This document shows, one piece after another, positions 1-64,000 of a DNA stretch of 64,000 nt (position 1 is its first letter; each line of letters opens with the position of its first letter). Source of the DNA: Emticicia sp. BO119. Lineage in GTDB: Bacteria; Bacteroidota; Bacteroidia; Cytophagales; Spirosomataceae. The stretch lies in the NCBI RefSeq assembly GCF_013912375.1, contig NZ_JACETV010000001.1, positions 620,001 to 684,000 of the forward strand. Direction: 5' to 3'. The notes beneath the pieces were generated by a model. It saw nothing but the letters and a program-made list of their open reading frames with translations, searched no databases and had not been told where the DNA came from. Made by a program: the position numbers and the translations under genes.

Positions 1-28
1 TATGCGTTGAGATTGAAAGATTCGGGTA

Positions 29-1804
29 TTACATTCTGATTGGTACTTCTATGCCTAATAACGCAGTTGCCTTGCGAATTGTTTCCGAAACAGCTTTTAT
101 TAATGCCAGACGAAACTGCTGTTTATCAGTATCTGTTTCGTTCATGATAGAAATCTCGGCATAAAACTGATTAAAAGTCTTTGCTAATTCATAAGTGTAG
201 TTGGCAATAACTGATGGTGAATACTCATCACCAGCTTTTTTAACGGCATTCGGATACTCACTCAGAACAAAAATTAATTCAGTTTCAGATTTTGCTATTT
301 CTACATTTTTAATCCGGCTATTTACTGAAATGCCCTGTGAAGACGCCTTCCGCAAAATAGAACAGATACGTGCATGAGTATATTGAATAAAAGGCCCGGT
401 ATTGCCTTCAAAACTGATTGAATCCGCCGGATTAAATAGCATTTTCTTCTTAGGGTCTACCTTCAATAAAAAATATTTCAATGCCCCTAAAGCAATCATC
501 TGAAATAAAATATCAGCGTCCTCATTCGTAAAATCATCAATTTTGCCCCGTTCACGGGTTGTTACTTCGGCCGTTTCAATCATTTCGTCTACCAGATCAT
601 CCGCATCAACCACTGTTCCCTCACGAGACTTCATTTTGCCCTCAGGTAATTCAACCATGCCATAACTCAGATGATAACAACCATCAGCATAATTACGACC
701 CAGTTTTTTCATGATCGCAAAAAGCACTTCAAAGTGATAGTCCTGTTCGTTGCCTACTACCCATATAGCTTTGTTAATATGGAAATCATGGAATTTAAGG
801 TCGGTAGTCCCTAAATCCTGGGTAATATATACTGAAGTACCGTCGGCACGAAGCACTAATTTTTCGTCAAGCCCTTCTTCTTTTAAATCAATCCAAACAC
901 TTCCATTCTCTTTCTTAAAGAAAATGCCACTCAATAAGCCTTCCTCTACTAAATCTTTTCCTAACAAATAAGTATTTGATTCATAGTAAGTTTTGTCAAA
1001 TGATACACCTATTTTCTGATAAGTTTCGTTGAAACCTGCAAAAACCCAGTCGTTCATTTTACGCCACAAGGCAACAGTTTCTTTATCACCTTGTTCCCAC
1101 TTAATAAGCATTTCCTGTACCGCTTTAATAGCCGGGGCATTCTTTTTGGCCTCTTCCTCGCTCATGCCTTCCTGCATTAAGGCTGCAACCTCACTTTTGT
1201 AATGTTTATCAAAAATTACATAGTATTTACCGGCCAGATGGTCACCTTTGATACCGGACGATTCCGGTGTTTCTCCATTTCCAAATTGCTGATAAGCCCA
1301 CATGGATTTACAGATATGCACACCTCGGTCATTTACCAGACAGGTTTTAACTACATCATAACCATTGGCTTCTAATATTTTTGATACAGAAAAACCCAGG
1401 AAGTTATTTCTTAAATGCCCTAAATGCAGCGGTTTGTTAGTATTAGGCGATGAATACTCAACCATTACGGATTGATTATTCTTAGGTAAAATGCCAAAGT
1501 TTTCATCGGCTAAAATGCCATTCAAAATATCAAACCATACTTCGTCGGCCAATACAAGGTTCAAAAAGCCTTGTACAACATTATAATTTTTAATATAGGT
1601 TGTGTTGGTCTTTAAATATTCTCCTATGGCATTGGCAATATCAGCAGGGCTTTTTCGGAGTTGTTTCACCAAGGCAAAAACCACATAGGTATAGTTTCCT
1701 TCAAAATCACTTTTGGTAGGTTGTAAAATCACTTCTTCTTCTACCTGAAATAATGCTGATAAGGCCTGCTTGATAGCAGATTTTAATGATAATTCGATAT
1801 TCAT
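29..1804 (-). CDS. argS: Arginyl-tRNA synthetase
   Basis: Class I aminoacyl-tRNA synthetase that charges tRNA-Arg with arginine in the cytoplasm. The protein has 591 residues, normal for the family. The HIGH-type motif reads HLGH near residue 128 within PLHLGHLRNN, and the KMSKS-type loop reads KMKSR at about 390-394. An N-terminal Arg-tRNA-synthetase domain and a C-terminal DALR anticodon-binding domain flank the catalytic core. The reading frame stays open 33 bases further upstream, but the start at 1804 (MNIELSLKSA) fits the usual N-terminus, so I chose it. It is a single gene with no obvious operon partner in the window. Confidence 0.97.
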   Translation of the reverse strand: MNIELSLKSAIKQALSALFQVEEEVILQPTKSDFEGNYTYVVFALVKQLRKSPADIANAIGEYLKTNTTYIKNYNVVQGFLNLVLADEVWFDILNGILADENFGILPKNNQSVMVEYSSPNTNKPLHLGHLRNNFLGFSVSKILEANGYDVVKTCLVNDRGVHICKSMWAYQQFGNGETPESSGIKGDHLAGKYYVIFDKHYKSEVAALMQEGMSEEEAKKNAPAIKAVQEMLIKWEQGDKETVALWRKMNDWVFAGFNETYQKIGVSFDKTYYESNTYLLGKDLVEEGLLSGIFFKKENGSVWIDLKEEGLDEKLVLRADGTSVYITQDLGTTDLKFHDFHINKAIWVVGNEQDYHFEVLFAIMKKLGRNYADGCYHLSYGMVELPEGKMKSREGTVVDADDLVDEMIETAEVTTRERGKIDDFTNEDADILFQMIALGALKYFLLKVDPKKKMLFNPADSISFEGNTGPFIQYTHARICSILRKASSQGISVNSRIKNVEIAKSETELIFVLSEYPNAVKKAGDEYSPSVIANYTYELAKTFNQFYAEISIMNETDTDKQQFRLALIKAVSETIRKATALLGIEVPIRM

Positions 1805-1844
1805 AGATTGTGAGTAATGCTTCTTTGTGAAGCGCAATTTTCTG

Positions 1845-1852
1845 CAAAAGTA
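1845..1852 (-). promoter_or_regulatory. Candidate -7 promoter box of argS
   Basis: On the minus strand the bases read TACTTTTG, matching the Bacteroidota -7 consensus TAnnTTTG, about 40 bases before the argS start. No clear TTTG -33 box lies at 19-20 bases, so support is partial. Confidence 0.35.
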
Positions 1853-2038
1853 AGGTTTTTTCGTCAGAAAAATATGGTTTATTCGGGGTGTTGTTGTTCA
1901 GGATGTTTTTTTATCTTGTATAAGATCAATTTGTAATCTGAATGTTATTATGGATATTGAATAAATCCTTCTATGTTCTTCCTGAAACTGATGAATTAAA
2001 TTATCTTTGAGCTAAAGATCCAGAACAGTAGGATATTT

Positions 2039-2740
2039 ATGCAACAAAAACGTATATATGCTTTTCTGATAGATTTTCTTATTTCAAGTGTGCCAGCCGT
2101 ATTATTGATGGACATGGAAATTTTTGTCTGGAAACTTGACTTTGAGACATCTATTTATCTTCCGATAGTTGTCATTATTGGCTTACTTATTATAAAAGAT
2201 ATAAGAAAAGGGCAGAGTCCGGGTAAATTTTATATAGGCTTGGTAGTTGTGAACAAATCAGGAAATGTGGTTGATCTTATTTTGCGGAATATGAGTCTTA
2301 TTTTATTTCCTGCAGAGGCTCTTGTCTGGTTTATTTTTGATAAACGTATAGGAGATGTCCTATTCAAAACCAAGGTTGAAGTAATAGATCAGACAACTGT
2401 TAAAAGGAGTGCCGAATTAATGGCTGGTATTTTTGTAATTCTGTTAGTTTTATATCTGTCTATTACCAATCTGATAGGCCTGTATATACGTCAGAAACAA
2501 GAATATATTCTGACAGAAGCCTTTGTTTTTAGTAGCAAAGCAATTCAGGAGAAAACAGGAGAAGTTATCAGAATGGGAAAAGTTCCAAGATATAATATCA
2601 GCAAGCGTAACGGAGAAACTAATGTGCGTATAGAAACAAAAATCTACGGCAAAAAAGAAAATGTTGACCTAATTATTTTTTTAACGAAGAAAGAAGGAGA
2701 GGAATGGGTGATTAAAGATTATAAGTATGCTGAGAAATAG
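2039..2740 (+). CDS. RDD family membrane protein
   Basis: The 233-residue protein opens with RIYAFLIDFLI, the Arg-Asp pattern of RDD domains, followed by hydrophobic segments near residues 8-25 and 43-52, the GQSPGKFYIGL motif, and a later KRIGDVLFKTKV motif. Another hydrophobic segment lies at about 127-147, and a soluble C-terminal tail of about 80 residues follows. RDD proteins are integral membrane proteins, some implicated in ion transport; the role of this one cannot be told from sequence. It stands alone, with a 137-bp gap to the next gene on the same strand. Confidence 0.75.
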   Translation: MQQKRIYAFLIDFLISSVPAVLLMDMEIFVWKLDFETSIYLPIVVIIGLLIIKDIRKGQSPGKFYIGLVVVNKSGNVVDLILRNMSLILFPAEALVWFIFDKRIGDVLFKTKVEVIDQTTVKRSAELMAGIFVILLVLYLSITNLIGLYIRQKQEYILTEAFVFSSKAIQEKTGEVIRMGKVPRYNISKRNGETNVRIETKIYGKKENVDLIIFLTKKEGEEWVIKDYKYAEK

Positions 2741-2877
2741 GGTTCAGTTAACTCTGAAAATAGCTCTGGCACTTATTTGAAGATTTTACTATAAAATTCT
2801 TTTTTTAAAACTAATAGAAAACTTTAAGAAAGATAATCAGGTTATGATACTGATGATACAGCCCTAAAATTTTATAT

Positions 2878-3297
2878 ATGAAATTAATTGCTTTTTTGTT
2901 GTTTTTAGCCCCGTTCTTTAATGAAAGCTATGCTAAAAAAGAAATAGGTCTTGTAGAGGAAATTGAGAATAATGAGGATGACTTCGATAAATTTTTTAAA
3001 GAATTTTGCAGAAATTCTACTTTTCAATTAAGCAGAATTAAATTTCCGTTGAAAGTAGTAGTAGTGGATGATGAAAAAAGAAATGAAAAAATGATTCAAC
3101 AAAACGACTGGCGACATACGAATTTGCAAAAACTTAAAAGAGAGCATCCAAAGAATAGATTGGAAACTGTAGATAAAGGTACTGACTCTAAGGATGTGGT
3201 GTTTACTAATAAAGAAAGTGGAGAAGTAGTGCATCACTTGTTTTCTAAAATTGACAATCAATGGTATCTCACAAGTATTATTGATGAATCGGAATGA
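2878..3297 (+). CDS. Secreted DUF4348-like protein
   Basis: A small protein of 139 residues with an N-terminal signal peptide (MKLIAFLLFLAPF, predicted cleavage after about residue 19). The mature part has an acidic stretch, then FDKFFKEFC and FQLSRIKFPL, a pattern I associate with the DUF4348 family of Bacteroidota, and it ends in an NTF2-like WYLTSIID segment. That family assignment is from memory of the pattern and is moderate. Function unknown; probably periplasmic. A strong convergent terminator follows. Confidence 0.6.
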   Translation: MKLIAFLLFLAPFFNESYAKKEIGLVEEIENNEDDFDKFFKEFCRNSTFQLSRIKFPLKVVVVDDEKRNEKMIQQNDWRHTNLQKLKREHPKNRLETVDKGTDSKDVVFTNKESGEVVHHLFSKIDNQWYLTSIIDESE

Positions 3298-3327
3298 TGA
3301 CTTAGGAAATTGATAAAATAAATAATA

Positions 3328-3363
3328 CTGAAAGCGTAAATAGCGATTTACTTACGCTTTCAG
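3328..3363. terminator. Bidirectional terminator hairpin
   Basis: A perfect 12-bp inverted repeat, CTGAAAGCGTAA at 3328-3339 and its complement at 3352-3363, sits in the 72-bp gap between the convergent genes ending at 3297 (+) and 3370 (-). The position supports a shared terminator, although neither side has a long T-tract. Confidence 0.7.
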
Positions 3364-3369
3364 GAGTAA

Positions 3370-3966
3370 TTAACCTTCCAGTTCCTTTAATAATTCCTCT
3401 GCTTGCTGTAAAGTCTTACTATAGTATTTAATTACCCATCTTGAAAAAAAGGACAAGAAAATGTATCCAATGGGGATAGCAATTGCCCAGAAATATTTGT
3501 TTTCGTTGAGGCTACGTCCGCCTGTAAATTTTGGCATCAGTAAAATGACAAACACTAAAAGAATATAGGCAAACACTACGCTTACCTGCTGAAATCTGAT
3601 AAATCGCAGTCTCTGTTTGGCAAATTGTTTGAGTGTTTCTACGTATGGTTGATTTACATCTCCAATCGAGTTGATCTGGTAAAGTAAAACAAGGCTAATA
3701 ATTGGTAAAACTATTAACATCAAGGAGGTAATAATGCCAATTCCTTGAAAGAATAGAGTAGTTAGCTTATTAAAGTTAATAATCATATAGACTACAGCTC
3801 CAAAGGCAAATAGGGTTCCGAGCGATTCATGAAAGATTACTTTTTTCAATTTAGATTTGTATCTGATTTCTGTCATTTTTTCAATAGTTTTTGTTTTTAA
3901 AAAAGGTTGTTTCTCTTTGAGATTACCTGCTTCATCCCAAAGTGTTTTTAGTTCCTCTAATTCCAT
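3370..3966 (-). CDS. Membrane protein paired with ECF sigma factor
   Basis: The 198-residue protein begins MELEELKTLWDEAG, has a soluble N-terminal arm of about 45 residues, and then four likely transmembrane segments (about 47-65, 73-95, 125-145 and 158-178). Its start overlaps the end of the upstream ECF sigma gene by 35 bases, so the two are almost surely co-transcribed and translationally coupled. In Bacteroidota, sigma genes are often followed by membrane proteins with this N-terminus. By position it could be an anti-sigma or accessory protein, but it has no zinc-finger anti-sigma motif. Function inferred from context only. Confidence 0.65.
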   Translation of the reverse strand: MELEELKTLWDEAGNLKEKQPFLKTKTIEKMTEIRYKSKLKKVIFHESLGTLFAFGAVVYMIINFNKLTTLFFQGIGIITSLMLIVLPIISLVLLYQINSIGDVNQPYVETLKQFAKQRLRFIRFQQVSVVFAYILLVFVILLMPKFTGGRSLNENKYFWAIAIPIGYIFLSFFSRWVIKYYSKTLQQAEELLKELEG

Positions 3967-4459
3967 TACTTTTCGAATTTATATGTTGTCTCTTTAGTTT
4001 TTCTTTAATACGTTGTATTTTAGTACCTACATTGGTTGCTGTAATTCCAATTATTTTGGCAATTTCAGCATAGCTTTTGTTTTCTAAGTATAGCATAACA
4101 ATTCCCTTATCAAGCAAATTAAGGTTTTCGATTAGCTGTCGGAATAACTCCCATTTTTGTTCTTCTTCATTATTAAAATCGTCGTTATGGTTCAGTATTT
4201 GTTCATTTATCTCAACGGTCGAAACTCTTCTTTTAGCAATTTTTAGCTGATAAATAGCCACGTTTAGAGCAACCCGATACAGCCATGTATTTAAATTGGA
4301 TTGCTGTTTGAAAGAATCGAAAGATTTCCAGAGCTGATAAATGATTTCCTGTACTAAATCAGCTTTGTCATCAGTATTATTGGTATAAACTGATGCAATC
4401 TTGAAAATTAGTCTTTCATTTTCCTTGATGGCTTTGATGAATATCTCTTTTTTTTCCAC
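3932..4459 (-). CDS. ECF-type RNA polymerase sigma factor (sigma-70 family)
   Basis: A 175-residue ECF sigma factor. Region 2 is visible as ADLVQEIIYQLWKSFDSF followed by LNTWLYRVALNVAI. Region 4 is visible as KSYAEIAKIIGITATNVGTKIQRIKEKLK, the helix-turn-helix that reads the -35 element. It heads a two-gene unit with the overlapping membrane protein and is divergent from a second ECF sigma module across 193 bp, so both may be controlled from the same gap. Regulon unknown. Confidence 0.9.
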   Translation of the reverse strand: MEKKEIFIKAIKENERLIFKIASVYTNNTDDKADLVQEIIYQLWKSFDSFKQQSNLNTWLYRVALNVAIYQLKIAKRRVSTVEINEQILNHNDDFNNEEEQKWELFRQLIENLNLLDKGIVMLYLENKSYAEIAKIIGITATNVGTKIQRIKEKLKRQHINSKSNGIRGTKNTLG

Positions 4460-4652
4460 GTATCAATCAGGCGATTTTATTTTCTTGCCTTATTAGTGTA
4501 TAGATTTATGAAAAAATCACATTAACTAAAAAAAATATTCTATTTTTTATTTAAGTACTTCTGTGCTCGTAAAATCATTCATTTATCTCCTAAATTTGGA
4601 ATGATCTTAAATCCCCTGCAACATTTTTCCAACTTAGCTGTCAAATGTTTTA

Positions 4653-5258
4653 TTGAAGACTATCAGAGAAAATAATGGGTTAGACCGTACTTTGGTCAAT
4701 AAAGTATTAGATGGAGATACTAATGCTTTCAGACTCATCATTAAAAATACTGAAACTTTAGTCGGACAAATTGTTTACAAGATGGTGAAGAATCCTGCTG
4801 ATAGAAAAGATATTGCTCAGGATATTTATTTCAAGACCTTTCAGAAATTAGATACTTTTCAGTTTCAATCTAAACTTTCAACATGGATAGCGCAGATTGC
4901 TTATAATTCCTGCTTAGGTTATCTTGAAAAAAGAAAATTAGTTTTAATAAATTATATTAATGATGGAGATGAAAATGAGGTGTTAGAAAAACTCCATCAT
5001 GAGGTTGACCCCTTTAATAACGAAGTTGAAAATAGTTTTTTTAAGCTGGAGTTGTCTTCTATTTTAAAGATAGAAATAGAAAAACTTCCGACTATCTATA
5101 AAACTCTTATCACATTGTACCATAATGAAGAATTAAGTTATGCCGAAGTAGCTGAAATAACACAATTACCAGAAGGAACTGTGAAAAGTTATCTTTCAAG
5201 GGCACGGAAATTATTAAAAGATAATTTATTGCTCAATTATAAAAAGGAAGCATTATGA
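4653..5258 (+). CDS. ECF-type RNA polymerase sigma factor, TTG start
   Basis: A 201-residue sigma-70 family protein. Region 2 shows DRKDIAQDIYFKTFQKL and LSTWIAQIAYNSCLGYL; region 4 shows LSYAEVAEITQLPEGTVKSYLSRARKLLK. The frame has a TAG at 4635 and no ATG before the conserved region, so TTG at 4653 is the best start. The stop overlaps the next gene start in an ATGA at 5255-5258, which supports translational coupling to the anti-sigma gene. It probably drives the run of genes 4653-7819. Normal ECF length. Confidence 0.88.
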   Translation: MKTIRENNGLDRTLVNKVLDGDTNAFRLIIKNTETLVGQIVYKMVKNPADRKDIAQDIYFKTFQKLDTFQFQSKLSTWIAQIAYNSCLGYLEKRKLVLINYINDGDENEVLEKLHHEVDPFNNEVENSFFKLELSSILKIEIEKLPTIYKTLITLYHNEELSYAEVAEITQLPEGTVKSYLSRARKLLKDNLLLNYKKEAL

Positions 5259-5698
5259 CAAACGGACATCTGACTGAAGCAGAAATGCAGCAATATGCTT
5301 TAGATTCCAATAGCTGTACGGAAACAATTGTTACGCATATTAATCATTGTGCTTATTGCCAGCAAGAGGCAATGATATATAAACTAATGTTTCATCGTAT
5401 TGAAGCCCAGGAAAAAGCTGTGTTTGATTTTGATTTGACTGAATTAGTAATGGCTCGGCTGCCGCAAGAACAAACTACGCATGATAAGTCATTTTTGTAT
5501 ATTATTACCACTGCTATAATTATAATGAGTGGAGTGGTAAGTTATGAATTTGGTAATAATATAGTGGATATCCTTTCAAGCTTAACACCCATGCTTGTGA
5601 GCCTTGTAATTTTAGCTTCATTTGGGGTTATGATTTTCTTCGGAGTTGATATGTATCAGAGATACAAGGCACAAATGAAGGTGCTTGATTTTTATTAA
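5255..5698 (+). CDS. Zinc-type anti-sigma factor, membrane-bound
   Basis: The 147-residue protein carries an HX3CX2C motif (HINHCAYC, near residues 28-35), the zinc-binding signature of ZAS anti-sigma domains. Two transmembrane segments follow at about 85-105 and 112-132. This layout, cytoplasmic ZAS domain then membrane anchor, fits a factor that holds the sigma factor encoded just upstream at the membrane until a signal releases it. The gene overlaps the sigma gene by 4 bases. The partner is inferred from this overlap. Confidence 0.82.
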   Translation: MTNGHLTEAEMQQYALDSNSCTETIVTHINHCAYCQQEAMIYKLMFHRIEAQEKAVFDFDLTELVMARLPQEQTTHDKSFLYIITTAIIIMSGVVSYEFGNNIVDILSSLTPMLVSLVILASFGVMIFFGVDMYQRYKAQMKVLDFY

Positions 5699-5762
5699 AT
5701 ATTGCAACAATTAAAGGAGTTATCTATCTAATCTGCTATAAAATATTAACATTTATAAAAAT

Positions 5763-6191
5763 ATGAAAAAGTCAATTATCATTTTATTTGCAATTGTGTG
5801 TCCTTTTATAGTTCGGGCGCAGGGTGAAAGCGAATTATACCCACCGGAGGTTTTCAGAGTTATTGTGACAATTTTCACAGTAGGGCTGTTTATGTGGTTT
5901 GTCTTAGCTATTATGAAACGCCTGATGGAGAATAAATTAAAACATAAGATTGTTGATAAGGGGGTGCCTGATAGTGTTGTTGCTTCGGTTTTAAAAACAA
6001 ATCCTAAGGAAAATCTGAATAGTAATATGAAATGGTTTGCTATTCTTTCAGGTTTAGGTGTTGCCCTTACTGCTATTCATTACACCTTGCCTTTGGGTAT
6101 TCACTCTTTAGCTATTATGGCTTTCTGTATTGCCGGAAGCTTTTTAGGATATTTCTTCTTTCTGAAGCACTCTGATAGTAAACCTGAATAA
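5763..6191 (+). CDS. Small membrane protein in ECF sigma operon
   Basis: 142 residues with an N-terminal signal or anchor (MKKSIIILFAIVCPFIVRAQ), a transmembrane segment at about 30-50, a basic loop, and two further segments at about 95-115 and 118-136. It may belong to the DUF6249 group often found after sigma/anti-sigma pairs, but I cannot confirm this. It lies 64 bp after the anti-sigma gene and 2 bp before the S41 peptidase gene, so it is very likely in the same operon. Function unknown. Confidence 0.6.
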   Translation: MKKSIIILFAIVCPFIVRAQGESELYPPEVFRVIVTIFTVGLFMWFVLAIMKRLMENKLKHKIVDKGVPDSVVASVLKTNPKENLNSNMKWFAILSGLGVALTAIHYTLPLGIHSLAIMAFCIAGSFLGYFFFLKHSDSKPE

Positions 6192-6193
6192 GT

Positions 6194-7819
6194 ATGAAAT
6201 ATATTGCATTTCTTGTAATTAACCTGCTGTTTACTCAGTGTGACTTCGCTCAATCTTTGCCCGTTATTCGGGCAAAATCAAAGCTGGTAAACGTAAAAGA
6301 CGGACAGATTTTTCAGAGGGCTGTCTGGAATCTCACACCTGAAGTAAAGCCTGATGTGTATCAGGCTTTAGAGCCACTCATTGACAAACGCATTACATTT
6401 TATACCGACATCGATTCGATTTCATTTGATGTAGTACCTGATAGAACCTATGATTTTCTTATTATACTGAATGATAGAGATACCTGCTATACACGAATTT
6501 CAACTTTTAGAAATACCAACCAGACTGCTATTGATGCTAAGGACGATAACCTGATAAAACCCGAAAAGTTGCAGCAAGATTTCATCGTTTTTCGGGAGGC
6601 ATTGGAAAAATATCATGCCGGAATTTATAGATTTAAAAATAAACAACACTTAGATAAATTGTTGGATAGTTGTTTTATGGTATTAACCAGATCTATGACA
6701 CAATTAGAGTTCGGCAAGACAATTCTATGGGTTATAAGTGCTTTAGAAGATGGTCATACACGCAGTAATGTTCCTCGTTTGTTAAGCGCTTATTACAACA
6801 ATAATGCGAAGGTTTTTCCTTTATATCCTTATTTTGTTGATAGTAAAGCCTACGTGCTTTGCGGTAGTATTGAAAGGTTACCTGCCGGAACAGAAATTGT
6901 AGCGATTGATGGTATGCCCATTAAAGAAATTAAAGACAGGATATTTCGATACCTGCCCTCAGATGGTTCTATTAAGACCAATAAGCGACAGCAATTAAAC
7001 GATGGTGCTTTCCCGATTTTGTATCATTGGCTTTATGGAAGCAAGAATACTTTTGAAGTACAGTATAAAAATCAAAAAGGGTTGATAGAAACTATCAGAA
7101 TTGCCAGTATAGCTACAAAAAATGTTGCCTGTGACTTCTTACGGAAGCTGAACAATACCAAACCTTTACAATTGGAACGGCTTAACTCATCTACCGCTTT
7201 GCTCAATATAAGAACATTTGATGAAAATAGAATAGATCAGGCAAACATAGATTTTGGCGGGTTTATGGATAGTGCCTTTTCAGCGTTGAATATACAGAAA
7301 ATCAGTAATCTGATAATAGATGTACGTAATAATGGTGGGGGAGCAGATGATTATGGCGCTTTATTGTATAGTTATCTGAGTCAGAAACCTTTCAGATACT
7401 TTGCCTCTAAGGCGTCAAGTACCCATGTAGTAAAATTAGAAGAAAACCCATTATTGGGTTTTCAAAAAGCACAATCCAATAGTTTCAAAGGGAAAGTTTT
7501 TATTCTGATCAATGGTTTTAGTTTCTCGACCACAGCAGATTTCTGTGCTACAGCCCGTAGTAATGACAGAGCCGTTTTTATAGGTGAAGAAACTGGAGGG
7601 GGCTATTACGGTAATACTTCGGGTGGAAGTACACAAACCATGCTTCCCAATAGCCAGATTATTGTTAATATTCCATTATATAAATATGTGAATGCGGTAA
7701 AAAAAGCACAATTTCCTGATAGAGGTATTATACCTGATTATGAGATAATACCTGATATTGAGGATATATTACAACACAAAGATGTTGAACTGGATTTAGC
7801 TTTAAGATTGATAAAATAA
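6194..7819 (+). CDS. S41 family peptidase (C-terminal processing protease-like), secreted
   Basis: 541 residues with a signal peptide (cleavage near residue 20). An N-terminal helical region holds LEDGHTRSN, a PDZ-like segment includes PAGTEIVAIDGMPI, and the catalytic tail-specific protease domain shows LIIDVRNNGGG, then NGFSFSTTAD with the likely nucleophile serine, then GEETGGGYYGNTSGG. The family cleaves peptides in the periplasm or at the outer membrane using a Ser/Lys dyad. Gene spacing of 2 bp puts it at the end of the sigma/anti-sigma operon, which suggests an envelope-stress or processing role (inference). Confidence 0.85.
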   Translation: MKYIAFLVINLLFTQCDFAQSLPVIRAKSKLVNVKDGQIFQRAVWNLTPEVKPDVYQALEPLIDKRITFYTDIDSISFDVVPDRTYDFLIILNDRDTCYTRISTFRNTNQTAIDAKDDNLIKPEKLQQDFIVFREALEKYHAGIYRFKNKQHLDKLLDSCFMVLTRSMTQLEFGKTILWVISALEDGHTRSNVPRLLSAYYNNNAKVFPLYPYFVDSKAYVLCGSIERLPAGTEIVAIDGMPIKEIKDRIFRYLPSDGSIKTNKRQQLNDGAFPILYHWLYGSKNTFEVQYKNQKGLIETIRIASIATKNVACDFLRKLNNTKPLQLERLNSSTALLNIRTFDENRIDQANIDFGGFMDSAFSALNIQKISNLIIDVRNNGGGADDYGALLYSYLSQKPFRYFASKASSTHVVKLEENPLLGFQKAQSNSFKGKVFILINGFSFSTTADFCATARSNDRAVFIGEETGGGYYGNTSGGSTQTMLPNSQIIVNIPLYKYVNAVKKAQFPDRGIIPDYEIIPDIEDILQHKDVELDLALRLIK

Positions 7820-8305
7820 TGGAATTAGTCTGTAATATTAATTACACGCTTGTATTGAAACTTTCTGAAAACCTCTTTGTGATAACAATACAAATGGTGT
7901 GATGAAGGTTCTCTTGTCTGACACTAATCAGTAAATATTAATGTATTAATACTGGTTTTGAAAAGCATCTCTTGGCTAATACAATTTACTCTGCTTTTAA
8001 TATTAATTTATTGTAAAATTTAACTTTTGAGTTAAATATGTAAACAATTCTACATTTTAATTGTTTAATTTTGTATTGTCAGGGAAGAATCTTCCTTTTT
8101 CTTGTATTTAAATTTTGGCACGATTTTTTGATATTTTTTCACAACTCTTTCCCCGTTTACCTCTATAAGTGCTTCCTGTAATATAAATTATTTGTAAAAC
8201 CTTGTGCTTTTTCCATTTTTACAAGTTTGAGTTTTTTGGTCTTAATACCTGAGTGCTTTCATTTTACTGGTAGCTATATTGTTAGAATCTAAACGGTATT
8301 GGTAT
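7820..8305. other. Intergenic region, 486 bp
   Basis: AT-rich, no coding signal found. It holds a TAATTTTG box at 8066-8073 without a good -33 partner, and a weak inverted repeat TTGTAAAA (8192-8199) / TTTTACAA (8217-8224) shortly before the receiver gene, so the latter may have a structured leader. The evidence is slight. Confidence 0.3.
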
Positions 8306-8728
8306 ATGTATATTTCTCTTAATATTGTTTTAGCCGAAAAAGATACGGAATATCAGGAGATATTTCAGGAGGCTTTAGAAGAGGTGAGTATTCCTGCTAC
8401 GCTTACTATTGTGAACGATGGTAAGGAGTTGATGGATAAACTCAAATCGGCTCAATCGCCTACTTATAATGTTGTGGTGTTAGATATGAATATCCCCAAA
8501 AAGAGCGGGATTCAATGCCTGAAAGAAATCAGAAAAGATAATAAATGGAATAATACCTATTCAGTAGTATTGACCAGCGATAAAAACAGAAAACAGGTAG
8601 AAAAGGCTTATCGGGCAGGAGCTAATCTATTTATTACCAAGCCTGAATCTTACAAGGACTATATAGAGGCTATCAGAAAAATCCTTACCTCAGAACGAGA
8701 AATGAGTTTGCCAATTTACTTTAAATAG
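8306..8728 (+). CDS. Receiver-only response regulator (CheY-like)
   Basis: 140 residues, a single receiver domain with no output domain. The phospho-acceptor is Asp60 (VVVLDMNIP), with the conserved Thr/Ser in VVLTSD and Lys in FITKPES. In the acidic pocket the usual second acidic residue is Lys12 (AEKD), which may weaken Mg2+ binding. The frame is open from a TTG at 8279, but the ATG at 8306 matches the start of the closely related receiver at 18396-18815, so I use it. It lies 341 bp before a large histidine kinase on the same strand, a plausible partner. Confidence 0.85.
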   Translation: MYISLNIVLAEKDTEYQEIFQEALEEVSIPATLTIVNDGKELMDKLKSAQSPTYNVVVLDMNIPKKSGIQCLKEIRKDNKWNNTYSVVLTSDKNRKQVEKAYRAGANLFITKPESYKDYIEAIRKILTSEREMSLPIYFK

Positions 8729-9069
8729 AATTATAATAGTATTCTGGATAATAGGCGAACTAGGGTATTACACTTCTGTGTACTAATTAAAATGGGCGTT
8801 CTTCCCTTAAATTAGTGATATTTAAATCATAAAGGCAATCATTCTTGAGAGATTCGCCTAAGGTTTTTATACTTGACAAATTATTTTCACAACTATTGTT
8901 TTTCATTTCTTTTTACACTTAAAGACTGTAAAACTTTTCCGGCTACATAAGAGATCTGGTTGGACCTGATGCACTACAAATCATAGAAAAATTCATGAAA
9001 TTTTTTATATTTGTAGTATAGTTTCTAAAAAAAACCTTTGCATTTTTAAGTTTTAACCAGTTCTAAACT
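8729..9069. other. Intergenic region between receiver and kinase
   Basis: 341 bp, AT-rich, no ORF. A TATATTTG box at 9006-9013 matches the Bacteroidota -7 element 57 bases before the kinase start, but no TTTG lies at the expected -33 position. The kinase may thus have its own promoter. Confidence 0.3.
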
Positions 9070-11796
9070 ATGAATATTCAATCATCGTTAGTAATACCTG
9101 ATGATTCACATTTATCTGTTCAATTAGACTTCCAACAGGCAATCTACAACTTTTTCATGCAGGCTTCTGGTATTTTCTGTGTTTTGAGAGGCCCAAACTA
9201 TATTTTTGAACTGGCAAATCCGGCTTATCTACATTTTGTAGAACAGAGAGAACTAATCGGTAAACCCATCGGAGAAGTACTTCCTGAATTAAGAGAGCAG
9301 GGCTTTTTTAATATCTTAGACAAGGTCTATGCTTCTAAAGCAACTTATGCAGATAATGAGATGTATTTTAGTATAAATACAAAAGATGGAAAACAAAAAG
9401 AAGCTTATGCTAATTTCACTATTCAGCCTGTATTGAATCCTAAAAATGAAACCATCGGCATTATTATATCAGGGTATGATATAACTGAACAGATTGCTGT
9501 CCGTAAAAAAGTAGAAGAATTAGAAGAACGTATGCGTTTGGCGGTAGACGCCAGTGAGATAGGCATTTATGATTATAATCTTATAACGAATGAAGTGTTA
9601 TCGTCTGAGATGATGAATAAATTGTTTGGCTTAGAGAGCTCTGTTTCGATAGAGCAGTATGTTGATATGATGAAATTGAATGACAAAGAAAAACGTAAAA
9701 AGGCTTTTCAGGATTCATTAAAGTCAGGTTTCCTGAATTATCAGTTTATTTTAATTTTGCCTGATGGAGAAAAGAAGTGGATTGAAACAATTGCTAAAGT
9801 ATTTTATAATGAGGATAATACACCTATAAGATTGCTGGGAACGGTAAAGGATATAACCGAGAGTAAAACCGCAGAGGAAAAAATGGCAATGCTTGCCGCT
9901 ATTGTGGAGTCTTCGGAGGATTTGATTTTAAGTAAAGAGTTAAGTGGAATTGTAACAAGCTGGAATGATGCTGGAGAAAGAATTATGGGCTATAAGGCCC
10001 ATGAAATGATAGGTCAGCATGTGTCAAAACTGATTCCTGATGATAGATTACAAGAGGAAGAGGAAATTATTAATCGTTTACGAAAAGGAGAGCGCATTGA
10101 ACATTTTGAAACCAGACGAGTAAGAAAAGATGGTAAAACAATTGATATTTCGCTTACAATATCACCAGTAAAAAATAAGCAGGGAGAGATAATAGGTGCT
10201 TCAAAGATTGCACGTGATATTACTCTACAGCGGCATAATGAACGTTTGATTGCTGAAAGTGAAGAAAGATTGAAAATACTAATTGGTGCCAGCGAATTGG
10301 GTACTTGGGATCTTAATCTAATGACGAGAGAAGTAGAGTATTCGCCAAGATACCTTGAAATATTCGGATATACCAAAGATGCTATGCTGACGCATGATGA
10401 ATTAATAGCTCATTTACATCCGGATGACCTGCCAATCAGGAAACAGGCTTTTGAAGAAGCTTATCGCACAGGTACACTCCATTATACTTCCAGATTGATA
10501 TGGAATGATAAAAGTATTCATTGGATGGAGGGGAAAGGAAAAGTTTTGTATGACGGACAGAACCGACCATATAAAATGATGGGGACAATCAGAGACATTA
10601 CCAATGAAATGAACTATCAGAAGGAATTAGAAAAACGAGAACAGGTATTCAGACTTTTAGCTGACTCCTTGCCACAACATATCTGGACAGGTGACGCAGA
10701 AGGCAATATGAACTATTTTAATCAGTCAGTTTATGATTATTCAGGTCTGACAGCCATTCAGTTAGGGCAGGATGGATGGTTAGAACTATTACTGCCTGAA
10801 GAAAAAGAGAATAGCCGGAAGGCCTGGCTTGCCGCTGTAAAAGAAGGAGAACTGTTTAAAGCTGAACATCGATTCAGAAGATTTGACGGGCAATATCGCT
10901 GGCAGTTAAGCAGAGCCGTGCCACAGAAAGATGATGATGGAAATATTATTATGTGGGTTGGAACCAGTACAGATGTACACGATTGGAAGGTATTTACTCA
11001 TGAGTTAGAGGAGCAGGTAAAGCAAAGAACGCAACAATTGGAGGATTCGAATGAGGGGCTTAGCAAACTCAATAACGAACTGGCACAGTTTGCTTATGTG
11101 GCAAGCCATGACTTGCAAGAACCATTGCGGAAAATTCAGACTTTCTCGGCCCGAATTCAGGAGATAGAAAAAGATAATTTATCTGCCAAGGGCAAAGATT
11201 ATTTTGCCCGTTTGCAGAATGCTTCCAAACGTATGCAACAGCTGATATTGGATTTGCTGGCTTATTCTCGTGCCAACACTGCCGAAAGACATTTGGAGAA
11301 AGTAGATTTGAATGTACTTCTGGAAAGTATATTAGAACAATTAAGAGAATCGATTCTTCAGAAAAGTGCTTCAATAGAATCGGCAAAGTTACCGACATTA
11401 AATGTGGTCAGATACCAGTTTGAGCAGTTATTTACTAATCTTTTCACTAATGCTTTAAAATTTTCTAAAGCAGGCCAGAAACCTGTTATAAAAATAGACT
11501 TTGAAGTGCAATCGGGTAAAACTATTGATGAAGCGGGTATTGATAAAACCTCAGATTATTATCATATCAGTTTTCTTGATAACGGTATTGGCTTTGAATC
11601 TGAATACAATGAGGCGGTTTTTCAGGTATTTAAAAGATTACATGGTAAAGATGAGTATCCGGGTACAGGAATTGGTCTTGCTATAGTAAAAAAAATTGTA
11701 GAAAACCATTTTGGTATCATAACGGCTTCCGGTGAGCCTGGGCAAGGAGCAAAGTTTGATATGTATTTTCCGGTAGAGGATTTAGGAATTGAATGA
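9070..11796 (+). CDS. Multi-PAS sensor histidine kinase
   Basis: 908 residues, apparently soluble: no transmembrane segment is visible. Five PAS-type modules follow one another at roughly 20-135, 150-265, 270-390, 400-520 and 530-650, several ending in PAC motifs such as GTVKDITE and GTIRDITN. A coiled coil (about 650-675) leads to the H-box ASHDLQEPLRKI with His680, then an N-box (FTNLFTNALKFSK), G1 (DNGIGFE) and G2 (GTGIGLAIVKK). The SHDLQEP form is typical of phytochrome-like and cytosolic PAS kinases. It likely senses a cytoplasmic ligand or redox state and phosphorylates a separate receiver, perhaps the upstream one. There is no fused receiver. Confidence 0.92.
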   Translation: MNIQSSLVIPDDSHLSVQLDFQQAIYNFFMQASGIFCVLRGPNYIFELANPAYLHFVEQRELIGKPIGEVLPELREQGFFNILDKVYASKATYADNEMYFSINTKDGKQKEAYANFTIQPVLNPKNETIGIIISGYDITEQIAVRKKVEELEERMRLAVDASEIGIYDYNLITNEVLSSEMMNKLFGLESSVSIEQYVDMMKLNDKEKRKKAFQDSLKSGFLNYQFILILPDGEKKWIETIAKVFYNEDNTPIRLLGTVKDITESKTAEEKMAMLAAIVESSEDLILSKELSGIVTSWNDAGERIMGYKAHEMIGQHVSKLIPDDRLQEEEEIINRLRKGERIEHFETRRVRKDGKTIDISLTISPVKNKQGEIIGASKIARDITLQRHNERLIAESEERLKILIGASELGTWDLNLMTREVEYSPRYLEIFGYTKDAMLTHDELIAHLHPDDLPIRKQAFEEAYRTGTLHYTSRLIWNDKSIHWMEGKGKVLYDGQNRPYKMMGTIRDITNEMNYQKELEKREQVFRLLADSLPQHIWTGDAEGNMNYFNQSVYDYSGLTAIQLGQDGWLELLLPEEKENSRKAWLAAVKEGELFKAEHRFRRFDGQYRWQLSRAVPQKDDDGNIIMWVGTSTDVHDWKVFTHELEEQVKQRTQQLEDSNEGLSKLNNELAQFAYVASHDLQEPLRKIQTFSARIQEIEKDNLSAKGKDYFARLQNASKRMQQLILDLLAYSRANTAERHLEKVDLNVLLESILEQLRESILQKSASIESAKLPTLNVVRYQFEQLFTNLFTNALKFSKAGQKPVIKIDFEVQSGKTIDEAGIDKTSDYYHISFLDNGIGFESEYNEAVFQVFKRLHGKDEYPGTGIGLAIVKKIVENHFGIITASGEPGQGAKFDMYFPVEDLGIE

Positions 11797-11862
11797 GTGA
11801 CTTAGTATTTAATATACGTTTAAAATGTAACTGCTAAATCACTCAATCGATCAATAAATATT

Positions 11863-12342
11863 CTATGCATAATTCGGATGTCCTAATTCTGTCAGAATGA
11901 CATCTTTAGTCAGAAAACTGAACATTGCGAAGGTACAGATAAAAGCAATAACACTAATAACCACTGATAAGGCAAAGTAGCTTGACGAAAAATGTTTTAG
12001 GCGTTGTTTAAAAAAATGATTATAGACAATAAAGGATTCTAAAATCATCAAGCCTACAAAAAGCAGAGCTACTAAAGATATTGTAAAATAGTTTGCAGCG
12101 AGAGTAGATGCTTTAGAAACTACGCCGAATATTGTTATCCAAATTGGAAGCGCATAAAACGCCAACCAGATGATAATGGCAAAGGCTATCCAACTTGAAA
12201 TTTTCCCGGTCATACTATAATGAGGGTAGCGTGGCTGAATCTGCCAGAAGAGGTAATGAACCCCGCAAAGGTGTGCTAAAATGACGTGTGGAATGACAAG
12301 ATAAAACTCGGTTGGGAACAGGCTTGCTTGTAATAAAATCAT
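11863..12342 (-). CDS. Small integral membrane protein, unknown
   Basis: 159 residues with four predicted membrane segments (about 5-25, 45-65, 80-105 and 125-150). A conserved-looking HVILAHLCGVHYLFW stretch lies near the N-terminus. I do not recognise a family. Gene ends are convergent with the histidine kinase (66 bp apart). It stands alone on the minus strand, 370 bp from the next minus gene. Confidence 0.55.
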   Translation of the reverse strand: MILLQASLFPTEFYLVIPHVILAHLCGVHYLFWQIQPRYPHYSMTGKISSWIAFAIIIWLAFYALPIWITIFGVVSKASTLAANYFTISLVALLFVGLMILESFIVYNHFFKQRLKHFSSSYFALSVVISVIAFICTFAMFSFLTKDVILTELGHPNYA

Positions 12343-12661
12343 GGTAAAGAGGAGGTTATAATGATTTAATAAGGTGTTCAGGTGGGAAGAGATTTAGAAG
12401 ACCCTTTTAATAAAAAAATATTCGGAATGTCGTAATATCAAGTAAAAATGATTAATTAAAATATAAAAAAACTGCGGAATAAACACACTCTTAGACTGGT
12501 AATTACATACCAAAAGTGTCTTTTGGGAAGAATATCTCAGATTCATAGAATACAGCAAGAGATAATAAATAGCGTATGTTGTGAAAATCAATGCCAAATT
12601 AGTAAAAAAGAAGTAATATCCTAATAAATTCTGTTTTTTTATTGAGGGCCATTATAAAAGC
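12343..12661. other. Gap between membrane protein and terminator
   Basis: About 320 bp, very AT-rich. A hydrophobic frame without ATG runs on the minus strand (12394 to about 12650); it has no recognisable motif and could be a decayed membrane-protein fragment or chance. Nothing else seen. Confidence 0.3.
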
Positions 12662-12695
12662 AAAACACCCTTGAGGTATAGCTCAAAGGTGTTTT
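12662..12695 (-). terminator. Rho-independent terminator
   Basis: Hairpin with arms at 12662-12675 and 12682-12695 (core CTCAAAGGTGTT against AACACCCTTGAG, one wobble) and a 6-base loop. On the minus strand it is followed by TTTTGCTTTT. It lies 18 bp after the stop of the lipocalin-like gene and closes the two-gene unit 12713-16832. Confidence 0.82.
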
Positions 12696-12712
12696 AAATA
12701 GATTTTTTGATT

Positions 12713-13081
12713 TTATTTCATTCTCGTTCCTTCAACTTCTATCATATCCATTAATTTACCGATAAAGTGTTCTTCGTCTTTTTTGGAAATAACCATGGTT
12801 ACATCATAACCGCCTGCGGAGAAAGCTGTAAATAATTCTTCACCTTTCAACTCAACAGAAGTCATCGTAGTTTCTTCCTTAGTTTCAGGATTCGTAATTT
12901 TTCCTATTAATTTATCTTCCTTCAATTCAAAAGACATAGGCATCTTTATGTCTCCTTGTGGGGTGCCTTTAACTAACACTTCCCAGTTGCCTACGAAGAA
13001 ATTTTGATTAACCTGAGCTTTTGCCAAAGATAATGAGGCAAATAAAACAATTACAGTGAGAACGAACTTTGGATTTTTCAT
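12713..13081 (-). CDS. Secreted lipocalin-like small protein
   Basis: 122 residues with a signal peptide (MKNPKFVLTVIVLFASLSLA, cleavage near residue 22). The mature part, starting FFVGNWEVLVKG, is an all-beta pattern of alternating hydrophobic strands as in lipocalin-like proteins of Bacteroidota. The start at 13081 is chosen over an upstream in-frame ATG at 13126 because it gives a clean signal peptide and avoids overlap with the upstream gene. It lies 25 bp after the large ThuA/dehydrogenase gene and is probably co-transcribed with it. Role unknown, perhaps binding a product or ligand of that enzyme. Confidence 0.7.
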   Translation of the reverse strand: MKNPKFVLTVIVLFASLSLAKAQVNQNFFVGNWEVLVKGTPQGDIKMPMSFELKEDKLIGKITNPETKEETTMTSVELKGEELFTAFSAGGYDVTMVISKKDEEHFIGKLMDMIEVEGTRMK

Positions 13082-13106
13082 TGATTTTTGATTGTTAAAT
13101 ATAAAA

Positions 13107-16100
13107 TTATTGTTTTTTGCCTTCAAAGGTCATTCCCATTGCTTCAAGTCTGATTTTACTTACTTTGCCAGTCTCATCTCTTACAAAGCTTGCTTTTACT
13201 TTTTCACCATCAGTAAAACTATCCGGTGCATCAGCTGGTTGCATCACAGTTCCCTGGTCTCCAAATTTCAGATTTAGCTTACCTTCTGTTTGCTCCAGAT
13301 CTATGTAATCCATTGGTAAGCCCTCCATTTTGTATTTACCAATATAATCACCAATATTAGCTTTAGGTAATGCTCCGGTGTCTATATTGGTTTTAGGTTC
13401 ATCAGGTAAATTTAATTTAAACTCCAGACCCGTTACTATCATTAGAGTCCCATTTTCAGCCTTCGGATTTACAAATACCACAAATAAATCATGTAATCCT
13501 TCAACGTTTCCAACAGGAACTTTCAGAATGTTTGGTGCCATACTCATTTTTTCTGATGGCTCAAGGAAATCAGACTCTCCAATCAATTTACCCTTTGGGT
13601 TATCCAGTCTTAATTCTACCTTGCCCCCTAAAGCATTTACCTGTGGTTTTGGCGCCATAGCCTGTATTTGTAATTCAGTAATACCGTTCAGATCTACCTG
13701 ATTCAGTACCATATAAGCTCCTGATTTCGCAGGCATAGCAAGGTTTCGTCCGCTAAACGACATCTTGTTAACGTCTTCATATCTATCAAAATCATGAGCT
13801 CCAAGGGTAGCATTTCTTAAAGTAAATGTCTGTTCTGATTTCAGCGATGGCAGGCCATTTGCTCCCTGGTCTTCATAAGCTGCGCGGACTATATAAACAC
13901 CTTTGCCTTTATCATTTGAAGGTAACTTTGCCGTATATTTCCCTTTCAATGGTAGCGACTTGGCTTTTGGTTTTTCATTTGCAATATTCAGAATGTATTT
14001 CACCATTTCAGTTGCATCATTGGTAGAAACCTGCGGATGACCTGCCATAGCAGTTTCTCCCCAGACACCACTACCACCGCTGATTACTTTTTTCGCCAGA
14101 CGGTCAATAGCCTCTTTATCACCTTTATATTTCATGGCAACTTCTCGATAGGCCGGCCCGATAGATTTTTTCTCTACACTGTGGCAGGCTTTACAATCAC
14201 TGGCTTCAATCAATCTTTTACCCGAAGAAAAAGCCGCACTTGCGTCGGCTGAGCGATGGCCTTGCGCAATAGCTACTTTATCGAATCCCTCAGGCAGGTA
14301 ATCAATATTGACAGCTACATTTTCAGGATCAATCCCATTTTCTAATGTGCCGTCTTCTTTATCTTTCACCTTGATGTCGTATTCAAACGATTTATTTGCT
14401 ACATAAAACGATTTGTTACCTTTGGGCATATCAAAACTCAATACCGGAGGTTCATTACCTGCTACTATTTCAAGTGATTGCGCATTTGTACCACCTTTTC
14501 CGTCGTTTATTGTGAGGGTAGCTTTATAAATACCGGGTTTGGTTAAGGTTATGCTTGCATCAGGTGTGGCTATTACTTTATTAAATCCATTTTTAGAGCT
14601 GATTTGCCAGCTATACTTCAGTGCATCTCCATCTGCATCGGCAGAGCCTTTCGAACTTAATTTCAAAGTAAATGGTACTGCACCACCCATCTGGTTTGCC
14701 GCCACCGCAATTTGTGGTTTTCGGTTACCTCCATTATACTCAATCCGAATCAGACGGGCATCATCGTTGCCTGTAAACCAGCCCGATCCATACTCTAACA
14801 TATATAAGTCACCATTTTCAGCAAATTCCATATCCATTGGGTTGCTGAATTTATAACTTGGCATAAAACGTTCCATCGATACATAATTTCCTTCTTTATC
14901 CATTGTTACTGCCATAATCCAGCCACGCATCCACTCATAAATCAAGAGTTTACCATCGTAGTATTTTGGGAAAGCACTCGCCGCAGTTTTGAAATTATCT
15001 GCATAAAATACCGGCCCTGCCATAGCATTTCTACCACCACTGCCAACCAATGGAAACTCTTTGGAAGCAGCATAAGGATACCAGATGAAGGCTTTTTGTG
15101 CAGGAGGTAAAACTTTCAAACCTGTATTATTAGGCGAAGTATTGGTGGGGGCATTTACATCCCATTTCTCCAATGATTTATTATTGGCAAAATCAAATTT
15201 ATTGTAGGCTTTATTATCTCCTACAAAGTGTGGCCAGCCAAAGTTTCCGGCTTTACGTGCCTGTCCTACTTCATCATGTCCGGCAGGTCCTCTATCGTCT
15301 GCAGGTTTGCTTGCATCAGGGCCCACCTCGCCCCAATATACAAATCCAGTTTTGTTATCGACCGTAATTCTGAAAGGATTTCTATGACCCATTGTATAGA
15401 TTTCAGGACGTGTACTTGCTGTACCTTTGGGAAAAAGGTTTCCTTCAGGAATTGTATAACCACCCTCAGTTGTCGGTTTGATTCTGATGATTTTACCCCT
15501 TAAATCATTCGTATTAGCCGATGACTTCTGTGCATCCCACGACTCTCGGCCTGGCCTTTCATCACTTGGGCTATAGCCGCTTGACCCATGAGGATTAGTA
15601 TTATCACCAGTTGATAGGTATAGATTACCCATTTTGTCCCATGCAATAGACCCACCAGTATGGCAACATTCTTCACGTTGAGTTGGAATTTCCAACAATA
15701 CTTTTTTCGATGAAAGTACTAACTCATCACCTTTTAATTCATAACGGGTCAGAATATTTTTAGGCTCTTCGGGTATAGAGTAATACAGATATATCCAATG
15801 ATTCTTTGCAAAATCCGGGTCTTTATTTAAACCCATCAGACCATCTTCTCCCATTGATTCTTTACCTTCCTTATTCTTATATTTTGTACTTACAGGTATC
15901 GTTGCAATAGTTTTTAATTGTTTGGTTTTGATATTATAGAGCTTAACATCTCCTTTACGTTCAATAAATAAAATGCGACCATCGTTCAGCACACTCAATT
16001 CCATAGGTTCGTTCAGTTTTTCTTCCAAAATTACCTTGGCAAAGCGGTTTTCTTCGGGGCGTGCGTTGGCATAATTCAATGTTTTAGGGGTTGCTCCTCC

Positions 16101-16832
16101 CATTGCATAGTTAATACCAGCATACAAGTGGTTAAGAAATAAAGGCTCGCTGAAAGTTTCGTCAGTATGCCCCATAGCCGTATAAAAGGAGCGTCCTCCA
16201 TCAAACTCCTGAAACCAGCTCATAGGGTGGTAATCAGGGTTTTTACCCCCTTGGTATGTCTTTTCATCAATCGTTAATAAGACATTGATTTTTGGCGAAA
16301 TATTTTTGAAGCTATAAAACTCATCGCTTCTTTCAAAGGTATCCGGCATTCCCTGGGTAGCCCAATGATTTTTCTGTACAACAGTATATTTGCCTTTTTG
16401 TACATTGCTTGGCACCATTGGATGATCTAAAAAATAAGCTCCTGCTAGTCTTCCATACCACGGCCATTCGTACTCGGTATCAGTTGCTGCATGGATGCCG
16501 ATATAACCCCCACCAGCCTGAATGAATCGCTCAAAAACAGCTTGTTGCTGGTCGTTTAATATATCTCCTGTCGTGTTCAGAAAAAGTACTGCATTGTATT
16601 TCTTTATGTCGGTTTCGTTAAATGCTTCTGCATCTTCAGTAAAGGCTACAGAAAACCCTTTTTCAGTAGCCATTTTTGCAAGTGCTTTTTTCCCGGCCTC
16701 TATTGAAGCATGCCTGAATGCAGCAGTTTTGCTGAAAACCAAAAGATTAGGTTTTTTGATTTGTGCCTGCACCCATGAGTAGGCAAGAAGCAGAGTCAGA
16801 AGAATGGTACTCGTCTTTAAGTGTTTCATCAT
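13107..16832 (-). CDS. Secreted ThuA / sorbosone-dehydrogenase / cytochrome c fusion protein
   Basis: About 1,241 residues with a signal peptide (MKHLKTSTILLTLLLAYSW). Modules in order: a ThuA-like trehalose-utilization domain (about 25-240, with GYIGIHAATDTE); a PQQ-type glucose/sorbosone dehydrogenase propeller (about 260-680, with EECCHTGGSIAWD and MGHRNPFRI); a PKD domain (about 690-780); a cytochrome c domain with CKACH haem motif at 880-884 and likely Met ligand in GETAMAGHP; a carbohydrate-binding beta-sandwich (about 960-1150); and a short C-terminal beta domain. It probably oxidises sugars in the periplasm or at the cell surface and passes electrons to its own haem. The frame extends to 17051, but the ATG pair at 16829/16832 gives the signal peptide. 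Confidence 0.9.
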   Translation of the reverse strand: MMKHLKTSTILLTLLLAYSWVQAQIKKPNLLVFSKTAAFRHASIEAGKKALAKMATEKGFSVAFTEDAEAFNETDIKKYNAVLFLNTTGDILNDQQQAVFERFIQAGGGYIGIHAATDTEYEWPWYGRLAGAYFLDHPMVPSNVQKGKYTVVQKNHWATQGMPDTFERSDEFYSFKNISPKINVLLTIDEKTYQGGKNPDYHPMSWFQEFDGGRSFYTAMGHTDETFSEPLFLNHLYAGINYAMGGATPKTLNYANARPEENRFAKVILEEKLNEPMELSVLNDGRILFIERKGDVKLYNIKTKQLKTIATIPVSTKYKNKEGKESMGEDGLMGLNKDPDFAKNHWIYLYYSIPEEPKNILTRYELKGDELVLSSKKVLLEIPTQREECCHTGGSIAWDKMGNLYLSTGDNTNPHGSSGYSPSDERPGRESWDAQKSSANTNDLRGKIIRIKPTTEGGYTIPEGNLFPKGTASTRPEIYTMGHRNPFRITVDNKTGFVYWGEVGPDASKPADDRGPAGHDEVGQARKAGNFGWPHFVGDNKAYNKFDFANNKSLEKWDVNAPTNTSPNNTGLKVLPPAQKAFIWYPYAASKEFPLVGSGGRNAMAGPVFYADNFKTAASAFPKYYDGKLLIYEWMRGWIMAVTMDKEGNYVSMERFMPSYKFSNPMDMEFAENGDLYMLEYGSGWFTGNDDARLIRIEYNGGNRKPQIAVAANQMGGAVPFTLKLSSKGSADADGDALKYSWQISSKNGFNKVIATPDASITLTKPGIYKATLTINDGKGGTNAQSLEIVAGNEPPVLSFDMPKGNKSFYVANKSFEYDIKVKDKEDGTLENGIDPENVAVNIDYLPEGFDKVAIAQGHRSADASAAFSSGKRLIEASDCKACHSVEKKSIGPAYREVAMKYKGDKEAIDRLAKKVISGGSGVWGETAMAGHPQVSTNDATEMVKYILNIANEKPKAKSLPLKGKYTAKLPSNDKGKGVYIVRAAYEDQGANGLPSLKSEQTFTLRNATLGAHDFDRYEDVNKMSFSGRNLAMPAKSGAYMVLNQVDLNGITELQIQAMAPKPQVNALGGKVELRLDNPKGKLIGESDFLEPSEKMSMAPNILKVPVGNVEGLHDLFVVFVNPKAENGTLMIVTGLEFKLNLPDEPKTNIDTGALPKANIGDYIGKYKMEGLPMDYIDLEQTEGKLNLKFGDQGTVMQPADAPDSFTDGEKVKASFVRDETGKVSKIRLEAMGMTFEGKKQ

Positions 16833-16920
16833 GATGGAATAATTGATTTGTATTTGCAGAATATGATTAAGCATACTCTTTCTGATACAAATGTGGATAC
16901 TTAGAAAATATAAAACAAGA

Positions 16921-16966
16921 ATTATTGTCTTTTTTTTAGACAATAATGAAATTTTGTCTATTTTTG
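16921..16966. promoter_or_regulatory. Triple TTGTC/GACAA operator cluster with -7 box
   Basis: In the 227-bp gap between the divergent dehydrogenase and Nudix-regulator genes lies ATTATTGTC (16921-16929), 9 bases, GACAATAAT (16939-16947), a perfect inverted repeat. The right half reused as TAGACAA (16937-16943) pairs with TTGTCTA (16954-16960), a second perfect inverted repeat. A TATTTTTG box (16959-16966) matching TAnnTTTG on the plus strand overlaps the last half-site. The likely binder is the adjacent Nudix-type regulator, controlling itself and the divergent enzyme gene (inference). Confidence 0.6.
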
Positions 16967-17059
16967 TATCAATCAGAGAACAAATAGTACACATTATAGA
17001 AAAAGTAGCCAAAATGCAAATTTCTATATTATTTTTACAAGACACCAGCAACTCCCCAT

Positions 17060-17815
17060 ATGAATATACTTAACAAGGAAGACTATATAGAACAGGTATC
17101 AATTGATTGTGTCATTTTCGGATTTTATGAAAGACAGTTAAGAGTACTATTGCCTAAAATAAAGTTTCTGAAAAATATCTGGACACTACCCGGAGGCTTC
17201 ATTTTACAAAATGAAAGCCTGGGCCACGCGGCCTTGAGAATACTTGCCGAGCGAACAGGTATTAGAGATATTTATTTAGAGCAATTTCAGGTTTTTGGCA
17301 GCCTCGAACGCTCATCACCTGGATTGATGAGAGATGTTTTAAATTCTCACAAAGGGGTTTTTGATGAACTTGGACTGACTTCTGAAGATGTGAAGTGGTT
17401 ACAGCGGAGGTTTATATCAATAGGCTACTATGCTTTGGTAGATATTCACAAGGTAGTGCCAGAAATCTCTGAATTAGATGAATCGTGTGAATGGTATGAT
17501 ATTAAAGAATTACCACCTTTGGCTTTTGACCATGCCGAAATTGTAATGAAAGCCTTGGATAGCCTGAGATTGATGTTAAACCATAAATTGATTGGCTTTA
17601 ATCTGCTTCCTGAAACCTTTACTATGAAAGAAGTTCAGGATTTGTACGAGACGGTTTTAGATAAACCTTTCCGACGTAATAATTTCCAGAAAATGATTCT
17701 TGATTTAGATATATTAGAGCGCATGGAAAAGAAATTTACCGGAGCGGCAAATAAAGCACCATATCTGTACAGGTTTAAGAATAAAGCAATTGAAGCTGGA
17801 GTGTCAATTAATTGA
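17060..17815 (+). CDS. NrtR/Nudix-type transcriptional regulator
   Basis: 251 residues: an N-terminal Nudix fold (about 10-150) and a C-terminal winged helix (about 165-235, with FTMKEVQDLYETVL and FRRNNFQKMIL). The Nudix box keeps the G-x5-E opening (GGFILQNE) but the catalytic RE-x-x-EE part reads RILAER, so hydrolysis is probably lost and the domain serves as a ligand sensor, as known in NrtR-family sugar and NAD regulators. It is divergent from the secreted sugar dehydrogenase, its probable target. A terminator was not found. Confidence 0.85.
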   Translation: MNILNKEDYIEQVSIDCVIFGFYERQLRVLLPKIKFLKNIWTLPGGFILQNESLGHAALRILAERTGIRDIYLEQFQVFGSLERSSPGLMRDVLNSHKGVFDELGLTSEDVKWLQRRFISIGYYALVDIHKVVPEISELDESCEWYDIKELPPLAFDHAEIVMKALDSLRLMLNHKLIGFNLLPETFTMKEVQDLYETVLDKPFRRNNFQKMILDLDILERMEKKFTGAANKAPYLYRFKNKAIEAGVSIN

Positions 17816-17882
17816 GTAAACTGAAAATTATTTGTGTAAAGAAGTGTATCTTTAGGCACATAATCACAAAAAAAATACTGAA

Positions 17883-18119
17883 CTATACTGACACATCAAT
17901 CTTAATCCGATCTCTGTTTGGGCAAAAGTAGGATTTATACTTGAAACCTTGCTGAGTAATAAACTCAATGAAATCTTCGAACATGAGAGGGCAGTTTTTT
18001 TTTGCTAGTATAATGGTTTTGCCATCATCAGTGCTACTTGCAGTGATTTCTTCGTAATGTATGCCAAACCTTTGTAAAGCATCCTTGATAATCTCTCTGA
18101 TATTATTGATTTTCTGCAT
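17883..18119 (-). CDS. Small protein, paralogue of 39189-39437
   Basis: 78 residues from the ATG at 18119; an ATG at 18128 is also possible. I do not recognise a family. It aligns with the small protein at 39189-39437 across a helix (DALQRFGIHYEEITAS against YALRRYEIAYTEISTS) and a following strand-helix-strand, so both belong to one small alpha/beta family. Soluble, no signal peptide. It lies between the Nudix regulator and the second receiver gene, on the minus strand. Confidence 0.55.
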   Translation of the reverse strand: MQKINNIREIIKDALQRFGIHYEEITASSTDDGKTIILAKKNCPLMFEDFIEFITQQGFKYKSYFCPNRDRIKIDVSV

Positions 18120-18395
18120 TAGTATCATAATTGGGTAATTTACAGCTTAGATATACAAAATAAGGTTATTAAAATAAGGTGAAGAGATAATAGTATTTAT
18201 AATGCAGTATATGGGTATAACAGTTAAATGAGGTAGCATAGTATATCTTAAGCGCAAAATATCTCTGCCAGGGGCTGATAAACATTTTTACACATAAATA
18301 AACAAGGCAGGTACAGGTTTATTTTACAGATATCAACCCCATAAATCCGACATGAGTTTTCTACTCTATCTTTACCAAGATGGCTTGTTAAACTC

Positions 18396-18815
18396 TTAAA
18401 AGAAGATTGGTAAATTCATTTGCCAGTCGGAGGTCAGTATTTTTCTGACGGCCTCAACATATTCGTCAAAATTCTCTGGTTTAGTCAGAAATAAATTCGC
18501 ACCAGCATCAAAAGCATTTGCTTTAATCAAAGGGTCAAAGCTTGATGTCAGAATAACTGAAAAGGTACTACTCAGATTTCTATCTTGTCTGATTTCTTTC
18601 AGGCACTCAATTCCATCCTTTTTGGGCATATTGATATCTAACACCACAATATTATAGGTCGGAGTGTCAGGCGATTTTAAAATATTCATGAGTTCTACCC
18701 CATCGCTTACAACTGTAAGCATAGTGGGGATATTCACCTCAGTGAGTGCATTATTAAATATTTCCTGATAGTCTTTGTCGTCTTCCGCCAGGACTACGTT
18801 CAATGATACGTGCAT
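18396..18815 (-). CDS. Receiver-only response regulator (CheY-like)
   Basis: 139 residues, one receiver domain. Acidic pair Asp12-Asp13 (AEDD), phospho-acceptor Asp60 (VVLDINMP), Thr/Ser in VILTSS and Lys in FLTKPEN are all present. It is closely related over its full length to the receiver at 8306-8728, including the terminal MNLPIFF-like end, so the two are paralogues. No kinase gene lies next to it; a trans-acting kinase such as the one at 9070-11796 is possible. Confidence 0.88.
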   Translation of the reverse strand: MHVSLNVVLAEDDKDYQEIFNNALTEVNIPTMLTVVSDGVELMNILKSPDTPTYNIVVLDINMPKKDGIECLKEIRQDRNLSSTFSVILTSSFDPLIKANAFDAGANLFLTKPENFDEYVEAVRKILTSDWQMNLPIFF

Positions 18816-19374
18816 AGTAAATAAGGTATTTTATCGTATGTGTAAATTTTATAGATGGGAGAACCACGTAATTTTACAGAAAACCTGTTTTAATAAAAAA
18901 AGGCTCTACATTAGAAATGGTCTGATAGCTTTTTTACAACCATCATTATCAATTCATTTACGTTTAGCAATGGAAATTTAAGGAGCGAAGTTTAGTTTTC
19001 ATGGGCTATTTAAACTTCTGTTTTCTATTTATTTGAATCATATGTTATGTTGGGTTTAGTAAGTCTTTATAAAAATAGTTTTTTTTATTGAAAAATTGTC
19101 TGATAGACCAAAAAAAACTTCATTTAATTAAAATTTAATAAAAAATAAAATTCTGCAATTAATAATTTGTTCCTAATAGAAAAAAAAATACCAAATATTA
19201 TTGATTGTTTCAGTAATTTTTGTGTTACTTTTTTACCACTTCTTTAAATACCTTCCTCAATTATCTGGTAACATAATTCCCAGAAAATAATGTTCAATTG
19301 ACTTTAGCCCAGTGGCATATTTTTTTCTCTTAAATAGTACTTCCTCTTTTTATTAATTAAAACAAAAAACTGTT
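18816..19374. other. Intergenic region, 559 bp
   Basis: Very AT-rich gap between the divergent receiver and YciF-type genes. No ORF with coding character and no clear hairpin; it presumably holds both promoters, but I could not fix a TTTG/TAnnTTTG pair. Confidence 0.3.
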
Positions 19375-19896
19375 ATGAAAACTTACGTATCGTCAGAGCA
19401 AGAAGGCGAAAAACTCAAAGAATTGTTTGTAGATGGATTGAAAGATATTTATTGGGCAGAAAAACATCTTACAAAAGCATTGCCTAAATTAGCCAAAGCA
19501 TCTACATCTGAGGACTTGAAAGAGGCTTTTGAAATGCATCTTAAAGAAACAGAAGGACACGTTACAAAAGTAGAAGAAGCATTTAAGATTATTGGTGAAA
19601 AAGCTCAGGCAAAAGTTTGTCCGGCAATGGAGGGTTTACTAAAGGAAGGAGACGAAATAGTGGAATCGACCGAAAAAGGTACTGTGGTGCGCGACTGTGG
19701 ATTGATTATGGCGGCTCAGAAAGTAGAGCATTATGAAATAGCTTCTTACGGCACATTAAGAACTCTTGCGCGTATGCTTGGACATTTTGACGCAGCAGAG
19801 TTATTACAGGAAATACTGGATGAAGAAGGTGCCGCAGATAAAAAATTGACAGATCTGGCAGAAGCTCATATTAATGAAGAGGCTGCACAAGAATAA
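19375..19896 (+). CDS. YciE/YciF-type ferritin-like stress protein (DUF892)
   Basis: 173 residues, all alpha-helical. It opens with LKELFVDGLKDIYWAEKHLTKALPK, the DUF892 hallmark (shown here only in part: FVDGLKDIYWAEKHL), with further helices bearing His/Glu pairs such as MHLKETEGHV and KVEHYEIASYG that form the ferritin-like di-metal site. Family members are induced by osmotic and general stress in enterobacteria. It is transcribed alone and followed by a strong terminator. A start at 19375 directly precedes the conserved region. Confidence 0.88.
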   Translation: MKTYVSSEQEGEKLKELFVDGLKDIYWAEKHLTKALPKLAKASTSEDLKEAFEMHLKETEGHVTKVEEAFKIIGEKAQAKVCPAMEGLLKEGDEIVESTEKGTVVRDCGLIMAAQKVEHYEIASYGTLRTLARMLGHFDAAELLQEILDEEGAADKKLTDLAEAHINEEAAQE

Positions 19897-19932
19897 AAAT
19901 AAGTGAAAGAATAAGAAAGTTTGTTTAGGTTT

Positions 19933-19968
19933 AAATAGGTTTTGCTTTATGCAAAGCCTATTTTTTTT
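19933..19968 (+). terminator. Rho-independent terminator after YciF-type gene
   Basis: Stem AAATAGGTTTTGC (19933-19945), loop TTTAT, right arm 19951-19963, one wobble pair, then a T-run to 19968. The distal end touches the stop codon of the antisense 59-residue ORF at 19967. Confidence 0.9.
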
Positions 19969-20146
19969 AATAGTCTATATGACTAATTAACACCAGATTT
20001 TTAAGAGCTTGCACGCGGGCTTTTAAAGTGGAAGCCTTTATTTTGATTATCTGAAGTCGGGCCTCAATAATCATGGTTTTTGTTTTGAGAAGCCGCAGAT
20101 GGGCATCTTCAAGAAATTTCTTTTGTTCAATTTGTTGTGTAGACAT
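19967..20146 (-). CDS. Small coiled-coil protein, 59 residues
   Basis: A complete short frame, ATG at 20146 and TAA at 19967-19969. The protein begins MSTQQIEQKKFLEDAHLRLL and continues with heptad-like Lys/Leu/Ile/Arg residues through AQALKNL-type sequence, a likely single amphipathic helix or coiled coil with strong basic charge. It is convergent with the YciF-type gene, and its stop overlaps that gene's terminator. No family recognised. Codon use looks normal for the window; coding status is probable, not certain. Confidence 0.55.
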   Translation of the reverse strand: MSTQQIEQKKFLEDAHLRLLKTKTMIIEARLQIIKIKASTLKARVQALKNLVLISHIDY

Positions 20147-20468
20147 GATTCTAATAATTTTTATGTTAACAGCTTTTTTGATTGATTATTGTTTATATTA
20201 ACTATCTGTTGACAAAACCTGTGCCATAATTTACTGAATGGTTTTACTGGCTATTGAATCTGCTCAATAATAAATCAAATAATTGATACAGATGTATTTG
20301 TTGAATGTGGGTAGATAAAAGTATAATTTATCATTGAGTATTTTAAACCCCAGTTTTCCGTTTATATTCCCCATTTATAGAATAGCAATTGGCTGAATAC
20401 TAATAATTTGCCATGATAAGTATCGGAACATTTATTTAAATTAATATTATGCAAAAATTAGTAAGGTT
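20147..20468. other. Divergent intergenic region
   Basis: 322 bp between the small coiled-coil gene and the glycosyltransferase gene. AT-rich; no motif beyond scattered AT-runs could be supported. Confidence 0.3.
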
Positions 20469-21644
20469 ATGAAAAGTTTTGACACAGAAGAATACTCGTT
20501 TCCTCATGATAAGCAAATTGTTGAAGTTCATGAAGATGATAATATTGATACCCTGGTTTGTTTTTCACCTATCAAGTGGGAGTCAGTTTTTCAGCGTCCG
20601 CAACACCTGATGAGCCATGCTTCAAAAAAATGGCGCGTGTTTTATATTGAAGATCCAATCTTCGGAGTAACAACTCCTGAGCCTGAATTGAATATAAAGG
20701 AACTGAAAAAATATAAGAATCTATTTGTGGTAAGTGTGAGACTCCCAGCCGAACTATCGGCAAGTGAAACCATTAAGACTATGGAAAGTTTGCTTGCAAA
20801 ACTTTGCAACGACTATAAAATTGAGAATTTCGGTACATGGTATTATTCAATAAAAAGTATTCGGTACACTGCCAGACTATACCCAAGGGTAGTAATATAT
20901 GATTGTATAAATCTGATACGAAACACTCAACCTGCTTTAATCGATACAGAAAATGAGTTAATTTCTCAGACTGATCTTGTGTTTACCAATGGCAAAACTA
21001 TTTATGATGAAAAACAGAACTGGCATCCTCAGGTCTATAATTTCCCAAGCAGTATTGACAAAGAGCATTTCATGCAGGCGCGTATAGAATTACCTGAGCC
21101 GTCTGATCAGGAAGAAATTCTCTTTCCGAGATTAGGCTTATATGGTGCAATTGATGAATGTTTAGATATAGAATTATTAAGAGCACTGGCGGCTCGCCGG
21201 CCTGACTGGCAATTTGTTCTGTTAGGGCCAATAATTGGGATAGATGAAGATACATTGCCAAAGGCAGAAAATATTCATTATTTAGGTGAAAAACCGTATC
21301 AGGTATTGCCCTCATATATCAGTGGTTGGAACGCTGCATTATTGCTCGTTTTAACCAGCAAAGCACGACAAGCGCACGTTCCTACCCGTACACCAGAATA
21401 TCTGGCGGCATTTAAACCCATTGTTTCTACGTCGGTACCAGACATCATAAGCCCCTATGAGGCAATGGGGTTAGTCAGTACTGCTGAGAATGTGTTTGAG
21501 TTTGAAGCAGCAATAGAAGAGGCATTATCATACAACAAACGAAAAGAATGGAAGAAAACCATCGATGATTTTCTGAAATCTCATTCCTGGGATGTAACAT
21601 GGCAACAAATGAGGCATCTTATAAAAACCAATATTATAGCCTGA
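20469..21644 (+). CDS. Glycosyltransferase (GT-B type)
   Basis: 391 residues. The N-terminal half has SPIKWESVFQRPQHLM, the pattern of a GT family in which FQRPQHL follows the first strand, often beside UDP-galactopyranose mutase. The C-terminal donor-binding half has RLGLYGAIDE, WQFVLLGP, ENIHYLGEKPYQVLPSYI and the PTRTPEYLAAFKPIVSTS segment typical of GT4-like enzymes. Cytosolic or membrane-peripheral; likely builds a surface polysaccharide, substrate unknown. Single gene with a hairpin just downstream. Confidence 0.82.
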   Translation: MKSFDTEEYSFPHDKQIVEVHEDDNIDTLVCFSPIKWESVFQRPQHLMSHASKKWRVFYIEDPIFGVTTPEPELNIKELKKYKNLFVVSVRLPAELSASETIKTMESLLAKLCNDYKIENFGTWYYSIKSIRYTARLYPRVVIYDCINLIRNTQPALIDTENELISQTDLVFTNGKTIYDEKQNWHPQVYNFPSSIDKEHFMQARIELPEPSDQEEILFPRLGLYGAIDECLDIELLRALAARRPDWQFVLLGPIIGIDEDTLPKAENIHYLGEKPYQVLPSYISGWNAALLLVLTSKARQAHVPTRTPEYLAAFKPIVSTSVPDIISPYEAMGLVSTAENVFEFEAAIEEALSYNKRKEWKKTIDDFLKSHSWDVTWQQMRHLIKTNIIA

Positions 21645-21659
21645 ATTGACCTGATGCTA

Positions 21660-21687
21660 TGCTTTAATGTTTTTTTGCATTAAAGCA
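21660..21687 (+). terminator. Hairpin after glycosyltransferase
   Basis: Perfect 10-bp inverted repeat TGCTTTAATG (21660-21669) with its complement at 21678-21687 and an 8-base T-rich loop, 15 bp after the stop. It lacks a following T-tract, so termination is plausible but not certain. Confidence 0.5.
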
Positions 21688-22054
21688 CTCAATAAATTGC
21701 AGAGCATCAGCGTTTTAGTGGTCAGAGATAAAGCCATTTACTTATCCTTTTGATGGATAAATTTTTAATATTTAAACTTTAGCAAAAGAAGTTTAGAAAA
21801 TCTCTGAAAAACTTTCGAATTAAAATTTGGTTCTTATATTTGCTGTACAGAATTGATTTTTTGCTGTATAAACGACTTCACAAGTAAAAAATAAACTCCG
21901 GCTAATAAGATTGGGTAATTAACTTTACATAAGCTACTATCTGACCAGGCTTATGTTCGATAAGTTGTATTGATATCCTGCAAACAAATTTCTATTACAG
22001 TTATTAGAAATGGCTTAATAAATTATTAGAATTTTATTAGAGGAGTTATTTTTC
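21688..22054. other. Leader region of OmpR-type regulator
   Basis: 367 bp without an ORF. A TATATTTG box at 21835-21842 matches the -7 element, but the -33 position is poor; if used, the transcript would have a leader of about 205 nt. Confidence 0.3.
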
Positions 22055-22726
22055 ATGAGATTATTATTGATAGAAGATGACTTCAAGACCATGCAGTTAA
22101 TAAAGCAAGGCCTTGAAGAAAATTTTTATGAAGTTGATGTAGCCTACGATGGCTTAATAGGCAAACAATTGGCCTTGCGCAACCAATATGCTGTTATTAT
22201 TACTGATATTATATTGCCCGGTATAAATGGGTTAACTTTAATTTGCGAATTGAGAGATGCAGGAGTTAAAACCCCTATACTTATCCTTTCCGCTATGGGA
22301 GAGCTAAACGATAGGATAGCTGGCTTTGATGCAGGAGCTGACCAGTATCTTTTAAAACCTTTTATATTTATTGAACTACTGGCCAGGATTCGTTCGCTAA
22401 TTAAGCGTAGTTCTGATGTTCATATAACTCAGAATATACTAAAATTTGAGGATTTGGAGGCAAATTTAGACACTAAGTCTATCAGACGAAACGATAAAGT
22501 TATTGAACTGACGGCACAGGAATTTAAATTATTAGAGTATTTCTTAAGAAATCAGGGGAGAGTACTATCAAAAGTGCAGATTGCAGAGAAGGTTTGGGAT
22601 GTGGATTTTGACAGAAGAACTAATTATGTGGAGGTATATATTAACTATCTGAGAAAGAAAATCGACAAAGACTTTCAGCGGAAACTGATCCATACAGTTT
22701 TTGGAATGGGCTATGTTTTAAGGTAG
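22055..22726 (+). CDS. OmpR-family response regulator
   Basis: 223 residues: receiver domain with Glu8-Asp9-Asp10 acidic group (LIEDD), phospho-Asp in IITDIILPG, Lys in LLKPF; then an OmpR/PhoB winged helix (about 128-223) with ELTAQEFKLLEYFLRNQGRVLSK cut short here as ELTAQEFKLLEYF, and the terminal VFGMGYVLR. No sensor kinase gene adjoins it, so it is an orphan in this window. The start follows GAGGAGT about 10 bases upstream, one of the few Shine-Dalgarno-like sites here. Confidence 0.92.
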   Translation: MRLLLIEDDFKTMQLIKQGLEENFYEVDVAYDGLIGKQLALRNQYAVIITDIILPGINGLTLICELRDAGVKTPILILSAMGELNDRIAGFDAGADQYLLKPFIFIELLARIRSLIKRSSDVHITQNILKFEDLEANLDTKSIRRNDKVIELTAQEFKLLEYFLRNQGRVLSKVQIAEKVWDVDFDRRTNYVEVYINYLRKKIDKDFQRKLIHTVFGMGYVLR

Positions 22727-22842
22727 TAAAATAAATTTTTAGTCATTTGTAAATTATTGATTGGAGAAAGGATTTTATCAGATTTGAATATTTTCTTATT
22801 GGAAAGACATAAAAAATAACAATTTTATAAAACTTTATGCTC

Positions 22843-22850
22843 TACCTTTG
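22843..22850 (+). promoter_or_regulatory. Candidate -7 box for CDF gene
   Basis: TACCTTTG fits TAnnTTTG, 58 bases before the cation transporter start. No TTTG at 19-20 bases upstream. Confidence 0.3.
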
Positions 22851-22908
22851 CAGGAGTTTCAGCAGATTGCACCAATATCCTGTGCAATTTATTAATAATC
22901 CCGTTTAG

Positions 22909-23799
22909 ATGGCAGACACACACGAAGAGAAAGCAATAAAAGCAACTTACTTCAGCATTTTTGGAAACATGGCTCTGGCTATTACCAAATGGCTGGCCGG
23001 ATTCTTCGGTAATTCTTATGCACTTATTGCCGATGCCATCGAATCAACTACTGATATTTTTTCTTCATTATTAGTATTGTTAGGGGTAAAATATGCAAGC
23101 CGGCCTGCCGATAAAAATCACCCTTACGGACATGGACGAATAGAACCTCTCATTACCTTTCTGATTGTAGGGTTTCTTATAATTTCTGCAACCCTGATTG
23201 CCTACGAGAGTATTGAGAAAATCAGAACTCCCCATGCATTACCTAAGGCGTGGACATTGATAGTACTTGGCTTGATTATACTATGGAAAGAAGCCTCTTA
23301 TCAGATTGTTATCAGAAAAAGCCGTGAGACTAATAGCTCTTCGCTTAAAGCCGATGCCTGGCACCACCGAAGTGATGCCATTACATCTGTGGCGGCATTT
23401 ATCGGTATCTCAATTGCTTTATTATTAGGGAAGGGATATGAGTCAGCAGACGACTGGGCCGCTCTATTTGCTGCCGGTTTTATATTATATAATTGCTATT
23501 TGATTGTACGTCCTGCATTAGGTGAAATCATGGATGAGAATCTGTATGATGATATCATTGATACCATTCGGGAGAAATCTTTGCAGATAGAAGGTGTAAT
23601 AGATACCGAAAAATGTTTCGTACGAAAGGCAGGTATGAAATATCATGTAGATTTACATATTGAAGTAGATGCTGATATGAGCGTAAGAGAAAGCCACAAA
23701 GTGGCTCATAACCTGAAAGATTATCTGCAAATTGAAATGCCTGAATTAGACCAGATATTGATTCATGTAGAACCACATGAAGGATATGTGGGCAGATAA
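22909..23799 (+). CDS. Cation diffusion facilitator (CDF) transporter
   Basis: 296 residues with six membrane segments and a C-terminal cytoplasmic domain (about 205-290). CDF transporters export divalent metals such as Zn, Fe, Mn or Co against protons. The site-A residues can be aligned to YiiP: Asp of STTD (equivalent to D49), the His and Asp of HHRSD (H153/D157), but the D45 position is Glu (IES), giving an E-D-H-D set. The conserved NHPYGHG loop follows membrane segment 2. Metal choice is not predictable from this. Confidence 0.9.
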   Translation: MADTHEEKAIKATYFSIFGNMALAITKWLAGFFGNSYALIADAIESTTDIFSSLLVLLGVKYASRPADKNHPYGHGRIEPLITFLIVGFLIISATLIAYESIEKIRTPHALPKAWTLIVLGLIILWKEASYQIVIRKSRETNSSSLKADAWHHRSDAITSVAAFIGISIALLLGKGYESADDWAALFAAGFILYNCYLIVRPALGEIMDENLYDDIIDTIREKSLQIEGVIDTEKCFVRKAGMKYHVDLHIEVDADMSVRESHKVAHNLKDYLQIEMPELDQILIHVEPHEGYVGR

Positions 23800-23840
23800 T
23801 GGATACTAAATAATCATTAATAAGATCATTATCTTAGTTT

Positions 23841-24386
23841 ATGCTTCAGACCGCTTTACAAAAAATAGGAAGCTTTGATGCCAGCAATATGGCATTGATA
23901 GAAAAACTACTGGTTCGGAAGCAGTTTAAAAAAAATGAAGTTCTGCTGGCTGAGGGAGATGTTTGTAAGTCTGTTTTTCTATTGGTTTCAGGTTCAGTCT
24001 ATCAGTTTTTAGCCAATGAACTTGATGAAAACGTTATTGATTTATATACAGATGGTGACTGGATAATGAGCTATACAAGTTTTATGGGTCAGAAACCTTC
24101 CTTTACTCAAATAAAAGCCTATACCAATTGCGAGGTTTTTGAGCTTACCATTCACACTTTGCATCATCTTATCGAAATCTCTCCGGTATTCTTTCAGTTA
24201 GGAAAAGTAATGGAACAAGGCACTGCACGAGTCCACTATTTTGATAATTCGTTTACACCGCTCCAAAAGTATAATCATCTGTTAGCCAACAAACCAAAAC
24301 TGCTTCAGCAATTTCCCCTTAAAATGATAGCTTCCTATCTGAAAATTACTCCAGAAACATTAAGCAGGGTAAGAGGAATATATTGA
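23841..24386 (+). CDS. Crp/Fnr-family transcriptional regulator
   Basis: 181 residues. A cyclic-nucleotide-binding-like beta roll (about 20-120, with LLAEGDVCKSVFLLVSGSV) precedes a short helix-turn-helix (IASYLKITPETLSRVR). This compact form is common in Bacteroidota. It lies 42 bp after the CDF gene on the same strand and may be in its operon. Ligand unknown; the phosphate-binding cassette residues for cAMP are not conserved. Confidence 0.85.
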   Translation: MLQTALQKIGSFDASNMALIEKLLVRKQFKKNEVLLAEGDVCKSVFLLVSGSVYQFLANELDENVIDLYTDGDWIMSYTSFMGQKPSFTQIKAYTNCEVFELTIHTLHHLIEISPVFFQLGKVMEQGTARVHYFDNSFTPLQKYNHLLANKPKLLQQFPLKMIASYLKITPETLSRVRGIY

Positions 24387-24469
24387 TATAGTGTATTTCT
24401 TGATTTGAATCAAGTGAAAGTTTTGTGCGTATGAATCATTTTTGTATCTCATACCTGACAAACAATTAT

Positions 24470-25111
24470 ATGGAATCTCAATTCAGAAAAACTGCCGCAT
24501 TATGTTTACTTTCTGGCTCATTATTAGCAACCATCACGATGATACTTCACCCAAGCGGAGGCAGTTTGGAGCATATCACTCACACAAAAGGTGTAATTGT
24601 TTTTTCGCATTCTGTGGCTATTTTTTGTCTTCCTTTTATCGGGTTTGGTAGTTGGGGTTTATCAATGTTATTACAAACATCTAACAGAGTCTCAATGCTC
24701 TCATTTTTTGTATTTAGTCTCGGATTAATAGCTGCGATGATAGCTGCATCTGTCAACGGATTTATCCTGCCTTTTTTTGTCAGTCGTTATTATAATACAG
24801 GAATCGACGAGATTATATTGAAAACAATACTCGGTTACGGAAAATACTTGAATGCTGCAATGGACTACATTTTTATTGTAGCTTGTATGTTTGCTATTGG
24901 TATTTGGTCAATAATTATTGTTACGAAAGCACAATTGCCTAGGTGGATAGGTTATTATGGGTTTACTATCATGGCATTCGGTATGGTGGCTATTTTTACC
25001 AGTTTCAATTTTATCAGCGTTTTTGGTTTCAGAACCTTTATTTTTGGCTTAGTAAGTTGGCTTGTGCTGGCAGGAGTGTTAATGTTTTTAAAAAGAAAAT
25101 CGGATGATTAG
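24470..25111 (+). CDS. Integral membrane protein, unknown
   Basis: 213 residues from the ATG at 24470, with six to seven likely membrane segments. A GTG at 24425 and ATG at 24431 are alternative starts but would add an unlikely 13-15-residue tail before the first segment. After the first segment comes HPSGGSLEHI. No family recognised with confidence. Located 83 bp after the Crp/Fnr gene, possibly under its control. Confidence 0.55.
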   Translation: MESQFRKTAALCLLSGSLLATITMILHPSGGSLEHITHTKGVIVFSHSVAIFCLPFIGFGSWGLSMLLQTSNRVSMLSFFVFSLGLIAAMIAASVNGFILPFFVSRYYNTGIDEIILKTILGYGKYLNAAMDYIFIVACMFAIGIWSIIIVTKAQLPRWIGYYGFTIMAFGMVAIFTSFNFISVFGFRTFIFGLVSWLVLAGVLMFLKRKSDD

Positions 25112-25217
25112 GAAAATAGATTTGTTAATACTTTCCAGTACAATCTTAAGTGTAAGAACTAAATTTTCTCCATGATCAATTTTAGAATAAAACTATAATT
25201 TCAATCAATAATATAAT

Positions 25218-25613
25218 ATGAAAACCTCTAAGGTAATTTACAAGCATGCATGGCCGTATCAGCAGGATAAAATGAACCTACCTGTAGAAAATGTGGATAC
25301 GGCAATAAATTTCTATGAAACTGTTATGGGATTCCGTAAAATTTCAAATGTCGATACTCCGTATAAATCAGCTGTATTAAAAAGGGATGATGTAGAAATA
25401 GGCTTGGCGGAGAACGGAGGAGATCCTACCCAAGACGGCTGTTTCTTTGAAGTAAACAATGTAGAAGATACACTGGATGAACTCAAAGCCAATGGTTTTA
25501 ATAAGATTGATTCAGATTTTAGTTTTCAGAAACATGGTTCTACGCTTTGGAGAGTGTTTTTTATAATAGCTCCAGACGGATTATGTTATTGTATTGGGGA
25601 GAGACAAAGCTAA
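25218..25613 (+). CDS. VOC-superfamily (glyoxalase-like) protein
   Basis: 131 residues. The beta-alpha-beta-beta-beta fold is shown by NLPVENVDTAINFYETVMGF at the start and the closing PDGLCYCIGE. Members bind a metal and act on small molecules or resist antibiotics; this one has no further clue to substrate. Only one half of the usual paired repeat domain is clear. Single gene. Confidence 0.75.
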   Translation: MKTSKVIYKHAWPYQQDKMNLPVENVDTAINFYETVMGFRKISNVDTPYKSAVLKRDDVEIGLAENGGDPTQDGCFFEVNNVEDTLDELKANGFNKIDSDFSFQKHGSTLWRVFFIIAPDGLCYCIGERQS

Positions 25614-25822
25614 GCCTCAAGAGCAAAACTCAGGCGTCAGAATAGTATCTTATGATTATATGATATATTTTTATCCCTGATTTTTTTTTCTGGTACATTT
25701 ATTCAGCCTCTTATCAAATTTATAGGTTAGTAGCCCAATTGTTTTGTATAGCTTTATCTTAAGATTAGATAAAAAAGTATATTGTTTACCTCTTTTACTT
25801 ACTCAACTATTCTATACAAAAT

Positions 25823-26401
25823 ATGAGCGACTATATAAAAATTAGTATTAAGCTTTTGTGGGCGATATTGATGATGTATTGGTTTATTTCTGGCTACAAC
25901 AGCAAAAAGACCAAAGAGCAGGAACCTCTTATAAAGCGGGTTCTTTTTTACTGGTTTCCTGTTTTTGTGTCTATGTATCTTCTGGGTCCTGGCGAATGGT
26001 TTGGACATACGTGGTTAAGAGAGAATTTTGTTCCGCATTCCGACTTAGTAGGAATCATTGGATTAAGTTTCGGTGCTACAGGATTGGGCATAGCCTGTTG
26101 GGCAAGATATACATTAGGTCGAAACTGGAGCTTGTCTGTTCAGAAAAAAGAAGATCATGAGTTGATTGCCAATGGCCTATATCGATGGATCAGGCATCCG
26201 ATTTATACCGGCTTATTGTTACTTTTTATTGGAACAGCATTGATTGTTGGTGATTACAGAGGAATACTTGCCGTAATTATAATTTTTATTTCCTTCTGGG
26301 TTAAACTTAAAAAGGAAGAAAAATGGTTGATGCAGGTTTTCGGAGAAGATTATCATTCTTATATTAAACAGACCAATGCTTTGATTCCTTATTTGTTGTA
26401 A
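25823..26401 (+). CDS. Isoprenylcysteine carboxyl methyltransferase-like membrane protein
   Basis: 192 residues with five predicted membrane segments. The motif ANGLYRWIRHPIYTG, followed by EEKWLMQVFGEDYHSY, is the signature of the ICMT/phospholipid methyltransferase family that uses SAM at the membrane. In bacteria the substrate is usually unknown, often a lipid or amine. It precedes nhaA by 64 bp on the same strand. Confidence 0.82.
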   Translation: MSDYIKISIKLLWAILMMYWFISGYNSKKTKEQEPLIKRVLFYWFPVFVSMYLLGPGEWFGHTWLRENFVPHSDLVGIIGLSFGATGLGIACWARYTLGRNWSLSVQKKEDHELIANGLYRWIRHPIYTGLLLLFIGTALIVGDYRGILAVIIIFISFWVKLKKEEKWLMQVFGEDYHSYIKQTNALIPYLL

Positions 26402-26465
26402 TGGCTTTTTAGAAACTGTTTCAAAATAAATCCTTACTTTCGTAATTACATCAAGTAATGCAAAT

Positions 26466-27617
26466 ATGAAAGTAACACAACTATTCACCGATTTCTTTGA
26501 AAGTGAAAAGGCCGGGGGGCTTATTCTGATTGCCTGTACTACGATTTCACTCTTTGCTGCCAATTCAGGTTTTGCAGATGTATATGCCGATTTCTGGCAT
26601 ATAGAATTAGGAGATCATTCATTAGGGCATTGGATAAATGATGGGTTGATGACAATTTTCTTTTTATTAATTGGTCTGGAGTTAGAAAGAGAGGTCTATA
26701 TCGGAGAGTTATCGAATATAAAAGATGCTTTGTTGCCTATTTTCGGTGCTTTGGGTGGAATGGTAGTGCCAGCCTTATTCTTTTTAGCTTTTAACTGGGG
26801 CACAATAGGCCAGGCAGGAGCGGGTATTCCAATGGCAACAGATATTGCCTTTGCCTTAGGGATATTATCTTTACTCAATGACAGAGTTCCGGCTTCACTA
26901 AAAGTTTTCCTGATCGCCTTGGCTGTTATAGACGATCTTGGTGCTATTTTAATCATTGCTATTTTTTATACTAAAACACTTTTATGGGGCAATCTCCTGA
27001 CTGCCTTAGGGATTTTTGTTATACTAATGGTATTTAATCGGCTAAAAATAAGAAACCTGATTCCTTACTTGTTTGGAGGGGTGGCAATGTGGTATTTTAT
27101 GTTAAATTCGGGCGTACATGCTACTATCACAGGGGTGCTATTGGCATTTGCTATACCCTTTGGTAATGGCGATGAAAAATCAACATCATATATTTTACAA
27201 CATTATCTTCATAAACCAGTTGCCTTTTTTATACTTCCTGTTTTTGCTTTGGCTAACACTGCTATCAGTATTAGTGGCAATATGGGGGATGTGTTGGTAC
27301 AAATGTATAGTATTGGTATTGCCATAGGGTTAATTGCAGGTAAGCCATTGGGTATTTTTTTATTATCATTTGCTGCTGTAAAACTGAATATCTGTAAACT
27401 TCCTGACGACCTAAACTGGAATGCCATCGGAGGGGTGGGATTTTTGGGTGGTATAGGGTTTACCATGTCAATTTTTATTACCTTACTGGCTTTTGAAGAC
27501 ACCACCATTATTAACAATGCCAAATTTGCAATTCTGATTTCTTCGCTTCTTGCAGGTATAATCGGATATTTTTATTTGAGATTAACTTTGAAAGAGGAAG
27601 TCTCCATATCTGCTTAA
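26466..27617 (+). CDS. nhaA: Na+/H+ antiporter NhaA
   Basis: 383 residues with about twelve membrane segments. The hallmark DD pair is present in LAVIDDLGAILIIAIFYT, and MATDIAFALGIL contains the conserved Thr-Asp of the broken helix. The GVGFLGGIGFTMSIF motif lies near the C-terminus. It exports sodium in exchange for protons at the inner membrane. Length is normal. Confidence 0.95.
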   Translation: MKVTQLFTDFFESEKAGGLILIACTTISLFAANSGFADVYADFWHIELGDHSLGHWINDGLMTIFFLLIGLELEREVYIGELSNIKDALLPIFGALGGMVVPALFFLAFNWGTIGQAGAGIPMATDIAFALGILSLLNDRVPASLKVFLIALAVIDDLGAILIIAIFYTKTLLWGNLLTALGIFVILMVFNRLKIRNLIPYLFGGVAMWYFMLNSGVHATITGVLLAFAIPFGNGDEKSTSYILQHYLHKPVAFFILPVFALANTAISISGNMGDVLVQMYSIGIAIGLIAGKPLGIFLLSFAAVKLNICKLPDDLNWNAIGGVGFLGGIGFTMSIFITLLAFEDTTIINNAKFAILISSLLAGIIGYFYLRLTLKEEVSISA

Positions 27618-27813
27618 ACTGGTGAGAAAAGAATACCTTATATGTTTGAAGAAATAGGAGCTACTAAAATTAAGTAGCCCTATTCAAAACAACTTTTGCT
27701 GTAATTGGCTCGTAAGTTAAAGCCAGAACAGCAGACAGTCAAAAAAATTTATCTAATGGTAAAATGAAGTTATTTTGATAGTCGTATGAGTTGTTCTGAA
27801 AGAATGATTTAGT

Positions 27814-28866
27814 CTAATGCCATATTACTGATTGGTCAATTTTTAACAAACTGTTTCTACCTGTAAGGATCATAGCTAATAATAGTTCATCTTTTAATAT
27901 CTGTATTACTTTTGCAACACCCTGAGCACCACCACAAGCTAATCCATAACAGATTGGTTTTCCAATCAATACTGCTTTAGCTCCTAAGGCAATTGCCTTT
28001 ATTACATCAGTGCCCCGTCGGATTCCACCATCTAATAATATCGGTATTTTGTTATCTATTTTCTCGGCAACACGCGGAAGTACCTCAATAGTAGAGGGAA
28101 CAGTATCTAAATTCCGGGCACCATGATTTGATACAACAATGCCGTCAACTCCAGTCTGAACGGCTTTGATCGCATCTTCGGGATTCAGAATTCCTTTAAG
28201 CAGGACAGGTATTTTAGTAAATGATTGTAGCCATTCGATATCTTTCCATGTGATAGGGTTTTTAGGTGCGCCTATTTCACCTAATGAATAATGAGCAATT
28301 ACATCATCAGGCAAAGCAAAACCGACTTTTGCCTGGCGGTCGCGAATACCTGGTGTAGGTGTGTCAACCGTTACGCAAAGTGCTTGATAGCCCAGTGATT
28401 CTGCTTTCTGGATGAGGTCTTTCGTATATATACGATCGTCTCTTACATACAATTGAAACCATAATGGTTGAGTAGCTACTTTAACTATTTCTTCGAGTGG
28501 AGTAGTGGTAAATGAACTTACTACATACACGGTGGAGGCAGCTCCAGCACCTTTAGCCGTAGCAATTTCTGCATCGGGGTGCATGATTTTATGAAACGCC
28601 GTAGGGGCAATCAGTATTGGATGCTCCAGTTCTTGTCCGAAAAGACTGAGTTTTGTATCCGGGTAGTTTAAATTATTTAATACTGTAGTATTCAGTTTAA
28701 TATGATCAAATGCTTCCCGGTTCCATCGGAGTGTCACTTCATCTGCTGCGCCACTGGCTACATATTCGTATGCCATCCGGGTCATTTTTGTGGCAGCCAT
28801 TTGCTCAAAATCAAATAAATTAATGAGTTGAGATAAATCAGCAGGAGAATTATTGCTTAAAGCCAT
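27814..28866 (-). CDS. FMN-dependent alpha-hydroxy acid dehydrogenase/oxidase
   Basis: 350 residues, TIM barrel of the glycolate/lactate oxidase family. The active-site His lies in SNHGAR (usually SNHGGR), and phosphate binding to FMN is shown by ILLDGGIRRGTD and LIGKPICYGLA. It oxidises a 2-hydroxy acid such as L-lactate; the choice between oxidase and dehydrogenase cannot be made from sequence. No membrane segment, so a soluble form is likely. Convergent with nhaA. Confidence 0.88.
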   Translation of the reverse strand: MALSNNSPADLSQLINLFDFEQMAATKMTRMAYEYVASGAADEVTLRWNREAFDHIKLNTTVLNNLNYPDTKLSLFGQELEHPILIAPTAFHKIMHPDAEIATAKGAGAASTVYVVSSFTTTPLEEIVKVATQPLWFQLYVRDDRIYTKDLIQKAESLGYQALCVTVDTPTPGIRDRQAKVGFALPDDVIAHYSLGEIGAPKNPITWKDIEWLQSFTKIPVLLKGILNPEDAIKAVQTGVDGIVVSNHGARNLDTVPSTIEVLPRVAEKIDNKIPILLDGGIRRGTDVIKAIALGAKAVLIGKPICYGLACGGAQGVAKVIQILKDELLLAMILTGRNSLLKIDQSVIWH

Positions 28867-29432
28867 TGCTAAATGTCAGGTTGAATTAGGTATTCAAAGA
28901 TAATGAAAGAGTTGGCAAAATGTGTTTTATAAGGCGATTTTCATAAAACGGAACATCAGTTTGCTGAATGTATAGATTTTTATAAATCGGAGAGTGATTA
29001 AGTTTAGCCAAATGTATAATTGTATGTGGTAAGCTTTTTAAAGATTGAACTTGATTGAAAAACAGACAAATCAGTCAGTACATAAATATTGAAAAACTTA
29101 ACGCATGGATGGATAAGAATACTTTGATAAAGTTGTATATCAAAATCGGTTTTTCCTTGAAAGAACTTTTGGTTGGTTAGTAGCTTTTAAGGCTTTGCTT
29201 ATAAATGTGAAACTTCAGTTTTAAATTCGCTTAGTTTAGATGTTAGGAGAATATCCATAGCCTTTATCAGAAAATCGATGAAATTGATACCTTTGACAAA
29301 TTTGATCGTTAAAACATTAAAATAAATAAATAATGACCTGATTTTTAACTAAATTTGAATGAAAAGTATTTCCAGATTGCCACTACATATCTTGCGTTTT
29401 ATTCTGAAATAATTATAAATTTATAAGGGACC
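28867..29432. other. Intergenic region, 566 bp
   Basis: Divergent gap between the hydroxyacid dehydrogenase and the DUF1801-like gene. AT-rich; I saw no ORF, hairpin or repeat worth naming. Confidence 0.3.
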
Positions 29433-29849
29433 ATGGATGCTGAATTTTATATATCTCGACAGCCCTCCGAAAGGCAGAATGTCTTATCAAATATCCACGG
29501 GATTATCATTGAAAATGATGCGAATATTGAAGTAAAAGTTGAACCAATGATGGGAAAAGAAATGATAATTTATAAAGAAAAAGGTGGCTTAATGAAATAT
29601 GCTCTTTCGAGCGTAAAAAATTATATATCCTTACACGTTTTGCCCATTTATGGCTCCAAAGAGCTACATGAAAAATATAAGGCAAAGCTTATTGGCGCAA
29701 GTTTTCAAAAAGGGTGCATTAATTTTATTGATGAAACAGAAATGCCTCTACCTGTTGTTAAAGAATTAATCTCAGATTGTGCCAAAATAAATCTCGCAAA
29801 AATCAGGGAAAACTATCTGAAAGCAAAGAAGAAAAAATCAGAACGTTGA
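29433..29849 (+). CDS. DUF1801/YdhG-like protein
   Basis: 138 residues. The pattern VKVEPMMGKEMIIYKEKGG and ISLHVLPIYGSKELHEKY matches the DUF1801 fold (frataxin-like), function unknown in most members. Basic C-terminal tail KAKKKKSER. First of three closely spaced genes, DUF1801, VOC protein and AraC regulator, with gaps of 42 and 30 bp, so probably one operon. Confidence 0.7.
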   Translation: MDAEFYISRQPSERQNVLSNIHGIIIENDANIEVKVEPMMGKEMIIYKEKGGLMKYALSSVKNYISLHVLPIYGSKELHEKYKAKLIGASFQKGCINFIDETEMPLPVVKELISDCAKINLAKIRENYLKAKKKKSER

Positions 29850-29891
29850 AATTAAGTTTTTGAAACATTTTACTCAATTCGTATAGTTAAG

Positions 29892-30290
29892 ATGCCAACA
29901 AATGATAATAGCGTATATTTTGCTCCTGAACTTTTTATCAATAAAGGAGTAACAGATGTCTCATTTTATGAGAAAGCATTTGGAGCAATTGAAAAAATGC
30001 GATTTTCGAATGAAGATGGGAGTATTCATGTGGTAGAACTATCTATTAATGGGGCTATTTTTCATATACACGAAATCACCACAAAATCTTATTTCTTTTC
30101 ACCTGAAAAAAACAATGGCTGTACTGTCTGCATTGGTTTATTTGTTACTGACGTAGACAAAGTAATGAAAAAAGCAATTAATGCAGGGGCCACTGAAGTA
30201 AACCCAGCGCAGGATTATGACTATGGGTACAGACAAGGAACAGTAAAAGATCCGTTTGGTCACTACTGGCAAATACAGAAGAAAATCTAA
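29892..30290 (+). CDS. VOC-superfamily protein, PhnB-like
   Basis: 132 residues. The order ELFINKGVTDVSFYEKAFGA, GCTVCIGLFVTDVDKV and VKDPFGHYWQIQ marks the PhnB/glyoxalase type with a DPFGHYW metal-binding end. Substrate unknown. It sits in the middle of the DUF1801-VOC-AraC unit, so it may respond to the same signal as that regulator. Confidence 0.8.
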   Translation: MPTNDNSVYFAPELFINKGVTDVSFYEKAFGAIEKMRFSNEDGSIHVVELSINGAIFHIHEITTKSYFFSPEKNNGCTVCIGLFVTDVDKVMKKAINAGATEVNPAQDYDYGYRQGTVKDPFGHYWQIQKKI

Positions 30291-30320
30291 AGGTTGTAAG
30301 CAACTTGTTGAATAAGAAAA

Positions 30321-31136
30321 ATGAATTATAAAACTTATAAGCCATGTTCAGAACTAAAACCGTTTATTAAATGCTACTGGACATTGCTTGCACCAGAAGA
30401 AGTGAAGCCACAAAAACAACGGATAGTGCCAGATGGCTGTATGGAAATGATTTTTCATTGCGGAAGTTTATTTAAACAATATCTGAAAGGAGATAACTAT
30501 TTAATTCAACCCAGAAGTTTCGTCTTCGGACAAATTACTGAGGCTTTGGATATTGAACCTCTTGGAGAAACTGCCATATTTTCCGTTCGTTTTCTGCCTG
30601 ATGGATTTAATGCTTTTGCAACTATACCTGTAGGTCTGATGGAAAACCGGGCTGTTTCATTGCAGGAATTATTTGGTATAGACGGAATAGTCTTGGAAAA
30701 TAAAATATTGCAGGCAGAAACAACGGAAAGAAGAATTGCAATAGCAGAGGCTTTTTTATTACAAAAACTCATTACACCTGAATCTATTAACCAATTGATT
30801 AAATCAAGTGTAGAAATGATTGTGCGATTGGGTGGACAATTATCTGTTGATGAATTATCGGAAAATGTTCAAATTAATCGCAGACAACTGGAACGGAAGT
30901 TCTCAGCTATAATAGGTTTAAGCCCGAAGCAATTGTCTAAAATTATCAGACTACAGGCTGCTCTAAAATTATTGTCAACGCAAAATACTGAAAACCTGAC
31001 TACTATTGCCTACGAGAGTAACTATTATGATCAGGCCCATTTTATAAAAGATTTCAAGGACTTCACTGGCGTTAGTCCCAAACAATTTTATGCGCATAAC
31101 CTTAGAATGTCGACATTATTTATCGACAATGATTAG
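30321..31136 (+). CDS. AraC-family regulator with DUF6597 domain
   Basis: 271 residues. The N-terminal part (KPFIKCYWTLL, RIVPDGCMEMIFH) is the DUF6597 domain; the C-terminal part (about 165-262) is an AraC helix-turn-helix pair with NRRQLERKFS and YDQAHFIKDFKDFTGVSPKQF. It likely controls the gene cluster of which it is the last member; ligand unknown. Confidence 0.85.
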   Translation: MNYKTYKPCSELKPFIKCYWTLLAPEEVKPQKQRIVPDGCMEMIFHCGSLFKQYLKGDNYLIQPRSFVFGQITEALDIEPLGETAIFSVRFLPDGFNAFATIPVGLMENRAVSLQELFGIDGIVLENKILQAETTERRIAIAEAFLLQKLITPESINQLIKSSVEMIVRLGGQLSVDELSENVQINRRQLERKFSAIIGLSPKQLSKIIRLQAALKLLSTQNTENLTTIAYESNYYDQAHFIKDFKDFTGVSPKQFYAHNLRMSTLFIDND

Positions 31137-31247
31137 CCTGTCGTGATTTTACAATTTTTGTTAAAGATTGTCTTCCATTTTTGCTGCATGAAACTACAAA
31201 TCAAATATTTCGCAAGTATAAAATAAGACAATTTAAACACAAGCATT

Positions 31248-31691
31248 ATGAAAACACTTATCTGTTTATTTAGTACCATTCTGCTATTTACCAATTCATC
31301 GAAAGATAACCTTGACCAGGTTCAGTTTTTGGAGGGTATCTGGAAAACCGAGAATAAAGAAATTTATGAAGTCTGGAAAAAGAATACAAACGGGACAATG
31401 GACGGCTACTCTTACAAAATAAAATCCGGTGAGAAAATGGTATCAGAATACCTTACCATCAAGATGATTGATGGTAACCTTACTTATCAGGCTCGTGTAC
31501 CTAATCAGAACAATGGACAGACAATTCCGTTTGTATTAAATAAAACTGTTAAGGATCAATTGTCTTTTGAAAACCTGAGCCACGATTTCCCAAAAAAGAT
31601 TCAGTATAAATTGATTGACCCACAGACGATTTTAGTAAGTGTTTTGGGGGGTGGTGACAAAGGGTTTAAGTTTAAAATAATTAAGCAGTAA
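31248..31691 (+). CDS. Secreted DUF6265-like protein
   Basis: 147 residues with an N-terminal signal peptide (about residues 1-18). LEGIWKTENKEIYEVWKK and SFENLSHDFPKKIQYK match the DUF6265 lipocalin-like family as I remember it. Exported; function unknown. Follows the AraC gene by 111 bp. Confidence 0.68.
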   Translation: MKTLICLFSTILLFTNSSKDNLDQVQFLEGIWKTENKEIYEVWKKNTNGTMDGYSYKIKSGEKMVSEYLTIKMIDGNLTYQARVPNQNNGQTIPFVLNKTVKDQLSFENLSHDFPKKIQYKLIDPQTILVSVLGGGDKGFKFKIIKQ

Positions 31692-31721
31692 TAACCGTCC
31701 CCGTGCCCTAAAGATACTTTA

Positions 31722-33302
31722 CTATTTCCTTACGGTCATTATAAGTCTTTGGTATTTGGTTAATGATGGAGTGCCGTTGTCAGTTGCTTGAAAAATAACA
31801 TGAATAGTCTGTCCTGCTACGGCATCTTTTGGAATCTGAATTTCTGTCTGTAAGGCATCAGGTTTTGTGATATCTACTTTATTGGGATAAGTTCCGACAT
31901 TAAACTGCCACCATTTTGTAGAAACAGTATTGCCATCCGGGTCTGATACAAAGCCGTTTAATCGTATTTTTGAGCCAGGTGAAACCATAATTTTCAATGG
32001 GCCTTCAATTCTTGCCATTGGAGCATGATTAGCATTTGCATATTTGGGTGTAACGGCCCATTTCATTCGGGCGGCAAAATCCTGCTGGGCCTGAGGGAAA
32101 AAATCAGGGAATGTGTTTTCTTTTTCACGATTATTTACATTGCTCAGGGCATTTGCCATGGCAGTAGCGCTTGTGTCGGCTAATCCGAAAGCAAAATTGT
32201 CTTTCCTGTTGGCAGAGCCGCCTCCCCAACCGCCATAATAGCCGGCTTCATAGGCACGTAAGCCATTGCCTAACATATTCATAAAGGTATGATTATCGCC
32301 TTCTCCTAACCATGAGCCTTTGGCTTGTGGAGGCATCCAGACTACGTATCCCATTTTCTTCAATTCGTCAGTGGTTTTTCCTGCTTCACCAAAATAGTCC
32401 ATAATATCTCCTTTCACCATTTGTTTTCCATCTCCCCATACACGGTATAAAGTTCCTAACGGACCTCGATCAGTTACATTTTCTTTCATCCACGCTGATG
32501 TGAGGTAAGGTGCATTTTCCGGTTTGGCTCTTAACTGGGCACCATATCCGTAATTTGGGACATCACTGAACTGACGATATTCAATATCAGGCCAATTAGG
32601 TCTGATATAAGTAGCGTAGGTATCATCCTGATCACCAGAGGGTAGGAAAACTACTTTTTTGGCTATTTTCTTTTTAATGACATCCCATTGAGTGGTGTAC
32701 TCGTACTGATCCTGAATTGATTTTAAAGCTCGGGCAATGGTGCTGGCTCCTCCCCACGAGGTAATATAAAGTTGTCCGGGCTTATCGTCTAATATGGCGG
32801 CTTTAATTAATTCTGAACCTGGGGTGTCTTTAGAAAAATCACCATCAAATTCAATATTCCCAAAACGGATTTTTGATTTCAATAAAGTGGGAGTCGGATA
32901 TTCCGGATTATGGACTTTCAGGTTTGGATATGATTTTTCGTAGGCATCAACAATATCATGAATGAAGCGTTCTCCTTTAGCCCAACGCCATGATTCACAC
33001 GGGCACATATTCAATCCAAACCTGGTGTATTCTCTATTAGGTACCGACCACTTGGTTCCTTTACCGTCGCCTGTCCAGTGAAACTGGCTACTGGCATACA
33101 CAAGGCCTTCAATGTCAAGGTCGCTGCTATATAAAATAAAACGTATAAGGGAGTTGTTATCATCGAGCTCAGGGTCGGCAGTAATGATGATTCTTGGCTT
33201 TCTTTCTTTGAGAAGTGTCTGTGCATTTACCTGATTAAACAAACACATGTTCAAAAACACAATTAAACAAAAAAGTGTTGAAATCCGTAAATAGTTAGTC
33301 AT
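31722..33302 (-). CDS. Secreted DUF1593 nucleoside-hydrolase-like protein
   Basis: 526 residues with a signal peptide ending near NQVNAQ. The metal-binding opening IITADPELDDNNSL resembles the DxDxxxDD site of inosine-uridine nucleoside hydrolases, and DUF1593 proteins share this fold. A C-terminal Ig-like domain (about 430-526) follows, as in cellulose-binding homologues. Likely acts outside the inner membrane on a glycan or glycoside; exact substrate unknown. Convergent with the DUF6265 gene. Confidence 0.85.
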   Translation of the reverse strand: MTNYLRISTLFCLIVFLNMCLFNQVNAQTLLKERKPRIIITADPELDDNNSLIRFILYSSDLDIEGLVYASSQFHWTGDGKGTKWSVPNREYTRFGLNMCPCESWRWAKGERFIHDIVDAYEKSYPNLKVHNPEYPTPTLLKSKIRFGNIEFDGDFSKDTPGSELIKAAILDDKPGQLYITSWGGASTIARALKSIQDQYEYTTQWDVIKKKIAKKVVFLPSGDQDDTYATYIRPNWPDIEYRQFSDVPNYGYGAQLRAKPENAPYLTSAWMKENVTDRGPLGTLYRVWGDGKQMVKGDIMDYFGEAGKTTDELKKMGYVVWMPPQAKGSWLGEGDNHTFMNMLGNGLRAYEAGYYGGWGGGSANRKDNFAFGLADTSATAMANALSNVNNREKENTFPDFFPQAQQDFAARMKWAVTPKYANANHAPMARIEGPLKIMVSPGSKIRLNGFVSDPDGNTVSTKWWQFNVGTYPNKVDITKPDALQTEIQIPKDAVAGQTIHVIFQATDNGTPSLTKYQRLIMTVRK

Positions 33303-33640
33303 AGGGTGAATAGTGAAAATAAATATATAATTCTATTTGCCTGAAACAAAAGTAAAAGAAAATAAACGAAATAAAAAGAAAATAAGTGAAATATTTTTTG
33401 TTTGTTATCAATGAATAGTTTTATTATTTGTTTGAATAGTGCATTTGCATTGAAATAATGTGGGAAAGAGCCTGCCTTCAAAAAAAATAGATCTTTTTGA
33501 AGGTATTAGCAAATTGTAACATTACGTTATTATTCTCAGGAGAGGGGTTATTCTAAATTTAAGGATTATTTATTTTCCGGCAAATCTTTAATTATTTACT
33601 TATGGTTAGAACCAACAATGGTGTTAAACAATTCTTAAAA
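33303..33640. other. Divergent gap before thiamine operon
   Basis: 338 bp of AT-rich DNA between the DUF1593 gene and the thi promoter. A T-rich run with no coding character; nothing else supported. Confidence 0.35.
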
Positions 33641-33671
33641 CTTGCCTTTCCGTTTATTTTATCTACCTTTG
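33641..33671 (+). promoter_or_regulatory. Promoter of thiamine salvage operon
   Basis: CTTG at 33641-33644 (consensus TTTG), exactly 19 bases, then TACCTTTG at 33664-33671 (consensus TAnnTTTG). Transcription should begin a few bases before or at the start of the TPP aptamer. Confidence 0.7.
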
Positions 33672-33676
33672 TCTTG

Positions 33677-33753
33677 GCTTTAGGGGTATTCTGAAAAAGA
33701 ATTGAGAGAGTCCCTTTGAACCTGATACGGTTGAGACCGACGTAGGGAAAAGC
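33677..33753 (+). promoter_or_regulatory. TPP riboswitch (THI element)
   Basis: P1 is formed by GCTTT (33677-33681) with AAAGC (33749-33753). The aptamer holds TAGGGGTATTC, then TTGAGAGAG, CCTTTGAACCTGAT and GACGTAGGGAA, the conserved THI-box sequences. It lies directly upstream of thiM and should repress the operon when thiamine diphosphate is plentiful. The 87 bases between P1 and thiM hold no strong terminator, so control of translation start is more likely (inference). Confidence 0.95.
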
Positions 33754-33840
33754 GAATAATAGAGAGCCTTGCGCCTTATATATTATCCTCTTTTATTTCA
33801 GGGAAATCTTCTTTAGCCATTGTATTTAAATTCAAAAACA

Positions 33841-34632
33841 ATGGAAAAAAATCTTTGGACACATATCGAAACTGTCCGCACCCAATCACCTTTAGTGCAC
33901 AATATTACAAATTTTGTAGTAATGAATAATACTGCTAATGCTTTGTTGGCTGTGGGTGCTTCGCCAATTATGGCTCATGCACATTCTGAAGTCCAGGATA
34001 TGACAAGCATCTGTCAGTCTTTAGTCATTAATATTGGCACTTTAGACGAGTATTGGGTAAAATCGATGCTATTAGCTGCTGAAAAGGCTCATCAACTCAA
34101 CAAACCATGGATTCTCGATCCGGTTGGGGCAGGGGCAACAGCCTATCGTAACTATACTATTAGTAGTTTATTAGGCTATAAACCAACAGTGATTCGTGGA
34201 AATGCCTCTGAAATAATGGCACTGGCTAAAGACAATGCAACACCTACGAAAGGTGTTGACAGCACAGCCGAAAGCAATGAGGCTATTGTTGCGGCCAAAA
34301 TGATTGCTGATGAATATGAAACACTGGTGTGTATCTCTGGCAAAACAGATATTATCGTAGGTAAAGATACCCTGATTTATCTTGACAACGGTGATGCACT
34401 CATGACTAAAGTTACAGGCCTGGGCTGTTCTTCAACGGCGGTTATCGGCGCCTTTATAGCTGTAATTCAGAATACAGTAGAAGCTTTGGCAGCAGCTATG
34501 GCATTATTTGGTGTTGCCGGAGAACTGGCAGCCAGAAAAAGCGCAGGACCAGGAAGTTTACAGCTTCAATTATTGGATAAGCTGCATAATATCAATGAGG
34601 AGGAGTTTTGTCAAACTTTGAAAATTTCATAG
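33841..34632 (+). CDS. thiM: Hydroxyethylthiazole kinase
   Basis: 263 residues. Phosphorylates 4-methyl-5-(2-hydroxyethyl)thiazole in thiamine salvage. Motifs include VHNITNFVVMNNTANALLA (N-terminal), WILDPVGAGAT, VIRGNASEIMALA and TGLGCSSTAVIGAF. In the last motif Cys stands beside the catalytic position. A TTG-opened frame begins at 33820, but the ATG at 33841 gives the normal MEKNLW start. First gene of the riboswitch-controlled operon. Confidence 0.95.
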   Translation: MEKNLWTHIETVRTQSPLVHNITNFVVMNNTANALLAVGASPIMAHAHSEVQDMTSICQSLVINIGTLDEYWVKSMLLAAEKAHQLNKPWILDPVGAGATAYRNYTISSLLGYKPTVIRGNASEIMALAKDNATPTKGVDSTAESNEAIVAAKMIADEYETLVCISGKTDIIVGKDTLIYLDNGDALMTKVTGLGCSSTAVIGAFIAVIQNTVEALAAAMALFGVAGELAARKSAGPGSLQLQLLDKLHNINEEEFCQTLKIS

Positions 34633-34633
34633 A

Positions 34634-35269
34634 ATGAAGAAACACCCATTATTTCCTTATCAGCTATACCTTGTTATTTCAGAAGCTGCTTGCCAGGGTC
34701 GGGATTTTCTGAAGGTAGCTGAACAGGCAATTGCCGGTGGGGTAGAGATTATTCAGTTAAGAGAAAAAAAAATGTCTACAACGGTTTTTATAGAGAGAGC
34801 TCTTCAATTGAAAGAGGTTACCGACCGATACAATGTGCCACTTATTATCAACGATAATGTTGAGGTAGCTAAAGCCATACAGGCGTTTGGCGTACATGTT
34901 GGAAATAATGATAGCTCACCGGTTGAAATACGTTTAAGATGGGGAGACGAATTACAAATTGGATATTCTATTGAATACCTTTCTCAAATGGATACTGAAC
35001 TGACAGAGACTGCTAACCATCTTGGAATCAGTCCGGTTTTTTCAACTAAAACCAAAACAGATACCATAACTGAATGGGGGCTGGATGGAATCAGTCTTAT
35101 AAGAAGCATTTCCGATAAACCCCTTATTGCTATTGGTAGTATGAATAAAGCCAACGCCAACGAAGTAATGAGAGCTGGAGCTGATTGTATAGCTGTAGTC
35201 TCGGCCATTTGTTCGGCCGGAAATCCTGAGAAAGCGGCTTATGAGCTTAGAAATGAAATAACCAAATGA
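34634..35269 (+). CDS. thiE: Thiamine-phosphate synthase
   Basis: 211 residues, TIM barrel. Joins HMP diphosphate and thiazole phosphate to thiamine phosphate. Key segments are IIQLREKKMS, LIINDNVEVAKAIQAFGVHVG, SPVFSTKTKTD and AIGSMNKANANEVMRAGADCIAV (first part AIGSMNKANANEVMRAG). Starts 1 bp after the thiM stop and overlaps thiD by 4 bases. The usual GxDxxG phosphate loop region is NND-containing here. Confidence 0.93.
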   Translation: MKKHPLFPYQLYLVISEAACQGRDFLKVAEQAIAGGVEIIQLREKKMSTTVFIERALQLKEVTDRYNVPLIINDNVEVAKAIQAFGVHVGNNDSSPVEIRLRWGDELQIGYSIEYLSQMDTELTETANHLGISPVFSTKTKTDTITEWGLDGISLIRSISDKPLIAIGSMNKANANEVMRAGADCIAVVSAICSAGNPEKAAYELRNEITK

Positions 35270-36102
35270 ATAAAAAATATACTTATCCGTCTGTTCTGAC
35301 TATTGCAGGATTTGATGGAAGCGGAGGTGCAGGTATTCAAGCCGATATTAAAACTTTCTCGGCTTTAGGTTGCTATGCCACTTCGGTTCTCACAGCACTG
35401 CCTGTACAGAATACCCAAGGTGTTCGGAGTATTTATCCTGTTCCATATCAGGCTGTAGCCGAGCAGATAGAGACAATTTTAGACGATATATTCCCTGATG
35501 CCATTAAAATAGGCATGGTTCATACGTCTGAATTAGTGTCGGTTATCGTTACAACACTCAAAAAATACCCTGCTGTACCCATTGTTTTTGACCCAGTAAT
35601 GGTTGCTACCAGTGGACATAAACTAATAGAAGAAACAACGATACAAACCATCATTGAGGAATTATTCCCGATAGCTTCAGTAATTACACCTAATATGGAT
35701 GAAGCGGCTATTTTAGCCCAAATGCCGATTGGCAATTTAGAGAATATGTATATCGCAGGTGAAAAGATTTTAGGATTGGGGTCTCAATCAGTTTTGCTGA
35801 AAGGCGGACATTTAGACTTGCCCCAAATTACTTCTTTATATTTTGATGGGGAAGGGCAGATACATTCCTATGAGTTTGAGAAATTCCCTACTAATAATAC
35901 ACATGGCTCAGGTTGTACTTTGTCATCGGCAATTGCTGCTTACATAGCGCAAGGTAAAAGTCTCCATGAAGCAGTTGCACTTGGACAAACCTATGTGCAT
36001 CAGGCTATCAAACACGGGGCTGATGTAGCTATTGGCAAAGGTAATGGGCCTTTGAATCACTTCTTTAACCCACAAAAACTGATTAAAAATGAAATGGTCT
36101 GA
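35266..36102 (+). CDS. thiD: Hydroxymethylpyrimidine/phosphomethylpyrimidine kinase
   Basis: 278 residues of the ribokinase fold. SVLTIAGFDGSGGAGIQAD at the start, PIVFDPVMVATSG, ITPNMDEAAIL and THGSGCTLSSAIAA with the catalytic Cys/Gly loop. Makes HMP diphosphate for thiE. Overlaps thiE by 4 bases and tenA by 14 bases, so the operon is tightly coupled. Confidence 0.95.
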   Translation: MNKKYTYPSVLTIAGFDGSGGAGIQADIKTFSALGCYATSVLTALPVQNTQGVRSIYPVPYQAVAEQIETILDDIFPDAIKIGMVHTSELVSVIVTTLKKYPAVPIVFDPVMVATSGHKLIEETTIQTIIEELFPIASVITPNMDEAAILAQMPIGNLENMYIAGEKILGLGSQSVLLKGGHLDLPQITSLYFDGEGQIHSYEFEKFPTNNTHGSGCTLSSAIAAYIAQGKSLHEAVALGQTYVHQAIKHGADVAIGKGNGPLNHFFNPQKLIKNEMV

Positions 36103-36739
36103 ACAAGCCTGGTTGAGCATTGAACCTATTTATGAATCTATTCTGCAAATGCCGTTTATAAAGGAACTTATAGAGGGGACATTGCCTTTGGAGAAATTTC
36201 AGTATTATCTGATGCAGGATTCTATCTATCTCGAACACTTTGGTAGAGCATTGGCAATTATAGGAGCAAGGGCAACTCATATACCTGATATGTTAGCTTT
36301 TTTTCGTTTTGCAGAAACCACTATTGTTGTTGAAAATGTCTTGCATGAATCTTATTTCAAGAGTTTCGGCATTGTGGATAAAGATAATATACAACCAGCC
36401 TGCCATCATTATACACATTTTCTGAAAAGTACCACAGCTTTAGAGGCTGTTGAAATAGGTATGGCAGCTGTATTACCCTGTTTCTGGATTTACAAAGCTG
36501 TGGGTGATTATATCTATCAACAGCAGAAAGGATTGAATAATCCTTATCAGAAATGGATTGACACCTATTCAGGAGAAGAATTTGGCATTGCCGTGAAATC
36601 GGCTATTAATATCTGTGATACGAATGCCACCCAAACTACAGTTGCAATTCAGGATAAAATGACAGAAGCCTTCATTATGTCTTCTCGATTAGAATTTGAT
36701 TTCTGGGAAGCAGCTTATATTAATCGTCGGTGGAGATAA
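36089..36739 (+). CDS. tenA: TenA-type thiaminase II (aminopyrimidine aminohydrolase)
   Basis: 216 residues, all helical. Hydrolyses degraded pyrimidines to HMP for salvage. Typical elements are FIKELIEGTLPLEKFQYYLMQDSIYL in part (shown as FQYYLMQDSIYL), VLPCFWIYKAVG with the active-site Cys region (MAAVLPCFWIY), and the terminal SSRLEFDFWEAAY. Last gene of the operon thiM-thiE-thiD-tenA; no biosynthetic thiC or thiG is here, so the cluster serves salvage. Confidence 0.93.
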   Translation: MKWSEQAWLSIEPIYESILQMPFIKELIEGTLPLEKFQYYLMQDSIYLEHFGRALAIIGARATHIPDMLAFFRFAETTIVVENVLHESYFKSFGIVDKDNIQPACHHYTHFLKSTTALEAVEIGMAAVLPCFWIYKAVGDYIYQQQKGLNNPYQKWIDTYSGEEFGIAVKSAINICDTNATQTTVAIQDKMTEAFIMSSRLEFDFWEAAYINRRWR

Positions 36740-37329
36740 TATTTACCTTGCTTACCTAAAAGTTTCATTGTAATTGACGCATAGATATATATATGTAAAA
36801 CTTAACAATCTGATAAATTATTTACATATCACTCTTTCGTTTTTAGCTATAATGTTCAAATTAAAAAACATTCAATCAAATTTTAATAAACTTTTTAACG
36901 TTCAACTTGCTTTTTAAAATTAAATGTCGCAAAATTTGTAAACTTTTTTAGTCACAGCAAAACATACTTAAAAAAGCAGGATTTTGTCCTGCTTTTTTTT
37001 TGTGTCGTCGCAAAAAAGAGCCAGATCAGGGGATTTAGTTCTTGGATTGAATGTCGATGTTCATTAAAAATTTTTAAATAATTATTCAAATAAATGGATA
37101 AAATCGTAAAAAACTTCAGTTATAATTTTTTGTTTGTTAGACTATTTTAATCTTATTTCTAAACTAATTAGCTTTTTTTCTCGTTTATATTTCAAATTCA
37201 CCAGAGTAACCTATACGCTTCACCTTTTTGCTTTCTCATTTCCCTATTTTTTATTCTGAAATCCCTTAGGGGATACGTTTATCTTTGTATTTAATCCAAA
37301 AATCCATACAACTTTAATTTTTACTTACC
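36740..37329. other. Intergenic region with orphan terminator
   Basis: 590 bp without an ORF. It holds a strong terminator at 36972-37005, 232 bp after tenA, a TATCTTTG -7-like box at 37280-37287 before the next gene, and a TCGCAAAATTTG stretch near 36925-36940 that might be part of a promoter for a short transcript ending at the terminator. Confidence 0.4.
36972..37004 (+). terminator. Rho-independent terminator
   Basis: Perfect 10-bp stem AAAAGCAGGA (36972-36981), loop TTTTG, TCCTGCTTTT (36987-36996), then a run of T. Very strong in form, but 232 bp from the tenA stop, so it may end a separate short RNA. Confidence 0.9.
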
Positions 37330-38685
37330 ATGAAAACAAATAGATTCTATTGGGTAGGATTATTAATGATATCAATGCTCATTTTTCAGGCCTGTGAGCC
37401 GGACGAAATCATTACCTCACCTCTTATTTCCGGGTTAAGTTGTTCTACCGCTACAATTTCAGCTACTCCAATGAGTGGTGTAGCTTTTTCGGGTAGAGCC
37501 ACATTGGGTTATTCCGGAGGTAACGGTATTGCTTATACCGCTAAGGATAGTATAGCCTCAACAGGTGTCTTAGGTTTAAAGGCACATCTGGTAGCTGGCA
37601 TTCTTTCTCACAACGACGGTACAATTACTTATACAATTATGGGTACACCAAATTCTACCGGAAAAGCCATATTCCCGGTTTCATTCGGTGGACAAACCTG
37701 TAATTTAGAAGTTTCGGTGTCTGCCGATACCACTATTCCTAAACCATCTACAGGCTCAGTAAGTAGAGTAATGGCTGCTATTGATACTTTCCGGACTACA
37801 TTAACTACAGAACAATGGATGGCAGTTCAATTGCCTTATACCAGGCCAAACGCGATCAATTGGTCAATACAGTCTGGTAATGTGAGCAGAAATGGTTTAG
37901 AATTCAGTACCATGACTGCTCCACAGGTTATTGCCGCAAAAAAAGTCATTGAAACCGCAACCGGAACTACTGCAGATGAAGGTTATGGGGAGTTTTTACA
38001 GATAAATTTGGCTGAAGATATTCTGGCCGCTAATTCTGAGGGGAATTACTCATCAAAAAAGTATAATATTGCCTTTATTGGTACTCCAAGCCAGACAGGT
38101 ACATGGATATTGCAATTTGGTGGTCATAATTATATACAGCATATTGCTTTCAGCAATGGGGCAGTAGTAGGTGTAACTCCTTCTTTTCAGGCTGTTGAAC
38201 CTCGCACATGGTTACAGGCAGGTGTGGCTTATGCTCCTCTTGACAACGAAAAAAATAGTTTGACATCCATGTTGGCAGCATTATCGGCTACGCAATTAAT
38301 TTCAGCTAAATTAACTTCAGCTTTTTCCGAAGTAAGCATGGGGCCAGGGAAAGATGGGCAGTTTCCAACCACTAAAGTAGGGATACCTGTCAGTGCTCTG
38401 AATGCTTCACAAAAGGCACTTGTGTTAGCAGCTATCAAGCCGTGGACTCTTGATGCCGATGATGTGACAGGTATGGCTATGCTCAATATTTATGAAAAAG
38501 AATTAGACAATACCTATATCTCTTATTCAGGTAATGCAACTCTCTCTCAAAGTGGTGATTATGTTCGTATTGATGGCCCGAGTGTCTGGATAGAATTTAT
38601 TGTCAAACCCGGTTTTGTCAATCCTGCTGAAGTTCAGTATCGTTCAGTTTACAGAGACAGAAAACGAGATTATGGTGGATTATAG
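37330..38685 (+). CDS. Lipoprotein with DUF3500 domain
   Basis: 451 residues. Lipobox FQAC at about residues 19-22 marks it as a lipoprotein, probably at the outer membrane. Residues 30-135 form an Ig-like beta domain; from about 145 the DUF3500 domain follows, with FRTTLTTEQWMAVQLPYTR in part and INWSIQSGNVSRNGLEFSTM in part, and HNYIQHIAF and GPSVWIEFIVKPG near the end. Family function is unknown. Single gene with its own terminator. Confidence 0.85.
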   Translation: MKTNRFYWVGLLMISMLIFQACEPDEIITSPLISGLSCSTATISATPMSGVAFSGRATLGYSGGNGIAYTAKDSIASTGVLGLKAHLVAGILSHNDGTITYTIMGTPNSTGKAIFPVSFGGQTCNLEVSVSADTTIPKPSTGSVSRVMAAIDTFRTTLTTEQWMAVQLPYTRPNAINWSIQSGNVSRNGLEFSTMTAPQVIAAKKVIETATGTTADEGYGEFLQINLAEDILAANSEGNYSSKKYNIAFIGTPSQTGTWILQFGGHNYIQHIAFSNGAVVGVTPSFQAVEPRTWLQAGVAYAPLDNEKNSLTSMLAALSATQLISAKLTSAFSEVSMGPGKDGQFPTTKVGIPVSALNASQKALVLAAIKPWTLDADDVTGMAMLNIYEKELDNTYISYSGNATLSQSGDYVRIDGPSVWIEFIVKPGFVNPAEVQYRSVYRDRKRDYGGL

Positions 38686-38740
38686 TAGTAAAGAAACAAA
38701 GTGATGTTCCCGTTTGTTCGCTTCATTTGTCTGAAACAGT

Positions 38741-38768
38741 AAAGTACCTCATATGGGGTACTTTTTTG
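38741..38768 (+). terminator. Rho-independent terminator after DUF3500 gene
   Basis: Stem AAAGTACC (38741-38748) with GGTACTTT (38757-38764), 8-base loop, then TTTT. Located 56 bp after the stop. Confidence 0.8.
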
Positions 38769-38869
38769 TTAACGATAGGTTAAATTATGTAGAATTAGTA
38801 ACCTGATTTGCTCCTGTCTCTTTTATATATGATATAAAATGTAGTTTAGAAGTAATAAAAAAGATAAAG

Positions 38870-39088
38870 ATGGAAGAATACTATAGGAATCTGATTATAG
38901 AGCTATTCAAAAAAAAGAAGAGAATGGATATTAGAATGTTGGTACGCAAAGTTGATTTAAATTCTATATATGAATTGAATGAAAATAGTTTTTATCGTAG
39001 GAAAGTAATGCAAAAACTGATAGAAAATAAGACTTTAACTATTGTACAGATTGATGGTATCAGCTATTATCAATTAAATGAAACTTAG
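38870..39088 (+). CDS. Small protein, unknown
   Basis: 72 residues, rich in Lys, Arg, Ile and Leu, probably soluble and helical with a beta turn at the end (IVQIDGISYYQL), as in small winged-helix proteins. Alternative short frames are not better. No family recognised; coding status moderately supported by normal codon use. Confidence 0.5.
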   Translation: MEEYYRNLIIELFKKKKRMDIRMLVRKVDLNSIYELNENSFYRRKVMQKLIENKTLTIVQIDGISYYQLNET

Positions 39089-39188
39089 ATTTCGCACAAA
39101 GAATTACTGTAAAAGGAAATTCTGGTAAATGCCCTCTTCTTCTAAACCAATAAAAAAACAAAAATCACCCTGATACATCGGCTACTCA

Positions 39189-39437
39189 TCAAATCATAAA
39201 ATTATTGAAAATTGTCAGTTTAATAAATCCTGCTCCAGGAGCAAAAGACGATTGATACATAACTTTCAAATCGTTGAGGTAATTCACGAAATCATTCATT
39301 TTCTTCTGTGAAACCTCTTTACTGATGGAAACGGTCAGAGCTGTTTGTAATGCGCTGGTGCTGATTTCAGTATAAGCAATCTCATAACGCCGTAATGCGT
39401 AAGTGATGTCGTTATTGAGTTCATTAAAAGTCTTCAT
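39189..39437 (-). CDS. Small protein, paralogue of 17883-18119
   Basis: 82 residues from the ATG at 39437; the frame extends to 39473 (MPLISFTLTKDA). The segment YALRRYEIAYTEISTS matches DALQRFGIHYEEITAS in the protein at 17883-18119, and later strand and helix positions also align (DFVNYLNDLKVMYQSSF against DFIEFITQQGFKYKSYF). Function unknown. Confidence 0.55.
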   Translation of the reverse strand: MKTFNELNNDITYALRRYEIAYTEISTSALQTALTVSISKEVSQKKMNDFVNYLNDLKVMYQSSFAPGAGFIKLTIFNNFMI

Positions 39438-40251
39438 TGCGTCTTTAGTTAAAGTAAAACTTATTAACGGCAAAATATGCTTATAGAAAAGGAAAACATT
39501 TAAAAAAGGGAGAATCGTTCGGGATAGAAATTATAATGCAGTTGGTGTATTGAAGTAAATATAAGATTTAGTTCTGGATTTTCCAATCAAAATTCTATAA
39601 ATTTTTAACGTTTGACCTCTGAACTTATTGTTGAACATTAATTTGAAATTTAGCCCGAATATATTTTTCTGATAATAAGCCTAACCTTCTATTATGGCTT
39701 AATGAACCTACTTTGAAAAACTTACTGTGTGACTTTTCGAAATTATTCAACCATGAAATCTCTTTGCCTGATTTAAATTTATTGAACAAATGTTTTCTAA
39801 AATTGCCTTAGTCAAGTTATTCTGATGAAATTCAAAAAGCATAGGCAAAACTATTGTTTCTTTTAGAAACTGGTTGAGTTATTCTGAAAATATGAAAATA
39901 TTCAATCTCAGCTTTTCACCTTTACAAAAATACAACTGACAATCAGTGCCATGTAATTTCTCAGATTTATTCAAATAAGTTTTCTCTTATTTTAATCATA
40001 AAACTATTCCAATGAATTGAGTTTTTACCCAGCCTGTTTATTATTATTGAAATCGCAATTTTATTTGCCTATTACTTGTAAATAAGGCCATAATTATTTC
40101 TGTTTTTAAAATTTTTTAAATAATTATTTTACAGTAGAATATATTTGCCTATAAATTTTCTACTTTAGCAAAGTGAAAAAATAAGTTAAGAAATCTGTCT
40201 TAATTAATCCTTTGCATCTAATTATTCAATCCTAAATACAGTATTCTAAAC
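39438..40251. other. Intergenic region, 814 bp
   Basis: Largest gap outside the recT region. AT-rich. It has a hairpin TAAGCC ... GGCTTA near 39675-39705, two similar AGTTATTCTGA stretches near 39820 and 39875, and a TATATTTG box at 40140-40147 that could be the -7 element of the next gene (no -33 match). No ORF. Confidence 0.35.
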
Positions 40252-41706
40252 ATGAAAGAGAAATCAGACAAATCTCGGAGAGAATTTATTAAGAAAGGAG
40301 CAATTGCTTCTTCTTTTTTTATTGTCCCCAGAAATGTACTTGGTGGTCTTGGGTTTATTTCGCCCAGCGACCAGCTAAACATTGCGGCCATCGGCGCCGG
40401 TGGTAAAGGCCGGAGTGATATAACCAATGCCTCAGTAAAAGGCAGAGAGCGAATAGTAGCTCTTTGTGATGTTGACTTTTCGGGTTCAGCCAGCCAGACA
40501 GTAAAGCAGTTTCCAAACGCCAAATTGTATGCCGACTACCGTGAAATGCTGGATAAAGAGAAAGACATAGACGCTGTTACTATCTCTACTCCTGACCACG
40601 TGCATGGCCCTGCCGCTAAATTTGCTATGGAGCGTGGCAAACACGTATATGTGCAAAAACCGATGACACACAACATCCGTGAGGCACGTATGTTGACCGA
40701 GATGGCCCGTACACGTAAAATTGTAAGCCAGATGGGTAATCAGGGTGCATCAAACCCGCTACTGAAGACTGTACAAGGCTGGATTGATTCGGGTAAATTG
40801 GGTAAAATTGCCAAAGTACAGATCTGGACAAACCGGCCGGTATGGCCACAAGGCAATGCCATGCCAAAGCCTGATGAAGCCTTAAAACCAAAAGAACTTG
40901 ACTGGAATTTATGGCTCGGGCCTAATGAATTTAAACCTTATGTACCTGGTATGCACCCATTTGGCTGGCGTGGCTGGTGGGATTATGGCACAGGTGCTTT
41001 AGGAGATGTGGGTTGCCACCTGATAGATATTCCGTTCAGAACATTAGGTCTGAAATATCCTACTGATGCTGAATGTAGTGTAGGAACACTCTATACCAAG
41101 AGATCACCGGAATATAATCCTGAAGGTTGTCCAGCATCCTCATTGATTACACTTCATTTTGATGCCACAAAAAAGAGCCAGTCCCGCATTGAAATGACCT
41201 GGATGGATGGCGGTATCAGACCTGCGCATCCGGATCTTATTCCTGCCAATGAAGACATGGGCGGTACTAACGGTAGCAATGGTGTAATGATTATTGGTGA
41301 TAAAGGAATCATCACTACCAATATCAATGATAGCTCACCAATGATGCCGAAATTATACCTGAGCGATGGCACAAGAGAAGTTGGCCCTGATTTGCCAAAA
41401 GATATTGAACCTGAATATGGTCACCAACGTAGATGGGTAGATGCCTGTAAAGCAGGGTTTAATAGTAAAGAACATAAAGAATTAACATCGTCTTTTGATT
41501 ATGCAGGCCCAATGACAGAAACCGTATTAATGGGTAATCTGGCTATCAGAAGTTTTCTGTTGAAGCGGGATAATGGCAAAGGTCAGGCTGAATTCTTTGC
41601 CCGCAAAAAACTATTGTGGGATGGTGAAAACATGAGAATCACTAACCTTGAAGAAGCCAACCAGTTTGTAGGCAGAGCATCTTATCGTGAAGGTTGGAAA
41701 GTATAA
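40252..41706 (+). CDS. Tat-exported Gfo/Idh/MocA-family oxidoreductase
   Basis: 484 residues. A twin-arginine signal, SRREFIKKGAIASSFF, opens the protein. The Rossmann fold follows (NIAAIGAGGKGRSD), then ALCDVDFSG, STPDHVHGPAAKFAMERGKH in part, and the lysine of VQKPMTHN, the usual catalytic or substrate-binding EKP position. It likely binds NAD(P) before export and acts on a sugar or inositol derivative in the periplasm. Single gene. Confidence 0.9.
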   Translation: MKEKSDKSRREFIKKGAIASSFFIVPRNVLGGLGFISPSDQLNIAAIGAGGKGRSDITNASVKGRERIVALCDVDFSGSASQTVKQFPNAKLYADYREMLDKEKDIDAVTISTPDHVHGPAAKFAMERGKHVYVQKPMTHNIREARMLTEMARTRKIVSQMGNQGASNPLLKTVQGWIDSGKLGKIAKVQIWTNRPVWPQGNAMPKPDEALKPKELDWNLWLGPNEFKPYVPGMHPFGWRGWWDYGTGALGDVGCHLIDIPFRTLGLKYPTDAECSVGTLYTKRSPEYNPEGCPASSLITLHFDATKKSQSRIEMTWMDGGIRPAHPDLIPANEDMGGTNGSNGVMIIGDKGIITTNINDSSPMMPKLYLSDGTREVGPDLPKDIEPEYGHQRRWVDACKAGFNSKEHKELTSSFDYAGPMTETVLMGNLAIRSFLLKRDNGKGQAEFFARKKLLWDGENMRITNLEEANQFVGRASYREGWKV

Positions 41707-41726
41707 TTGAAGTAAATTTAGATATA

Positions 41727-41758
41727 TAAAGGCATAAGTAATATTATTTATGCCTTTA
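41727..41758. terminator. Terminator hairpin between convergent genes
   Basis: Perfect 11-bp inverted repeat TAAAGGCATAA (41727-41737) with its complement at 41748-41758, in the gap between the convergent oxidoreductase and ABC-F genes. T-tract is short (TTATT). Confidence 0.65.
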
Positions 41759-41830
41759 TTATTTGATTAGGGGAGTATTGTATCAGTACTTCGCCTTATT
41801 TTGGAATAATGTTCCTATTTATGTCATAAG

Positions 41831-43441
41831 TTAATATTTGTGATCAGCCTTTGGTATCTCAATTTGTTTTTTTATCGCAATTTCATTAATAAAATACTGG
41901 TCGTGAGAAATGACCAAAAGAGTACCATCATAATATTTAATAGCCTCAATCAATACTTGCTGGCTATATGTATCTAAATTATTGGTTGGCTCATCTAATA
42001 TAATCATATCAGGCATATTGGTGTTTATAGCAAAACAACACAGAATTAGTTTCATTTTTTCTCCTCCGCTCAGAAAAAGACATTTTCTTTCCCACAAATC
42101 ATTTGAAAACTGATGATAATGCAGGAGCATTTTCAGATAATGTTCAGGCAGATGGCGTTCGTTGAATTGTTGTATTTGTTCAAAAACTGTCAGTTGATTA
42201 TCAATAACAGAGTAATCCTGGTCCAGATAGAAGTACTTAAACTCTGCCCTGTAGATTGTTCCATAAGATGGTTCAAATACACCTGTAATTAGTTTAAGAA
42301 GGGTACTCTTACCGGTGCCGTTATTACCTTCAATTCTGATTCTATCTCCTGAACGGATTTGAAAAGAGAAATTCTTGTGCCAAAGCATTGTAGTTCCATA
42401 AGAGTAATTAAGTTCTATGGCTTCTACCAGAATTTTCCCTTTGTGTAAGTCCGATTTCCTTAAATCTATTTTTAATATCTTTTGCGTCTTGATCTCCGCC
42501 TGCGTTTGACGAAGATTGTCTCCTGCCTCATGTATTTTTTCGTGAAGAATATCTTTCATTTTGGCAGTACTTACTTCAGCCTTGCTTTTCAGATTCCCGG
42601 CTATTATTTTTGGTAGATTCTGTTTTTTTCCATTTGCTTTGCCTCTTGATTCTTGTTTTTGTCGTTGCTCATTCAGTTCTCTTGCTTTTTTTTGGGTTTG
42701 TTTCAAAGCCTTTTGTTTTTCTTCCAGTTGTGATTCAAGTGCCTTTAATTTTCCATCGTTTTGCACTTTATAGAATTCGTAATTTCCCCCATATATCTCT
42801 ATTCCATTTTCAGAGAGTTCAAGCGTTTGATTCAGGAGGTTTAACAAGGTTCTGTCATGGCTCACTATTAAAATAGTCTGTTTACTTTTGCTGATAAATT
42901 TATAAAGCAACTCGCGACTCTCTCTATCTAAGTGATTGGTGGGTTCATCGAGCACAATGATTTCTGGTTTGTAAATCTGGATACCTGCCAAGAAAACTTT
43001 GGTCTTTTCGCCGCCACTCAATAAGTGCATAGGATGGTATAGGGATAAATGTTGCAAATGCCAATATGAAAACGCCTCCTTTATTCGCTCTTCAATTGTC
43101 CAGTCATCATTTAATAATATATAGGTCTCAGCAGAAACATCGCCCATCAGTATAGCTCCCAAAGCTTTTAATTTATTTTCAATGCCTAAAGCTTGTGCTA
43201 CGTTCAAATGATTATACTCACCTAAATGTTGAGGCACATAATATGGTTTTTCAGTATGAAAAACGGCACCAGCAGATGTCTGTAATTGTCCGGCAATTAT
43301 TTTCAGTAAAGTTGATTTGCCAGAACCATTATTTCCCACTAAGGCAGCTTTCTGACCTTTGAGAATGACAAAACTTATATTTTGAAACAGAGTGGTTTTG
43401 TCTGAAAGCGTATAAGAAATAGATTTAATAATGATACTCAT
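41831..43441 (-). CDS. ABC-F family ATPase
   Basis: 536 residues with two nucleotide-binding domains and no membrane segment. Walker A GNNGSGKST and GNNGTGKST, signatures LSGGEKTKV and LSGGEKMKL, Walker B LDEPTNHLD and LDEPTNNLD. A charged linker (about 230-310) joins them; it holds many Lys/Gln/Glu. ABC-F proteins act on the ribosome; some protect it from antibiotics. Resistance is not proven by sequence, but the leader upstream of this gene resembles those of inducible resistance genes (inference). Confidence 0.9.
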   Translation of the reverse strand: MSIIIKSISYTLSDKTTLFQNISFVILKGQKAALVGNNGSGKSTLLKIIAGQLQTSAGAVFHTEKPYYVPQHLGEYNHLNVAQALGIENKLKALGAILMGDVSAETYILLNDDWTIEERIKEAFSYWHLQHLSLYHPMHLLSGGEKTKVFLAGIQIYKPEIIVLDEPTNHLDRESRELLYKFISKSKQTILIVSHDRTLLNLLNQTLELSENGIEIYGGNYEFYKVQNDGKLKALESQLEEKQKALKQTQKKARELNEQRQKQESRGKANGKKQNLPKIIAGNLKSKAEVSTAKMKDILHEKIHEAGDNLRQTQAEIKTQKILKIDLRKSDLHKGKILVEAIELNYSYGTTMLWHKNFSFQIRSGDRIRIEGNNGTGKSTLLKLITGVFEPSYGTIYRAEFKYFYLDQDYSVIDNQLTVFEQIQQFNERHLPEHYLKMLLHYHQFSNDLWERKCLFLSGGEKMKLILCCFAINTNMPDMIILDEPTNNLDTYSQQVLIEAIKYYDGTLLVISHDQYFINEIAIKKQIEIPKADHKY

Positions 43442-43686
43442 ATATAAATTGATGTAAAAACGTGAAGAATAAGATGCAATGAGCCAAACAAACCAAAACG
43501 TGTTTGTGGCATTTGCGCAATAAAGAATAATATATGAAGAAGGTATTACATGATTACTAAGACTGCCCTCAACAGAAAGAAGTGTTTGAGGGGAATTGAC
43601 ATTAGAGTTATCAAAACATTCCGCTGATTCGGAATCTATAAGAGCCCAATAGCTCTACTTAGTATCTTACATGGAGTATCTTTTAT
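43442..43686 (-). promoter_or_regulatory. Structured 5' leader of ABC-F gene
   Basis: About 245 nt from predicted transcription start to ATG. Three hairpins in transcript order: AGAGC/GCTCT with 6-base loop (43641-43656), ATTCCG/CGGAAT with 6-base loop (43618-43635), and the uORF hairpin (43566-43592). A weaker CAAAC/GTTTG pair near 43480-43510 follows. Pattern fits transcription or translation attenuation. Confidence 0.5.
43546..43602 (-). CDS. Leader peptide (uORF) before ABC-F gene
   Basis: ATG at 43602, 18 codons and TAA at 43546-43548, giving MSIPLKHFFLLRAVLVIM. It lies between the promoter (43693-43724) and the ABC-F start (43441). A 7-bp hairpin, CCCTCAA/TTGAGGG at 43566-43592, is wholly inside it, so a stalled ribosome would hold it open. 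Such uORFs are known before inducible ABC-F and erm genes in Firmicutes; the function here is inferred. Confidence 0.5.
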   Translation of the reverse strand: MSIPLKHFFLLRAVLVIM

Positions 43687-43692
43687 TTTTTG

Positions 43693-43724
43693 CAAAATTA
43701 AAGATTTTGGTTGTATTCTGCAAA
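43693..43724 (-). promoter_or_regulatory. Bacteroidota-type promoter of ABC-F gene
   Basis: On the minus strand: TTTG at 43724-43721, 20 bases, then TAATTTTG at 43700-43693, a full match to TTTG-N19/20-TAnnTTTG. The best promoter match in the window. Confidence 0.8.
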
Positions 43725-43865
43725 TATCAACTGATATGCGTTCTAATCTGATTAACTTTTATTTTGCTTAAGCGTAAAATACCACTCATAAAGTTTTAAA
43801 GTTTTTTCAGATTCAAATGTTTAATTTTACAGCAACCTAAATAAAACTATCCTGCCTTTACGTTT

Positions 43866-44723
43866 ATGCCAAAAGCACACACCATTGATAGAGTAAAATC
43901 CTCTGCAGACTTTAAATTAGAAAGGGTTATAACTAAGATTTTCTATTGGACTCGTATTTTATTAATTACTACCGTATGGGTAAGTGCTGGGCTCTTCGGG
44001 CTTTATATACTGGCTTTCTACGCTGCCGCGCTTTATCAGGGTAATTTAGAAAAATGGAACGGAGTTTTGCCGGGCTTATATGACCCAAATACCCAAAAAG
44101 CTACTATGGGCATTGGTTTACACTTTGCTATGGGGGGCATCGTTCTGATATTGGGTAGCATTCAGTTAATTGATGCTATCAGAATCAAATACCTGACGTT
44201 TCATCGATGGATAGGGCGTATTTATATAACGGCTTCTATTCTGGTTGCTGTTGGAGGTCTCTTCTTTATCTTAGCCAAAGGTACTATCGGTGGTACAGTG
44301 ATGAATATCGGTTTTGGTCTTTATGGTGGTCTGATGCTGGTGGCGGCTATTCAAACCTACAGGTATGCTGTTACCAAAAATCCGGACACCCACAGAGCAT
44401 GGGCATTAAGACTTTATGCTTTGGCCATTGGTTCATGGTTATATCGCATGGACTATGGGTTCTGGTTTATGCTGACCGACAAAGCCGGACATAACAATAC
44501 TTTTACAGGGGCATTTGATTATGTCATGGCTTTTTTCTTTTATATTCCTAATCTGTTGGTAGCTGAAATTTTTATACGCTCCCAGAATAAAAGTAAGACT
44601 TCTCTATGGCTGAATCTGTTTTTTATACTGGTTTTATGGTGTGTGATAAGTTTTCTGCTCCTGGCTACCTATTATTTCACAAAACTATACTGGGTCCCGG
44701 CCATTCTGGAGTGGTTGTTTTAA
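43866..44723 (+). CDS. DUF2306 membrane protein
   Basis: 285 residues with about seven membrane segments. FHRWIGRIYI, then THRAWALRLYALAIGSWLYR with conserved His and Arg, mark DUF2306, a family of cytochrome-b561-like or ferric-reductase-like membrane proteins of unknown function. It is followed 103 bp later by the serine-hydrolase homologue on the same strand. Confidence 0.82.
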   Translation: MPKAHTIDRVKSSADFKLERVITKIFYWTRILLITTVWVSAGLFGLYILAFYAAALYQGNLEKWNGVLPGLYDPNTQKATMGIGLHFAMGGIVLILGSIQLIDAIRIKYLTFHRWIGRIYITASILVAVGGLFFILAKGTIGGTVMNIGFGLYGGLMLVAAIQTYRYAVTKNPDTHRAWALRLYALAIGSWLYRMDYGFWFMLTDKAGHNNTFTGAFDYVMAFFFYIPNLLVAEIFIRSQNKSKTSLWLNLFFILVLWCVISFLLLATYYFTKLYWVPAILEWLF

Positions 44724-44826
44724 GAAATGAAACAAGGTATCGCGACTTAGCAAAATCGTGGGTTTTTAATCAGATTAAAAAAATAACCGTATATTCAATG
44801 TTTATTTCATTGAGCCTGATTACTTT

Positions 44827-46197
44827 ATGATGCGGTCTGCTTTATTAGGAGTATTTGCCTTACTATTTGTCCATCAATCGCTTATTGCACAAAATAAGGT
44901 AGCTATTATTGATACCTTGCTTAATCGGCTGAATCAGAAAAATCTTTTTAATGGCGCTATTGTAGTAGGTGAGCGAGATAGTATTTTACTAAGTAAAGGG
45001 TATGGATATGCTAATTTTTCAAGCACCACTCCATTTACTCCTGATATACCCACTGATGGAGGGGCTATTGCCGAAACCCTGACAGCAACCGCTATTTTAT
45101 TATTGGCCGACCAACAAAAACTGAGTCTTTTAGACTCAGTGCAGCAATATATTCCTGAATATCCTTATGCCAATACCCAAATCTGGAATTTACTCACACA
45201 TAGCACTGGCGGATTGCAGGATTATGGATATTATTTCGAGAAAATACCCGCCACTTATGTACTGAATACCAAGGCTATGCTTACTTTGCTGAATGAGCAA
45301 AAACCAGCTCTACTATACCCACCTGATAGCAATTTTAGTTATGATAGTCCAGGTTTGGATATTGCCGCAGCTATTGTTGAGCGTGTGAGTGGAGAATCTT
45401 ATCAGACATTTCTGAGTAAGAATTTCTTTGAACCACTCAAAATGCAGCAGTCATTTATAAGACCTCCCTTACTTAATCAGTGGCCCGGAGAAAGAATAAA
45501 GGCTTATACTTATGAAAATGATGTTTTAGAATTGGCCGACATTGGTGACCGTGAGGGTTTTTATGGTGGTAGCAATATCTGGTTTTCAGCCAATGATTTG
45601 TATAAATGGGGAAAATCTTTTTATCACCAACCGATAGTAGACGAATCTCTTATCCGTATCATTACTTCATGGGTATCTATTCAAGGCAAGCTTTCTGCCT
45701 TGCGTTTAGGTGGCTGGTATCAGGGCAGAAATAGTAATGCGCATTATTTTTGGGGAAGCGTAGCCGGATTCTACAGTTTTGTTTATTGGGATAGTCAACA
45801 GCAGTTTACTATTGCTTTTGTGAGTAATACAAATATACCTCAGTGGGTCAGACCTCAACTGACTTCGGCTTTGATAGATATTATGGAAGGCCATCGGGAA
45901 CAACCAATAGTTGAGCCATTGGCCGAAAATGTGAGCGAGAAACAAATGCAACCGATGGTAGGTAAGTATAGTATAGATGGGGTAGGGCTTGTAGAAATCT
46001 ATCTTAAAGAAAATATCCCTTACCTGCGGGCGCAATCTGAAATGGAATATAGAATCTTGCTGGTTGATGGGAAGACTTTTTATGTACCAGGCTTAGACCC
46101 ATGGATTTCGTTCCAGAAAAGACAGGGAGATAAATTTCAGAATTTATTGTGGCGTACGAGTTATTCGGAATCGAAAGGGAGTAGAGTAGAGGAGTGA
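44827..46197 (+). CDS. Secreted beta-lactamase-fold protein lacking catalytic residues
   Basis: 456 residues with a signal peptide (cleavage near residue 22). The class C/AmpC-like domain (about 30-350) is clear from GAIVVGERDSILLSKGYGYAN in part, TATAILLLADQQKLSLLDSV in part, and LLTHSTGGL. But the SxxK motif reads GAIAE (Ala80 for Ser, Glu83 for Lys) and the YxN motif reads YDS (172-174). A C-terminal DUF3471-like beta domain follows. Likely a pseudoenzyme with a binding role; all the same, the fold is intact and no frameshift is present. Confidence 0.8.
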   Translation: MMRSALLGVFALLFVHQSLIAQNKVAIIDTLLNRLNQKNLFNGAIVVGERDSILLSKGYGYANFSSTTPFTPDIPTDGGAIAETLTATAILLLADQQKLSLLDSVQQYIPEYPYANTQIWNLLTHSTGGLQDYGYYFEKIPATYVLNTKAMLTLLNEQKPALLYPPDSNFSYDSPGLDIAAAIVERVSGESYQTFLSKNFFEPLKMQQSFIRPPLLNQWPGERIKAYTYENDVLELADIGDREGFYGGSNIWFSANDLYKWGKSFYHQPIVDESLIRIITSWVSIQGKLSALRLGGWYQGRNSNAHYFWGSVAGFYSFVYWDSQQQFTIAFVSNTNIPQWVRPQLTSALIDIMEGHREQPIVEPLAENVSEKQMQPMVGKYSIDGVGLVEIYLKENIPYLRAQSEMEYRILLVDGKTFYVPGLDPWISFQKRQGDKFQNLLWRTSYSESKGSRVEE

Positions 46198-46320
46198 GAT
46201 GAAAGAATCAGAAAGCGAGCTGGAATTCGCGAAGCATTATTTTTACAACAAAATTGATTTTACCTAAATTAGATATACGTATTGTCGAAAATGGCTAACG
46301 CGATTTTATTTTTATAAAAG

Positions 46321-46340
46321 TGTGTGGATTTAGTATTTTA
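46321..46340. repeat. 20-bp direct repeat, left copy
   Basis: TGTGTGGATTTAGTATTTTA, 19 of 20 bases identical to 48330-48349, same orientation. It ends 4 bp before the recT stop codon. The two copies, 2,009 bp apart, bracket recT and the hairpin array. Confidence 0.7.
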
Positions 46341-46344
46341 TAAC

Positions 46345-47235
46345 TTACGCCGATTTCCTGTACAACTCCTGCTTACGGGTTTCATACATCTCTACCAGCC
46401 CAAAGTCATACACGTGTTCATCAACTAATTCCAGTTGTTCCAGAGTTCTGGCATTAGAGATAAAATCCGCAATACGCTGGAGTTCTTTTTCCTTGCTTGT
46501 TTCTTCTTGGTCGTTATTTTCTAACTGATTATCAATATATTCTACCTCTGTTCCTTCTACATTATGTATCACTGACTGGTCGGTAATTACAGCCTTTTGC
46601 ATTTCAACAGAGAGCGGAGCATCACCACTATTCAGGTGTAGCTTTGTTACGGTTTTAAGGGCCATTTTGTCGAAATCCTCTGCCCATAAGCCCTTTCCGT
46701 TTTTAAAAGTCTGTGAGTATCTTTTGCCATGCCGATGCACCGAATCAGCATCCATGAAAAAAGTACTTTCGTAGCCATTCAGCAGTCTGAAATTACTTGC
46801 ATAGCCAATCACTTTATCGCTTAGTTTTTTGTCCCATTCAAAATGAAAACCCTGAAACGATTCATCCTCTATCTTTTGCCCTTCGTACACAATCTTGGCA
46901 TCCATTGTCTGGTACTGTCCGCTACGAATTGCTAATTGTTTAAAACCTTTATAACCAATCAGGAACTGTGCGAGCTGCCGACCGCTCTTTCTGTCATTAT
47001 AAGGTACCAGATAGGCAAAGCCAAGATTATTGCTCAAAGGTAAATCTAAAGTAGCGGCTGTTGCTGCGGCATGATACACGCTGGTTGGATCGGCTCTTTT
47101 CAGTAATTCATTACTGGCTACAATCTGAAGAACCGAGGTCATAAAAGCGGGCGCTCTTTTGCCCAGTAATTCTTCAAATTTTTGTTTGACGGAGGTCTTA
47201 CTGAAAAAATCTTTAGTTGTTAACTGCTCTGACAT
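46345..47235 (-). CDS. recT: RecT family single-strand annealing protein
   Basis: 296 residues. FAYLVPYNDR, AQFLIGYKGFKQLAIRSGQY in part, FEWDKK and WAEDFDKMALKTVTKLHL in part are typical RecT/Bet-class annealing-protein motifs. RecT binds single-stranded DNA and anneals complementary strands, normally with an exonuclease partner (RecE), which is absent here. The C-terminal 75 residues are acidic and low in similarity. Phage genes of this class are often captured by chromosomes. It is divergent from an S24 repressor gene, across 1.27 kb that holds the hairpin array. Confidence 0.92.
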   Translation of the reverse strand: MSEQLTTKDFFSKTSVKQKFEELLGKRAPAFMTSVLQIVASNELLKRADPTSVYHAAATAATLDLPLSNNLGFAYLVPYNDRKSGRQLAQFLIGYKGFKQLAIRSGQYQTMDAKIVYEGQKIEDESFQGFHFEWDKKLSDKVIGYASNFRLLNGYESTFFMDADSVHRHGKRYSQTFKNGKGLWAEDFDKMALKTVTKLHLNSGDAPLSVEMQKAVITDQSVIHNVEGTEVEYIDNQLENNDQEETSKEKELQRIADFISNARTLEQLELVDEHVYDFGLVEMYETRKQELYRKSA

Positions 47236-47500
47236 TTTTAGTTAATTTGTTATGATTTGGGATTATTTTTCTATTCAAAAGTGAGGCAGAAAGCATGATT
47301 TTCTACACTTTGGGGAAGTATTTATTAAACACTCTTTTATATATGGGTTGAAGATATAAACATAATTTTCCTGATTCTGGTTTGCAGCCGGAACAGGCTT
47401 TTACTTTTAAAAGATTATCGACAGAAGCGTATTATTTAACGTTTTTTATAGGCATTTTATTGGGTTTTACAGGGTTTATATGCTCAGCTGTTTGAGTTTA
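47236..47500. other. recT upstream region
   Basis: 265 bp with no ORF. On the minus strand CACTTTTG near 47277-47284 resembles a -7 box, about 45 bases before the recT start. GGGTTT occurs twice near 47460. Confidence 0.3.
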
Positions 47501-48054
47501 AAAACACCTTCCCCAAACGGAAGAGGGTTTGGTGATCCTCCTAAATAATAAACCTTACTAAACTGTATTATGCTAAAAAACAGCAGAAAGACGCTTAAAA
47601 AACTTCTTCTAATAAAAAGGATTCAGGTTGTATTTCAGAACCTGATCCGGTAAGTTATTTATCAGGTAAGAAAAACTTCAAAAAATGCCTCCTCCAAAAT
47701 GAAGGAGGATTTTATCTGTTTCCCTAAACGTGTTTAACAAAGACAATTTCTTTTGAAAAACACCTCCTTCAAACGAAGGAGGGTTTTACTATATATTCCT
47801 AACCTTACTAAATAAGCCATCTGTTTGCGCTTCCTATCCTATTAAAAACACCTCCTCCGAATAGAGGAGGGTTTCTATCCTTCTATTCTAACCCAAAAAT
47901 CAATATATGAATAGTCACGGCATTCAATATGAATTTTCAAAAAATACCTCCTCCATAGGGAGGAGGATTTTCTAATAAATATTAGTCATGAAATAAATGC
48001 ACATCAATTTTTGACCGTGTGTCAAAAACACCTCCTCTAAAAAGAGGAGGATTT
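47501..48054. repeat. Array of six covarying CCTCC/GGAGG hairpin repeats
   Basis: Copies at 47501-47530 (weak), 47681-47713, 47756-47787, 47844-47874, 47939-47971 and 48024-48054; a decayed one is possible at 47597-47623. Each has AAAAACACC or a close form, CCTCC-rich left arm, 4-6 base loop, GGAGG-rich right arm and GTTT/ATTT. Stems covary: CCTCCTTC/GAAGGAGG (third), CCTCCTCC/GGAGGAGG (fifth), CCTCCTCT/AGAGGAGG (sixth). Spacers of 42-65 bp between neighbours (150 bp across the decayed site) are unrelated, so selection acts on structure. On the minus strand each hairpin is followed by TGTTTTT or ATTTTTT like a terminator. Confidence 0.8.
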
Positions 48055-48329
48055 AAACACTACATACGCATCAATAAAAATCTTGAACGGATTACAGATA
48101 ATCTGGCTAAATCCTTTGCTTTGACAAGGGAGTCCAGACAATTACACATAACTGTGAACTGATTGATTACCTGGTAAATATCATCTACTATTTACCGAAC
48201 TACTTTGCTTCGGGTTGTGTGGTATTTTCGGGGCAAAGGAGTTAGATGTAGTTTGTCAGATTTTCTATTATACGACCATGACACTTGTTGTTAAATACTT
48301 TTGCATTTTGCTTTAAGCATAATAATGTT
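48055..48329. other. Region between hairpin array and right direct repeat
   Basis: 275 bp, no ORF of coding character on either strand and no further copy of the hairpin repeat. Confidence 0.35.
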
Positions 48330-48349
48330 TGTGTGGATTTAGTGTTTTA
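48330..48349. repeat. 20-bp direct repeat, right copy
   Basis: TGTGTGGATTTAGTGTTTTA, one base different from 46321-46340. It ends 20 bp before the -33 box of the S24 repressor promoter. Confidence 0.7.
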
Positions 48350-48368
48350 AAAAATTTATAAAATTTTT

Positions 48369-48399
48369 ATTGTACAATTACATATTTTCTCTATTTTTG
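48369..48399 (+). promoter_or_regulatory. Promoter of S24 repressor gene
   Basis: ATTG (48369-48372), exactly 19 bases, then TATTTTTG (48392-48399), matching the Bacteroidota consensus with one mismatch in the -33 box. Transcription would start near 48406, just before two palindromes. Confidence 0.7.
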
Positions 48400-48418
48400 T
48401 TTATGAAAAATAAACTTG

Positions 48419-48459
48419 TTCGTAATTACGAAACAAATTTAACGAACTTGTTCGTTAAA
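48419..48459. promoter_or_regulatory. Two palindromic operators of S24 repressor
   Basis: TTCGTAATTACGAA (48419-48432) is a perfect 14-bp palindrome. TTTAACGAAC (48438-48447), TT, GTTCGTTAAA (48450-48459) is a perfect 10-bp inverted repeat. Both use TTCG/CGAA half-sites and lie about +13 to +53 of the predicted start, ideal for autorepression. Confidence 0.7.
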
Positions 48460-48508
48460 TGCAAGTAAAATTTGAAAATTATTTTTATTTTTTTAACATA
48501 ATCAGACG

Positions 48509-49204
48509 ATGACTATTGGCATACCTGCGGTAAGTGGAACTGAAATCAAGAATTTTCGCAAGAAAAATAAGCTTTCTCAGAATGAGTTCGCCGAACTTGT
48601 TGGTGTAACCATGAGGGCGGTACAGTTATGGGAAAGTGGTGACAGGAATGTATCAAGCCTTGCAGAAAAGACTATCAGAGAGGTGTTTTTGAATTATAAA
48701 AAAGCCGGATTGGAGAATGCTTATGTCAATACTAATGGTAATAAGTTTATCAGTAATACAGATGGAGATCTGATTGTGGAAGTGCCTTTACTCACAACTG
48801 AGGCATTTGCCCGTTATCTTGACGAATTAAGCGATGCTGGCACATTTCAGTTTGAAGAAAGAGTGCCTTTTGTAGTTGATAAAATAGACAGAGGTAATTT
48901 TATTGCTTTCCGGATTTCCGGGGATAGTATGAACGGAGGTAGAATAGATGATACCCCCGACAGAGCTACTGTATTAGGCAAAGAATTATCGATGGATTTG
49001 TGGATGGACGGTTTCGGAGAATCAAGATTCGGGTGGATTATCCTTACCAAGCGCAATGTATTGTTTAAAGATATTATAGCTTTTGATAGAGCAACAGCTA
49101 CCATTACCTGCCATAGCCGCAACGATAGCCCCGAATACTGTGATTTCAAACTCTCATTAAATGATGTACACAAGATTTTTAAAGTAATGAAGAGGACTTT
49201 TTAA
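48509..49204 (+). CDS. XRE/S24-family (LexA/CI-like) repressor
   Basis: 231 residues. An N-terminal XRE helix-turn-helix (KLSQNEFAELVGVTMRAVQLWESG, given here as FAELVGVTMRAVQLWESG) and a C-terminal S24 peptidase-like domain with FRISGDSMN (nucleophile Ser) and a Lys in VLFKDI as candidate general base. Such proteins are phage-type repressors that self-cleave after RecA activation. No clear Ala-Gly cleavage site was seen. Divergent from recT; adjacent promoter and operators suggest autoregulation. Confidence 0.88.
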   Translation: MTIGIPAVSGTEIKNFRKKNKLSQNEFAELVGVTMRAVQLWESGDRNVSSLAEKTIREVFLNYKKAGLENAYVNTNGNKFISNTDGDLIVEVPLLTTEAFARYLDELSDAGTFQFEERVPFVVDKIDRGNFIAFRISGDSMNGGRIDDTPDRATVLGKELSMDLWMDGFGESRFGWIILTKRNVLFKDIIAFDRATATITCHSRNDSPEYCDFKLSLNDVHKIFKVMKRTF

Positions 49205-49217
49205 GGTGGTTTATTAA

Positions 49218-50603
49218 TTAGTTAACTTCTGACTTGTCCTGTGGTGTAGGTATTCTCAACTGCATTTTTTTTCTTATTAAATTAATCATCTCTTTTTCTT
49301 TTTTGTTCCAGTAGCCAATATGAGACCAGAAAGGTATAATATTTCCGGTTTTTGACTTTGTTCTTAGAAAATGGTTTTCAACCCCATGCCCGAAAACATG
49401 ATTATTTCCTCCAACAAAATCTTTTTCGAAAGTAATGTTTGTCCAGCGGGTAAGGGCAAATGGAGCTGCATGATGTAAGAAATTAACCTCTGAAATCGGA
49501 AAATGGAAGGTTTTTTCGCCTTCAGGTGTCGGCGGGCAGGTAGGGTATTCTCTTTCTGCCTGTTTCTTTACTAATTCCTCCGGGTTACCTGCAAGCAATA
49601 GTTTGGCATGGGCTAACGGACTACCTAAAGTAATAAAATCAGAAACCCGCCAAGAATCAAGCCTATTGAACTGGCTCTTCCACAGTTTAAGCTGTATTTC
49701 CCTGAAAGTATCTCTGTTTTTCGCTGTGGGGTTCTTACTCAAGTTATAAGCAGCATCTTCAATTTCTGTTAACTGAGTATCTGTCAACTTAATAGTTCCG
49801 TTATGTTTTATCCATAAAAATTTAATTAAATCGTAGGCAACTACAGCCCCTAAACTATGGCCTACCACAATAATACGGTCATATTTGTTCCTTTTGTAAG
49901 TACTCCCATCTTTATTTCTGACATCTATTTTGGCATCATGTAGTTTTCTGAGCAATTCAATGCCTGTTTCTCTTATATCCTGCCTTTCTTTAATATTACC
50001 TGCACGTGGAGTTGTATAACGTACAACATCACCTAAATAATAGATAAGAAAGAAATTAATACCCAACCAGGTCAGACTACCCAGATACTTTCCTACGAAC
50101 TTAAGGTAGCAGCAAAAATGCGTTTTTACAAAATCATAATCATATATATTTTTAATTAGATTTTCCGGGCATTTGTCCTCTTTCATTAAAGGATAGCTCA
50201 GAATAAATAATAAACTCATAAAAATACTTACCCAGAAGAACCAATAAATCCAGCGCAGCCTGTCAGGAATATTTTTTGGTCGTCTTAAAAGAATTGTCCA
50301 GAACCACCATAAAACATCCATCAATTTTGTACCACTCATCTTGTGTGCCCAATAGTATTCAAAATAGTCAGTTTTAAAAGTAAACCTATGTTCGTTGGCA
50401 GTAAGTCTCCTGAGCTCAAAAGTTTCAGACAGCACATCTGGTTTATTAAAAAACTTTTGTTTTTTACTATGAGGTATTTCCGGAGCAATTGATTCCACAA
50501 ATTCACGGAGTGTATCCATGGGTTTTTGCTCTCCCATTCCGTGAATTACAAGTACTGCCTGACGTTGAATATTAAATTTATTTTCGTTAAATTCTTCTGG
50601 CAT
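49218..50603 (-). CDS. Alpha/beta hydrolase with membrane segments
   Basis: 461 residues. AVLVIHGMGEQKP near the N-terminus (oxyanion-type HG) and IVVGHSLGAVVAYD with the GxSxG nucleophile elbow mark a lipase/esterase-like hydrolase. Two hydrophobic segments (about 125-145 and 180-200) interrupt the fold, so it is probably anchored at the membrane. A catalytic His candidate lies in GGNNHVFGHGVENHF near residue 415. Convergent with the S24 repressor gene (13 bp apart). Substrate unknown. Confidence 0.75.
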   Translation of the reverse strand: MPEEFNENKFNIQRQAVLVIHGMGEQKPMDTLREFVESIAPEIPHSKKQKFFNKPDVLSETFELRRLTANEHRFTFKTDYFEYYWAHKMSGTKLMDVLWWFWTILLRRPKNIPDRLRWIYWFFWVSIFMSLLFILSYPLMKEDKCPENLIKNIYDYDFVKTHFCCYLKFVGKYLGSLTWLGINFFLIYYLGDVVRYTTPRAGNIKERQDIRETGIELLRKLHDAKIDVRNKDGSTYKRNKYDRIIVVGHSLGAVVAYDLIKFLWIKHNGTIKLTDTQLTEIEDAAYNLSKNPTAKNRDTFREIQLKLWKSQFNRLDSWRVSDFITLGSPLAHAKLLLAGNPEELVKKQAEREYPTCPPTPEGEKTFHFPISEVNFLHHAAPFALTRWTNITFEKDFVGGNNHVFGHGVENHFLRTKSKTGNIIPFWSHIGYWNKKEKEMINLIRKKMQLRIPTPQDKSEVN

Positions 50604-50804
50604 ATAAGGTAGGTTTTCCTAAAGATAGGTAGACCCGACAGGCTCTCCAAATCTTTACAATGGTTTTTATTTTAAGGTTTATTGTTTGATTACTTTCAGC
50701 TATTTTGAGAGATTTAAGTAAGTGCCAGAAGATAATTAAACTAAAGCCTGATTTTTAAATGATTTTTCTTGTATGGTTAAAGCTTCTGCTTTAGCTTTGT
50801 CTTT

Positions 50805-50823
50805 ATTTAGATTCTATCTAAAT
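50805..50823. promoter_or_regulatory. Short inverted repeat before BNR gene
   Basis: ATTTAGAT (50805-50812), TCT, ATCTAAAT (50816-50823): perfect 8-bp arms in the divergent gap, 60 bp before the sialidase-like gene. A regulator site or chance in AT-rich DNA. Confidence 0.35.
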
Positions 50824-50882
50824 AATATTATCTAAGAATTAGAAAAATAGATTAAATTCTATAGCATTATTCATTTAACTAA

Positions 50883-52127
50883 ATGATTTCGCAAATGAAG
50901 AAAAATAGTTTTTTATTGATGGCTCTTCTCACACTTGGGCTATCAGAAGTAGTTTTGGCACAGAATACTCATTTTGGTGATGCTACCCATGCCTATACTT
51001 TACCAACATTCACTAAAAATAATCTGGGCGAGCCAGTTTTATATTGGACAGAAAAAGGTGATGATAATATATTAGCTCTCTACTTCTCGGTTTCGAAAAA
51101 TGGGGGAAGGAGTTTTAGTGACAAAAAACTCATCTATTTGGATGCTGGCCTTGGGAGTAGTCGATTAATGAGGCCAAAACTATTATTTAAGAAAGATGGT
51201 ACTATGGCTGCGATATTTTCATACCGCAAGGTAGTAGCCGCCCCCGCTGCTCCATCTACGCATGAGGGAGGCCATGGAAATCATGTAAAACCCGAAACTC
51301 CAGAGCCGAGACCCAAACGTGAATCACAAATCAGATATACGGTTTCAAAAGATAATGGTAATACCTGGACTAACCCAACTTCGGTCGATTCGGATACAAC
51401 AAGATTAATAAGAGGTTTCTTTGATGCGGTTGTTTTGCCAAACGATGAAATTGCGGTGGCATATCTGAAAGATGTGAAAGGCAGCACCAAACATGAAGAG
51501 CGAGACCTTCGGATGGTAATTACTAAAAACAACATATTTCAACCAGAAAAATTGATTGACCCTGTGGTGTGTGATTGCTGTAATATAAGCTTATTAGTTG
51601 ATAACAATGGAAAATTGAATGTTTTTTACCGTGATAATAATAATGATATTCGTGATATTGCCCGTATAGCTTCTTCAGACAACGGTGCTACTTTCACAAA
51701 ACCAGAAATTCTTCGTAACGATAAATGGGAGATCAAGGGCTGTCCGCATTCAGGAGCAACTTCAGTAGCTACTGCTAACGGTGCTTTAATAACCTGGTTT
51801 TCAGGTGCGAATGAGCAATCAGGGGTAAGATTAGTAGATGAAAATGGAAAATTGTTAAAGGTATTAAGTGCAAATGCCAAAAATGGTCAGGTATCAGCCG
51901 ATGGTAAAAAAGGTATTTTTGTATGGGAACAAACTACTGAAGGCGGTGCAAGCCAGATTTTTTACAGCAAAGTGGTGAGTGGAAAAGTACTCGACGATCA
52001 GTTAGTAAACGGCTCAGACTACGGCCAGAATGCCACAAGTATATTGATCAATGGAAAATTATTAATAGCCTTTGAAGTTGCCAAACCTAATCAAAGAACG
52101 GCTTTGATAGTGAGGGTGGTAGAGTAG
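50883..52127 (+). CDS. Secreted BNR-repeat/sialidase-like protein
   Basis: 414 residues with a signal peptide; the second ATG at 50895 (MKKNSFLLMALL) gives a tidier one. Asp-box repeats SKNGGRSFSD, SKDNGNTWTN and SSDNGATFTK mark a six-bladed propeller of the sialidase superfamily. A CDCC cluster (VVCDCCNISLL) is unusual and may bind metal or form disulfides. The catalytic Arg triad of true sialidases cannot be placed, so enzymatic activity is uncertain. Confidence 0.8.
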   Translation: MISQMKKNSFLLMALLTLGLSEVVLAQNTHFGDATHAYTLPTFTKNNLGEPVLYWTEKGDDNILALYFSVSKNGGRSFSDKKLIYLDAGLGSSRLMRPKLLFKKDGTMAAIFSYRKVVAAPAAPSTHEGGHGNHVKPETPEPRPKRESQIRYTVSKDNGNTWTNPTSVDSDTTRLIRGFFDAVVLPNDEIAVAYLKDVKGSTKHEERDLRMVITKNNIFQPEKLIDPVVCDCCNISLLVDNNGKLNVFYRDNNNDIRDIARIASSDNGATFTKPEILRNDKWEIKGCPHSGATSVATANGALITWFSGANEQSGVRLVDENGKLLKVLSANAKNGQVSADGKKGIFVWEQTTEGGASQIFYSKVVSGKVLDDQLVNGSDYGQNATSILINGKLLIAFEVAKPNQRTALIVRVVE

Positions 52128-52150
52128 GAGAATGGAAAGTAGGGATTTTA

Positions 52151-52179
52151 AGCCAACGCAAAAGCGCTGGCTTTTTTTT
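52151..52179 (+). terminator. Rho-independent terminator after BNR gene
   Basis: Stem AGCCAACGC (52151-52159), loop AAAA, GCGCTGGCT (52164-52172), one mismatch, then eight T. Confidence 0.92.
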
Positions 52180-52250
52180 GTATTTCTTATCCGAAGCTTT
52201 GAACACACCTCTTCTTTTCGAAAATATTATTTTATTAATACGTTTGATCT

Positions 52251-52553
52251 TTATTGTCTGGTATTTTTTTCAGTAAAATCAGTTATAAAATTGCCGTCAT
52301 AGCAGTACAAACTTAAATTTTTTGCTCCAACCGAGATATTGCCATCTCTATCTTCAAAAATGCTCCCGATTGAAGTATTATCCAGACCTTCGAATGGAGA
52401 ACAGTTAAAAGTTTTACCATTATAAATACATATCCTGCCTTGGACTTTTCCTTCTTCATCCCAATTGGGGCCTCCAACACAGATATTTCCTTTTCTATCT
52501 ACTAAAATAGAAGTAATATCATAGTCGCAAAAACCATCAGTTTCAGTAAACTT
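52251..52553 (-). pseudogene. Remnant of a two-component-regulator propeller protein
   Basis: An open frame of 100 codons without start codon, ending TAA at 52251-52253, preceded in frame by a TAA at 52554-52556. Translated, it has two Reg_prop-type repeats, DRKGNICVGG and DRDGNISVGA, with YNGKTFNCSPFEGLD between, as in the N-terminal propellers of hybrid two-component sensors. No full gene surrounds it, so it is a decayed fragment. Confidence 0.65.
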
Positions 52554-52803
52554 TTAATTTCATAAAAAACTTTGAGACAGAAAATCTATAAGCTAAGTAA
52601 TAACCAATTATATAAAAAAATTAAAAGCTTGTAAGGAAAACAGATTCACATATGCGTTAAATATTTCATTCAATGATTGAAACTACTTCAATATTTTCCT
52701 TTTATTCTCTGCACAAATCATAAACCATCTTAGCAAGATGTAGTTTAACGCCCAAAAACGGACAGAAAACTGTACGATTTCGGACACTACATTTTTAATA
52801 ATA
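52554..52803. other. Intergenic region after propeller remnant
   Basis: 250 bp, no ORF; possibly further decayed coding sequence, but no repeat motif could be read. Confidence 0.3.
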
Positions 52804-52834
52804 CCTCTCTAAAAGTGTTTTTGAGAGGATTTTT
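52804..52834 (+). terminator. Orphan terminator hairpin
   Basis: CCTCTC (52804-52809) with GAGAGG (52823-52828), inner AAAA/TTTT pairs, then ATTTTTG. No plus-strand gene precedes it in 675 bp. Confidence 0.55.
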
Positions 52835-52849
52835 GTACTTGGCACTCCA

Positions 52850-52931
52850 TTTGTTTAACAAAATATAATCAAATAAATCTCGGCTTAATTAAATATGGAC
52901 TGAAGTAGGTTAGATTTATTTGTTTAGCAAA
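52850..52931. promoter_or_regulatory. Paired inverted repeats before padR-like gene
   Basis: TTTGTTTAACAAA (52850-52862) and TTTGTTTAGCAAA (52919-52931) differ at one base and are 69 bp apart, the second 33 bp before the PadR-family start. Candidate operator pair. Confidence 0.45.
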
Positions 52932-52964
52932 TAATAATGAAATACCTGATTAAATACTGAAACT

Positions 52965-53291
52965 ATGGGACGACCCTATTTAGGAGAATTTGAAGAACTG
53001 GTGCTACTGACAGTGGCGGTACTGGAAGGCGGCGCTTATGGTGTAGCAATTGCATCAGAACTTAAAAAACGAACCGACCGCATAATCAGCCTGAGCGGTG
53101 TACATATAGCCTTATATAGGTTGGAAGAAAAAGGATTTGTGAAGTCGGTATTAGGTGGAGCTACCAATGAACGTGGTGGGCGCCGAAAAAGATTATTCAA
53201 TATAACAGCTTTGGGTAAGCGTACATTGGATGAAATGCGCGATATACGTAACGAACTATGGACATCTATTCCGAAACTTTCGTTTTCGTGA
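52965..53291 (+). CDS. PadR-family transcriptional regulator
   Basis: 108 residues: a winged helix (GRPYLGEFEELVLLTVAVLE start shown in part as YLGEFEELVLLTVAV) with a GGRRKRLFNITALGKRTL wing. No effector domain beyond the helical tail, as in the short PadR-s2 type. It leads four FtsX-like permease genes on the same strand, and PadR regulators of this kind commonly adjoin such permeases. Confidence 0.9.
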   Translation: MGRPYLGEFEELVLLTVAVLEGGAYGVAIASELKKRTDRIISLSGVHIALYRLEEKGFVKSVLGGATNERGGRRKRLFNITALGKRTLDEMRDIRNELWTSIPKLSFS

Positions 53292-53391
53292 AAAATCGCA
53301 AATTAAGAATGGTGAATTCGTGAATAATTTGTAATCGTATTATTCGCTGATTCTCTACTCACTAATTAGCGATTTTACTAATAAATAAATT

Positions 53392-56040
53392 ATGAAAAAG
53401 CAAAACCCTTCAATACCACAACCACCTTGCTGGGCTGATAAACTTCTGTCAGCGGTGCTTCCGTATTATTTATTTGAGGAGTTGCAAGGGGATATGCATG
53501 AACAGTTTGAAATACAGGTAGAGGAAATGGGAAAAACTAAGGCCAGACTGTTGTATGGGTGGGAAGCACTAAAGTTTTGCCGGCCGTATTTTCTGAAACG
53601 TCGTTTATCAGCTCGGGCTGATGATTTAAATAATATATACTCTTTAATAAACCCCATTATGCTCAGTAATTATCTGAAAATCGCTTTTCGCAACCTGATG
53701 CGTGCCAAAAGCTATATGTTCATCAATATCAGTGGTCTGGCTGTTAGTTTAGCAGCGTGTACGTTGATTATTCTTTGGATACAGGATGAGTTGCAATATG
53801 ATAGATTCTATAGCAAAACAGACCGACTCTATCAGGTCTATAATAAGGATATTTTCAGTGGTACTCCTCAAACATGGGATACAACCCCAAGACCTTTAGG
53901 CCCTGCACTGAAACAGGACTATGCCGAAATAGAAGAAACATCAAGATTCCGGTCAACAGGATTGACATTAAATGTAGGAGATACGAAAATGAATGCCAAT
54001 GGGGCATTTGTCGATCCCTCTTTCCTGAATTTATTTGATTTTTCACTTATATCAGGCAATGCCCAAAGTGTGCTGGCAGGTAATAATGGCATTGTAATTA
54101 CCGAAGCATTAGCAGAAAAATTATTTGGTACTACGCTGGCTGTAGGTAAGGTGGTTCAGATTAATAATAAAGAAAGTTTTTCGGTAACAGGTGTATTAGA
54201 GAACTTACCCCGAAACAGCAAATTCAACTACATTTCGTATTTATTACCTTACAACTATTTTGTAAACCTTGGCTGGGGCTCTGATGCCTGGGAATCAAAT
54301 AACGATTATACCTATGTCTTACTGAAAGCGCATGCAGATGAAACCGCTGTAAATCAGAAAATCAAAAGCGTAACTGCAAACCACCTGCAAGGCATCATTG
54401 AGGATGTGAAAAACCGCCAGATTTATCTGCATCCTGCCAGTAAATGGTATTTGTATTCAAAGCAGGAAAACGGACAATTAGTAGAGGGTCGCATCGTAAC
54501 CGTACGTTTATTTGGCCTGATTGCACTATTCATTTTGCTGATTGCTGCCGTTAATTTTATTAACCTGAGTACCGCCAGAAGTGAAAAAAGAGCGAAAGAG
54601 GTTGGTGTGCGTAAAGTAGCCGGGGCGCAGAAATTATCTCTTGTGTTACAGTTTATTGGAGAGTCTGTATTACTAACCTTTTTTGCAGGAATTGTTGCCA
54701 TGTTGATTGTTTTGCTAAGTCTGCCAATGTTTAATCAGCTGACAGGTAAAACACTCTCTATGAATTTTACTTCTTTGAATTTCTGGTTGTCGGCCTTAAG
54801 TGTGTTATTGTTTACGGGTTTGCTTGCCGGAGCCTATCCAGCCTTTTTCTTAGCTAATTTTCAGCCTTCAAAGGTTTTAAAAGGTGCAGTTCGTTCGCAA
54901 AGAGCGGCTTTTACCCCCAGGAAAATTCTGGTAGTCGTGCAGTTTACATTTGCCATTGTGCTGATCGTCTCAACATTAATCATTAGCCGTCAAATTGATT
55001 ATGCACAGAACCGGGATAAAGGGTTTAATCAGAATAATCTGCTTTTTACCGACTTGCCGGGCGATTTAGCCTCTCATTTTAATGCACTGCATCAGGAATT
55101 AATGGAGAGTGGTGCAGTTGTTTCTATGAGTAAATCTTTAGGGCCAATCAGCAATATTAATCTGAGGCAGTGGGGTGTAACCTGGCCGGGCAGTACACAG
55201 AGTGATAAGGATATTGAGTTTGACCGCTTTGGTACAGATGCCAGTTTTCTGAAAACAACCGGCACTACATTATTGGCCGGAAGAGAAATTGATGTACGAA
55301 AATATCCAACCGATTCAACAGCAGTAATGCTGAACGAAACGGCTGTGAAAACCATGCGTCTGAAAAACCCTGTTGGCACTACTATAAAATTCGGTAATGC
55401 AGAATGGCATATTGTAGGAGTAGTGAAAGATTTTATTTATGCTTCTCCTTTCGACCGCATTAATCCGGCATTGATTGAAGGGCCAGGTGGCCCGATTAGT
55501 TTGGGCTGGATCAGCATCCGTTTGAATACTACCAGGCCAATGGCTGATAATCTGGCGATTTTAGAGAGAGTCTTTACGAAGTATAATCCCGCTTATCTGT
55601 TTGAGTACTTATTTGCTGATGAATCTTACAAAGCAAAGTTTGCTGATGAACAAAGAACAGGCACTTTAACAGGCCTGTTTACAGGGCTTACCATATTTAT
55701 TGCCTGTTTGGGTTTGTTTGGTCTGGCTGCTTATACTGCTCAGCAACGCACTAAAGAAATCGGCATCCGCAAAGTATTAGGCGCACCTGTATTAAGTGTC
55801 GTTCAACTGTTAACCAAAGATTTTATTCGCCTTCTTCTCATTGCCTTTATCATTGGTGCTCCCATAGGCTGGTATATAATGGAACAATGGTTACAGGATT
55901 ATAACTATCGTATCATAATTGGTATAGGTATATTTATTATCACGCTTGTATCGGCTATTTTGATTGTTCTTATCTCCGTTAGTTTTCAGGCCATTAAAGC
56001 AGCACTGATAAATCCGGTAAAGAGTTTGAAGAGCGAGTAG
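53392..56040 (+). CDS. FtsX/MacB-type ABC permease with prefix domain, copy 1
   Basis: 882 residues. Residues 1-75 form the permease prefix domain (WADKLLSAVLPYYLFEELQGDMHEQF in part, CRPYFLKRR). A MacB-PCD periplasmic domain follows the first membrane helix (about 100-125); three more helices (about 370-500) bear EVGVRKVAGAQ and AGAYPAFFLANFQPSKVLKG in part; a second periplasmic domain and final FtsX helices (about 755-875) end with KEIGIRKVLGAPVLSVV. Such proteins work with a MacB-like ATPase that is not in the window. Confidence 0.88.
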   Translation: MKKQNPSIPQPPCWADKLLSAVLPYYLFEELQGDMHEQFEIQVEEMGKTKARLLYGWEALKFCRPYFLKRRLSARADDLNNIYSLINPIMLSNYLKIAFRNLMRAKSYMFINISGLAVSLAACTLIILWIQDELQYDRFYSKTDRLYQVYNKDIFSGTPQTWDTTPRPLGPALKQDYAEIEETSRFRSTGLTLNVGDTKMNANGAFVDPSFLNLFDFSLISGNAQSVLAGNNGIVITEALAEKLFGTTLAVGKVVQINNKESFSVTGVLENLPRNSKFNYISYLLPYNYFVNLGWGSDAWESNNDYTYVLLKAHADETAVNQKIKSVTANHLQGIIEDVKNRQIYLHPASKWYLYSKQENGQLVEGRIVTVRLFGLIALFILLIAAVNFINLSTARSEKRAKEVGVRKVAGAQKLSLVLQFIGESVLLTFFAGIVAMLIVLLSLPMFNQLTGKTLSMNFTSLNFWLSALSVLLFTGLLAGAYPAFFLANFQPSKVLKGAVRSQRAAFTPRKILVVVQFTFAIVLIVSTLIISRQIDYAQNRDKGFNQNNLLFTDLPGDLASHFNALHQELMESGAVVSMSKSLGPISNINLRQWGVTWPGSTQSDKDIEFDRFGTDASFLKTTGTTLLAGREIDVRKYPTDSTAVMLNETAVKTMRLKNPVGTTIKFGNAEWHIVGVVKDFIYASPFDRINPALIEGPGGPISLGWISIRLNTTRPMADNLAILERVFTKYNPAYLFEYLFADESYKAKFADEQRTGTLTGLFTGLTIFIACLGLFGLAAYTAQQRTKEIGIRKVLGAPVLSVVQLLTKDFIRLLLIAFIIGAPIGWYIMEQWLQDYNYRIIIGIGIFIITLVSAILIVLISVSFQAIKAALINPVKSLKSE

Positions 56041-56088
56041 ATGTCAGAGAGCATGGGGCAAAGGGCATAGGGTTTTGAAACCAAAAAA

Positions 56089-56285
56089 TGTAAAATAATA
56101 AATGTAAAACCGAAAAATGCGGCAGCCGTTGCTGTAAAAGGATTTTGGCAAAACAATCAGGAAATATTTTACCACCCAAATGGGCAGACAAACTGCTGAT
56201 GACCTTCCTACCCGAAGATTTAGCAGAAGAACTGCAAGGGGATATGCACGAGCAGTTTGAAATGCAGGTGGAGGAGAGGGGTTTG
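56089..56285 (+). repeat. Duplicated block, copy A (intergenic plus gene start)
   Basis: About 190 bp nearly identical to 58806-58995, covering 55 bases of noncoding DNA (with GGCAGCCGTTGCTGTAAAAG) and the first 45 codons of permease 2. Differences are scattered single bases. Confidence 0.75.
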
Positions 56286-58775
56286 GTAATAGCTCAATGG
56301 CTATATGCGTGGGAGGTATTAAGATTTTGCCGTCCCTATTTTTTGAAGCGCAAATTGAAGACAAACACGAATGAATCTAACCTTATTTCTATATTCTCAC
56401 TAATTATGATAAGCAATTACTTTACAATCGCATGGCGGAACATACACCGCAATAAAGCATTTTCCGCCATTAATATTATGGGTCTGGCCTTGGGTATGGC
56501 ATGTAGTCTGCTGATTTTACTTTGGATTCAGGACGAACTGAGCGTAGACAATTACCACGCCAATGGTAAACAACTATATAAGTTAAGGAACCGTCAGTAT
56601 TATGATGGAAAAATTGTTGACGGCGATGCCTTGCCCGGTATGATAGCTGATGAAATGAAGCGACAGTTTCCGGAGATTAACTATGCCGCAAATCTGACCT
56701 GGGAGGAAAAAATGACCTTTTCAGTGGGAGATAAAGCTAATAAGGAATTGGGTCGTTGGGCTGGGGAAGACTGGTTTAAAATGTTCAGTGTCCCTTTATT
56801 GGGAGGAAACCCAAAGACAGCGCTGAATGCCCCGAACAATATTGCTATCTCAAGAAAAATAGCTGAGAACTATTTTGGCAGTGCACAGGCTGCTATGGGT
56901 AAAGCCATTCGTATTAATGACAAAAAGGACTATCAGGTAACGGCAGTTTTTGAGAATTTGCCACAAAATACTTCTGCAAAATATGATTTTCTGCTAAACT
57001 GGTATGATGCACTAGAGAAAAACACCTGGATGAAAAGCTGGGGTAATAATGCCACGTTTGCGTTTATTATGGTTCGTCCGGATGCAAACCCTGCTAATCT
57101 GGATGCCAAAATGCGGTATCTGATGCGCAAACTTGTTAAGGATATGAATCCTAAGGAATATGATATACATTTTACTATCCAGGCTTTTAATGATGCTTAT
57201 CTCTACTCCAATTATGAAAATGGAAAGCAGGCCGGAGGGAGAATTGAGTACGTGCGTTTATTCGGGCTAGTAGGCATTTTCTTGTTGCTGATTGCCTGTA
57301 TCAATTTTATGAATCTGGCAACGGCCCGCTCAGCCAGGCGGTCAAGAGAAGTAGGTGTCCGGAAAGTAATGGGGGCAAAAAGAGGCTCTTTGGTGGGACA
57401 GTTTGTAGGTGAGGCAGTTTTATTTACATTTTTAGCGCTGTTTGTTGCTGTTATTATGGTCATAATCATACTTCCGGGCTTTAATACATTGACGGGTAAA
57501 CAAATAAGTCTGAACATTAATCAGCCCTCATTCTGGCTCATTTTATTCGGAATGGCATGTCTGACGGGAGTCGTTTCAGGCAGTTATCCTGCACTGTTTC
57601 TTTCATCACTTAATCCGGTCAGGGTGCTGAAAGGCGCACTTAAATTCGGAGCAGGCGCTCGTTTGTTCAGGCAGTCTCTGGTGGTATTTCAGTTTGTCTT
57701 ATCGATGCTGCTCATTGTAGGCACAATTGTGGTATATCGCCAGATTGACTATTTGCAAACTAAAAACCTCGGATATGACCGTGAGAACCTGATTTATATA
57801 CCAGCTGAAGGCGAATTAGGACCAAAATATCTGGCATTTAAAAATGAGATACTGCAAAAGCCCGGTATTCAGTCGGTTACATTCATTGGAAGTATACCAA
57901 CAAGAATAAATAATGGTACAACAGGTGTAAGCTGGCCGGGAAAAGACCCAAATATCCAGATAGATTTCAGCAATACGAATGTTGGGTATGATTTCGCAAA
58001 AGTGATGAAACTGAAACTGGAAGGACGGGATTTCTCGAAAGCATATGGCACTGATAGCGTAAACTACCTGGTTAATGAATCGGCGGTGAAGCGTATCGGC
58101 TACACAGACCCGATTGGTAAGCCCTTAACCTTATGGGGAATAGAAGGTAAAATTATCGGTGTATTAGAAGACTTTCATTTTCAGTCTTTACATGAACCTA
58201 TTAAACCACTTATTGTTCGGTTTACTGGTAATATTGCCCAACGATACATTATGGTGCGTACACAGCCGGGCCAGGTGAAAGAGGCAATTAATAGTCTGGA
58301 ATCTGTAACCAAACAGATGAACCCTAAGTTTCCATTGACCTATACATTTGCCAACGATGAGTATATGAAGCTATACATGAGTGAAAGTATAATCAGTGGG
58401 CTTGCTAATTACTTTGCTTTCATTGCCATTTTTATTTCTTGTCTGGGGTTATTCGGACTGTCGGCTTTTATGGCAGAACAGCGTACAAAAGAAATAGGCG
58501 TGCGTAAGGTATTGGGGGCTTCTGTATTGAGTGTAGTAAGATTGTTATCAGGAGATTTTCTGAAATTAGTGCTGATAGCCATTATTATAGCAGCACCTCT
58601 TGCCTGGTATGTGATGAGTCGCTGGATGGAGAATTTTAGCTATAAAGTTGGAGTAGAGTGGTGGGTATTTGTACTATCCGGTATAATGGCCATAATTATT
58701 GCCCTTTTAACCGTTAGTTTTCAGAGTATCAAAGCGGCGCTGTTGAATCCGGTGAAGAGCTTGAAGAGTGAGTAG
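56145..58775 (+). CDS. FtsX/MacB-type ABC permease with prefix domain, copy 2, TTG start
   Basis: 876 residues. The prefix domain begins right after the start (KWADKLLMTFLPEDLAEELQ). No ATG lies in frame between the stop at 56091 and the conserved domain, so TTG at 56145 is the best start; permease 3 has TTG at the same aligned place. Domain order as in copy 1, with EVGVRKVMGAKRGSLVGQF and terminal KEIGVRKVLGASVLSVVRLL in part. Probably co-transcribed with copies 1, 3 and 4. Confidence 0.85.
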   Translation: MAKQSGNILPPKWADKLLMTFLPEDLAEELQGDMHEQFEMQVEERGLVIAQWLYAWEVLRFCRPYFLKRKLKTNTNESNLISIFSLIMISNYFTIAWRNIHRNKAFSAINIMGLALGMACSLLILLWIQDELSVDNYHANGKQLYKLRNRQYYDGKIVDGDALPGMIADEMKRQFPEINYAANLTWEEKMTFSVGDKANKELGRWAGEDWFKMFSVPLLGGNPKTALNAPNNIAISRKIAENYFGSAQAAMGKAIRINDKKDYQVTAVFENLPQNTSAKYDFLLNWYDALEKNTWMKSWGNNATFAFIMVRPDANPANLDAKMRYLMRKLVKDMNPKEYDIHFTIQAFNDAYLYSNYENGKQAGGRIEYVRLFGLVGIFLLLIACINFMNLATARSARRSREVGVRKVMGAKRGSLVGQFVGEAVLFTFLALFVAVIMVIIILPGFNTLTGKQISLNINQPSFWLILFGMACLTGVVSGSYPALFLSSLNPVRVLKGALKFGAGARLFRQSLVVFQFVLSMLLIVGTIVVYRQIDYLQTKNLGYDRENLIYIPAEGELGPKYLAFKNEILQKPGIQSVTFIGSIPTRINNGTTGVSWPGKDPNIQIDFSNTNVGYDFAKVMKLKLEGRDFSKAYGTDSVNYLVNESAVKRIGYTDPIGKPLTLWGIEGKIIGVLEDFHFQSLHEPIKPLIVRFTGNIAQRYIMVRTQPGQVKEAINSLESVTKQMNPKFPLTYTFANDEYMKLYMSESIISGLANYFAFIAIFISCLGLFGLSAFMAEQRTKEIGVRKVLGASVLSVVRLLSGDFLKLVLIAIIIAAPLAWYVMSRWMENFSYKVGVEWWVFVLSGIMAIIIALLTVSFQSIKAALLNPVKSLKSE

Positions 58776-58805
58776 TGGCATAGGGCAAAGGGATAGAACC
58801 GAAAA

Positions 58806-58995
58806 ATATAAAATAATAAATGTAAAACCGAAAAATTTGGCAGCCGTTGCTGTAAAAGGATTTTGACAAAGCAATCAGGAAATATTTTACCCCCCAAATG
58901 GGCAGACAAACTGCTGATGACCTTCCTGCCCGAAGATTTGGCAGAAGAACTGCAGGGAGATATGCATGAGCAGTTTGAAGTGCAAGTAGAGGAAA
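58806..58995 (+). repeat. Duplicated block, copy B (intergenic plus gene start)
   Basis: Mate of 56089-56285. The only larger difference is an ATG in copy A (56117) that reads TTT here; that ATG is out of frame. Confidence 0.75.
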
Positions 58996-61523
58996 TGGGT
59001 TTGAAAAAAGCTCAATGGTTATATGCGTTTGAGGTACTACAATTCTGCCGACCTTATTTTTTGAAACGCCGATTGATGGGCAAAACTGACGATTATCCAC
59101 CTGTTAAAATATTCTCATTAATTATGATAAGCAATTACTTTAAAATCGCACGACGACATCTGTTTCGCCATAAAACCTTCTCAGCAATCAATCTCTTAGG
59201 GCTGGCTGTAGGCTTAGGGGTATGTATGATGATTATTCTATATGTACAGCATGAATATAACTTTGACCGTTTTCATCGGAATGTAGAAAGGATACATTGG
59301 GTAAGAACAAAAATCAGGAATGGAGAAGATTCACTGTTTATGCCACGTATGAGTTATGCCACAGCCCCTTTAATGCAGCGAAGCAACGCTTTTGTCGAAA
59401 GCTTTGTACGGGTAATGAAAGGAGAAAGAAACACACTTATTCAGAAAAAAGATGCTCCTGAACAGAAATTCCTTGAAGATAAATTCATGTTTGCCGATAG
59501 CAACTTCTTTAGCTTTTTTTCTTTCAAATTGCTGGAGGGCGACCCAAAGTATGTACTGAATGAGCCATTTACTATGGTATTATCAGAAGAAACGGCAGAA
59601 AAGTATTTTGGCAGTACAGCAAATGCCATGGGTAAAGTGCTTCAATATAAAGGTGGTACCAGTTTTACAGTAAGAGGTGTGGCAGAAAAAGCGCCTTCTA
59701 ACTCAAGTATCGAGTATGATCTTATAGCTTCATTGGCGAGTGTAAAATCTATGGAAGACAAAAAGGGAACTGTAAAATCACAGATAGTTGAAACAGGGCC
59801 ATTTACTACTTATTTTTTATTAAGAAACCCACAGGATGCCACTAAAGTTGAAGCCGGATTGCTACAACTGTATAGAACGGGTAATCCGAACGGAAAAAAC
59901 AATAAAAATTTCATGGCAATTCCACTAAGTCAGACGCACTTGATGAGTAATTATGGCGGTATTTCTACTTCAAAATATCTTAAAATATTTCCTTTTGTAG
60001 CCTTGCTTATTCTTTTGTTGTCCTTAACTAATTACATGAATCTTTCAACGGCACGTTCGTTTATAAGAGCCAAAGAAATCGGAATAAGAAAGACCATCGG
60101 TGCCAGTAGAAACTCAATAACGCTACAGTTTTATATCGAATCGGCACTTTATACAATCATTTCGTTTATAGCTGGCTATATTTTATGCCTGGTATTACAA
60201 CCTGTTTTCTTTAGGCTTTTGAATATAACCATTGATAAGAATTTCCTTTTTCACCCCTATGTTACTGCGTCTTTTGCTGGTTTATTTTTTATTAGTGTCT
60301 TTCTGGCAGGGTCGTATCCATCGCTTTTATTATCAGCTTATAGCCCTGTAGTAGTTTTATATGGCAAAATCAATCGTCGGATTGCGGATCTCAGTACACG
60401 AAATTTCATTACTGTTTTTCAGTTTTCAATTTCAGTTGTCTTAATTATCTGTAGCCTGATTATTGGCAAGCAATTGTATTTTTTCAAAAATTCAGATACT
60501 GGCATTAAGCATGATAATATTATTTCAATTCCATTTACCTCGTCTGTTGCGAAACATTACAATACATTTAAAAGACAAGTTGAGTCATTGGCAGGGGTTC
60601 AGCAGGTAAGTACTTCTCAGTATTCGCTATATGATGGCTATGATATGTTTACAACAAAAACAAAAAACAGTCAGGAGAACACTTCATTAGCTACTATTAC
60701 AGTCGATGAAAATTATATTCCCATGTTGGGTTTGCAATGGAAATCAGCACCTGTTAATCCTCAGTTTTATCAGACTCCCAATACTATTATTCTGAATGAA
60801 GCAGCCATAAAGAAGCTAAATCTGAAAACTTCACGGTCTGTGTACGAAAGAATCGACATAAACGAGACTCCACACGAAATTGCTGGTGTTATTAAAGATT
60901 TTAACTATGAATCGCTTCATGATAAAATCGATGGCCTTTGCCTGATAATCAGAAAAGATACCGCCAGTAGCTGGCAGCAGGGAGGGGGGTGCTTATTGGT
61001 TAAAACGAAAGCTAATACGAGCACTTCGGAACTTATCGGTCGAATGAAAACCATTTATGAAAGCTACGAATCATCGTCTCCTTTTAAATTCTATTTCATG
61101 GACGATGTAGTGGAATCGATGTACAAATCTGAGGATAGAATCTCAAAAATCTTTAATGGTTTCACTATAGTTACCATCTTTATTGCCTGCCTTGGTTTGT
61201 TGGGTCTCTCAATTCTTAGTACAGAACAACGCACCAAGGAAATTGGTATTAGGAAAGTGTTGGGCGCAAGTGTATTTGGGGTAGTATCATTACTATCAAA
61301 AGATTTTCTAAAGCTTGTGCTGATAGCAATAGTCATCGCTTCGCCAATTGCTTACTACTTCATGCAGGAGTGGTTAAAGGATTTCCCTTACCGGACAGCA
61401 GTTAACTGGTGGATATTTGCTCTGGCAGGATTTGTTTCTGTTCTGATTGCACTGCTGACTGTGAGTTTCCAAAGTGTTAAAGCGGCACTCGCAAATCCGG
61501 TCAAGAGTCTTAAAAGTGAGTGA
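58863..61523 (+). CDS. FtsX/MacB-type ABC permease with prefix domain, copy 3, TTG start
   Basis: 886 residues with TTG start (MTKQSGNILPPKWADKLLM in translation). Same plan as the other copies: prefix domain, helix, periplasmic domain, three helices with KEIGIRKTIGASRNSIT, second periplasmic domain, and terminal KEIGIRKVLGASVFGVVSLL. The central part is more diverged than copies 1 and 2, while the first 60 residues match copy 2 closely, suggesting recombination. Confidence 0.85.
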   Translation: MTKQSGNILPPKWADKLLMTFLPEDLAEELQGDMHEQFEVQVEEMGLKKAQWLYAFEVLQFCRPYFLKRRLMGKTDDYPPVKIFSLIMISNYFKIARRHLFRHKTFSAINLLGLAVGLGVCMMIILYVQHEYNFDRFHRNVERIHWVRTKIRNGEDSLFMPRMSYATAPLMQRSNAFVESFVRVMKGERNTLIQKKDAPEQKFLEDKFMFADSNFFSFFSFKLLEGDPKYVLNEPFTMVLSEETAEKYFGSTANAMGKVLQYKGGTSFTVRGVAEKAPSNSSIEYDLIASLASVKSMEDKKGTVKSQIVETGPFTTYFLLRNPQDATKVEAGLLQLYRTGNPNGKNNKNFMAIPLSQTHLMSNYGGISTSKYLKIFPFVALLILLLSLTNYMNLSTARSFIRAKEIGIRKTIGASRNSITLQFYIESALYTIISFIAGYILCLVLQPVFFRLLNITIDKNFLFHPYVTASFAGLFFISVFLAGSYPSLLLSAYSPVVVLYGKINRRIADLSTRNFITVFQFSISVVLIICSLIIGKQLYFFKNSDTGIKHDNIISIPFTSSVAKHYNTFKRQVESLAGVQQVSTSQYSLYDGYDMFTTKTKNSQENTSLATITVDENYIPMLGLQWKSAPVNPQFYQTPNTIILNEAAIKKLNLKTSRSVYERIDINETPHEIAGVIKDFNYESLHDKIDGLCLIIRKDTASSWQQGGGCLLVKTKANTSTSELIGRMKTIYESYESSSPFKFYFMDDVVESMYKSEDRISKIFNGFTIVTIFIACLGLLGLSILSTEQRTKEIGIRKVLGASVFGVVSLLSKDFLKLVLIAIVIASPIAYYFMQEWLKDFPYRTAVNWWIFALAGFVSVLIALLTVSFQSVKAALANPVKSLKSE

Positions 61524-61652
61524 GGATAAACTTGAGCCGCCGCCGTACGATGCTTGTAACCTAATCCGAAATAGTGAGTTATCTACAGGCAATCAAGGCT
61601 TGTATTAAAATAATCACTAAATCACACATTCGCTCACAAACAAATAATATAA

Positions 61653-64000
61653 ATGACCGAACAACCTGAAAATTCTTCTCCACCCAAATGGGCAGATAAA
61701 CTACTTAAGGTGTTTCTGCCTGAGGATCTGGCAGAAGAACTGCAAGGTGATATGCACGAACAGTTTGAAGTGCAGGTAGAGGAGATGGGGCTGACTAAAG
61801 CACAATGGCTGTATGTGTGGGAGGTATTACGATTCTGTCGACCTTATTTTTTGAAACGTAAATTCAAGAAAAATACTAATTATTCCGACCCTGTTTCTAT
61901 ATTTTCACTCATTATGATACGCAATTACTTTAAAATCGCACTGCGCCATTTATGGCAAAACAAAGCCTTCACAAGCATCAACCTTTTAGGGCTTACCATT
62001 GGTACAAGTTGCTGTTTGTATATGCTTCTGTATATTAGAAGTCAGTATGGATATGATGAGCATCATGTGGCACCTCAACAATTGTACAGAGTTACCACAG
62101 AAGTAACCGAATCTGGCGGACAACCTTTTGCTATGGCACTTACTTCGCCACCTATTGCCAAGGGTTTGAAAGAGGATTTTGGAGAAGTGGCTGCTGTTAC
62201 CCGACTTTTTAAAGACCCGGGAGCAGAACGTTTTCTATTAAAAAAAGAAAATGATGCTTTTTATGAAACCAAAGGCTACTATGCCGATTCTTCGTTTTTT
62301 CAGCTATTCAACTATCGATTTATAGAGGGCTCGCCAAACCGGGCCTTAAATGAACCTTTGACGGTTGTGCTTTCATCTAAAACTGCGCAGAAACTTTTTG
62401 GTAGTCAGGCGGCACTAAACCAGTCAATTAAGATTAATAATGATTTGTATAGAATTACAGGGGTTTACGACGATGCAAACGTGAAATCGCATATCAATGC
62501 GCATTTTATTATGTCTTTTAAGGCGGGCGGCATGATTGAGTACCTCAGGACAAGTAACCAATGGGTAGGCATGAATTTAGTCAATACCTATATCCGGCTA
62601 AAACCTAATACCGACGCTGAAAAGTTACAAGCCAAATTATCGCCTTTTCTTGAACGCCACGCAAAAGAGCAATTGGCGCAGGTTGGAATCAGAAAAGCCT
62701 TATTCCTTCAACCTGTTACTGATGTTCACTTGTATTCTAATCTTGATTCTGAATTAGAAAAGAATATTGAGGGGACTTTTATACGCACGCTATTATTAAT
62801 TGCCATCTTGATTCAGGTAATGGCTTGTATCAATTTCATGAATATGAGTACGGCCCGTTCTATTGGTCGTGCCAAAGAAGTAGGCGTACGAAAGGTAATG
62901 GGTGCTACCCGGTTATCATTAGCCGGCCGTTTTGTTGGCGAATCAGTTTTAATGGTGAGTCTATCCATTTTGCTGGCTTTACCTTTAGTCTGGCTATTAA
63001 TGCCTGTATTAAATAGCCTGTTGGATGCCGAAATTTCCATCACTTTGAGCCTTATAGGAGATTTATTCGCTATTTCAGGCATGCTGATTGTAATAACCGG
63101 ATTATTGGCCAGTATATACCCTGCTTTCTATCTGAGTGCCTATCAGGCTATAGCTGTACTGAAAGGCAACTTTCAGAACCGTTATAATTCACTATCAATC
63201 CGTAAAAGTCTGGTGGTGGCGCAATTTGTTATTTCTGTCATATTGCTTACGGGAATAATTGTAATTACAAGGCAGTTGAATGTTTTTAAAAACCGGGATT
63301 TAGGTTTTGAGCAAACACAAAAAGTGATAATTCCTTTTACTACCAAAGAGGCCAGTATCCACCAGGTGGCCTTTTCTAATGAATTACGTTCAAGCCCTGC
63401 TGTGAAACAGGTGGGTGGGGCAGCTTATTACCCCTGCCATTGGCTTGGCGAAAATATGCCTCTATTTTATTATCCTTCTGCCAACAGGGAAAAAATCGGT
63501 GCAGGAGTCTGGGTCAATAAAATTGATGAAAACTTTTTATCTACGCTACATATTCCATTGATAGCCGGACGAAATCTTGCACCAGCAGATACAAACCGCC
63601 AGATAATTGTTAATGAGACTACACTACGTGAGTTTGCCATTCCATTTAAAAAAGCCATAGGCACCCGTTTATTTTTAGAATATCAAAAAATACAGGAAGA
63701 ATATACAATCGTTGGTGTAGTGAAAGACTTCAATTATAGAACACTGAAAGAGCCGCTTCGTCCACTAATGTTGAAGATTGCAAAACCTGATCAACTCAAA
63801 TACCTGATTGCGGATGTTGATAATGTTGCCTTAGATGATTTTAAAGAACAAATCTCTGAAAAGTGGCGGAAGCTAATTCCCACTATCCCTTTTGAGTCCA
63901 CTTTGTTAGACGACGACATTCAGCAACAATATGTAGCCGAAAATACTTTACTCAATATTATTAACAGCTCTGCATTTATTGCCTTCCTCATTGCGTGTCT
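61653..64000 (+). CDS. FtsX/MacB-type ABC permease with prefix domain, copy 4 (partial)
   Basis: Starts with ATG at 61653 (MTEQPENSSPPKWADKLLK) and runs off the window end after about 782 codons with no stop. Prefix domain, MacB-PCD region, and EVGVRKVMGATRLSLAGRF are present; the final FtsX helices begin at the window end (AFIACLIAC-like). Expected full length about 880. Not cut by a frameshift within the visible part. Confidence 0.88.
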   Translation, partial: MTEQPENSSPPKWADKLLKVFLPEDLAEELQGDMHEQFEVQVEEMGLTKAQWLYVWEVLRFCRPYFLKRKFKKNTNYSDPVSIFSLIMIRNYFKIALRHLWQNKAFTSINLLGLTIGTSCCLYMLLYIRSQYGYDEHHVAPQQLYRVTTEVTESGGQPFAMALTSPPIAKGLKEDFGEVAAVTRLFKDPGAERFLLKKENDAFYETKGYYADSSFFQLFNYRFIEGSPNRALNEPLTVVLSSKTAQKLFGSQAALNQSIKINNDLYRITGVYDDANVKSHINAHFIMSFKAGGMIEYLRTSNQWVGMNLVNTYIRLKPNTDAEKLQAKLSPFLERHAKEQLAQVGIRKALFLQPVTDVHLYSNLDSELEKNIEGTFIRTLLLIAILIQVMACINFMNMSTARSIGRAKEVGVRKVMGATRLSLAGRFVGESVLMVSLSILLALPLVWLLMPVLNSLLDAEISITLSLIGDLFAISGMLIVITGLLASIYPAFYLSAYQAIAVLKGNFQNRYNSLSIRKSLVVAQFVISVILLTGIIVITRQLNVFKNRDLGFEQTQKVIIPFTTKEASIHQVAFSNELRSSPAVKQVGGAAYYPCHWLGENMPLFYYPSANREKIGAGVWVNKIDENFLSTLHIPLIAGRNLAPADTNRQIIVNETTLREFAIPFKKAIGTRLFLEYQKIQEEYTIVGVVKDFNYRTLKEPLRPLMLKIAKPDQLKYLIADVDNVALDDFKEQISEKWRKLIPTIPFESTLLDDDIQQQYVAENTLLNIINSSAFIAFLIAC

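Follow-up and report, generated by a model that had tools for sequence, protein, structure and literature searches.

Why should a gene for a single-strand annealing protein in a bacterial chromosome adjoin a row of six similar hairpins, with one copy of a 20-bp direct repeat on either side? We addressed this question in the genome of Emticicia sp. BO119 (G000; 6.57 Mb in 28 contigs), from which a stretch of 64 kb (C1:620001-684000), hereafter the window, was analyzed; coordinates without a locus or contig name are positions in it. A sequence-only reading had offered two answers, a compact mobile unit with the repeats as its edges, or a phage-derived recombination module whose hairpins could serve as annealing substrates. 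Comparisons covered 11 genomes of the genus Emticicia, 222 genomes of the family, IMG/VR, and phage and plasmid records; the relatives referred to below are Emticicia sp. C21 (G001), E. agri 17J42-9 (G008) and Emticicia sp. 21SJ11W-3 (G002). Judging from sequence comparison, we consider it probable that the region is a retained early/immunity module of a temperate-phage-like element, in which the annealing protein is locked by both repression and termination.

RecT and the opposing repressor

The recT gene (46345-47235, minus strand; 296 aa) is recognized by PF03837 (120.8 bits, cut-off 24) and TIGR00616 (167.2 bits, cut-off 52.65), and its product is 94-95% identical in two Emticicia relatives. 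On the plus strand, at 48509-49204, lies the gene for a phage-type helix-turn-helix repressor of 231 aa. Its HTH_3 domain is clear, and an S24-like C-terminal part is indicated by weak homology: Peptidase_S24 was matched by the G002 homologue only (E = 0.13, below the cut-off), and a homologue from a Leeuwenhoekiella phage, 28% identical, is annotated as S24-like. The predicted structure of the repressor has a pLDDT of 45, too low to be informative.

Both genes are under strong purifying selection. For recT, the comparison of G000 with G001 gives pS = 0.69, pN = 0.035 and dN/dS of about 0.02, a rough value, like the other ratios given here, because synonymous sites are near saturation, and two further recT pairs yield no ratio. 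The corresponding values for the repressor are 0.64, 0.044 and 0.03, with dN/dS ranging from 0.02 to 0.04 over the pairs; for the hydrolase gene neighbouring recT, the same two genomes give 0.14.

Upstream of the repressor gene, two predicted promoters face each other. Available parts of two reports place the elements of Bacteroidota promoters, TTTG and TANNTTTG, at −33 and −7, respectively (PMC6847099; PMC9723704); at both predicted promoters the −33 element is shortened to TTG. The rightward one, presumed to serve the repressor, occupies 48370-48399 (plus strand; TTG-N19-TATTTTTG), and such a pair is found 110-111 nt before the start codon in all four genomes that carry a close repressor homologue. 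The leftward, early one lies at 48434-48464 (minus strand; TTG-N20-TAHHTTTG), 75 nt from the repressor start codon, again in 4/4. Operator-like sequences accompany both: TTGTTCG, conserved in all four genomes, is part of a palindrome, TTCGTAATTACGAA (48416-48432), which is complete in G000 only, and a dyad CGAAC-NN-GTTCG (48443-48454) within the spacer of the leftward promoter is intact in three genomes and has one arm changed in G001. The predicted arrangement is thus that of a phage early region, with a repressor opposed to an early operon and operators at the promoters. The leftward transcript would start with an untranslated recT leader of ~1.2 kb (47236-48427, minus strand; start point deduced from the promoter). 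Between the leftward promoter and recT the minus strand contains no exact TAnnTTTG. Three sigma-70-like sites were found on this strand of the leader, at 48294-48267 (11 of 12 positions), 48127-48098 and 47736-47709, and the 13 such sites in the region are a chance number (10.6 expected).

Six terminator-like hairpins in the predicted recT leader

The array comprises six hairpins of about 30 nt each within 0.56 kb, with hairpins 2 to 6 spaced at 75-96 bp. Numbered from recT and scored on the minus strand with the hairpin model, they are located at 47499-47532 (42.5 bits), 47680-47714 (47.8 bits), 47755-47788 (48.9 bits), 47843-47876 (43.8 bits), 47939-47972 (46.3 bits) and 48023-48056 (43.1 bits). 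The last of these, hairpin 6, would be the first to be met by leftward RNA polymerase.

To characterize their structure, we aligned 24 hairpins from five modules, the rows being related copies. The named stem, 13 pairs with one bulge, is paired in 92.6% of the cells. Double-changed cells number 18 against 5.9 in shuffles, with none of 500 shuffles reaching 18 and slid versions of the stem giving at most 9; pairs with a double change number 5 against 2.6, a value reached by 21 of 500 shuffles. The most informative pair is that of columns 8/31, across the bulge, where nine rows have C-G, eight U-A and three U-G, and four are unpaired. Read as leftward RNA, the 24 rows contain 24 G-U and six A-C cells. 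The 21 well aligned rows contain 15 and one, after three misaligned rows (G000_1, G002_3 and G000b_1), which hold 5/6 of the A-C and 9/24 of the G-U cells, had been left out post hoc upon inspection of the rows. When cells are collapsed by orthologous position, ten G-U stand against one A-C (binomial p = 0.012), so that the test amounts to about ten independent changes. The bias toward G-U in the leftward RNA suggests that the structure is not maintained as DNA or as RNA of the plus strand.

Folded in the leftward sense, the 24 hairpins have energies of −8.9 to −19.7 kcal/mol, with G+C-rich stems and short loops, and the fold of the leader as a whole has a z-score of −6.5 (20 shuffles). The nine bases 3′ of the stem include 4-8 T on the minus strand and 3-7 on the plus strand. 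Based on the covarying stems, the one-strand G-U bias and the U tracts, the hairpins resemble a tandem series of intrinsic terminators for transcription toward recT. Most of them have a 1-nt bulge, and one or two other bases precede the T tract (TGTTTTT), so that termination at such sites could be weak.

A terminator scan of 46200-49300 picked up 20 candidate sites, compared with 2.0 in shuffles; several of them overlap, and three are within recT. All six hairpins were recovered on the minus strand and four of the six on the plus strand; they could accordingly stop transcription in both directions.

In the hairpins, G000 shares 87-97% identity with G001 and 67-97% with G008, and in the spacers 47-83% and 52-74%, respectively. 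Identity to G001 and G008 is 50% and 57% in segment 47236-47495 and 50% and 26% in segment 48101-48329. Hairpins are thus clearly better conserved than spacers in the comparison with G001, but not clearly so in that with G008, where the contrast is weak.

The exact double-hairpin pattern occurs in 3 of the 222 family genomes, all from Emticicia (the strict pattern misses G002), and is absent from IMG/VR. The hairpin model has matches in 92/222 genomes, with at most 31 candidates scored per genome; on our reading of the places listed, those outside the four array genomes are scattered single sites. The idea of the array as a widespread repeat was consequently dropped, as the strict pattern is confined to Emticicia and the other model matches are isolated. 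Among the non-array matches listed, 18 of 26 start within 30 nt after a stop codon on the same strand and eight do not, a count based on same-strand ORFs of at least 80 aa, to which chance may contribute; a longer ORF encloses two of the 18 as well, and among the 26 a few have identical sequences. Such post-stop placing is usual for ordinary terminators. In a strict scan of 20 loci with distant or paralogous repressors no hairpin cluster was seen, but the scan also missed the known array of G008. Searching the same loci with the model revealed two hairpins in L109 and one each in L115 (20.9 bits) and L110 (20.7 bits), and nothing in the remaining 17 up to E = 0.5.

Occurrence and gene order in Emticicia

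A close homologue of the repressor (75-100% identity) is encoded in four of the 11 Emticicia genomes; G000 and G001 carry additional, more distant copies (53-56%). Array hairpins lie beside the repressor gene in the same four genomes, with one isolated match to the pattern elsewhere (G008:C19), and recT is present in three of the four, G002 being the exception. The constant partner of the array is therefore the repressor and not recT. In the family as a whole, RecT was found in 7/222 genomes, three of which are Emticicia, and the four loci outside the genus contain no match to this repressor. In IMG/VR, two distant recT loci were found (31% identity).

The conserved block extends from the left copy of the 20-bp repeat to the end of the repressor gene (49204) and takes in recT, the hairpin array (six hairpins) and the right copy. 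Beyond it, gene order differs. Leftward from the repressor, G000 has the array, recT and a serine-hydrolase gene, and G001 has the array, recT, a 123-aa ORF and the orthologous hydrolase gene. In G008 the array and recT are followed by p87, an O/DnaD-like initiator, a DnaC-like loader, a methyltransferase and an ATPase-domain protein, and the hydrolase gene lies ~8.4 kb away from recT in this contig. In G002 the order is a 136-aa ORF, the array, p87, the initiator and the loader, without recT. On the other side, an AHSA1 gene is found within ~1.2 kb 3′ of the repressor gene in G001, G008 and G002, and in G000 an unrelated gene of 461 aa abuts the repressor. Each flank, hydrolase and AHSA1, is thus shared by three of the four genomes; from this and the gene orders, the block is old and its neighbourhood partly shared. 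A 545-aa gene to the right of the cassette in G001 and G002 occurs elsewhere, without the cassette, in G000 and G008, indicating that the neighbourhood has been rearranged. Searches of the genus genomes via the flanking genes found no empty site, that is, one 20-mer copy with joined flanks; the seven cassette-free genomes also lack a close orthologue of the hydrolase, so the comparison is uninformative there.

Two observations were made on neighbouring genes. The ATPase-domain protein of G008 (L055 6876-9089; 737 aa) has HATPase_c_3 and HATPase_c domains and is encoded beside the DNA methyltransferase, beyond the replication genes; the two could form a defence pair. Early genes precede the hairpins in G002 (gene X, L056 10046-10456) and in the C24 module described below (gene Y, L109 7650-8021). 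Both are candidates for an antiterminator; a shared N-like antiterminator was considered for X and Y and is not claimed, their similarity being only E = 0.036.

A sister module and parallels in phages

Contig C24 of G000 contains a distant copy of the module, with a repressor 52-53% identical over its C-terminal part. Its early genes encode Z (83 aa) and Y (123 aa), followed by two hairpins, small ORFs, an ERF-family annealing protein (PF04404, 40.4 bits; cut-off 25), p87, a helicase, a reverse transcriptase, an O-like initiator and a DnaC-like loader. Scoring 42.6 and 21.7 bits on the early strand, the hairpins precede the ERF gene by ~0.75 kb, and the first of them overlaps the last part of the Y frame. 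A 58.7-kb IMG/VR record (UViG_2910316831_000003) is 100% identical over protein Y and over the 36 residues of Z contained in the locus, which places this region of C24 in a predicted viral stretch, and its position within a contig of 495 kb suggests a provirus. The two modules share a related repressor and the type and strand of the hairpins, with p87, the O-like initiator and the DnaC-like loader present in C24, but C24 has two hairpins to the window's six, its annealing protein is ERF and not RecT, and many more genes lie in between. Hence one type of hairpin precedes two unrelated kinds of annealing protein. Recombination and replication genes lie together in the early operon in G008, G002 and C24, and recT alone in the window. 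The reverse-transcriptase gene of C24 (L202 6755-7720; phrog_1423, E = 2e−118) is located between the helicase and initiator genes, and the helicase gene also matches methyltransferase families.

Lambdoid phages have an early operon to which the arrangement of this region can be likened. Another parallel is Leeuwenhoekiella phage Arctus_1, in which an S24-like repressor gene is divergent from nine small genes, recT, an exonuclease, SSB and others, and whose RecT is 43% identical to that of the window. The likeness is that the repressor gene runs opposite to an early operon encoding an annealing protein and replication proteins. Most of that operon is, however, missing in the window: the place of the nine small genes that precede recT in Arctus_1 (1820-4246) is taken by the six-hairpin array, and no ORF of at least 60 aa is found there. 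According to the available part of one report, the prophages of the Arctus_1 host, Arctus_1 included, are induced by mitomycin C (PMC11515562). Retention of recT in a defective prophage has a precedent in the Rac prophage of E. coli, where, as an excerpt of another report describes, recT is accompanied by a partner nuclease, RecE (PMC8987985); beside the recT of the window none was seen. The searches for whole-cassette DNA among phages and plasmids returned short pieces of recT in two phage records and no plasmid match, and those for the repressor protein two phage records and no plasmid. The hairpin model had no match in the regions examined of Bacteroides phage BF1-TP2 and Riemerella phage PT33; a region of Pasteurella phage Pmp10 was also looked at.

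The earlier proposal of a phage-derived recombination module is thus supported by the gene order in relatives, the C24 module and the Arctus_1 parallel. The locus itself is not a complete prophage: among the ten proteins scanned (40252-56040) there was no integrase or structural gene, no attachment site was seen beside the repressor, and no tRNA gene lies within the 64-kb window.

Proposed mechanism

The replication genes found beyond recT or the array in relatives, and the provirus-like module of C24, argue for an early/immunity region. With the repressor at the promoter, the operon would be silent, and stray transcription would be halted by the six terminators. Upon induction, leftward polymerase would have to read through all six or be modified to clear them, so that the annealing protein would be made under full induction only. 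DNA damage as the inducing signal is a guess, given the weak support for the peptidase part of the repressor. In G000 the downstream replication genes have been lost and recT alone is left, apparently for use by the host or by a residual phage.

Phage early regions, RecT and terminators are all known. Among the papers listed in the literature searches, we found neither six near-alike, ordered terminator-like hairpins between an operator promoter and recT, nor a paper combining RecT, a prophage and tandem terminators, nor a description of termination control of Bacteroidota phage early genes. The conserved row of six offers a direct way to ask whether a phage, or a piece retained from one, passes terminators by means of its own; a recT under strong selection without its phage prompts one to ask if it serves the host; and genome engineering in Cytophagales would profit from RecT-type proteins functional in this group.

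Alternative readings

The hairpins might be a passive barrier, made of leftover or insulating bidirectional terminators without any switch, with recT expressed by weak read-through or from an unseen nearby promoter. Terminator-like sites on both strands fit such a barrier, as does the fact that in G000 and G001 no replication genes stand beside recT. We nevertheless regard it as unlikely, because three species have retained six copies in order, recT and the repressor are strongly selected, and no exact TAnnTTTG lies on the minus strand between the array and recT.

Conversely, the leader may support true antitermination. The predicted terminators lie inside the operon, downstream of its main promoter, an arrangement that invites comparison with two known systems. 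As far as the available part of one report describes, conjugation operons have multiple terminators and an antitermination system at the operon start, as in conAn of pLS20 (PMC8955417), and in an excerpt of another, phage HK022 uses put RNAs to suppress termination in its early genes (PMC9378689). The common feature is that an operon belonging to a mobile element has terminators after its regulated main promoter; in the window, however, they are tandem, near-alike and placed in an untranslated leader. The candidate for a nut/put-like site is CURRAUCCACA, the core of the 20-bp repeat read as leftward RNA, which is found at ~+80 in all four genomes, with a second copy directly after recT that is altered in G008, where replication genes follow. 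We offer this role of the core as a suggestion. In its full form, a processive antitermination switch of Bacteroidota phages, with CURRAUCCACA carrying polymerase past six terminators and the annealing protein made from the operator promoter only, the reading seems to us rather improbable. No ConAn-like protein, put RNA or other antiterminator was identified, and the leader has no ORF of at least 60 aa. A search for a conserved fold in the first ~115 nt of the leader gave two weak stems (energy −2.6) with one compensatory pair in four sequences, which is no convincing support for an RNA structure around the +80 motif. The core, with at most one mismatch allowed, is absent from the leader of the C24 module, where the one near match falls within the repressor gene.

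Could each hairpin instead end a small RNA of its own? The spacing of hairpins 2 to 6 would fit a tandem series of RNAs of 75-96 nt, and four Rfam small-RNA families, including GcvB, match the recT strand below threshold, three of the matches ending at or near a hairpin U tract. The match to GcvB (minus strand, 47939-48129) scores 36.4 bits (gathering threshold 42; E = 8e−6), and the three others are weaker; these matches probably come from the terminator-like hairpins. To our knowledge, enteric small-RNA families are not to be expected in this phylum. As the spacers contain no TTG/TAnnTTTG pair on either strand and, from G000 to G001, are less conserved than the hairpins, small-RNA genes have little probability.

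A role at the level of DNA, with hairpins in single-stranded DNA used by RecT or the phage initiator as an origin or as a substrate for annealing or recombination, draws on the adjacency of the array to recT and on the nearby initiator and helicase-loader genes in G008 and G002. We judge it highly improbable: the one-sided wobble pattern, which also speaks against the annealing substrates of the sequence-only reading, points to RNA function of one strand, the array of G002 persists without recT, the C24 hairpins precede an unrelated ERF protein, and the flanking A and T tracts resemble terminators.

The 20-bp repeats

The two repeats were confirmed as 19/20 identical, with starts 2,009 bp apart. 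The left copy (46321-46340, plus strand; core TGTGGATTYAG) is directly 3′ of recT, 4 bp from its stop codon (46345-46347), as had been noted; its core is exact in two of the three recT-bearing genomes, G000 and G001, and reads TGTGAGATTCAG in G008. The right copy (48330-48349, plus strand; core TGTGGATYYAG) lies upstream of the repressor gene in all four genomes and is 85% identical between G000 and either G001 or G008. Its position upstream of the promoter of an "S24" repressor, as first described, was correct as to place; the S24 label is weakly supported, and the copy is also inside the predicted leftward leader, at ~+80 to +100. As claimed, recT and the array are all that the repeats enclose (no ORF of at least 60 aa between recT and the right copy), and no nuclease or transposase was seen beside recT or among the ten proteins scanned.

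Within its own genome the 20-mer pattern is exact at these two places only and hence is not a common genomic repeat. Four further places match with 2-3 mismatches, as do four for a reversed control pattern, and the 11-nt core alone, exact once elsewhere (L057), is not rare. Pairs of 20-mers with at least 19/20 identity within 3 kb were absent from 60 dinucleotide shuffles of 45001-50000 and from six whole-window shuffles; in the actual window there are 11, which fall at four distances and come from the array, this repeat and pairs starting at 56084 and 58893.

A compact mobile unit bounded by these repeats is hardly credible. Two near-identical copies, unique in the genome, would suit it, as would a left copy at or close to the point where similarity to G001 and G008 sets in. 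But the conserved block runs past the right copy through the repressor, the right core is regulatory DNA conserved in 4/4 genomes and occurs in G002 with the array and without recT, relatives share flanking genes, no empty site was found, and the ten proteins scanned include neither a transposase nor an integrase, so that neither a mobility gene, nor repeats at the ends of the block, nor an empty site supports defined edges. The unit also fails the check set out with the sequence-only reading, in that relatives retain the region in its place and show no empty site. Most likely, the repeat represents two copies of a short, probably regulatory, motif of the recT operon.

Elsewhere in the window, a MacB/FtsX-type permease gene was found at 53392-56040, and stretches of 53392-62900 that match the same places of G001 and G002 several times correspond to repeated permease genes. 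A TPP riboswitch is present at 33672-33765 (73.9 bits; gathering threshold 54.3).
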